This document shows positions 1 to 39,705 of a stretch of DNA of 39,705 nucleotides, piece by piece (within the stretch, counting starts at the first letter, position 1; each line of letters starts with the position of its first letter). The translations under genes and the position numbers were made by a program. The DNA is from Planctomycetota bacterium (lineage in GTDB: Bacteria > Planctomycetota > Planctomycetia > Planctomycetales > Planctomycetaceae), in the NCBI GenBank assembly GCA_019347905.1, contig JAHWKJ010000003.1, positions 1-39,705 of the forward strand. The letters run 5' to 3'. The notes beneath the pieces were generated by a model that saw only the letters and a list, made by a program, of their open reading frames with translations, was not told the DNA's origin and did no database searches.

Positions 1-201
1 ATCGCGGGCATGGAGCGGGCGGTCGATGTCTTAGGGCAGGAAGGATGGGTCCTTGATAGCGATGACGGCGACGGCGGCTGTGCCTATTAACAGCCGTGGG
101 GACGTTGGCAACATCGCGGCGAACCTTGCGGGATAGGGGTGGAATTCCGGCTTATGGCTAATGCGGCCGCGGGACCGCGGAAATGGAATGGCATTGACCC
201 A

Positions 202-267
202 CGTTTAGCCGCGGCCCAACGGGCCGCGAGGCTGCGTTCGCGCGTCCCGCTGGGACGCGGCTAAACG
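202..267. repeat. Palindromic dispersed repeat, family A (CGTTTAGCCGCG...CGCGGCTAAACG), copy 1
   Basis: Inverted termini CGTTTAGCCGCG / CGCGGCTAAACG; same family at 6088-6145 and 20125-20174. Confidence 0.8.
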
Positions 268-430
268 CAACACAGTCCGTGGGAAAAAAAACAGACGATA
301 CAGGTCTTGAAACCGAAAGGCGATCTGCGAAGATACATCCATCGGGTCGTGCAAACGCAGCACGACGGACCATCCCCCCGCCTCGCGGCCGGATTTGGCG
401 AGTCGGCCGCAGCGGGATGTCTGGCCCCAG

Positions 431-643
431 AAAGGAGGTGATCGAGTGGATTACGACAGTAGTAGCCAACACAGAGGTGGCGTCCTGTAGGGACAGCCGG
501 CGGGTTGTCCGCCGGGACTGCCACCGAATCGTACGGGTCGCTCTGTAAACTACGCACGCAGGGCGATTGCCACCGATCACCGATCGAAACGTACGAGAAA
601 CGGCCCGGCCGAGCGCGCCAGCGCTCGGTCGGGCCAGTTTTTT
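431..643 (+). ncRNA. Candidate structured small RNA / leader element with a short SD-driven ORF and an intrinsic terminator
   Basis: AAAGGAGGTGAT at 431-442 is complementary to the 16S 3' end. Stems read by eye: 476-481/520-525 (GGTGGC/GCCACC), 482-485/491-494 (GTCC/GGAC), 497-503/509-515 (CCGGCGG/CCGCCGG), 529-535/590-596 (TCGTACG/CGTACGA), 538-545/559-566 (TCGCTCTG/CAGGGCGA). A terminator hairpin follows at 602-643. Confidence 0.55.
602..643 (+). terminator. Rho-independent terminator
   Basis: GGCCCGGCCGAGCGC-GCCA-GCGCTCGGTCGGGCC (15-bp stem, one G.U) followed by AG and TTTTTT at 638-643. Confidence 0.8.
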
Positions 644-814
644 GCGCAGGGGCACAAGGGCCGTGCGCTTCCCGCTGCGCCGCCGCGCTTCCCTTTCATT
701 CGCCGGCCGCGCAGAATGACCATATCCGGCGACGCGCGGATTTCCCGGTGGGCTGGCTCCCGGTGTCGGTCGGCCGCGGGAATGAGCTGCGGTCGTTCCG
801 GGGATGCTGGTCCG

Positions 815-3800
815 ATGCAGCTTCACTGTCGTGCCTGTCAGACCTGCTTCGAGGTCGACGAGCGCTCGCCGCCGGCCGAATTGAGCTGCCCCTCTTGCGG
901 CAGCACGCTCGATCGCGCGGAGCTCGCCACGCTCCCCATGCAGGTCGCGTTTGGCCGCATCGAACAGTTCGAGCTCTTGCACCAGGTCGGCTTGGGAGCC
1001 TTCGGGACGGTGTGGAAGGCGCGCGATGCCCATCTCGACCGCGTGGTGGCGGTCAAGGTGCCGCGCAGCGAACGTCTGGAGCCGGCGGAGGTCGAGCGCT
1101 TCCTCCGCGAAGCCCGCGCGGCCGCGCAACTGCGGCATCCCGACATCGTCAGCGTGCACGAGATCGGGCAGTCGGACGAGACGGTGTACATCGTCACCGA
1201 TTTCGTCGAAGGCGTGACGCTGGCCGACTGGCTGACGGCCCGGCGGCTTTCCCCGCACGAGGCCGCCGAACTGTGCGCACGGATCGCCGAGGCGCTGCAT
1301 CATGCGCATGAAGCCGGCATCGTGCACCGCGACCTGAAGCCGTCCAACATCATGGTGCAGGTCGAAGACGGCGGCTCGTTGCACCCCTTTGTGGCCGACT
1401 TCGGCCTCGCCAAGCGCGAGAGGGGCGAGGCCATGCAGACCGTCGACGGGCAGGTGCTGGGCACGCCGGCGTATATGTCGCCCGAGCAGGCTCGCGGCGA
1501 AAGCCACCGCGCCGATCGGCGGTCGGACGTCTACTCGCTGGGAGTGATCCTCTACGAACTGTTGTGCGGCGCGCGGCCGTTCGGAGGCAGCGTGCGGATG
1601 TTGATGTACCAGGTGCTCCACGACGATCCGCCCCCACCGCGCAGGCACAACCCGCGGCTGCATCGCGACCTGGAGACGATCTGCCTCAAGTGCCTGCAGA
1701 AGGATCCGGCCCGGCGCTACGCCACGGCCCGCGAGATGGCTCTCGACCTCCAGCGGTTCTGCGCGGGCGAAGCCATCCTGGCCCGGCCCGAGCCGTGGTC
1801 GGCCACACTCTGGCGAAAGCTCCGCCGGCACAAAGTGGCTGCGCTCGCCGTTGTCGTAATCGCCGCGGCCGTGGCCCTGACGGCGTGGCTGGTGCCGCAG
1901 TATTACGATCACCGCGTGGCCGCGATCCGGCAGGAGATCGAGTCGGGCCTCGCGGCCCCGGAACTGAGCGGCCGGTATCTGGAGCAGATGGAATCGTTGA
2001 TTGTCCGGCTGGAAGGGCTGGCGCCGGAACAGGCGCGGACGGAGCGGCAGACGCTGTATCGCCAGTATGCCGCGGCGATTGGGCGGCGGCTGCTGGAGCC
2101 GTACCTCGAGGACGCGAAGCTGGCGGTCATCGAGCGCGCGGTCCAGCATCTGGAAAGCCGTGCCCCGGAGGATGCCCGGCGGCTGCGCGACACTCTGCAG
2201 AGCCGGCTCAGCGACTGGCACGTCCTGTTTCATCTGGCGCCGCCATTCTCCAGCGAGACCGGCATCTTCGATCCGCACACGGTCGAGGTGGAGGACGGGG
2301 GCGTGCTGCCGCGCGCCGCGGTTGAAGGCGCGGCGAGTCCGCAGGCGGTACTGACGAGCGTGCCCGTTCGGGGACATGTCGAGCTGCGGGCCATGTTCGA
2401 GGCGCAAAGCTGGCCGTCCGCGCCGGCGCTGGGAGTGATTCTGAACGCCGACGAGCGGCACCGTTACGAGTTCCTGCTCAGCACGTCGAACTGGGGCCGC
2501 CGTTCCTCGGCGGGCAGCGGCCATTTTTCGACGCTGGCTGACGCCCGCGAGCGCGGCGGTGAAGTCATGGTGCAGATCGCCCGCGACGGCGAGTTGTTGC
2601 GCGCCCGGCGGTTCAAGGTCAGCGAGCTTCCCGAAGGTCCGCTGGAATTGACGGCCCGTCGCGAGGGCAGCGAGTTGTCGCTGGAAATCACCGGCGGCGG
2701 GCGGCTGAGGTTTTTCGATATCTTTCCACTGCCGTCCGACGCGGGGACGTTCGGCGTCGCGTGGCCGGCCGGCGTGCGGCTGACCTCGCTGCGGGCTGCG
2801 CGGCGAATGCTGCCGGCTGAGCCGCGACCGCTCGAATTGGGCGACGAACTGTTCGCGCGCGGCCGCGATCATCTGCCGCAGGCATTGGCCTGGTATTCCG
2901 AGCAGGCGACCGCATCGGCGGGAACGCCGGTCGGTCAGGAGGCGCGTTACAAGCAGGCCCTGTGCCTCATCCAGCTCGGCCGGATCCGCGAGGCCGCGAC
3001 CGTGCTGGAGCCACTCGCCGAAGAGCAGGGCCGGCGCTGGCCGTTTCTGGCCCGCGTGCGGCTGTCGTTCGCGTACTTCGAGCTCGACCGCCTGGACGAT
3101 CTCGATCGCGTGCTCGACAGCCTGGTGTTCGCCAATCCAGAACTGCTGGCGGAGTTCATCGACGACCCTGCGGGAGACAACCGGCTGGAGCAACTGGCGC
3201 GGCTGATTCCCGACGAGTTCTATCAGCAGATGCTGGCCACCGCGATGCGGCGCTACGGCGGCGCGTTCGTCGTGCACTTCGATCGGAATCACGTCGAGCG
3301 GCTGCGGCGTCTGCAGTCGATTGTCGGCTCGCTGAACTTCGAGCCGTCGCAGCGGCTGAATGTTTCGCTGGTGCTCAGCTATGCGTATCGCATCACCGGA
3401 CGCAGCGAGGAGGCCGTCCGGATTCTTTCGGACGTACTGGCCTCCGACCTGCCCGAGCTGGTCTCGCCGGCGGAGCGCGTCAACCTGGTCGGCTGGTACG
3501 TCTGGACGCTGCGGGATCTTCCCGAGCGCGACTTCGAGGGGGCCTTGGAAACTGTCAACAACCACCTGTTGATGTCCGACGGCAGCTACCGACCAGGCTG
3601 CCTCGGGCTGTTGCTGGTGCGGGCCCGCATCCTGGCTGTCGCCGGCCGGCACGACGAGTGCCAGCGCGATCTGGAGGACTTTCTGCGTCTGGTCCCGGCC
3701 GAGCGCATGCAATACCCGGACTACGGCGCCGTCTGGCTGTTGCGCGGCTTTCTGCACGAGGAGCGCGGCGACATCGAAGCGGCGCGGGCCGCGTGGAGCC

Positions 3801-4525
3801 AGGGCCGCTACAGCGTGTACCTCCAGACGGCCGGGCGGCCCGAACCCTGGGATGTGTTCGGCGGCGACTTCACCCGCTGCATGGCCGTCATGGCCGGCGT
3901 GGGTCTCGCGTCGTTGGCGGATCAGTTCACCGAGGCCGAATACGATCGACTGCTCGATCAGTTGCGGCCGGCGCTCGGGCGGGTTGCGCTGCCCGCGCCA
4001 TGGCTGCTGGAACTGCGGCTGTTCAGGACGGATTTTCTGCGGCAGTTGTTTCAGACTCCCCGCGGACACGAATACGCGCGCAGGGTGGTGATGATGGACC
4101 TTTCGCTCGATGAGTTCTATCGCATGGCCTGCCAAACGCTGGTGCTGGAGGCGGTCCGGATGGATGGTTTCGACCGGCCGATGACGCCCGAAGAAGAAGA
4201 GGCGCTGTGGCAGGCGGCCGCGGCAGGATACGAAGAGGTGTTTCTCGGCAGGCAAGGCATCGGTGAGCGGGCGAGTCAGTGCCTCTGCCTGGTTGGCCTG
4301 TGGAGCGATTATTACGGCGCACGGCTGGCCTGGATGGCCGTGGCGCCGAGATTCTCAGAGGAAGTCCGCGCCGGAATCGCTTACGCGCTCGGCATGCGCT
4401 ACCAGAAGCTGGGCCAACCCCGGGTCGCCATCGACTTCCTCGAGCAAGCGGTGGAATGCTCCACCGAAGGCTCGCTGCTGCAGAGCGTCGCGCGGGCGGA
4501 ATGGGTGCGGTTGACGCAGCCATAA
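815..4525 (+). CDS. Ser/Thr protein kinase with N-terminal zinc ribbon, TM segment and long TPR-like C-terminal region
   Basis: CRACQTCF...CPSCGS zinc ribbon; kinase motifs VGLGAFGTV, VAVKVPR, HRDLKPSN, DFGLAK, GTPAYMSPEQ; TM segment VAALAVVVIAAAVALTAWLV; helical repeat-like C-terminus. Start chosen at ATG 815. Confidence 0.9.
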   Translation: MQLHCRACQTCFEVDERSPPAELSCPSCGSTLDRAELATLPMQVAFGRIEQFELLHQVGLGAFGTVWKARDAHLDRVVAVKVPRSERLEPAEVERFLREARAAAQLRHPDIVSVHEIGQSDETVYIVTDFVEGVTLADWLTARRLSPHEAAELCARIAEALHHAHEAGIVHRDLKPSNIMVQVEDGGSLHPFVADFGLAKRERGEAMQTVDGQVLGTPAYMSPEQARGESHRADRRSDVYSLGVILYELLCGARPFGGSVRMLMYQVLHDDPPPPRRHNPRLHRDLETICLKCLQKDPARRYATAREMALDLQRFCAGEAILARPEPWSATLWRKLRRHKVAALAVVVIAAAVALTAWLVPQYYDHRVAAIRQEIESGLAAPELSGRYLEQMESLIVRLEGLAPEQARTERQTLYRQYAAAIGRRLLEPYLEDAKLAVIERAVQHLESRAPEDARRLRDTLQSRLSDWHVLFHLAPPFSSETGIFDPHTVEVEDGGVLPRAAVEGAASPQAVLTSVPVRGHVELRAMFEAQSWPSAPALGVILNADERHRYEFLLSTSNWGRRSSAGSGHFSTLADARERGGEVMVQIARDGELLRARRFKVSELPEGPLELTARREGSELSLEITGGGRLRFFDIFPLPSDAGTFGVAWPAGVRLTSLRAARRMLPAEPRPLELGDELFARGRDHLPQALAWYSEQATASAGTPVGQEARYKQALCLIQLGRIREAATVLEPLAEEQGRRWPFLARVRLSFAYFELDRLDDLDRVLDSLVFANPELLAEFIDDPAGDNRLEQLARLIPDEFYQQMLATAMRRYGGAFVVHFDRNHVERLRRLQSIVGSLNFEPSQRLNVSLVLSYAYRITGRSEEAVRILSDVLASDLPELVSPAERVNLVGWYVWTLRDLPERDFEGALETVNNHLLMSDGSYRPGCLGLLLVRARILAVAGRHDECQRDLEDFLRLVPAERMQYPDYGAVWLLRGFLHEERGDIEAARAAWSQGRYSVYLQTAGRPEPWDVFGGDFTRCMAVMAGVGLASLADQFTEAEYDRLLDQLRPALGRVALPAPWLLELRLFRTDFLRQLFQTPRGHEYARRVVMMDLSLDEFYRMACQTLVLEAVRMDGFDRPMTPEEEEALWQAAAAGYEEVFLGRQGIGERASQCLCLVGLWSDYYGARLAWMAVAPRFSEEVRAGIAYALGMRYQKLGQPRVAIDFLEQAVECSTEGSLLQSVARAEWVRLTQP

Positions 4526-4624
4526 CGGCTGCACCGGTTAAAGCGGCAAGCATGGGGGACCGCTCGAAACCACCGGACCGCGCACCTGTTCGAGGCGGCG
4601 TATCCTTGCGCTGCGGAGAACACT

Positions 4625-5569
4625 ATGCCGGCGACAGGGATCGACATCACGCACGGCGGGACGTGGCTGTGGGGCGCGCTGAGCGTGCTGGTGACCGCTG
4701 CGCTGGCCTTTGCGGCCGGCGTCGCCTGGGGCCGCGCGCAGCCGCCCCTTTCGGCTCGCGTGCGGCGTGAGGCCGGCCGGCTCGCAGAGGCCCTGCTGGC
4801 CGCGCTGGAAACGGCCCGCGAGGCCTCCGTGCTGCTGGCAGATACGATGGCGTGGCGCTTCGGCGATGACTTTGCACAGCGGCTGTCGAAGTCGCGTCAG
4901 CGGCTGGCGGATTCGCTGGAGAGTCTCGACGCCCGTCTCGATGCGTCGGACCCGCACCAAGAGAGTGCAGAGCGGCCGGAAGCGCGTCCGCTCCAGGTCG
5001 AGTGGGCGCGGGAGCCGGAAGATCCCGTGACGCGGCTCCCCGCGCGGCCGGCGTTCGAACTGAACCTGCAAACTCTCGCCGATGCCGTCGACGCGGCCGA
5101 CTCGCCGGCCGGGATTTTGCTCGTTCGCATCGACCACGTGGCGCGGCTGCGGGGACGCGCCGGGCCGGCGGGTCTGGATGCGATCCTGGAGCGCGCGGCG
5201 CGGCTGTTATGCCGGGCGCTCCGCGAGGGCGACCTCGTCTGCCGCACGACGGACGATACGTTCGCCATCCTCCTGGCCGGCATCGACGCGGTGTCCGGCG
5301 AGCGGCTGGCAAGAAAGATTCGCAATTTGCTGCGCGAGCACCGCTTCCACGTTCCGCCCATCACGAAAGGCGGGCCGGGGGGAATCGAAGATGTCGGACG
5401 CGAGGTGCTGGTCACCGTCAGCCTGGGCTACGCCCGCGTTCGCGCGGGCGAAGGGGCCGAGGTGGCTCTCAGCCGCGCCGAAAGCGCCCTGGCCACCTCG
5501 CAGCGCCGTGGACGCAATCAGCTTCACGTCCACGACGGCACGCGCATCGCTCACTGCACGGCGGTGTGA
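4625..5569 (+). CDS. Membrane-anchored GGDEF-like protein with degenerate active site
   Basis: N-terminal TM segment; VTRLPARPAFEL start of GGDEF-like fold; signature position reads TTDDTFAIL. Confidence 0.65.
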   Translation: MPATGIDITHGGTWLWGALSVLVTAALAFAAGVAWGRAQPPLSARVRREAGRLAEALLAALETAREASVLLADTMAWRFGDDFAQRLSKSRQRLADSLESLDARLDASDPHQESAERPEARPLQVEWAREPEDPVTRLPARPAFELNLQTLADAVDAADSPAGILLVRIDHVARLRGRAGPAGLDAILERAARLLCRALREGDLVCRTTDDTFAILLAGIDAVSGERLARKIRNLLREHRFHVPPITKGGPGGIEDVGREVLVTVSLGYARVRAGEGAEVALSRAESALATSQRRGRNQLHVHDGTRIAHCTAV

Positions 5570-5574
5570 ACGAG

Positions 5575-5895
5575 TCAGGACTGCTTCTTCGGCAAGGCGA
5601 TCGCGTACAGCATCGTGACGGTGCCCAGCGACATCAGGCTGAAGGCGGCCCAGTCCGGCGGGTCCACGATCTTTGGTTCCGCCACCGGTTCTTCGGCCGG
5701 TACGGCAGTCGTCTGGCTGGCCGGGCCGACACGAGCGCGGATGTTGGTCCGCTGGTCGACCTGCTCGGCCACGTTCTCGGCGGCCGCCGCGGTCGTTTCG
5801 CCGGGAGTCTTCAGCACGAGCTTATCGACGAACAACAGCGAAATGCCCCACAACGTAACGAATAACCCGGAGGCAAAGAAGATGGAGCGGAACAT
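5575..5895 (-). CDS. Small two-TM hypothetical membrane protein
   Basis: ORF with hydrophobic segments at both ends (FFASGLFVTLWGISLLFV; AAFSLMSLGTVTMLYAIAL). Confidence 0.65.
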   Translation of the reverse strand: MFRSIFFASGLFVTLWGISLLFVDKLVLKTPGETTAAAAENVAEQVDQRTNIRARVGPASQTTAVPAEEPVAEPKIVDPPDWAAFSLMSLGTVTMLYAIALPKKQS

Positions 5896-6087
5896 CAGTG
5901 TTCACTCGCGTGCTGGTGCGTGCGGGATGGCGCGCCGTCGCGGCATGCGCGGCGTCAAAACTCGTATCGGCCGGACGACCGAGGATGGTTGACGCCGACC
6001 GCGCCCGTTGGGAGCCGGCGTCACAAACTCGCGTCGGATGCGACGGTTTCGCGCATTGTTCGAGCCGTGCGCGTCATTTGGGCCGAT

Positions 6088-6145
6088 GTTTAGCCGCGTC
6101 CCAACGGGACGCGCGCCCGCGCGTCCCGTTGGGACGCGGCTAAAC
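6088..6145. repeat. Palindromic dispersed repeat, family A, copy 2
   Basis: GTTTAGCCGCGTCCCAACGGGACGCG...CGCGTCCCGTTGGGACGCGGCTAAAC, near-perfect inverted repeat. Confidence 0.85.
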
Positions 6146-6156
6146 GTGCGAATCGA

Positions 6157-6591
6157 TCAGCGGTCGAGGTTGGGCGGCTGGCGGCGGCGCTTGCGTTCGC
6201 TCGTCTGCCGCTTGTGCTCCAGCCGCCGCTCTTGCGAGCCGCGGGTCGGGCGGGTCTTGCGGCGTTTGCGGGGCGGACGGGCGACGGCCAGCAGCATCTC
6301 GCGCAGCCGCCTGAGGCACTCGGCTGCGTTCCGCCGCTGGTGGCGGTGCTGGTCGCTGGTCAGCGTCAACTCGCCTGTCGCCGACAGCCGCCGGTGATAC
6401 TTGCGCAGAAAGCGCTCGCGGACGTCGTCCGGCAGGCTGGGCGATTCGGCCGGGCTCCAGCGCAGTCGGGCGTGGGTGCTGACTTTGTTGACGTTCTGCC
6501 CGCCGGGCCCGGAGCTGCGGGAGTACGTGAAGCGGATCTCGTCCAGCGGGATAGCAATCGCATCGTTCACTTCGAGCCGTTCGCCGTCCAT
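6157..6591 (-). CDS. arfB: Peptidyl-tRNA hydrolase ArfB-type (RF-1 domain, GGQ) ribosome rescue factor
   Basis: SRSSGPGGQNVNKVSTHARLRW motif; basic C-terminal tail. Confidence 0.9.
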   Translation of the reverse strand: MDGERLEVNDAIAIPLDEIRFTYSRSSGPGGQNVNKVSTHARLRWSPAESPSLPDDVRERFLRKYHRRLSATGELTLTSDQHRHQRRNAAECLRRLREMLLAVARPPRKRRKTRPTRGSQERRLEHKRQTSERKRRRQPPNLDR

Positions 6592-6631
6592 CGCAGATCC
6601 TGAAGGTCGCCGGGGCTATACGCGCGTGCTT

Positions 6632-7180
6632 TCATCCGGGGCGAATGCCGAAGTCTTCAACCGTGAGCAGCGTCCGGAATTCCACGCCCCGCTCACGAAA
6701 GCCAGCGGCCCCGCCTTGCAGACGGTCAACGACGGCCGCGGCCCCGACGACGCGGCAGCCGAATTCCTGAATGCGCTCGATGGCCGCGAACGTGCTGCCG
6801 CCGGTGGTGACGACATCATCGAGCACGACGACGGCCGTGCCGGGTGCGACGGGGCCTTCCACAAAGCGCCGCGTACCGTGGCCCTTGGCTTCCTTGCGCA
6901 CCAGAAAACCCTCCAGCGGCCGGCCGCGCTCGGCGGCGATGGTGAGCACGGCCGCCACGAGCGGATCGGCCCCGATCGACATCCCCCCCACGGCCGCGAA
7001 TTCGAGATCCTCAAGCAGTTCGAACAGCCCCTCCCCCGCCAGCCGGAGGCCCTCTGAAAACAGCGTGACCTGCTTGCCATCGAGGTAATAGCTCGACTTC
7101 TGGCCCGAGGCGAGCGTGAACTCGCCGAACTTCAGCGCCCGCTCCTTGAACAGCTCGATCAACCGCTGCCGGTCGTACAT
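6632..7180 (-). CDS. pyrE: Orotate phosphoribosyltransferase
   Basis: ASGQKSSYYLDGKQVTL and PRPP-binding AVVVLDDVVTTGGST motifs. Confidence 0.92.
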   Translation of the reverse strand: MYDRQRLIELFKERALKFGEFTLASGQKSSYYLDGKQVTLFSEGLRLAGEGLFELLEDLEFAAVGGMSIGADPLVAAVLTIAAERGRPLEGFLVRKEAKGHGTRRFVEGPVAPGTAVVVLDDVVTTGGSTFAAIERIQEFGCRVVGAAAVVDRLQGGAAGFRERGVEFRTLLTVEDFGIRPG

Positions 7181-7198
7181 GCGCTTTCCCCCCCACTG

Positions 7199-7226
7199 AA
7201 GCCCACCGGTTGCAACCGGTGGGCTT
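7199..7226. repeat. Perfect 28-nt palindrome (family B, AAGCCCACCGG)
   Basis: AAGCCCACCGGTTG|CAACCGGTGGGCTT. Confidence 0.85.
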
Positions 7227-7304
7227 CGCTAGCCTAATGACTGAAGGGTGCGGGCGGCCAGTGCAGGGCCGCTCGCTTGACGGGCTTCGGCGGCAGGTCG
7301 TAGG

Positions 7305-9242
7305 GTGCAGCGATCTAAAGCCGGAGCCGGATTCACAGCGAGGCTGCTCGTGGTACACAGCACGGGGCCTGACGAACAGCCGACGCGGATCCGCACGCTG
7401 ATCGTGCTCGTCACGACGCTGATGGCGGTGCTGTTGTACCTCGACCGCTTCTGCGTGGGCTTCGCGGTCGATTACATCCGCGAAGACCTCGATCTCAAGC
7501 AGAAGCACATCAGTTGGTTCATCAGCGCGTTCTTCTGGTCGTACGCGCTTGCGCAGGTGCCTTCCGGCTGGCTGAGCGACCGCTACGGCGCGCGGATCAT
7601 GCTGGTCGTGTACATCCTGTCGTGGTCGTTGTTCACAGGGATGATCGGGGCCGCGTATAGCCTGGGCATTCTGCTGCTCATGCGGCTGGGCTGCGGACTC
7701 GGACAGGCCGGCGCCTACCCGACCAGCGCCAGCGTGGTGAGCAAGTGGGTGCCGTTCTCGGCCCGCGGACAGGCCAGCTCGATCGTGGCGTTCGGCGGAC
7801 GCTGCGGCGGGGCGCTCGCGCCCTTGATCACCGCGCACCTGATCGTGCTGTTCGTGCCGCTGGGCGCGCCGGTCGCCTTCGATGAGGGCGATTTGCTCAG
7901 CGGCCATCGGCTGGCGGCGAAGTGGGCGCCCGCAAGCGATGCTGATTCAGAGAGTGCCGAGACGACGCAGCCAGGCGACGCGGCCGTGCACCTGTGGTCG
8001 CGGCTGACCGACAGCGAACAGACCCTGCTGCGGAAACTCGCGGACGAATACCGCGCGCTCGAAGCTCGCCAGGCGGCCGCAAAGGGAAACGATGCCGAAC
8101 GCCTGGAGCAGAAGCTCGAAGAGATGCAGCCGGAGGCCGGCGAGCGGGCCGCAGCGGTGGCGGCGCTCAACCGCCTCGTCGAAGGAACCGACGAGTTGTA
8201 CGACACGATGGCCTTCCGCAGCGTGAACCTTGTGGACGAGGCGCTCGATTACCTGGAGCGCGTCGAGGGCGGCGAGGAACTCTCGCCCGACGAACGCCGC
8301 CGCTTCCGCCGCTTCCTGCTGGAGGGCGTCTTCGGCCGCGAGCTGGGCATGCTCTACACGAGCGGCTGGCGGCCGGTGATGTACGTCTACGGCCTGGCGG
8401 GGCTGGTGGTGGCCGCGCTCGTGTGGCTGTTCTTCCGCAACCGGCCGGAAGAACACCCGTGGGCGAATGACGCCGAATGCCGGCTCATCGAGCGCGGCCG
8501 GCCCGCCGGGGCGCCCAGTCCGCACGGCAAGCCGGGCATGGTCCCGCTCGGCCGGCTGATGGCCAGCGGCAGCATGTGGTTCGTGTGCCTGATGCAGGTG
8601 GGCACCAACGTGGGCTGGCTGTTCATTTACGCGTGGCTGCCGCGGTACCTGATCGACGTGCACCAGCTTCCAATTCTGGAACGCGGGCTGATGGCCAGCA
8701 TTCCGCCGCTGGTGGGCATCTTCGGCATGCTGTGCGGCGGCTGGCTGACCGACCGGCTGACGGCCCGCTTCGGTCTGCGCTGGGGACGAAGGCTGCCGAT
8801 GATGGCCACCCGCTTCACCGCAGCCTTTGGGTACGGGCTGGTGTTGTGGCTTTCGACGTTGTCCGGCGAGAGCGGCTCGTTCTTCACGTCGCCCTGGGCC
8901 TACACGGCGGCGTTTTCGATCGTGGCGCTGTCGACGGATATGGGTACGGGCGCCGTGTGGGCCTTCAAACAGGACGTGGGCGGCCGCTACGTCGGCTCGA
9001 TCCTCGGCTGGGGCAACATGTGGGGCAACCTGGGCGCGGCCGTGTCGCCACTGATCTACGACTTCTACCTGGGCGAGCACCCCGAGGTGGACGACTGGAA
9101 CAACATGTTTCTGGTGTGCCTGGGAGCGTTCGTGATTTCGGGCCTGTGCGCGCTGGGCGTCGATGCGACCAAGCCGATCGCCCCGCCGGATGAGGAAGAA
9201 CCGGACGAGCCGCTTGCGTCGCGTCGCCCCGGCGATGAGTGA
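7305..9242 (+). CDS. MFS transporter with large hydrophilic insertion
   Basis: Multiple TM helices, MFS motif GWLSDRYGAR; about 150-aa charged insert around 7900-8360. Start uncertain. Confidence 0.85.
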   Translation: MQRSKAGAGFTARLLVVHSTGPDEQPTRIRTLIVLVTTLMAVLLYLDRFCVGFAVDYIREDLDLKQKHISWFISAFFWSYALAQVPSGWLSDRYGARIMLVVYILSWSLFTGMIGAAYSLGILLLMRLGCGLGQAGAYPTSASVVSKWVPFSARGQASSIVAFGGRCGGALAPLITAHLIVLFVPLGAPVAFDEGDLLSGHRLAAKWAPASDADSESAETTQPGDAAVHLWSRLTDSEQTLLRKLADEYRALEARQAAAKGNDAERLEQKLEEMQPEAGERAAAVAALNRLVEGTDELYDTMAFRSVNLVDEALDYLERVEGGEELSPDERRRFRRFLLEGVFGRELGMLYTSGWRPVMYVYGLAGLVVAALVWLFFRNRPEEHPWANDAECRLIERGRPAGAPSPHGKPGMVPLGRLMASGSMWFVCLMQVGTNVGWLFIYAWLPRYLIDVHQLPILERGLMASIPPLVGIFGMLCGGWLTDRLTARFGLRWGRRLPMMATRFTAAFGYGLVLWLSTLSGESGSFFTSPWAYTAAFSIVALSTDMGTGAVWAFKQDVGGRYVGSILGWGNMWGNLGAAVSPLIYDFYLGEHPEVDDWNNMFLVCLGAFVISGLCALGVDATKPIAPPDEEEPDEPLASRRPGDE

Positions 9243-9267
9243 CGCAGAATCATCAGAGGATCTGCCA

Positions 9268-10215
9268 ATGCGTGCCGCGATCGTGGTTGCGTTCTCGCTG
9301 GTGGCTTGCTGCTGCGGCGCCGCCGCGTGCGAGGATCGCCTGCCGGCGTTTCCGGGGGCGGAGGGCTTCGGCGCGCACACGCCCGGCGGACGCGGCGGCC
9401 GCGTGCTGGAGGTCGTCAACCTGGACGACGACGGACCGGGCAGCCTGCGGGCCGCGATTGTGGCCGAGCATCCGCGGATCATCGTCTTCCGCATCGGCGG
9501 CACGATCGAGCTGCCGTCTCCGTTGGCGATCACGCATCCGTTCGTCACCATCGCCGGCCAGACGGCCCCCGGCGGCGGTATCACGCTCAAAAGCGGCGCG
9601 AAGAATCTCTACGCTCCGCTGCAGATCAAGACGCACGACGTGGTGATTCGGCACATCCGCTCGCGGCCCGGCCCGGGGGCGATTCCGCCGCCTGGGCACG
9701 AGGGTTCGAACGTCGATGCGCTTACGATCGCCGACCTCCAGCGGCCGGTCTACAACGTGATCATCGACCATTGCTCGTTCAGTTGGTCGGTCGATGAAGT
9801 CGTCAACTCGTGGTACGACGCGCGCGACGTGACCGTGCAGTGGTGCATCATGGCCGAAGGACTCGACCGGCCGCAGGACCGCCCGGGTGCGGGCAGCAAG
9901 GGGCCGCTGTTCGGCGGGAAGGGCAGCGACCGCATCTCGGTGCACCACAATCTCATCGCCCACAACGTCGGCCGCAATCCCATGATTAAGGCGACGGGAC
10001 TTGTGGGCCGTCCGCCCGCCGACACGGACCACGACGGTCTGCCCGACGACTGGGAACGCCGCCACCGCTTCGACCCCGCCGATCCCGGTGACGCAGTGGG
10101 CGACGCCGACGGCGACGGCTACACGAACGTCGAAGAACTGCTGAACGCGACCGAACCGCGGGGCACGGGGTCAGACCCCTTTGCGAACGAGCGACGCAGA
10201 ACAACTGAGCGGTGA
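9268..10215 (+). CDS. Secreted pectate lyase-like protein (parallel beta-helix) with C-terminal Ca-binding DxDxDG repeats
   Basis: Signal peptide; FPGAEGFGAHTPGGRGGRVLEVVNLDDDGPGSLRAAI; DTDHDGLPDDWE and DADGDGYTNVEE. The last residues are encoded by a REP-like element. Confidence 0.85.
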   Translation: MRAAIVVAFSLVACCCGAAACEDRLPAFPGAEGFGAHTPGGRGGRVLEVVNLDDDGPGSLRAAIVAEHPRIIVFRIGGTIELPSPLAITHPFVTIAGQTAPGGGITLKSGAKNLYAPLQIKTHDVVIRHIRSRPGPGAIPPPGHEGSNVDALTIADLQRPVYNVIIDHCSFSWSVDEVVNSWYDARDVTVQWCIMAEGLDRPQDRPGAGSKGPLFGGKGSDRISVHHNLIAHNVGRNPMIKATGLVGRPPADTDHDGLPDDWERRHRFDPADPGDAVGDADGDGYTNVEELLNATEPRGTGSDPFANERRRTTER

Positions 10216-10239
10216 GAGTCCGCAAAGGGGTCTGACCCC
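10167..10239. repeat. REPIN-like element: two inverted GGGGTCAGACCCCTTTGCG units (family C)
   Basis: 10167-10185 GGGGTCAGACCCCTTTGCG and 10221-10239 CGCAAAGGGGTCTGACCCC are a perfect 19-bp inverted repeat; each unit contains GGGGTC-A-GACCCC. Confidence 0.9.
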
Positions 10240-10368
10240 TTCGTTGCGACAGTCCGACCGCGGCGATCCTGCCGGTCGTGCCGAAGTTTCCTGTTGCGCT
10301 GGTTGTCCGGCTGCCGATACGTCTCTCAGGACTTTGTCAGCACGCACACGTGCGCCAGTCCGCGAGAG

Positions 10369-10386
10369 GCCGGCTGAAGCCGGCCA
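10369..10386. repeat. Short palindrome GGCCGGCT-GA-AGCCGGCC
   Basis: 8-bp perfect arms, 2-nt spacer, followed by ACTACGAACG. Confidence 0.6.
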
Positions 10387-10415
10387 CTACGAACGCACCA
10401 GGGGGACCATCGATC

Positions 10416-10700
10416 ATGCAGCGCGCGATTCTTCTCGGCCTGTTTCTGGCCGCCGCAGCCCTGATGGGCGGCACCAGCGAAGCCGCCGGACAGGGCCAGC
10501 CGACCGACTGGCAGCGGTTCTACCACTACCCCTACGTGTACTACCCCCACAACTTCCAGCGGCCGGCCAGCTTCGACCATCTGTACTACCGCTACCCACA
10601 GTCGCGGCAGATCCCGGTGTACAACAAGGGCTGGTACAACTTCTACCCGACCGAGAAGCCCTACCACTGGGGCCACCACTTCATCCTCGACGTGTTCTAA
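10416..10700 (+). CDS. Small secreted Tyr/His-rich hypothetical protein
   Basis: Signal peptide MQRAILLGLFLAAAALMGGTSEAAG followed by an aromatic-rich mature region. Confidence 0.7.
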   Translation: MQRAILLGLFLAAAALMGGTSEAAGQGQPTDWQRFYHYPYVYYPHNFQRPASFDHLYYRYPQSRQIPVYNKGWYNFYPTEKPYHWGHHFILDVF

Positions 10701-10701
10701 C

Positions 10702-10788
10702 GTGGCACGGCCTGCCAGGCCGTCCGCGGGTTTCGGCTTCTTTCGTGGTTGGCGAGATCGCAGCGCACGGCCTGGCAGGCCGTGCCAC
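10702..10788. repeat. REPIN-like inverted repeat (family D, GTGGCACGGCCTGCCAGGCCGT)
   Basis: 10702-10723 and 10767-10788 are perfect 22-bp inverted arms; each arm has an internal palindrome. Confidence 0.88.
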
Positions 10789-10832
10789 TCGTCTTTGCGG
10801 CGGCGGCGAGTTTGCGTCATGATGAAGGTGTC

Positions 10833-11546
10833 ATGCGCATCCTCGTGCTCGGCGACATCCACTCGAACTGGCCGGCGCTCGCAGCCATCGACGAGCGGTT
10901 CGACGCCTGTCTGTTCGTGGGCGATCTGGTCGATTACGCGGCCGACCCCGTGCCCTGCATCGACTGGGTCCGCTCCCATGCCCAGGCGGCTGTCCGGGGA
11001 AACCACGACCACGCCGTGGCGCAGCACGTGCAGGTCCGCGGCGACTCGGGCTATCGCAGGCTCGCGGCCGCCACGCGGCCCCTGCACTGGGAGCTGATCG
11101 ACCCGCACCGCATGAAGTACCTGGCGCGGCTGCCGGTCACTGCGCGAATCGCTATCGACGGGCTGACGTTCCTGCTGGTGCACGGCACCCCGCGCGATCC
11201 GCTCGACGAGTACCTCACGGCCGACGCCAAAGCCTGGGCGGAGCGGCTGGAAGGCGTCGAGGCCGATTTCGTCTGCGTGGGCCACACGCACATCGCCTTC
11301 GAGCTCCAGCTCCAGGGCAAGCGCGTGCTGAACCCCGGGAGCGTGGGGCAGCCGCGCGACGGCGATCCGCGCGCGTCGTACGCGGTAATCGACAACGGCC
11401 GCGTCGAGTTCCGCCGCGCGGCATACGATATCGACGCCACATTACTTCAGATGCGCAAGTGCGGCGTTGCGGAAGATGCCATCGAACTGGCTGCCGGCGT
11501 CCTCCGCACCGGCAGCCGCCCCGAAGCCGCCGCCCCTTCAGACTAA
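10833..11546 (+). CDS. YfcE/MJ0936-type metallophosphoesterase
   Basis: GDIHSNW, VGDLVDY, GNHDHA, HGTP, VGHTH motifs. Confidence 0.9.
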   Translation: MRILVLGDIHSNWPALAAIDERFDACLFVGDLVDYAADPVPCIDWVRSHAQAAVRGNHDHAVAQHVQVRGDSGYRRLAAATRPLHWELIDPHRMKYLARLPVTARIAIDGLTFLLVHGTPRDPLDEYLTADAKAWAERLEGVEADFVCVGHTHIAFELQLQGKRVLNPGSVGQPRDGDPRASYAVIDNGRVEFRRAAYDIDATLLQMRKCGVAEDAIELAAGVLRTGSRPEAAAPSD

Positions 11547-11592
11547 CCTCTGACCTCTGACCTCTGACCTCTGACTTCTGGCTTCTGACCTC
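11547..11592. repeat. Heptanucleotide tandem repeat (CCTCTGA)n with degenerate copies
   Basis: CCTCTGACCTCTGACCTCTGACCTCTGACTTCTGGCTTCTGACCTC. Confidence 0.85.
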
Positions 11593-11593
11593 T

Positions 11594-12631
11594 TTGCACA
11601 CCACCGACCTCCTGCTGGCCATCGAATCCACCTGCGACGAAACGGCCGCCGCCGTCCTCGATCGCGAGCGCCGCGTGCGCTCCAGCGTCGTCGCGTCGCA
11701 GGATGAATTGCACGAGCGCTTCGGCGGAGTTGTGCCGGAGATCGCCTCGCGCGAGCACGTCCGCCGGATTCTGCCGGTCATCGAGGAGGCGCTCGCGCGA
11801 GCCGAGATCCGTTTGAATGACTTGTGCGCGGTGGCCGTCGCCACGCAGCCGGGACTGGTCGGCTCGCTGCTCGTGGGGCTGACGGCCGCCAAGACGCTTT
11901 CGCTGGTGCTCGACATTCCGCTCATCGCCATCGACCACGTCGAAGCCCACCTGTATGCGTGCCGCATGGCGGGCGGCGACGACGTGTTCCCCGCCGTCGG
12001 CCTCGTCGTCAGCGGCGGACACACCAACCTGTACGACTGCCGGTCGGCCGTCGAGTACGAGCTGGTCGGCTCCACCATCGACGACGCGGCCGGAGAGGCG
12101 TTCGACAAGGTCGCGAAGATCCTGGGTCTCGGATACCCCGGCGGCCCGGCGATCGAGCGCGCCGCCCGCGGCGGCAACCCGCAGGCGTTCGCATTCCCGC
12201 GAACGTTCCTGCACGAAGAGCGGCTCGACTTCAGCTTCAGCGGCCTCAAGACCGCTGTCCTGTACGAAGTCCGCGGCGTTCCCGGCCGCGAAGCTCAGGC
12301 CCCCGAATTGACCGAACAGCGGATCGCCGACGTCGCGGCGTCGTTTCAGGAAGCGGTCGTCGACGTGCTGACAGGAAAATGCCGCCAGGCCTGCGAGCAG
12401 TTCTCCTATAACACGCTGCTCGTAGGCGGCGGTGTGGCGGCCAATACTCGTCTGCGTGAGCGACTGGCGGAGCTGGCGAGGTCGGCATCGTTGCGGCTGA
12501 TCGTCGCCCCCCGAGAGCTCTGCACCGACAACGCCGCCATGGGCGCCATCGCCTGGGAAAAACTGGAGCGCGGCCAGACCAGCGATCTCGACCTCGACGT
12601 GACCCCGGGCCTCGTCCGCGCCACTCGGTGA
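11594..12631 (+). CDS. tsaD: tRNA N6-adenosine threonylcarbamoyltransferase
   Basis: [37 protein letters not shown] motifs. TTG start is likely. Confidence 0.95.
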
Positions 12632-12712
12632 AGCACTTTGCTATACTGTGGTCGCCGGCAAAGGCCGCCGCCGTGCAGCACGAGCGCACATGTCCAGCGA
12701 GAGGTTCAAGCC

Positions 12713-12901
12713 ATGTCTCTCGATAACGACCGCGTCCTCGACCTGGAGTCGCAGACCCGCGACGAACTCGGCCGCATTCCCGAACGCACAGCCGATCCCG
12801 CCGAAGCAAGGATCGTACGGCACGATCTGCCGCACGACCCACGGCAGCGTGCTGTCGAGCGGCGCGAATTGTACTGCAATGCATTTCCGGCTGAGGCGTG
12901 A
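12713..12901 (+). CDS. Hypothetical small protein
   Basis: ORF MSLDNDRVLDLESQ...; no recognised family. Confidence 0.3.
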   Translation: MSLDNDRVLDLESQTRDELGRIPERTADPAEARIVRHDLPHDPRQRAVERRELYCNAFPAEA

Positions 12902-12904
12902 CGG

Positions 12905-14395
12905 ATGGCGGAGCATCGCATGCAAGAGGCGGATTCAAGATCCGGGCCGGCCTCGCGCGGATGCATGACTGTCATCTCGCTCGTGGTTCTTTCGATTGCC
13001 ATCGCCGCCATGCGGTCTCCTGCGCAGCCCGAAGTCGACTATCGGGCTCGTTCGGTCGTCCCGGAGCTTCGAGCCATTCCGACGGAACGACTGCTCGACC
13101 GTCTGCTGACGCTCGACGAGGACGCGGCGGGAATGATCCTGCTGGACGGCGACGTTACCTCATCTTTTGCCGCGATGGATCCGCGGCACGATCCTCTGCT
13201 TCAAGACTACGATCCTCCACTCCAGCCGCTTCCCGACGAAATGCGCGAAATCATCGCGCGTGGTTGTGCAGCGCTGCCCGTTCTCCTGCGGCACATCGAT
13301 GATCCGCGGGCAACGCGGACGCACATCGTCACCCACTCCTATGTTCGGATTGGGACATTTCCCAGAATTTCACGTCCACATCCTCAACGACAGCACTTGA
13401 GCAAATGGCCGCGTGCGGGAATGGCTCTCAGCAACGGGTACGATCCCCGGTATGACGAAACGGATCGTCAGCCGGCCGGAGTCACCACGCGCTGGTACGA
13501 AGCGGGTGGTGAGGATATCGAGCATCACACTGTCACCGTCGGTGACCTGTGCTACGCGATGGTCGGCCAGATCGTGAATCGCGACCTGGCGCCGTTTCAA
13601 TATGGCGGTTCAAATTGGCTCGACGTGCATTCGCCGGTAGCCGTGCCAGCCCTGGCCGCTGCCGTCCGCAAAGACTGGGGCGGACTGGTCCCCGCCGAAC
13701 ATCGCCGATCTTTGATCGAGGACGCCTGGGCGGTGCATCCGGACCCTTGGGGCTCTGCGCGCGTAAGCGGGGCCGTTCAAAGGCTGTGCTTTTATTACCC
13801 TCAGGCCGGCGAAAAGACCGTGCTGAGTCTGCTTTCCCGCGACGTCTACAGCCTTTCGCGAGCCGTGGATCAATTCACGACGCTGCTCGACAGTACCGAA
13901 CTTTCGGAACAACTGCGGCATTTCGACACTTACCGGCAGAAACATGGCGACAACGCGGCCACCAGCGTCGTCATTCTGTTGCGCGACGAACAAGACGAAA
14001 TGATCGAGAACTTTGAATTCCTCGCGAGGCCGGGCACGTCGATCAGCATGTCGATCTCGATAGAGGAGTACCGCGCGCGATTCAAACGGCTGCAGAGATT
14101 GCTGCCCGCGCTCGAACGGTGGCTGCCGGACGCGCATGATCCGCGATGGCTCGCGAGTATCGTTCAGCAGGAGCAACTGATTGATGCCACCGCCAGATTC
14201 CCCTCTCCAAGAATCGACGCGGCTGTCGAAGATGTGTTCCGCCGCTCGCGGCAGGTCGCGGACGAGAACGGGTACGAACTCTGGGGACTGGCACACGCCC
14301 TGATCGCTCGGTTCTCAGGCCGGCCGGAGGCAGACAGGTACCGCGAGTTCCTGGCGCAGCAAGAAACTCGCGCAGCGCCGACGCAGTCGCCGTGA
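12905..14395 (+). CDS. Hypothetical protein
   Basis: 496-aa ORF with N-terminal hydrophobic segment; no recognised family. Confidence 0.65.
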   Translation: MAEHRMQEADSRSGPASRGCMTVISLVVLSIAIAAMRSPAQPEVDYRARSVVPELRAIPTERLLDRLLTLDEDAAGMILLDGDVTSSFAAMDPRHDPLLQDYDPPLQPLPDEMREIIARGCAALPVLLRHIDDPRATRTHIVTHSYVRIGTFPRISRPHPQRQHLSKWPRAGMALSNGYDPRYDETDRQPAGVTTRWYEAGGEDIEHHTVTVGDLCYAMVGQIVNRDLAPFQYGGSNWLDVHSPVAVPALAAAVRKDWGGLVPAEHRRSLIEDAWAVHPDPWGSARVSGAVQRLCFYYPQAGEKTVLSLLSRDVYSLSRAVDQFTTLLDSTELSEQLRHFDTYRQKHGDNAATSVVILLRDEQDEMIENFEFLARPGTSISMSISIEEYRARFKRLQRLLPALERWLPDAHDPRWLASIVQQEQLIDATARFPSPRIDAAVEDVFRRSRQVADENGYELWGLAHALIARFSGRPEADRYREFLAQQETRAAPTQSP

Positions 14396-14445
14396 TCTGT
14401 GTTGTTGCGGGAGACGCTTCCGGAATCCGGGCCGCGCGCCGGTGC

Positions 14446-14727
14446 TCACCAGCCGTGACGGCTCAGAATCGCTTCGTATTCGCGGCGATGGCAGTCGAAG
14501 TCGACCTGTCGTCCCGCGATGTCGCAGGCGACGTCGAACGGTTCGTCGTGGTAGACCAGCTCGTCTTCGTCCGGCAGTCGATCGGGCAGCTTCTCGAGGT
14601 CGTTGCGGAGGCATGCCGCCTTGCACGTCGCCACGCTTCTGTCGATCGAGTGGAATTCCACCAGGCAATCGACGACTGCCTCCCAGAAACTGTCCTTATC
14701 TTTCGTTGTGAGAGAATCGACAGTCAT
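14446..14727 (-). CDS. Hypothetical protein
   Basis: 93-aa acidic ORF convergent with the upstream gene. Confidence 0.5.
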   Translation of the reverse strand: MTVDSLTTKDKDSFWEAVVDCLVEFHSIDRSVATCKAACLRNDLEKLPDRLPDEDELVYHDEPFDVACDIAGRQVDFDCHRREYEAILSRHGW

Positions 14728-14754
14728 CAGCGCACTGCTTCTTTGAACGTGACG

Positions 14755-17700
14755 TTACCGTCCGTTCCCCGAGCCGTTCCCGTTGCCGTTTCTGCGCTTG
14801 GGCGTCGCGTGCAGGCGGTAGTGTTCGTCGCCCAGCACTTCGCCCAGGGCGGACTGCAGTTCGGCCGTGCAGGAGACGCGGAGGTCCGTGGGCGTGGCCA
14901 GCACGTAGCGCAGGCGGCGGGCGGCGTCGGCCTTTTCGGCGCTGTCGACGACGATCACGACTTCCGTGCGGCCGGGGTAGCGCGATAACACGCTGCGCAC
15001 GCGGCGCATGTCTTCGCCCGAGTGCAGGCCCCGCTGGAACTTGATCGCCAGCCGGTCCGTGAACTCGCGGTCGGCCTCTTCCAGCGTGAACAGCCGCTCC
15101 ACGATCAGGTTCGGTTCGCGGCCGCGGCGGTCGACGCGGCCCTGCACGAACACGATTCGCTCGGCCTTCACCTGCTCGCCGAAGCGGGCGAACTCCTCCG
15201 GCCACATGATGCACCGCACCACGCCCCCGGCGTCTTCGAGATCGAAGTTGATGTACCGCAGATGGCCGTTGCGGCTGGGCTTTTTCGTCTGGGCGATCTT
15301 GGTGGCGGAGATCATACCGGCCAAGAGCACTTCCGCGCGGTCGTCCAGCCCCGCGAGCGATTTGGTGGTGTGGGTGGCGTGCCGCTTGAGCCGCTCGGCG
15401 TGTTCCGTCAGCGGGTGCGACGTGAGGTAGAAGCCCAGCGCCTTTTTTTCGCCGGCGAGCTTCTGGCTGTGCGTCCAGTCGGGCGCATCGGGAAGAGACG
15501 CCCCCAAGCCCACGGGTTCGGGCCCGTGGGCTTCTGGCTCTTCATCATCGCCGCCGAACAGGTTCTTCTGACCGAGTTGCTTATCGCGGTTGCGGGCGGA
15601 GGCCGCCTGCACGGCCCGGTCGACGGCCAGCATGTGCTGCTCGCGATTGGGGCCGAGCGAGTCGAGCGCCCCGGCTTCGATCAACAGCTCCAGCACGCTG
15701 CGGCTGAGGTGCTTGGAGTCGATGCGGTCGGCGAGGTCGAAGATGTCGCGGAAGGGACCGTTTGCCGCGCGCTCCGAGACGATCGCCTCCAGCGCGCCTT
15801 CGCCCACGCCCTTGATCGCCCCCAGGCCAAACGTCAGCTTGTCGTCCTTCACGCCGAACTCGACGTCCGAGCTGTTGATGTCGGGCGGCAGCACTTCGAT
15901 CTTCATGCGGCGGCAGTCGTCGACGTGCTCGGCGATGCGGTCGGAGCTTTCCATCCCGCACGAGAGCAACGCCGCCATGAACTCCAGCGGATAGTGCGCC
16001 TTCAAGTACGCCGTCTGGTAGGCGACCGCTCCGTACGCGGTGGAGTGCGATTTGTTGAACCCGTAGCCGGCAAATTTTTCGATCAGGCCGAACAGCTCGA
16101 CGGCCGTCTTCTCGTCGATGCCGCGCTCTTTCGCCCCCGCCACGTACTGCTCGTGGAACTCAGCGATCGTCTTCAGCTTCTTCTTCGAGATGGCCTTGAT
16201 GCAGCGGTAGGCGGCGGGGAGGTCAATGCCGCCCACGCGGTTGAGGATCCGCATCACCTGTTCCTGGTAGACCATCACGCCGTACGTTTCTTCCAGAACC
16301 TCATCGACCAGCGGATGGATCTTCCGCGGCGGCTTTCGGCCGTGCTTTACCTCGACGTAATCCATCACCATGCCGCCTTCGAGCGGCCCCGGGCGGTAGA
16401 GGGCGCTGGTGGCGATGATGTCACGGAAGCTGTCGGGCTTCATCTTCGTCAACAGATCGCGCATGCCGCCCGATTCGAGCTGGAAGATGCCCTTCGTTTC
16501 GCCGCGCTGCAACAGCTCGAACGTCTGCCGATCGTCGAGCGGCAGCGTGAGCGGATCGATGTCGATGCCGCGGTGCCGGCGGACGTTCTGCACGGCTTTG
16601 TCGAGAATCGTGAGGTTCCGCAGGCCGAGAAAGTCCATCTTCTGGAGACCCGCCTGCTCGACCGTGGGGCCGTCCCACTGCGTGAGTATGTCTTCCTTGC
16701 CGGAAATCCGCTGCGGGGGGATGTACTTCGAGATCGGCTCGTCGGCGACGACCACACCCGCGGCGTGCGTGCCGGCGCTGCGGGCGAGACCCTCCAGCCG
16801 CAGGGCGATGTCGATCAGCTCGGTAATCTGCGGATCGCCGCGGTAGGCGTCCATCAGCTCCGGGCTGTCTTCCAGCGCCTGCTTGAGCGGGATGTTGAGC
16901 GTATCGGGCACGAACTTGGCGACCTCGTTGACGCGGGCCAGCGGCACACCCAGCGCCCGGCCCACGTCGCGGATGACCGCCTTGGCCCGCAGCGTGCCAA
17001 ACGTGCCGATCTGGGCCACGTTCTCGACGCCGTACCTTTCCTTGGTGTAATCGATGACGAGCTGCCGGCGGTCGCGGCAGAAGTCGATGTCGATATCGGG
17101 CGGCTCGGTGCGGCTGGGGTCGAGGAATCGCTCGAACAAGAGGTCGTACTTCAGGGGGCAGACGTTGCTCATCCCCAGGAGGTACGCCACGATCGCTCCG
17201 CAGGCCGAGCCGCGGGCCTGGCAGGGGATGCCCTTTTCGTGGGCGAAGCGGACGAAGTCCCACACAATGAGGAAGTAGCTCGCATAGCCCATCTGTTCGA
17301 TGACCGACAGTTCGTAGTCGAGCCGCTGGCGGTGTACATCGCTGACTTCGTCGCCGTAACGTTCGGCGAGCTTCGCTTCGCACAACTCGCGCAGGTATTG
17401 GCTGTCGGTCTTTTCCTGGGGCGGGTGGAAGACGGGGAAGTGCGGTTTGTGGTCGAGCTCGATCTCGACGCGGTCGGCCAGCTCCTGCGTGCGGGCGACC
17501 GCTTCGGAGTGACCCGGGAAGGCGGCGTACATCTCTTCCGGCGAGCGAACGAAGAGTTGATCGGTCTCCATCCGCATGCGGTTCTGGTCGCTCATGTCGG
17601 TGCGGGTGTTGACGCACAACAGCACCTCGTGAGCGTTCGCGTCGTCCTGCTTCAGGTAATGGGCGTCGTTGGTGGCGACGACGGGAACCCCGTACTTCTG

Positions 17701-18294
17701 CGCGAGGTCGAACGTCCCTTCGGCGCACAGCCGCTGAATCTCGAGACCGGCGTTCTGCACTTCGAGATAGAAGCGGTCGCCGAAGACGCGGGCGAACCAC
17801 TCGACGAGGTCCTGGGCCTCGTGCGTGCGGTCGGCGAGAATGTGGTGCGACAATTCGCTCGACGCGCAGCCGGACAGGCAGATCAGGCCGTCGCTGAACG
17901 CCTCCAGCAGTTCGCGGTCGATCCGCGGCTTGTAGTAGAAGCCCTCGGTGTAGGCGACCGAGGCCATGTGAATCAGGTTCTGAAAACCCTGCCGGTTCAT
18001 CGCCAGCAGCGTGAGGTGATAGCTGGCCTCACCCAAGGCGCTGCGGCTGCGGTCCTGCCGCCGGCCGGGGGCTACGTAGGCTTCGTAGCCCAGGATCGGC
18101 TTGATGCCCTCGTCGCGGCACTTGCCGTAGAACTCGAGGGCCCCGTAGAGGTTTCCGTGGTCGGTGATGGCCAGGGAATTCATCCCCAACTCTTTGGTGC
18201 GGGCGACCAGGTCGGGAATGCGATTCGCGCCGTCGAGCAGGCTGTAATGCGTGTGGCAGTGGAGATGGCAGAACGGGCGGGTCGAGTCGGTCAT
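14755..18294 (-). CDS. dnaE: DNA polymerase III subunit alpha
   Basis: PHP domain FCHLHCHTHYSLLDGANRI; PDIDIDFCRDRR catalytic region; full-length 1179 aa. Confidence 0.96.
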   Translation of the reverse strand: MTDSTRPFCHLHCHTHYSLLDGANRIPDLVARTKELGMNSLAITDHGNLYGALEFYGKCRDEGIKPILGYEAYVAPGRRQDRSRSALGEASYHLTLLAMNRQGFQNLIHMASVAYTEGFYYKPRIDRELLEAFSDGLICLSGCASSELSHHILADRTHEAQDLVEWFARVFGDRFYLEVQNAGLEIQRLCAEGTFDLAQKYGVPVVATNDAHYLKQDDANAHEVLLCVNTRTDMSDQNRMRMETDQLFVRSPEEMYAAFPGHSEAVARTQELADRVEIELDHKPHFPVFHPPQEKTDSQYLRELCEAKLAERYGDEVSDVHRQRLDYELSVIEQMGYASYFLIVWDFVRFAHEKGIPCQARGSACGAIVAYLLGMSNVCPLKYDLLFERFLDPSRTEPPDIDIDFCRDRRQLVIDYTKERYGVENVAQIGTFGTLRAKAVIRDVGRALGVPLARVNEVAKFVPDTLNIPLKQALEDSPELMDAYRGDPQITELIDIALRLEGLARSAGTHAAGVVVADEPISKYIPPQRISGKEDILTQWDGPTVEQAGLQKMDFLGLRNLTILDKAVQNVRRHRGIDIDPLTLPLDDRQTFELLQRGETKGIFQLESGGMRDLLTKMKPDSFRDIIATSALYRPGPLEGGMVMDYVEVKHGRKPPRKIHPLVDEVLEETYGVMVYQEQVMRILNRVGGIDLPAAYRCIKAISKKKLKTIAEFHEQYVAGAKERGIDEKTAVELFGLIEKFAGYGFNKSHSTAYGAVAYQTAYLKAHYPLEFMAALLSCGMESSDRIAEHVDDCRRMKIEVLPPDINSSDVEFGVKDDKLTFGLGAIKGVGEGALEAIVSERAANGPFRDIFDLADRIDSKHLSRSVLELLIEAGALDSLGPNREQHMLAVDRAVQAASARNRDKQLGQKNLFGGDDEEPEAHGPEPVGLGASLPDAPDWTHSQKLAGEKKALGFYLTSHPLTEHAERLKRHATHTTKSLAGLDDRAEVLLAGMISATKIAQTKKPSRNGHLRYINFDLEDAGGVVRCIMWPEEFARFGEQVKAERIVFVQGRVDRRGREPNLIVERLFTLEEADREFTDRLAIKFQRGLHSGEDMRRVRSVLSRYPGRTEVVIVVDSAEKADAARRLRYVLATPTDLRVSCTAELQSALGEVLGDEHYRLHATPKRRNGNGNGSGNGR
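15506..15533. repeat. Palindrome of family B inside the dnaE coding sequence
   Basis: AAGCCCACGGG-TTCGGG-CCCGTGGGCTT, 11-bp perfect arms, similar to 7199-7226. Confidence 0.75.
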
Positions 18295-18432
18295 CGGGCA
18301 AATCCCTGCGCCGGGTGAAGCGGTCCGTCAGAAGATGTCCGGCAAGAGCCAGGCCGCCCCTGCCACCAGCCATTTTAGCGAGCCGCCGCAAGGGTTCGTA
18401 GTGACCGCGAAGAGCCGCATTCCGCCGGGGTC

Positions 18433-18519
18433 TTGCCGCAAGAAAGCACAGAAGTCGCAAAAGGGAGAGATGCCGAATGAGCATCGTCTTCTTGCGCCTT
18501 CTGCGGCTTTTTGCGGCAA
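18433..18519. repeat. Imperfect inverted repeat rich in GCCGCAAAA / TTTTGCGGC (family E)
   Basis: TTGCCGCAAGAAAGCACAGAAG versus the reverse complement of CTTCTGCGGCTTTTTGCGGCAA, 19/22 identical; related unit at 21739-21813. Confidence 0.65.
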
Positions 18520-18612
18520 TGAACTGCGGCTTCCTGTGCGGTCCCAGGCGGAATTCGTTATTATGGGCGACGTTGCCGCCGAGTCGCGCGATCGTGCTGG
18601 GGGAGGAACTTC

Positions 18613-20109
18613 ATGACATCGCCATCACGCCGGATTTCGATTCGTGAACCGCTCCCGCGGCGGCAGTTCCTCGGCGAGTTGGGCATGGGCTTCGGCGGCC
18701 TCGCTTTGGGGGCGATGCTCGCCCGCGATGGACTGCTGCGGGCCGAATCGGGCGGAGATACATCCGTTCTGAGCGGCATTCCGCATTTCCCCGCGAAGGC
18801 GAAGAGCGTCATCTGGCTGTTCATGGTGGGCGGGGCGAGCCACATGGAGACGTTCGACCCCAAGCCGGCCCTCGACCAGTACGCCGGCGTCGAAATGGGT
18901 GAGACGCCCTACAAAGACGTGCTCGCCAGGGACTATCTCGAGAAAAACCTGCGCGTCGTCGTCCCCAACGACGCCAACGGGCACATCCGCCACAAGCTGT
19001 ATCCGCTGCAGATCGGCTGGCGCAAGCGCGGCGAGAGCGGCATCGAAATCAGCGACTGGTTCCCGCATCTCGGCGAATGTGCCGACGAGCTCGCCGTCGT
19101 CCGCTCGATGTGGACCACCGACAATAATCACGGGGCACAGCTTCAGTTCCACACCGGACGCCATCGCCTCGATGGGTTCTTCCCCACCGTCGGTTCCTGG
19201 ATCCACTACGGCCTCGGCTCGCTGAACGAAAACCTGCCGCAGTTTGTGGTGCTGGGCACGCCCATCGCTGATTGCTGCGGCGGACAGAATGCCCACGGCG
19301 GCGATTATCTGGGGCCGGAGCACAACGGCGTCGCGCTCAAGATCGATCCCAGGGACCCGCTGCCGTTTGCCTCGCCGCCCGGCGACGTGTACCGCGAGGA
19401 GCAGGCGGCGGAGTTCGAGCTCCTGGGCCGTCTGAACCGCATCGCAGCGGCGGACCGGCCGTTCGACGCCGCGACCGAAGCCCGCATCAAGAGCTACGAG
19501 CTGGCCTTCCGCATGCAGACGGCCGTGCCGGACCTGGTGCGGTTCGAGGAAGAGACCGCCGCGACACAAGCGATGTACGGTCTGGGCGAACCGGCCACGA
19601 ACGTGTTCGGCCAGCAGTGCCTGGCGGCCCGGCGGATGGTCGAGCGCGGCGTGCGCTTCATCCAGATCTTCCACGGCTCGAACGGGGGCGCCGGCCGCTG
19701 GGACGGCCACAGCAACCTCAAGTCCGGCCACGCACGTTTGTGCCAGGAGACCGACAAGCCCATCGCGGCGCTGCTCAAGGACCTGCGCCAGCGGGGCCTG
19801 CTCGATGAAACGCTGGTCGTGTGGGGCACCGAGTTCGGCCGCACGCCGGGCGCGCAGAACACCAACGGCCGCGATCACCATCCGTTCGGTTTCTCGATCT
19901 GGATGGCCGGCGGGGGCCTCAAGCGCGGCATCGTCCACGGTGCGACCGATGAATTGGGCTTCCACGCCGCACAGGACCGCCACTACGTGACCGACCTGCA
20001 CGCGACGGTGCTCCGGCAGCTCGGTCTCGACTCGCGGCGGCTGGAGATCCCCGGCCGCAAGCGGCTGGAGATCGACCACGGCGAGCCCATCCACGCGATC
20101 ATCGCGTAG
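18613..20109 (+). CDS. DUF1501 family protein
   Basis: [21 protein letters not shown] Tat-like leader; [48 protein letters not shown]. Confidence 0.92.
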
Positions 20110-20124
20110 CGCGTGTCAGCCGAT

Positions 20125-20174
20125 GTTTAGCCACGGCCCAGCGGGCCGCGCGGGCCGTTGGCCCGCGGCTAAAC
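20125..20174. repeat. Palindromic dispersed repeat, family A, copy 3 (diverged)
   Basis: GTTTAGCCACGGCCCAGCGGGCC...GGCCCGCGGCTAAAC. Confidence 0.75.
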
Positions 20175-20269
20175 GTGCGATCGCCGGAATCGCCCTCCGC
20201 AGGGTCGGATCGCTGTGCTAACATCCGCGGCCGTATTGACCCGCTGGAACTGGTCAGGAGGACCCGCTC

Positions 20270-21190
20270 GTGCGAAGGACTGCTTTTCTCGCTGCGGCTG
20301 TTCTAATCGTCGCGGTACTGCCGGCGATGCGGTGCGCCGCCGAAGACGGCCCCGTGACGCTCGCCTACCGCTTCAAAGCCGGCGAGACGGTGTACTACGA
20401 CGTCGAGCACACGACGACGTTCACCACGCGCAAGGGCCTCGTCTCCGAGACCGCTCGCAACGAGACAAAGACCCGCAAGCATTACCGCGTCGTGGACGTG
20501 GCCGCCGACGGCACCGCCACGCTGGAGCTGATGCTCGACCGCGTGCAGATGTCCGCCCGCTTCGGCGAGGGCGAACCGCAGTCTGTCGACAGCGATCAGC
20601 CCGACGACTGCCCGCCGGTCTACCGCTCGATGCTGAAGACCGTCGGGAAGCCGCTGGCCCGCATCCGCGTCTCGCCCGCAGGGGAACTGCTGGAGGCGAA
20701 GGCCCTGTTGGCGGAAGACGTGCAGCCGTCAGTCTCGGGGCCCGCTCCCGGCGGATCGGCCGACGACGCGGGTCGCAATTTTCTCGTCGTCTTTCCGCCG
20801 CAGCCGGTGTCCGTCGGCGGGACGTGGAAAGACACGTTCGACGTGCCGGTGAACGTGACGCGGACGCTGAAGCGCGACGTACGCGTGCTGCGGAAGTACA
20901 AGCTGCTGGAAGTCAAGGACGGCCGCGCACGCATTTCGCTCGAGACCGCGGTGCTGACGCCGATCGACGACCCTCTGGTCGAGGCCCAGCTCATCCAGCG
21001 CGAGTTCAGCGGCACGATCGAGTTCGACATCGCAAAGGGCCGGCTCGTGGCCCGCCGCTGGAACGTCGACCGCACGGTGCTCGCGCCCGTGGGCGACGAC
21101 AGCTCGATGCACGCCGTCGGCGAGCGGATCGAGAAGCTGGTCGAATCGCCGCAGCCAGCCGCGCGGCCGGCAGAGGCCGGGGCGAAATAG
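20270..21190 (+). CDS. Secreted hypothetical protein (DUF6263-like)
   Basis: Signal peptide; YRFKAGETVYYDVEHTTTF; family assignment tentative. Confidence 0.6.
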   Translation: MRRTAFLAAAVLIVAVLPAMRCAAEDGPVTLAYRFKAGETVYYDVEHTTTFTTRKGLVSETARNETKTRKHYRVVDVAADGTATLELMLDRVQMSARFGEGEPQSVDSDQPDDCPPVYRSMLKTVGKPLARIRVSPAGELLEAKALLAEDVQPSVSGPAPGGSADDAGRNFLVVFPPQPVSVGGTWKDTFDVPVNVTRTLKRDVRVLRKYKLLEVKDGRARISLETAVLTPIDDPLVEAQLIQREFSGTIEFDIAKGRLVARRWNVDRTVLAPVGDDSSMHAVGERIEKLVESPQPAARPAEAGAK

Positions 21191-21246
21191 CTCGCCGGCG
21201 TTGATTCTGCGACACCAGGGCAAGGGGTCGAAAGTCGAACTCAAAG

Positions 21247-21523
21247 CCGTGCAGCCGATCTGCACCGGCAGACCCGCGGAGTGCGCTTCCTCACAGGCGA
21301 TGGCGGCGATGCGCTCGAAGGTCGCATCGTCCTGCGCGTAGAATTCACCCGTCGTACCGCCGGTGTAGACGCCGCCAACGCCAGTCCCGGCGTAGGAGCG
21401 GACCTCCGATCGAAACCGCTCTTCGTCGAGCCGGTCGTCCTCCCTCCAGGGAACGATCAGCGCCGGCCAGACGCCGCACAGGGTCCCGCTCGTCAGCTCC
21501 TGCCGTGCCATGCTGTCGTTCAC
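21247..21523 (-). pseudogene. 5' remnant of a dihydrodipicolinate synthase (DapA)-family gene
   Basis: LCGVWPALIVPWREDDRLDEERFRSEVRSYAGTGVGGVYTGGTTGEFYAQ is a DHDPS N-terminus; homology stops after about 90 aa. Confidence 0.75.
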
Positions 21524-21727
21524 CCGGGAAGCATCATGCGCCCGCCGTTGGCCACGACCGTCTGGCCGGTCATGAAGCTCGATTCGTCGCTCAGCAGAAA
21601 TCGAATCACCGCGGCGATTTCTTCGGGGCGGCCGATTCTCCGCATCGGCGTGTTCTCAATGATGTGCCGCCGCGCCTCCAGCGAGAGCGTATCCGCCATC
21701 TCGCTCTCTGTCAGGCCCGGCCAGTCA
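21520..21727 (-). pseudogene. 3' remnant of a short-chain dehydrogenase/reductase gene
   Basis: Manual translation: [67 protein letters not shown], an SDR C-terminus with no N-terminus. Stop overlaps the next start (GTGA). Confidence 0.8.
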
Positions 21728-21738
21728 AAGTAGAATGT

Positions 21739-21813
21739 CCCCTTTTGCGGCTTCTTTTGCGGCTTTTTTGCGGCTTCTTTTGCGGCTTTTGCGGCCTTTC
21801 CCCTTTTGCGGCC
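21739..21813. repeat. Short interspersed repeat array of GCCGCAAAAG units on the minus strand
   Basis: About six copies of GCCGCAAAA on the minus strand, spaced roughly 9-17 bp. Confidence 0.75.
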
Positions 21814-21850
21814 TCTACGACCCCGGTGATTCAGTAATCACTATGGCCAA

Positions 21851-24163
21851 TCATATGGCGATGGCCCCCAACTCACTGATCACTTCTCCGATGAGTGGTC
21901 GGTTACCCGCGTCGTGATCGACGCACCGAACGATCAGCCTTCGCCATGTCGGATGCAGCACAAGATCACCGTCAGTTTGGCCGGTCAGCAAGAAAACGAG
22001 GATCTTGCCGAATGAATAGATGTCAGCGCTAGGTTTCGCTTCGGCGCCGTCGAATTGCTCTGGCGCCATGAATCCTGGCGTGCCGTATCCTTGGAAAGTC
22101 CGCTGCGTCATCATTCGCCCCAAGTTCTTAGAAATGCCGAAATCAGCCAGCTTCCAGCGACCGTGCAGCGCGAGCACGTTCTGCGGCTTCAGATCGCGAT
22201 GCACGATTGCATGGCCGTGCAGCTCACGGACCGCTTCCGCGATCTCCAAGCCGATTTGTTTCGCTTCCGTGACGGACACGCCTGAACCGTGCTGTTCTTC
22301 GACATAGCTCTGGAGGTCGCCACCGTCGGCGTACTCGGTGACCAAGGCGAAATAGTCGTCGTCACGCAGAAAATCGAGCACCTTCAGCACGCGCGTGGTC
22401 TCCGCGCGCATGAGCTTCTCGTAGATCCGCGCTTCGCGCTCCAAGGCCGCTTTATCGGTGGAGCGGCTGCGAACCCGCTTCAGGAACACCGTCTCGCCAG
22501 ACTCCCGGCTGCGGGCCATCCAGGCCTCCGCCATGCCGCCGGCCTGGAGGAGTTTCAGCAGTTCGTATCCACGAAAGACTTCGTTGCTGACGCCGCCGGA
22601 CACGTGCTCGACCGCCGCCGCCCGACCTGATATTCCCTCGAGCGGGACCGACGATTCGATGTGCTCCGGGCAGCGGACGGAGAGTTCCTCGCCGCTCGAC
22701 TTATCCACGAAAGTCAGGTCCGCTGTCCGGAATTCCCCGGGGTTGATGCGCCGAAGTTGCTCCTTCACCCGTCGCCGCATTTCCAGCGCAAACGTGAGGT
22801 ACTCGCACAACTCTTCCCGCCTGACCTCGCCGTCGGGATGGATCAACTTGACGAGCCCCGAGACCGTCCGCATCACGGCTTTCCGGTCACGATGGCCGAC
22901 ATGCTGTCCGAAGGCGAAGTGCCGCTCGTACAGATCCGTGTAGTTCAGCGGGCGAAGCTCGTTGTGAAGGATCTCGGCGATGTAGTCGGCGATGAAGCCG
23001 AGGTGCGACGTGAAAAGTTCCGGCGTCAGCTTTGGCATCTCCCAGCCCGGCAGGTACGCGTGCCAGCGGTCATGGAACGCGTCGTCGTCGCGGATCGTCT
23101 CCGGTAGCGGCGCGAAGAGGTGCGAAGTCTCCACGAGCGTTTCCACGTCGCCGTGCGTGTTGCCGCCGAAGACGATTCCCGCCTCAGCCGAGATCGTGCC
23201 CTTGTCGTCGCCGCGCGAGAACGAGCCCTGCTCCATGTAGCCCTTGTACATGTCCTTGTCGTTCGCCGATTTGAAATTTGGGCCGGCGATCTCGTCGAAG
23301 GCGACGACGTCGTACTTGACGACCAGCCCCGGCTTGTCCCGGCGGTTTTTCCACCCGAACAGATCGGTGACGCTCCCCTGCCCCCCGGACAACAGGACGA
23401 CGTACGGCGACACCTCTCGGTACACGAAGGATTTTCCCGTCTCCTTCGGCCCGAGTTCGACCAAGTTGTAGTTCCGTTCCACCAGCGGAACGAGGCGGAG
23501 CAGATACAAGAGCTTGCGCCGCCAGCTCAGGGCCGCCTGCGTCGGCTCGTAGCCGATCGTCCGCAAGAGCACGTTCACCCACTCCTCGCGCGAGAAGTGG
23601 CGGCGAGCCTCGACGAACTCGCCGAGATCCGCGCTGGCAATCTGGATCGGCTGCATGCGTTTGAGCACGAACGGACGCGTGACGCCGCCGTGGACGATCG
23701 TCTCGTCGAACGCCAGCTCCAGGTTGGCCCAGACGCCACCGGTCAATGTGCGTTCGTAGGTGTAGACGACGCGTTCGTCGATGTGCACCTTGTCGAGTCC
23801 GGACGTCGCGAACCGGGCCCAGTACTTGCCGCCTTGGTCCTTCTCGTCAAAGGTGACGGTGACCAGGTCGATCATCTTCATCGACCGGTAGCGCTGCAGC
23901 CGGGCCTTGACCAGCTCGTTCTGGTCGGAGCGGACGATCCGCTCCCGAATCATGTCCTTAACGCTCGCCACGCCTGCGTCAATCTGGTTGTCATCAGTCG
24001 TCGAGCAGTACTTCCCCAGCAGGTATTCCAGGACGTACACCGGAATGCTGAAGCCGACCTTCAGCCGCTGCACGAGATCCTTGCGGACCACGCGGCCGGG
24101 AAAGTGCTGGATCAGCTTGCGGTCGAGCGCATCGACCCAGCCTGGCTCTGCACCACTCGACAT
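21851..24163 (-). CDS. brxL: BrxL-like AAA+ protein fused to a C-terminal Ser/Thr protein kinase
   Basis: N-terminal region and AAA+ with ELGPKETGKSFVYREVSPYVVLLSGGQGSVTDLFGW resemble BrxL. C-terminal kinase: LLQAGGMAEAW, VFLKRV, HRDLKPQN, ADFGIS, GTPGFMAPEQ. Confidence 0.85.
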   Translation of the reverse strand: MSSGAEPGWVDALDRKLIQHFPGRVVRKDLVQRLKVGFSIPVYVLEYLLGKYCSTTDDNQIDAGVASVKDMIRERIVRSDQNELVKARLQRYRSMKMIDLVTVTFDEKDQGGKYWARFATSGLDKVHIDERVVYTYERTLTGGVWANLELAFDETIVHGGVTRPFVLKRMQPIQIASADLGEFVEARRHFSREEWVNVLLRTIGYEPTQAALSWRRKLLYLLRLVPLVERNYNLVELGPKETGKSFVYREVSPYVVLLSGGQGSVTDLFGWKNRRDKPGLVVKYDVVAFDEIAGPNFKSANDKDMYKGYMEQGSFSRGDDKGTISAEAGIVFGGNTHGDVETLVETSHLFAPLPETIRDDDAFHDRWHAYLPGWEMPKLTPELFTSHLGFIADYIAEILHNELRPLNYTDLYERHFAFGQHVGHRDRKAVMRTVSGLVKLIHPDGEVRREELCEYLTFALEMRRRVKEQLRRINPGEFRTADLTFVDKSSGEELSVRCPEHIESSVPLEGISGRAAAVEHVSGGVSNEVFRGYELLKLLQAGGMAEAWMARSRESGETVFLKRVRSRSTDKAALEREARIYEKLMRAETTRVLKVLDFLRDDDYFALVTEYADGGDLQSYVEEQHGSGVSVTEAKQIGLEIAEAVRELHGHAIVHRDLKPQNVLALHGRWKLADFGISKNLGRMMTQRTFQGYGTPGFMAPEQFDGAEAKPSADIYSFGKILVFLLTGQTDGDLVLHPTWRRLIVRCVDHDAGNRPLIGEVISELGAIAI

Positions 24164-24181
24164 GTCGAGCCTCTCCGCCGA

Positions 24182-26677
24182 TCACCAGTCGCTGATCTCG
24201 ATCTTCAGGATGACCTCTTCTCGCGTCAGCAGTTGTTCATCGTCGGCATCCTGAACCTCGATGACAAGTGATGTGCCGTAGGGAAGATCCGGCCGAGGCT
24301 CCACGAGCACGAGGGGAACGGCTTTCGCAGTCGTGTCAGGCTCGACGAGTACGGGATCGGTGTGCCTGAAGACGAGTTTTCCGGCGGCTGGATCCTTCAC
24401 TTTCACCAGGACCCGCCGCGCCAGCAGGTTGCTTTCCGCTCCGAACATCGTCCGCTGGTCGGCGGCCGCCTGGACTTCGACTCGCGGTGCCTCGCTGGTG
24501 ATGTGCCCGACCGGCTTGAGCACGACGCCGATCTTTCGCGCCTTCGCGGGCCACGTCGCGACGACGACCGGCACGATCGCCTCCTGCAGCGTCGCCCCGC
24601 CGTGAAAAAACCCTAACGACCCATACGTGCGGAAGGCGTTCGTGCCGCGGGGCACCACGACCTGCAGATCCGAGCAGGGGACACGCAGCCGCACCGCCGT
24701 CGCGTGCGACAGGTTTCGGCCGACCACGGCGCGGCGATGCGTCCACAGCACCTCGCCTGTGGGCAGCTCCTCCTCGATATCGTGCTCGTCCGGCTGCCAG
24801 TGGAAGAACCCGTGGTCGCTGACGACGATTACGCGATGGAAGCCTGCGTCGCGCAAGCGGTGAATCGCCTGTACGTACCGGCTCAAGTGATCGTCGGCAC
24901 CGGTGAGCTCCAGCCGGCCGTCATGGCTGTCGAGTTCGTTCCCGTGCACGGCAATCACTCGCCGCCTGGCGGAGGCCCTCTTCAGGCTGCTGCCGTCCAG
25001 CACCTCCTCGATCTTGAGCCAGTCCCGGATCTCCAGGGTCTCCTTCAGCCAGCTCCGCCGTTTGTCGGCGCGCCCCAGGTCGCCGTCAAAGCCGGCGGCC
25101 GTTACTGAAAACGACTTGCCGTCGGCCGACAGCGCCACCGCGAGCTTCTCGCGCTGGATGGGCAACGCGAACGACATGCCCAGGGGCGTGATCGTCGGGA
25201 CCGGTGCCACGGCGGCCGAGACGCTCGCCCGCCGCGCCGGCTCGCCCTGATTCAGCAGTCCCGACAACCGCTGGCCGAGCTCGAATCGGCAGGCGTCGAC
25301 GAACAGAATGGCCGTCGGCACGATCTGCTGTTCCAGCTCTCCCAGCAGCAGCTCACCCGCCGTGGGCAGCTCAAACAGCTTGTCCGGCTCACGTGCCAGC
25401 AGCTCTGAATGCGCCCGGCCGACGCGGTCCATCGTCCGCAGATAGCCCCGCCGCAGCCGGGCGCGGAGCCGGACAAGCTGCTGCGGCAGCTCGGGTTCTT
25501 CGACGAACAGCCGCTCGCCGGCCTCATCGAGCCGCCAGCCCTGCGCAACGTACCAGTCGATGGCGTGCCGGACCGACTTCCACGCCTCCTCCACGCCGCC
25601 GTTCTCGACGATCAGGGCGGCAGCTCCGGCCAGCTCGCACAGGAACCGCCAGCCCACGGGCCGGGCGGCCAGCCGGCCCCAGAAGCCGCTCTCTCGCTCC
25701 TTGAAGGTCTGAGCGCCGCGTGCCAGCGCGTCCACGTCCTCCAGTCGCTCGAGCTGATCGACCGCCTGGTCGAACAACGTCTGCTCGACGATCCGCGAGC
25801 TCCGGGACCGCGGCGGCGCGGACAGGTTCCGCGCCCAATACACCAGCCCCGTCGTTCTCTCGGCTTCCGGGACAAGTTCCTCGAAGCTGGCAAGATACGT
25901 CACGTAATGCTGCCACTGCTTCAGCAGGTTCAGCGCCCGCTGCCGCGCCAGCCCGGGCGGGATGATCTTCTCCGGCTCGCGGAGCGGCTCCCGAGGCGAG
26001 CCGTCACTGGCGTCGGTACACAACACACACGCCGTCGCTGCAATCCGCCACGATCTTTCTGATTGGCCGGCGGGATCGGGGAAACCGAAATCCTCGGTCG
26101 CACGGCGGACGAAGAAATCGAACCGCCCTTCCGCCCGGAGCCGCTCGAACTCTCCTTCCGGCCCGGCCAGCACGTCGAGCATCCGGTGATCGCCAACCAG
26201 CGTGCCTTTGGCATTCGCCGGTGTAAGCTCCTTCCAGGTCTCGCGCGGTTTGTCGAACCATTCCCGCGCCTGTGCCGCGAGCAGCCCATCAAGCTGGCCC
26301 TCGTCATCCCGCGAGACGTCGACGCCGTATTCCCGCAGGGCGTCGAGCAGCGGGCGCTGCCAGACTTCCTCGGCCTGCAACTCGAACGGTTTGAACCACG
26401 TGATCCCCTCGCGCGCCACCGGCAGCCAGACGACGCGCGGCGCCGGCGGCGTGCGATAGAACCGGTCCCGAACGATCAACTCGTGCTCGGCCTCATGGCA
26501 CGACGCCGGTGCCCACAATTCAAACGCGTTGGCTTCCGCTGCCATTCGCAGCAGCTCGAGCCATTCGCGATCGGGATCACACCATACGAGGAGCGGCGGT
26601 GGGGCCGACTGGCGGCCGAGGACTTCGCCGATCGTCGCACAGAGCCAGCTCCGAAAGGTGGTCGACGCCGTACTCAT
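24182..26677 (-). CDS. pglZ: BREX alkaline-phosphatase-superfamily protein PglZ
   Basis: LFVDACRFELGQRL, VIVVSDHGFFHW, FHGGATLQEAIVPVV motifs; BREX gene context. Confidence 0.88.
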   Translation of the reverse strand: MSTASTTFRSWLCATIGEVLGRQSAPPPLLVWCDPDREWLELLRMAAEANAFELWAPASCHEAEHELIVRDRFYRTPPAPRVVWLPVAREGITWFKPFELQAEEVWQRPLLDALREYGVDVSRDDEGQLDGLLAAQAREWFDKPRETWKELTPANAKGTLVGDHRMLDVLAGPEGEFERLRAEGRFDFFVRRATEDFGFPDPAGQSERSWRIAATACVLCTDASDGSPREPLREPEKIIPPGLARQRALNLLKQWQHYVTYLASFEELVPEAERTTGLVYWARNLSAPPRSRSSRIVEQTLFDQAVDQLERLEDVDALARGAQTFKERESGFWGRLAARPVGWRFLCELAGAAALIVENGGVEEAWKSVRHAIDWYVAQGWRLDEAGERLFVEEPELPQQLVRLRARLRRGYLRTMDRVGRAHSELLAREPDKLFELPTAGELLLGELEQQIVPTAILFVDACRFELGQRLSGLLNQGEPARRASVSAAVAPVPTITPLGMSFALPIQREKLAVALSADGKSFSVTAAGFDGDLGRADKRRSWLKETLEIRDWLKIEEVLDGSSLKRASARRRVIAVHGNELDSHDGRLELTGADDHLSRYVQAIHRLRDAGFHRVIVVSDHGFFHWQPDEHDIEEELPTGEVLWTHRRAVVGRNLSHATAVRLRVPCSDLQVVVPRGTNAFRTYGSLGFFHGGATLQEAIVPVVVATWPAKARKIGVVLKPVGHITSEAPRVEVQAAADQRTMFGAESNLLARRVLVKVKDPAAGKLVFRHTDPVLVEPDTTAKAVPLVLVEPRPDLPYGTSLVIEVQDADDEQLLTREEVILKIEISDW

Positions 26678-26704
26678 CAGGGTGTCTTCACGAGGCGAAC
26701 GCCG

Positions 26705-27331
26705 TCAAAGCCCCGCCGCCTTTGCCAGTTCAAGAAGCTCCGCGAGCATCGCTCTCAGATAAGGGCACTTGTCTGCCGCAACGTTCGGGTCGAGTTTCGC
26801 GAACAACTGCTTACCGTAGGTTGTCTTCTTGTAGCTCCGCCGAGTTGCCTGGCGGTAGATCCGATCCAGAAGTTTCGCCGGAGGCTCGTCGAAGTTGATC
26901 GTCTCCGGCAGGGCGATCTTCTTCGGGAACGTATCCTGGACGGCGCGGGGGAAGATCTCCGGCTGGCTCAGGAGCCAGGCCTCGAACTCGTGCACGGCGA
27001 AAAACATCCGGAATCGTTCGAGCCCCAGGGCCTCTGTAAAGTGCGCCACGGCCCAGTCATATCTGTCCTGCGCCCCGGTGATGTGCTGCGGATAGAAGTT
27101 CGGTCCGTACAGGTCCAGCAGGGCGACGACCGCAATGATCTCCGTTTGCCGCGGACCGTCCAGATGCATGCGAGCCCGATCCGCCATCTTTCGGGCCAGC
27201 TCAGAATACCCTTCGAAGTGAACCATCTGGATCCCGACCGGTTGGCTCAATCGCGGATCGAGCCACCGCTTCAGGAATCCGGCCGCCGACTCCTTCTCGG
27301 TTCGGCCCTCGGCGAGCATCACGAACTTCAC
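26705..27331 (-). CDS. DUF4276 (TOPRIM-like) protein
   Basis: MKFVMLAEGRTEKESAAGFLKRWLDP, VALLDLYGP, HEFEAWLLS motifs; GTG start overlaps the upstream stop. Confidence 0.75.
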   Translation of the reverse strand: MKFVMLAEGRTEKESAAGFLKRWLDPRLSQPVGIQMVHFEGYSELARKMADRARMHLDGPRQTEIIAVVALLDLYGPNFYPQHITGAQDRYDWAVAHFTEALGLERFRMFFAVHEFEAWLLSQPEIFPRAVQDTFPKKIALPETINFDEPPAKLLDRIYRQATRRSYKKTTYGKQLFAKLDPNVAADKCPYLRAMLAELLELAKAAGL

Positions 27332-28584
27332 ACCATCGCCTCCAGTTCTTTCGACCGGTAGAGCTCGCCCAGCGTGTACTGCTGAAGCCAGTAATCCACC
27401 TCATCTCCCGAAAGCACCCGCAGCTCCGTCTGGCCATTCCGCCACTCGACAACCGTTGTCGTCGGCGACTCACCCTCGAAAGCGTCGAGCAGCTCCGGCG
27501 AATGCGTCGTGAGAATAACCTGCGCACGCTGGGACGCATCGCGGGCGTATTCCGCCACGATCGGCAACATCGAAGGATGCAGCCCGGTCTCCGGCTCGTC
27601 GATCGCGATCAACGGCGGCGGCGAAGGGTTAGCGAGCACAGCGAGCAGAAACAGAAACCGGAGCGTGCCATCCGAGAGATCCCCAGCCGACTGCTCGCGC
27701 TGCAGGCTGCGCCAGCGGATCCGCAGTTGGATCCGCTGGTCGGCCGCCGGTGGAAAGACGAGCTCTTCGAAGTCGTCGCCGAACGCGGATTGCATCGCCG
27801 TGTTGACTTCCTGTTTGAAATCGCGACTGCCGGTATACAGGCTGTGCAATACGGAGATGAGGTTCTGGCCATCGGCACTCACCTGCGATTCCGCACGCGT
27901 GACCTGCGGGGCGCGGATGGAAGCCTGCCGATGCGTCTGAAAATCGTGGTGGATCTTCCACGCGGCGATCTCCTGCTGAAACGCGGCGACGAAACGGTTC
28001 GCGGCAAACGGGCCCGAAGCGAACGACAGCAGCGTCTCACCTTCCGGAAGGGACTCCGCCGCTGCTGAGATGGCCTGACCACGTGCGGGTTCTGGAGTTG
28101 TCGTAGTCGTCGTCGTCGGAACGGACTCGAATCGCTGCGCCTTCGTTGAATACACGACTGCGTGGCCCGGATGTCGCTCAAGCAACTTGAACGGCTCGGT
28201 CATCTCGCCGCTTTCGACGCGAGCAAAGTTTCCGAGAAGCTCATGCTCAATCCGGAAGGCGCTGGAGACGCCGAGTTGTGCGATCGCGATTTCGTACGTC
28301 AGGGCATCCGTGGCTGGATCGGTGTACGGCGGGAGCGGCGTCATCCTGGCTCGGATGCGAATCTCTCGGGCCTGCCCGTCCCAGACCAGCGGGCCCATGC
28401 CGCCTTCCTGCTGAATATACGAGCCGAGTCTCCCGGCGGCCGCGGTGCTCAGCATCTCCAGGACGCGCAGCAGATTAGACTTGCCGCTGGCGTTCGGGCC
28501 AATGACAACATTCAGGTCGCCGGGCCGCCACGTCTGTGACTTGAGTGAGCGGAACCCTTCGACTTCGAGCTGGATGATCTTCAT
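27328..28584 (-). CDS. AAA family (RecF/AAA_15-21-like) ATPase
   Basis: MKIIQLEVEGFRSLKSQTW, Walker A VIGPNASGKSNLLR, Walker B PPLIAIDEPETGLHPSML. Confidence 0.88.
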   Translation of the reverse strand: MKIIQLEVEGFRSLKSQTWRPGDLNVVIGPNASGKSNLLRVLEMLSTAAAGRLGSYIQQEGGMGPLVWDGQAREIRIRARMTPLPPYTDPATDALTYEIAIAQLGVSSAFRIEHELLGNFARVESGEMTEPFKLLERHPGHAVVYSTKAQRFESVPTTTTTTTPEPARGQAISAAAESLPEGETLLSFASGPFAANRFVAAFQQEIAAWKIHHDFQTHRQASIRAPQVTRAESQVSADGQNLISVLHSLYTGSRDFKQEVNTAMQSAFGDDFEELVFPPAADQRIQLRIRWRSLQREQSAGDLSDGTLRFLFLLAVLANPSPPPLIAIDEPETGLHPSMLPIVAEYARDASQRAQVILTTHSPELLDAFEGESPTTTVVEWRNGQTELRVLSGDEVDYWLQQYTLGELYRSKELEAMV

Positions 28585-28639
28585 CTTCAATCCTCCCTTG
28601 GTGCCATCCGCGGCAGCGCTTCTGACGCCCCAAAGTGCG

Positions 28640-30658
28640 TTACAGATCCACTCCCAGGAATCGCTTCTCCGGGATCGCCGCATCCAGCACGGGGTCCAGG
28701 AGCCATGGCGGCCGCTGCAACTCGACCGCCGGCGGTTCCGTCGTTGTCACGATGTACTGAAAGGCCGGCTCGGTCCCTTCGCCGCCGCAGCCTTCAATCA
28801 TACGCACCAGCCGGAACAATTTGCGGTAAAGGTCCGCGGACATGTCGGAAGCCCGCGGCCCGTCGTGGATGAGAATCCGCGGATGGCAGCCGTAACCCTC
28901 AATGCTTCTTACCAACGCCGTCAGATCGAAGGCAAGATTCTTGACGATGCGGATTGCGGAGCTACGGCGCTCACCGCGACAGAATACGGTCAGGCCGATG
29001 TCGCGCCCCGAGAACGATGCCCGGCCTACGACTTCGCGTCCGAGCAGGGCGCAAATGAAATAGTCGAACTTTTCCGAGAACGCTCGCATGGCCTGAGTAG
29101 CCGCCATGCGCAGCTCCTCTTGCCGGCGATTCGACCGTCCAATCGCAGCTTCGAGCTGCAAATCCTCAGCCTTGAGCTGTTCTTCGTCTGTGCGTGCCGA
29201 CGCGACGTAGCCAGCCAGCCGTCGCAGGTTCGAAATGTGGGCTTCCAGCCCTGTCGCATGACGAATCGTCTCTTTCTGAGTCCGTCGTGCCGTCGCAACC
29301 GCATACCTGGCTGCCTGCGTCTCCCGTGATCGCGATGTCAGCTCGGCCTGCTCCTCGCGGAGACGACCCTCAAGGGAACGAAGGATCCGCTCAACCATCT
29401 CCGCCCGCTCGTCCAGGCCCTTCTCGGCATAAGCTTGGACGAACTGCGCAGGGCGGGAACTCACCACGGGGCATCCCGCCTCACGGGCCACATCCACCGG
29501 AACGTTACAGAAACCGGATGACGGTCCGAGACTCTCCTTGAATGCCAGGCGCTGCGCCTCGGTGATGGTCCCGCGCAAGCTTTGCAGTTCCGCGCGCTTA
29601 TCCTCGAGTTCCCGCGTGATGTTTCGGACAACTGCCGCCTGTGCTCCCTCCTCTCGTATGGCAGTCTCCAGTGCACCCTCCAAAGCACGAATCGCTGGCT
29701 CACCGACTTCGTCGCGTTGCTGCGCCCGGAGTGCGGTGGCGAGTTCCTCAATGGCGTTGTCACACGCTTCCCGAAACAACCCGTCCTCGACCGGCGGCAG
29801 TTCGCCGCCTAGCTCAACACGCAGCCGCTCTCGGTCGACCTGAGACTGGTGTGCCAGTTTCGGAAGCTCAGCTCGAATGGCTTTCCGTCGACTGAGACGC
29901 TCCTCGTTCTCTCGTCGCTCCCGATCCTCTTCGTCGGATACAAGCTTCAGCAGAGCTCGCAGCAGCAGGTGCCGCTCTGTTGCATCCAGTTGCGGCGATC
30001 GGGAATCGGTTGAGGCATCTCGCCATTCGATCAGCCGATCGAAGTGGCATTCCTGGTCCCGCGCAATCCATGGCAGCACGTGATCCCACAGGATTGGACC
30101 GCGCGAGGCTGAAAACTGCCTCACGGGGAGATCTCGCAACGCAGCACTCGCCAGCGCATCGAGGTACTTATCGAAATCCAGCCGCTGAGCATCGGGATCC
30201 AGTGCCTCGGCGATGATTGAGGTCCGGAGTGCGAACGGGTGCGCGCCGACCGCGAAGGGACGGCAAACGACCCATGGGTCATCATCGATGAATACATGCG
30301 CGACAACCCAGCCGCGTGGAAATCGGACCCGGACCTCGGCCCGCAGAAGCTCGTCGCCGAAATGCGCCTCGCCGAGAATGTGTCGCAGGAACCTGCAGAA
30401 CGTTGTCTTTCCGGCCGCATGACCGGAGAGACTGTCTTCAAACAGCCCAGTACCTTCGGTTTCGCCGTCGGCGGGTTTTGCCCACAGGATGTTCATGCCC
30501 CGGTGCAAAACAACCCGCCGGACCAGGTGTTCCTCCGCGTCGCTGAGTTCGCGCAGAACCCGCAGTTCCTGAATCCAGACCGCCGGTGATCTCCGGTGGG
30601 GATCCGGGATGATCCGCGTATCGGCATCCATTTCGATGAGCCGAAGCTGTTTCTCCAT
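28640..30658 (-). CDS. SMC/RecN-like coiled-coil ATPase (possibly ABC-3C/DUF2326-like)
   Basis: SGHAAGKTTFCRFLR P-loop, long coiled-coil, terminal RILIHDGPRASDM; coupled to the pglX stop. Confidence 0.7.
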   Translation of the reverse strand: MEKQLRLIEMDADTRIIPDPHRRSPAVWIQELRVLRELSDAEEHLVRRVVLHRGMNILWAKPADGETEGTGLFEDSLSGHAAGKTTFCRFLRHILGEAHFGDELLRAEVRVRFPRGWVVAHVFIDDDPWVVCRPFAVGAHPFALRTSIIAEALDPDAQRLDFDKYLDALASAALRDLPVRQFSASRGPILWDHVLPWIARDQECHFDRLIEWRDASTDSRSPQLDATERHLLLRALLKLVSDEEDRERRENEERLSRRKAIRAELPKLAHQSQVDRERLRVELGGELPPVEDGLFREACDNAIEELATALRAQQRDEVGEPAIRALEGALETAIREEGAQAAVVRNITRELEDKRAELQSLRGTITEAQRLAFKESLGPSSGFCNVPVDVAREAGCPVVSSRPAQFVQAYAEKGLDERAEMVERILRSLEGRLREEQAELTSRSRETQAARYAVATARRTQKETIRHATGLEAHISNLRRLAGYVASARTDEEQLKAEDLQLEAAIGRSNRRQEELRMAATQAMRAFSEKFDYFICALLGREVVGRASFSGRDIGLTVFCRGERRSSAIRIVKNLAFDLTALVRSIEGYGCHPRILIHDGPRASDMSADLYRKLFRLVRMIEGCGGEGTEPAFQYIVTTTEPPAVELQRPPWLLDPVLDAAIPEKRFLGVDL

Positions 30659-30662
30659 CTCG

Positions 30663-33600
30663 TCATCCTGCGATCAGCAGTCGGACCGCCTGCCTGTCCT
30701 CCTGGGTTCCAAGCTCCTCGGCAGCGACCTCGGGCAATGAGTCCACAACGGCCAGCGCGAGCTGAGCATCGGCGATCAGCCACGGGTCGCTGGGACGAAT
30801 TCGATCGGCATTTATCAGAACCGCCACCCCATCTCGGAGGCGTGCGTGGTCCAGCCGCTCACGATTGAGGAGATCGAGGATTGTTTCGCGAAAGTACCCC
30901 GCGGCAGGCGACTCACAGAACGACGCAGCCCAAGCGACGGCGAGGTTCTTCAGGTCCCGCGGCGCCCGGTCAACGAGCTGCTGACGCGACACCAGAAGCG
31001 AGTACGCGCGCACGAGGCGCATGAGATCGCTCGATCCATCGCTGTTCCGCAGCATCGCAATCAGAACAGCGGCCGGATAGAGTGCCGGCTCACCAAACGG
31101 CCGCCGCTGCTCTTGCGGAAGAGCAAACCTCGGCGCTCTTTGTTCAATCTCCGGCCACCATCCCGGCCGCGGCAGCTTGCCCTCCCGCACCCAGCGCCGC
31201 TCATCGGCGCGCCATTCGGCGCGGTCGGCGATCGCCTTATCCACATCTCTGCGGTTCAGAACGTCGGCCGCCAACACGCCGGCCTTCTGGAGCGGGGCAA
31301 TGTTCACCCGGACGCCGTCGTTGATGTCCGGGACATAGGCCGATTCCTGGCGGACGAACTCCGAAACCGTCTGCGGCGGCGGTCGGCGGCCGTCGAGGCT
31401 GGCGACCTCGTCGTAGAGTGGCTGCTCCGCGAGCCACGGCTCCCAGCCGGCCGCCTCGGCGCACGACCAGGACTCGATCTCGTTGCGCACGCCCTTCGCC
31501 CGGGCGGTCCGGTCGCGGACCTGGCGGTTCAGATCGCAGATCTCGGCCTTCAGCTCCTTCGAGCGGAGCTTGAGCTCGTTCAGCTCCTGCCGGGGCGGCG
31601 GCGGGTCGGTCGAGATTTCGGCCTCGCAGTCGGCCAGGTCCGCCTTGCGGGCCTTGATGTCGGCCTTGATTGGGGCCAGCACTGTCGCGTCGAACCGCTT
31701 CCACCAGACGTCGCAAGACCCTTCAAGCGCGCCTTCGACCATCGCCTTGGCCTCGCGGCAGATGATCGGCGCCAAGTCGGCCGCCGTCGGCTCTTCGGGC
31801 AGTGCCGCGGCTTTGGGCGGCTTTGGGCCGACGGCGGCGCAGTGGTGGTCGAGCCGCTCACAGGCCTCGGCGATCCACGAGCCGAGGTCCGGGTGCAGGT
31901 CCGCGCGGGCGGCGGCCCACAGCCACTCGTCGAGGACGTTGCGCCTGACCGTCTCGCTCAGCCGCCGCAGCCAGTGGGCCTTGAGCGCCAGGCAGGCGTC
32001 ATCGATGGCGTACTGCCGGAGCGTCCCCTGGAGCTTTTCGGGACCGAAGCCGCAATCGATCACGTCGGCCAGCTTCGTGTCGAGCGCTTTGAGCTCCTCG
32101 AGTGTCTCCAGCAGCTCCAGCCGGCGGCCCTCCTGGCGGTCGCTGCGGACTTCGGCGGGGACGGCGAGGACACCCCGCAGCTCGGTCTCGTGCCGTTGCC
32201 GCAGGACCCCCACGTACTGCGTGCGGATCTTGGGCAGCAGGTCGCCGTCGAGCCGGTGATAATAGGCCAGGCAGGCGAACGCGGCTGCTCGGCGAGCGGT
32301 GAACGTTCCCGACTGAATCTGCCAGGCGATGGGGCGCTTCTTGAACTGGCTCGCGTGCTGCTTGAAGAATTCGATGGCGAGCCAGGCATCGAGCAGCTTG
32401 CCCATGACTTCGGCAAAGTCGCCGGCGTCGATCTCCTCAGCCCTCAGCCGCTCCTGGACTCGCTCATCCAGGGTCGATTCGTTGGCGAATGGGGTGAGCG
32501 GGATGATGCCGTCCGGGTCGGCCCAGTCGGGGACCGGTTCGCCGGCTTCGATCTGTTTGGGCCAGCAGTGGCCGAGCAGGCGAAGTACCGTGACAGTGAT
32601 GCGGTCGGCCCACAGCCGGCGTTCCTCGGGAAGGCAGCGCCAGCCTTCGGTTTCGATCCCTTCCTTGAGGAGCCAGTAGACGGAGATTGGATGGATCTCT
32701 AGTCGCTGTGACAGTTCTTCAAGAAATGAGTCCGGTGGTATAGCAATCCGCGCACCGACAGCTAATGCCTCACCTTCATCTTCATCTTCATTGACTGACT
32801 GGTCAGGCTCAGGTTGGGATCTGCCAAGGGGCCCGGCACCGAAGTGCGTTCTCAAATGAGAGCGAAGCAAATCAAGCTCTGCACGTTCTAACGTACATCG
32901 TGAGTGGTCGATGAGCCTTGCGAGTGCGTCTTCCGGGAGCCTGATTGAATCGCCAAGCGACGGTGGTTGGTCGTACGAAGTGAGCAACGGATACCAACCG
33001 GAAGGTGTCCCAGTCTCGTAAGTGACCTCCATAATAGCAGCTTCATTGAGTTGGAACGAGCTAACAACAGCTCGCTCAAGACAGGCCGCGACAGTGTGAC
33101 GCAAAGCGCTAATGCACGCCAAACGAAGAGTGAGCTCTTGCCTAAATGGCGTTGCGCATTCGAACGTGATGTCAGTCATTTCGCGGCAGCTGATTTCACA
33201 CGCCTTGCATTCGCGGGCAGTGGTTACGAGCGGTTGGCAGCCAAGATGCGAGGGCCAAGGGAGTAAGGGCGGATAGCCTTCCGAGAAGACGATCTTCTGG
33301 CTGAGCGACCGAAGAAGATAGGTAGCAACGCGCGAGTTAAGAAATGCGGCAGTGGCCGATGTAACTAATGAAGAATTGAATAACGGGAAAACTCCACTGC
33401 TGATGTTTGTGAAGATACTGCCGGGATATAAATATCGTAATCCCAGAGACCCTGATGCGACCTGGGCATACCAATATCCTGAGCGGCCGTAGAATTGTTC
33501 ATTACGGACAACGCTCGGGGGAAATGCTTTGACGCGCGCGCCGTTATACTCCCACTCGACTGTAAACGTGTTTGGTCCCCACCATCGCGAGTAGCCACCT

Positions 33601-35995
33601 CCGTGGGCTGCAGGTCGCCATCGGTCGGTATGACCTGCTTCCCAGACTGTGCGTATGAATCGCTCCTTATCAGCCGTTGCAAGCCCTTGGCGAATGGACG
33701 CGAAATTGCCAAGACGCTTGTCCTGCTTTAGCAACGCAAAGAAGTCCTCGCGCAAGTAGTACACAAGTGGAGCGCTGGGAATGCCCACGAAGTCACTTTG
33801 AGCAGGATGTGAAACGGCTGCTTCGAAGTTACCGGAGATTGCCTGACGAAGTAGAGAGGATTGTTCGTCACAAACTCGAGGGGAAGCTAGCCGACATGCC
33901 CAGAGCCTATGCAGAGTGGATGGCGGTTGCATGCCCAGCGTGAAGAGCAGTGGCGCAACGGCTGCATTGCCAATCTCCGAAAAGGCGTATCGTCCGAGAT
34001 GCACGAGGGTTTCTAGGGAAGTGTCGACGACCAGACCACGAAACGAATCACATCTCGTTGGCTGAGAGGCATGGTGATTGACAATTCTCAATTGGGCGAA
34101 CGCACGAAGGAACATCCACGACTGCTGGGTCACCATTGCCACCCGGCCGCCCCCGGCAGCGAGTTCCAGATTGCGGAGAATGAATGCGGCGTACATATCC
34201 CGCTTGGCGGGCTTGAAGTTCCGCTCGACGTACTTCTTGAGCGCTGGCCCCATGTTCTTGCTGCCCATGTACGGCGGATTGGCGGCCACCACGTCGTAGC
34301 GCTGGCTGAGCAGGTCTACCAGCCGGAAGCCAGCGCGAGTTTCAGCGCCGAGCAATTGATCCAGAAACTCGCCCGATTCGCGCGCCCGCTCAGTGAAGGC
34401 GTCGATGGCTGCCTTCGCGCGGTAAAAGAGCCGGTCGCCAAACCCTTCGTCAGAAATCTCGTGGAACGGCAACTGGCCGCGCAATGCGTCCTCGCGAAAC
34501 TCGGGGAAGAGGTAATTGGCCTCCCGTTATTCGCGGACCTGACGCTCCCAAGTCGCGTGCTCCTCGCGGATGATCTCGCGGAGGTCCTGCGCCGGCCGGG
34601 CCAGGCTGCCGATCTCGTCGATATGCTCCATCGTCTGAGCGAACTTCCGCAGGACACGTGCGACAGACGGCTCCTTCTCGAACCCGGCCAGAAACTCCTC
34701 CCACGCCGGCCCCTTCAAGTGGCTGGCGGTGGCCGCAACGAGGTTCGTCGCCGCGCCGGCGTAGTCGAACGCCCGCTCGGCGGCCTTCATCCACAGTGCG
34801 ACCTCGGCGATCTGCACGCTCCGCGGGTCGATGTCGATGCCGTACAGGTTCCGCGTCAGGATCGCGTCGCAGATTGCGTCTGGTTCGGTCAGCTCACCTT
34901 CTTCCTCGTACATCGCATAGAACAGGTCGAATGCCTCCAGCAGAAAGTGCCCCGAGCCGCAAGCCGGGTCGAGGAACGTGATCTCCCGGACTGATTTGTG
35001 TTCGACCGGCGCCCGGTCGGCGTCGCGGACGTAGTACTCCCATTCGTCGCACAGCTTCGACTCGGGGTGCATGCCCATCCACGTCGCGCCCAGCGAGTTC
35101 TGCACGAGGAACCGGACCATGTAGCTTTCGGTGTAGAGCTGCGTGGCGGGCACGATATCGGCGCCTTCGATCTTCGCCCCCTTCTTCGTGCGGACTCTCT
35201 CGAAGACGCGGTCCTTCTCCTCGGTGTTCCAGTACTGGTAGGCCCAGCCCAGCGCATCGGAGCGCTGAACAGTCCGGCCGGGCCGGCTGACGTGACCGTC
35301 GCGTCCGGCCCGTCCGGGGCACCCCCGTGCGGCTCGTTCTCCTGGGTCGCGCCGCGCGGCTCCGGCTCGGCCGCCGGGCGGATGCGGTACTTCTGCAGCG
35401 TCACGGGATGGAGGCTCACCAGGCCGAAGCAGTCCAGGAGCGCCGCGGGCGACGGCCGCAGCGCCACGCCCGCCGCCTCGGCTTCGAACAGCAGCGGAAG
35501 CTGACGCGCCCGCTCGCGAAACACCTGGTCCAGGAGCGCGAAGCGGCCCTCGTCCTCGCCCGCACACATCTCGGGTCGCCGCTGCGCCAGCCGGTGGTGC
35601 TCCAGCGAGCGCCCGCCGTAGACATCCTTCTGGAGGATCACCTCGTCGATCAGCCCCCGCGCTTCCATGCACCGCAGCGCCAACAGGCGATTGGCCCAGG
35701 TATAGGCCGTCTCGCGGAGGAACTCGCCGATCGCCTCGGCACGCTCGACGCCGGCCTCACGGCGGACGGCCAGGTACGCATCGACCACTGTGCGGGCCCG
35801 GCGGTCCTCGGCGGAGATGTGCTGCGGCAGCTCGTCGCTCGGCACCGGCTCGCGGTCGCGGCGAACGCCCAGCCCGGCCAGCCGCTGCTCCAGGTCGCCC
35901 GGCTGCCAGTTCCCGTCGCGGTCGTAGCGGCCTTCGAGCAGGTGCCGCAGTTCGAGGACGATGGCCTTGAGGAGTTTGCGTTCTGCGGGCGTCAT
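30663..35995 (-). pseudogene. pglX: Class I adenine-specific DNA methyltransferase PglX, interrupted
   Basis: N-terminus in frame A (MTPAERKLLKAIVLELRHLLEGRYD), frame B carries GWAYQYWNTEEKDRVF and DPACGSGHFLLEAF, then an in-frame TAA at 34527-34529, then the same frame resumes with VAANPPYMGSKN. Confidence 0.85.
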
Positions 35996-36011
35996 GGCAG
36001 TCGGGTGTCGT

Positions 36012-39000
36012 TCAACGAAGTTCCACGTCACAGCCGCCGCCGAGGAGCCGGCACACGTGCTCGTCGAGCTTGCGGTTGAGCTGCTGCCACTCATCGAGCG
36101 TGGACACGCGCGTGACCGTGGCCACGTCGGTCATGCGGACGGTGCAGACCTGGCGCGAAGGCCGTGCGCCTTCGCCGGGCGTCGTCCCGCTGCCTGTGGT
36201 GGTCTGCGCGCGGCGGGCGGCGTGCTCGGCAATCCGGCGGCCAAGCTGCACTACGAGCTGCCGGGCCTGATCGGGAAATGCCGCGACCTGCGCGGGCAGG
36301 GTTGCGCTGTCGAGCTGCTCGCGCAGGTTCCGCAGCGGCTGGGCCAGATTCGACTCCAGGGTCGCATCGAGCTGTCGCTCGGCCAGCTCACCTGGCAGCC
36401 GCTCCAGCACCTGGTCGAGGATCCCGCGCGCCTCACATCGCCAGGAATCGAGCACGGGAGCCAGTTCGAGCTGCGCCTGGGCCTTGCGACTCTCCAAGGC
36501 ATTCCACACATCGCTTTCGGCGAAAGAGGCGGCCGCCCGTGCCGCGCGATAGTCGCCGAGCAGCTTCGCCAGGGGCGATGCGGCGTCAAGCCGGTGCTCG
36601 ACCGCTTCGAGATGCGCGACGAAGTCGCTTAAGTCTTTGAAGAGAATCGCGTGCTGCTGCCGGAACCGGGCGTGCCGCTGGATGGCCTCGCGGCCGACCG
36701 CGAGCGTGTCCTGCCGGGTGTGGATCTCGTTGACGCGATGGACGGGGTTTGTCAGCTCGAGGACGATGTTCCAGGCGTCGTGACCCTCGCTGAAAGCGGC
36801 CGGCAGCGGCATCCCGGAACCGGCCGTCCACAGCCTCACGGCTTCCGCCTGGGCGAGCACGTCGCGTCCGAGCTGGTCGGCGGCGGCGGCCAGGGCGGCG
36901 GGAGTCTCGTCGATGTTGCGGGTGCGGGCCAGCTTCATCAGGAACTTTCGGGTCTCGGTGAGGACCTCGGGATCGACCTCGCCCTCCTCCAGAATGAGCT
37001 GCGTGCGGTCGAAATTGCGGGCGACGCGGAGCGCGTCGACGACGTCGCGGTCGGCGGGGTTCGAGTACTCCTTCTGGCCGATCGAGAGCTTCACGTTACC
37101 GCCTCGGACGAGCGCCGCCACGCCAACGCGGACCGCGTTGGGATCCCAGCCGTAGCCGATCCCGCACAGCGTCTCCAGCAGGTCCTTACCGTGAACGCGC
37201 TTGCCGTCCTTCTGTGCGGTGGCAAGCTGGATGCGGATGGCATCGAGCAGGGGCGCGTGCAGGTCCACTTTGCCGGCCTTATCGAACAGCCTGAGCGCCG
37301 CGAGTTCGCGGGTCGTGTCGGTCTGGCCGGCGAGGACGTCCTGAATAGCTTTCTGCTCGTGCGTGATGCGGACCGGGACTTTCTCGAACCGGGGATACAG
37401 CGCGGGCCAGCAGGCGGCCATCCCGCCGCGCAGGGCGCCGCCGGAGGTCTGGCCGGGCTTCAGCCCGAGCAGCCGGCTCATCCCCTGGAACACGAGGTGT
37501 CCCGTGCGCAGGCCCTCCTTGAGACCTTCGACCACGCGGCGTTCGAGTTTGACCAGATCGTCTGTTTCGCGCTGCATCGCGAGCTGCCGGGCCTCTTCGG
37601 ACTTCCGCGGATCGCCTTTCCAGTTGCCGATCACCTCCTTGACGGCCAGAAACCGGGCGAGGTCCCGATCGAACGCGTTCACGCGTCCGCACAGGAAGAA
37701 GATCGTGTTCTGGTCTTCCGAGCGCAGGCTGCGGTTCTCCAGGTCGGCCAGCGTCACGCGCCCGACGGACAGCGGCGTATACAGCTTGAGCGTCACGTCG
37801 CCCTTCGTGCCCGTCACAGGATGGTCGTCAACCATCAGTTTGAAATGGAACTCGTGGTCACGGTACGACACCACGTCGGAGTCGAGCCAGCGCCGCCAGG
37901 GCGTCTTGCCTGACTCCTGAATGAAGTTGTCGCGAAGCCCCCGCTCGCGGTCCTGCAGCATGTACTGCTGCTCGGTGGTCGTGACTTCTTCTTCGAACGT
38001 GCGCTTCTCGCCGGTGAGGAACTCGAACTCTTCGCCGATAGGGGCCACCAGCCCGGCCGCAATCAGCCGCTCCAGTTCCGGATCGATCCGCGCGAGGACG
38101 GCCGGCAGGTCGTCATCGGCGCTTTCGACGAGCAGCCGGGCGATGTTGTCCCTCGTCCGCGGAATGAACGATAGCTCGCGGATAAGGTACAAGACCTCGG
38201 CGACCCGGGTCGTCAGCGGCGTCGCGCCGGGCACGGTGTCTTTCAGCCGCAGCAGCTCCGTGCGCACGTCAGGGCTGATCTCGCCTTCACCGGCGAGATT
38301 CGCGTAGAGCTCGTCGAAGCTGACCAGTTCTCCCAGGCTCTCCTGGAGGTAGCGTCGCCGCCCGGCGCGGAGGATGTCCTGGGTGATGGCCAGCAGCGTG
38401 CGCGTCGAACCCGACATCTGCTCGCCGCGGCCGCCCTTGGAGCGGAGCGACTTGACGATCTCGGGCACGACGTGGACCTGCCACGGAAAGAACGGGTAAT
38501 ACGTGGCGAACTTCTCTTTCGTGCAGGCGGGGAGCGTGCGGCTGGCGACGTTCGCCGGTTCACCCAGGCCGCGAATGACGCCGCCCCGCCGCTCGTACAG
38601 CTCCTCGACGGCATCGTGTCCGGCAATGCTCTTGCGGAACAGCCGGTCCTCGAGCACCAGTTCGATATTCTCGGTCGTGAGGGCTGGCTTGAAGCGGAAC
38701 CGGCCTTCGATCTTCTTGAAGTCGCTGTCCAGCGCGCGGGCTTCCTTGTAGATCGAGCCCATGTCGCCGTGGGTCGTGACGACGATCCAGATGCGGCCCT
38801 GGCCCCGCAGGGCGGCGTCTTCGACCAGGGCCTGGAGCTGCGAGAGGCGGCTGGAGTCGTCTTCGATCCACTGGCCGGATTCGTCGAGGACGAACAATAG
38901 CCGCTGGGCTTTCTTCCGCTCCGCCTGGCGCTGCTCCATGTCGCTGAGGATCGTGTCCACCAGGAATCGCACATTGTGCAGCTCGCCGCTCTCGGCCTCG

Positions 39001-39695
39001 CGCAGCGCGCGATCGACGCTGTCGGAGGAGGGGAAGACGTCGGGAGCGACTTCGCACGCCGCAGCGTACAGGTGCGAGCGGTAAAACGAGAGGTTCTTCT
39101 GGATGTCCGGCCAGGCTCGTCCGGCGCGGGATTCGACGGCCCGGTGCAGCCGCTCGAGCTTGCCCTGCCGATCGAGCTCGGCCTCGATGACCCGCGCATA
39201 GAGCAGGTTACCGCTGTATCCGCGCGACAGGTAGTACTGTGAGAGCAGCAGGCTGGCCAGCGGCCGGCTCCGGCTGTCGGCGAGCGTGTTGAGGTTGAAG
39301 GCCAGAACGCCGGTTTCGCACTGGTCGATCCGCGAGAGGCTGCGGAGGATCGAGCCGCGGCGCGGCGCGTCGGACTGGAGACGGGACTCGAATCGCTTCG
39401 CGGCCGGGACTCCGGCCAGCATCGGATTGCTCACCAGCAGCGAGGCGATCTTGGCGAAGTGCGATTTGCCCGATCCGAAATACCCGGAGATCCAAGTGCC
39501 GATCTCCGTAGTCCGCTGGAGAAACGTGTCCGTGTAGTGCTCCAGCAGGTCATCCAGGTACTGCTCAATCAGCGGTGTGACGACGTAGCTGCCGATCTCG
39601 GCAGCCAGCTTGCGTTCGTCGTCCCGTTCGCCGACCTTGATGACCGGCTCAATCTTGTCTTCAACGGGCGTGGCGAACAGGTCCCCGATTCTCAC
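36012..39695 (-). CDS. brxC: BREX ATPase BrxC
   Basis: MRIGDLFATPVEDKIEPVIKV, Walker A GYFGSGKSHFAK, LLFVLDESGQWIEDD; 1227 aa, GTG start. Confidence 0.9.
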   Translation of the reverse strand: MRIGDLFATPVEDKIEPVIKVGERDDERKLAAEIGSYVVTPLIEQYLDDLLEHYTDTFLQRTTEIGTWISGYFGSGKSHFAKIASLLVSNPMLAGVPAAKRFESRLQSDAPRRGSILRSLSRIDQCETGVLAFNLNTLADSRSRPLASLLLSQYYLSRGYSGNLLYARVIEAELDRQGKLERLHRAVESRAGRAWPDIQKNLSFYRSHLYAAACEVAPDVFPSSDSVDRALREAESGELHNVRFLVDTILSDMEQRQAERKKAQRLLFVLDESGQWIEDDSSRLSQLQALVEDAALRGQGRIWIVVTTHGDMGSIYKEARALDSDFKKIEGRFRFKPALTTENIELVLEDRLFRKSIAGHDAVEELYERRGGVIRGLGEPANVASRTLPACTKEKFATYYPFFPWQVHVVPEIVKSLRSKGGRGEQMSGSTRTLLAITQDILRAGRRRYLQESLGELVSFDELYANLAGEGEISPDVRTELLRLKDTVPGATPLTTRVAEVLYLIRELSFIPRTRDNIARLLVESADDDLPAVLARIDPELERLIAAGLVAPIGEEFEFLTGEKRTFEEEVTTTEQQYMLQDRERGLRDNFIQESGKTPWRRWLDSDVVSYRDHEFHFKLMVDDHPVTGTKGDVTLKLYTPLSVGRVTLADLENRSLRSEDQNTIFFLCGRVNAFDRDLARFLAVKEVIGNWKGDPRKSEEARQLAMQRETDDLVKLERRVVEGLKEGLRTGHLVFQGMSRLLGLKPGQTSGGALRGGMAACWPALYPRFEKVPVRITHEQKAIQDVLAGQTDTTRELAALRLFDKAGKVDLHAPLLDAIRIQLATAQKDGKRVHGKDLLETLCGIGYGWDPNAVRVGVAALVRGGNVKLSIGQKEYSNPADRDVVDALRVARNFDRTQLILEEGEVDPEVLTETRKFLMKLARTRNIDETPAALAAAADQLGRDVLAQAEAVRLWTAGSGMPLPAAFSEGHDAWNIVLELTNPVHRVNEIHTRQDTLAVGREAIQRHARFRQQHAILFKDLSDFVAHLEAVEHRLDAASPLAKLLGDYRAARAAASFAESDVWNALESRKAQAQLELAPVLDSWRCEARGILDQVLERLPGELAERQLDATLESNLAQPLRNLREQLDSATLPAQVAAFPDQARQLVVQLGRRIAEHAARRAQTTTGSGTTPGEGARPSRQVCTVRMTDVATVTRVSTLDEWQQLNRKLDEHVCRLLGGGCDVELR

Positions 39696-39705
39696 GGCGG
39701 CGGTT

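Follow-up and report, generated by a model that had tools for sequence, protein, structure and literature searches.

A BrxL protein of a planctomycete type-1 BREX operon with a predicted Ser/Thr kinase in place of the Lon-like domain

RESULTS

A BrxL protein ending in a kinase domain

The final gene of a type-1 BREX operon in a planctomycete genome encodes a BrxL protein that carries a Ser/Thr kinase domain at its C terminus. It was found in a stretch of 39,705 nucleotides (referred to here as the window). The architecture is conserved in three other planctomycete genomes and has a single origin, and the catalytic residues of both the AAA+ and the kinase parts are retained. On balance, we favor the explanation that the Lon-like domain of a type-1 BREX BrxL was replaced once by a Hanks-type kinase, and that loading of BrxL rings onto DNA clusters and activates the attached kinases. 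The architecture was observed directly, while the kinase activity, its substrate and its outcome are what we infer from it. The gene and its domains are located as follows.

21851 to 24163, minus strand: brxL-kinase fusion gene, 770 aa, ATG start, last gene of the BREX operon
23711 to 24109, minus strand: BrxL_N domain, residues 19 to 151 (Pfam PF20442, 8.6e-39)
22718 to 23671, minus strand: BrxL AAA+ ATPase (BrxL_ATPase), residues 165 to 482 (Pfam PF13337, 1e-115), Walker A at 238 to 245 and Walker B at 290 and 291
22583 to 22663, minus strand: variable linker, residues ~501 to 527, where relatives enter the Lon-like domain in the alignment
21854 to 22582, minus strand: Ser/Thr protein kinase domain, residues ~528 to 770 (Pfam Pkinase, 8.3e-37 at 533 to 730)

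An earlier note, made from the sequence alone, had read this open reading frame (ORF) as a BrxL-like N terminus followed by an AAA+ domain with an ETGKS Walker A motif. Pfam, NCBIfam and the known structures agree with this reading. The NCBIfam BrxL model TIGR02688 matched residues 18 to 475 with 486 bits (cut-off, 329), and the Acinetobacter BrxL structures (PDB 8EMC/8EMH) aligned to residues 12 to 506 (8.5e-123). Both a BrxL_N domain and a BrxL AAA+ domain with intact Walker motifs (GPKETGKS at 238 to 245; D290/E291) are thus present. TIGR02653, the NCBIfam model of full-length type-1 BrxL, aligned only up to position 493 of 675; therefore, the Lon-like part is missing from the ORF. A recognizable Lon-like domain, which would speak against a replacement, was also looked for with family profiles and with a hidden Markov model (HMM) trained on the tails of close Lon-type relatives. 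Neither the Lon family in Pfam and NCBIfam nor the relatives' HMM matched the fusion ORF. The similarity to BrxL breaks off after SSGEELSVRCPEH (residues 489 to 501), and the breakpoint, coordinates and strand given earlier were exact. Judged by its domain content, the protein is a BrxL, though not a canonical type-1 BrxL, since it has no Lon-like domain and the C-terminal domain varies within the family.

The C-terminal domain has the fold and catalytic residues of a Hanks-type kinase

The earlier note had proposed that a protein kinase with Lys, HRD, DFG and APE motifs replaces the Lon-like domain, and the Pfam Pkinase match, AlphaFold2 and Foldseek all bore this out. The motifs are K562, the alpha-C Glu E577, HRD at 655 to 657, N662, DFG at 674 to 676, APE at 700 to 702 and the alpha-F Asp D714. 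In the alignment, K562, E577, HRD, N662, DFG and D714 were present in all four fusions, and APE was present in three, the fourth (L011) having PPE. An AlphaFold2 model of residues 515 to 770, built from 35 sequences, gave a confident kinase fold (mean pLDDT, 89.5; pTM, 0.88), and the Foldseek matches listed for it were protein kinases. A model of the full-length fusion (15 sequences), as suggested by the earlier note, was poor (pLDDT, 49) and gave no usable arrangement of ring and kinase. By its predicted fold and its catalytic Lys, alpha-C Glu, HRD, DFG and APE, the domain is a Hanks-type Ser/Thr kinase, and phosphotransfer is predicted. A misread HKD nuclease was ruled out by the Pkinase match and the kinase fold, and there was no PLD match.

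The comparison of the four copies bears on whether the domain acts as an enzyme. It could be a structural or a regulatory module, and one reading takes it for a pseudokinase or for a structural spacer that takes no part in phosphotransfer. The glycine loop is indeed degenerate (AGGMAEA) and the C-lobe is short. However, the Lys, alpha-C Glu, HRD, Asn and DFG residues were kept in all four copies despite an identity of only 49 to 67% across the domain, and we regard this reading as very improbable. Given the conserved catalytic residues, a purely structural role is the least likely one for the domain. The window fusion and the other three were 54 to 67% identical in the kinase, 80 to 84% in the BrxL core and 17 to 29% in the linker. 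In the same comparison, pN was 0.23 to 0.32 and pS was 0.67 to 0.80 for the kinase, while in the linker, pN was ~0.6, about equal to pS. According to these substitution values, purifying selection acts on the kinase, and the linker is without constraint.

The fusion is rare and has a single origin

The earlier note had called for a search for other BrxL-kinase architectures. The scan covered 85,462 species, each represented by a single genome, with seed patterns that favor close relatives. Three more fusions were found, all in metagenome-assembled genomes (MAGs) of planctomycetes, with the same architecture and junction and 70 to 76% identity to the window fusion: Singulisphaera (L009, 75%), Planctomycetota ZE-3NOV15 (L010, 70%) and Planctomycetaceae CSSed162cmA_153 (L011, 70%, with its N-terminal part on a separate piece, L023). 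No further fusion was detected in 395 genomes of the window's phylum and 171 of its family, in the families of the L009, L010 and L011 genomes (45, 150 and 200 genomes, respectively, which overlap), in 379 genomes from the phylum of L016 and 396 from that of L012, or in plasmids, viral contigs or phages. The BrxL-kinase fusion is therefore rare, with no fifth case in about 1,900 genome look-ups, a large but incomplete sampling.

BrxL relatives outside the fusion group, which come from Myxococcota, Acidobacteriota, Pseudomonadota and methanogens, were 52 to 57% identical overall and up to ~72% identical over residues 1 to 500. All close non-fusion relatives whose C terminus was recovered had a Lon-like domain exactly where the kinase of the fusions begins. 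When BrxL genes, mostly from Planctomycetota, were tallied, the kinase occurred only in the four fusions, nearly all others had a Lon-like tail, and those with neither were truncated or short. In a maximum-likelihood tree of 58 BrxL cores, the four fusions formed one clade (support, 100/100) nested within Lon-type BrxLs, which indicates one domain swap that was then kept. As read from this tree, the simplest history would be a single swap, after which the fusion was inherited or transferred among Planctomycetota.

The type-1 BREX locus of Nannocystis (L016, 12527 to 14215) has a Lon-type BrxL and, shortly after it, a separate Ser/Thr kinase gene. This neighborhood may be due to chance in a kinase-rich genome. 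The Nannocystis kinase was considered as a precursor of the fusion and rejected, being a generic kinase from a kinase-rich lineage that scored 58 bits against an HMM of the fusion kinases.

The fusion gene closes a type-1 BREX operon

Upstream of the fusion gene, the window contains the following genes.

24182 to 26677, minus strand: pglZ, 831 aa (Pfam PglZ, NCBIfam PglZ_1_B)
26705 to 27331, minus strand: DUF4276 protein (Pfam PF14103, 4e-29; weak HEC-01B match, 3.6e-14)
27328 to 28683, minus strand: OLD/ABC-type ATPase (AAA_21), partner of the DUF4276 gene (Pfam AAA_21, 2.7e-35; PADLOC HEC-01A, 2.4e-64)
28640 to 30658, minus strand: 672-aa protein with no Pfam match (weak PADLOC LmuB match, 1.7e-8)
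30663 to 36094, minus strand: interrupted pglX methyltransferase gene (NCBIfam BREX_1_MTaseX on both pieces)
36012 to 39695, minus strand: brxC, at the contig edge (NCBIfam BREX_BrxC, 585 bits; cut-off, 400)

The genome's only Pfam BrxA match lies at the end of another contig (C152, 1 to 1377, L109) and is followed by a gene below the Pfam threshold for BrxB, which its position and mutual similarity suggest to be BrxB-like. This pair is most likely the missing 5' part of the window operon. In the genomes of L009 and L010, brxA, the brxB-like gene, brxC and pglX are contiguous, and the order in L010 continues with pglX, inserts, pglZ and brxL-kinase. As pieced together from these loci, the gene order brxA-brxB-brxC-pglX-inserts-pglZ-brxL is that of a type-1 BREX operon, with the window's brxA and brxB-like gene on the separate contig. 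The brxL-kinase gene starts 18 bp downstream of pglZ, and a PglZ 57% identical to that of the window directly precedes brxL-kinase in L010 and L023. The genes between pglX and pglZ differ, namely, an ABC ATPase and a DUF4276 protein in the window and a dual-OB protein with two DUF488 proteins in L010; the conserved pairing is thus that of pglZ with brxL-kinase. These inserts look like the exchangeable cargo described in a 2026 BREX survey (PMC12839542). The three-gene insert of the window (26705 to 30658, minus strand), with its HEC-01A/B-like pair inside the BREX operon, is likely an auxiliary defense module.

The pglX gene of the window is broken. Compared with the pglX of the L010 genome (L107), which is open to the contig end, its N-terminal frame runs from 36094 to 34889, the frame changes at ~35260 to 35330, and an in-frame TAA occurs at ~34527. 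This break could reflect gene decay, phase switching or a misassembly of the MAG; unless it is an assembly error, the BREX locus of this genome may be inactive. A single frameshift and a single stop in pglX, in an assembly of 779 contigs, would also fit the view that the fusion itself is an assembly chimera or a decayed pseudogene. However, the junction, which the earlier note had named as a possible sequencing chimera, is the same in four independent assemblies, and the brxL-kinase gene is open and under purifying selection. A chimera was therefore rejected, and we give this view almost no credence.

A second, unrelated Ser/Thr kinase of 1,269 aa with TPR repeats is encoded in the window (716 to 4525, plus strand), and the genome has dozens of kinases. 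Together with DUF1501 and the nearest relatives, this abundance makes a planctomycete origin of the genome very likely.

Comparison with known BREX proteins and defense kinases

The fusion shares with canonical type-1 BrxL (Acinetobacter 8EMC/8EMH; TIGR02653) the N-terminal and AAA+ domains, the Walker A and B motifs and the position after pglZ, but it has a Ser/Thr kinase where the canonical protein has an inactive Lon-like domain. In the main text of the survey mentioned above, the most comprehensive one located (NAR 2026, PMC12839542), the C-terminal part of BrxL is an inactive Lon-like domain, an HKD nuclease (1,030 taxa) or, in type 4, absent. The HKD variant as described there resembles the fusion in kind, with an enzyme occupying the position of the Lon-like domain. 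That enzyme is a phospholipase D-type HKD DNase, whereas ours is a Hanks kinase without a PLD match, and the "HRD" noted there for the HKD nucleases is not the HRD motif of kinases. According to the same survey, type-4 BrxL has the N-terminal domains and AAA+ in common with the fusion, but it lacks a C-terminal domain and sits with phosphorothioation genes rather than pglX.

The earlier note had stated that kinases are known in BREX as PglW and not as a BrxL domain. In agreement with this, passages on kinases in the survey's main text deal with PglW, with DndF and with a minimal histidine kinase joined to Schlafen RNases, and not with BrxL (PMC12839542). No prior description of a BrxL-kinase was found in the literature searched, including that main text. 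PglW of type-2 BREX (Pgl) is likewise a Ser/Thr kinase in a BREX-family system, but it stands alone as a protein of ~1,400 aa that has a NERD nuclease domain and lacks a BrxL part (PMC4365076). Its architecture (NERD nuclease, tandem kinases and a long C terminus) is absent from the fusion, and the window kinase reached only 42 bits on the NCBIfam PglW model (cut-off, 990), in a partial match confined to the kinase stretch. By profile and architecture, the fusion kinase is not a PglW derivative. Its best PADLOC kinase match was MAD6 of the MADS system (162 bits). However, kinases taken as controls from this genome and from Actinomadura scored higher on that model; the match is thus not diagnostic, descent from MAD6 or another defense kinase was rejected, and no lineage is claimed.

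DISCUSSION

Clustering of Hanks-type kinases is a standard way to switch them on, by trans-autophosphorylation. BrxL forms heptameric or hexameric rings that assemble on double-stranded DNA with ATP; the N-terminal and AAA+ domains contact the DNA, and the Lon-like domain, far from the DNA, joins two rings tail to tail (PMC10164562). With the DNA-handling parts intact and the joining domain replaced by a kinase, ring loading is most likely converted into phosphorylation. The N-terminal and AAA+ parts of the fusion would retain their ATP-dependent loading, as a ring, on DNA selected by BREX. Assembly would gather six or seven kinases at the place where Lon-like domains normally pair two rings, and crowding would turn them on by trans-autophosphorylation. 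The active kinases would then phosphorylate BREX partners or host or phage proteins, so that DNA recognition would become a phospho-signal that stops phage growth. A more specific version, in which the DNA-loaded AAA+ ring directly gates the attached kinase and the self/non-self discrimination of BREX is read out as phosphorylation, is possible, and we put it forward tentatively. The Pgl system offers a precedent: PglW phosphorylates itself, and phage resistance depends on the lysine of its kinase domain (PMC4365076). Since a nuclease function has been reported for type-1 PglZ (PMC11974810), it should not be assumed to be an opposing phosphatase.

The nearest rival to this explanation is self-phosphorylation that tunes ring assembly. 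The kinase would act mainly in cis, phosphorylating BrxL at the activation loop, the linker or the N-terminal domain and thereby setting ring formation or DNA release; it would take the place of the Lon-like dimerization domain as a regulator and send no outward signal. The replaced domain controls ring-ring assembly, and the C-terminal mutation Q661W alters the ATPase activity and DNA affinity of BrxL (PMC10164562). In addition, conserved Thr residues (TQ-T) are found in the activation loop of all the fusions. The present results are compatible with cis and trans substrates alike, and we hold this rival to be unlikely, though worth serious attention.

For stand-alone defense kinases, growth arrest by phosphorylation of host proteins has been proposed. 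The fusion might similarly be an abortive-infection effector, with BrxL sitting on invading DNA and the kinase phosphorylating essential host proteins until growth stops. Such stand-alone kinases exist (PADLOC families Stk2, PD-T4-6 and mad6), and BREX loci often carry auxiliary or suicidal effectors (PMC12839542). However, the PADLOC kinase matches of the fusion do not identify it as one of these kinases, since other, unrelated kinases in this genome obtain higher scores, and we consider this role to be rather improbable.

Conversion of ring loading into phosphorylation thus remains our preferred explanation. Compared with the Lon-like, HKD-nuclease or absent C termini in the survey's main text, a kinase as the C-terminal domain of BrxL appears to be new. 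Kinases have thus come into BREX by two routes: type 2 has PglW, and the fusion described here has a kinase as part of BrxL. As a natural BrxL variant with an enzyme in place of an inert tail, the fusion offers autophosphorylation as an assayable readout of when and where rings assemble. Our findings suggest that BREX, on recognizing foreign DNA, can emit a phosphorylation signal. If this is true, it would be a signaling BREX, unlike the nuclease-based readouts so far proposed for type 1.
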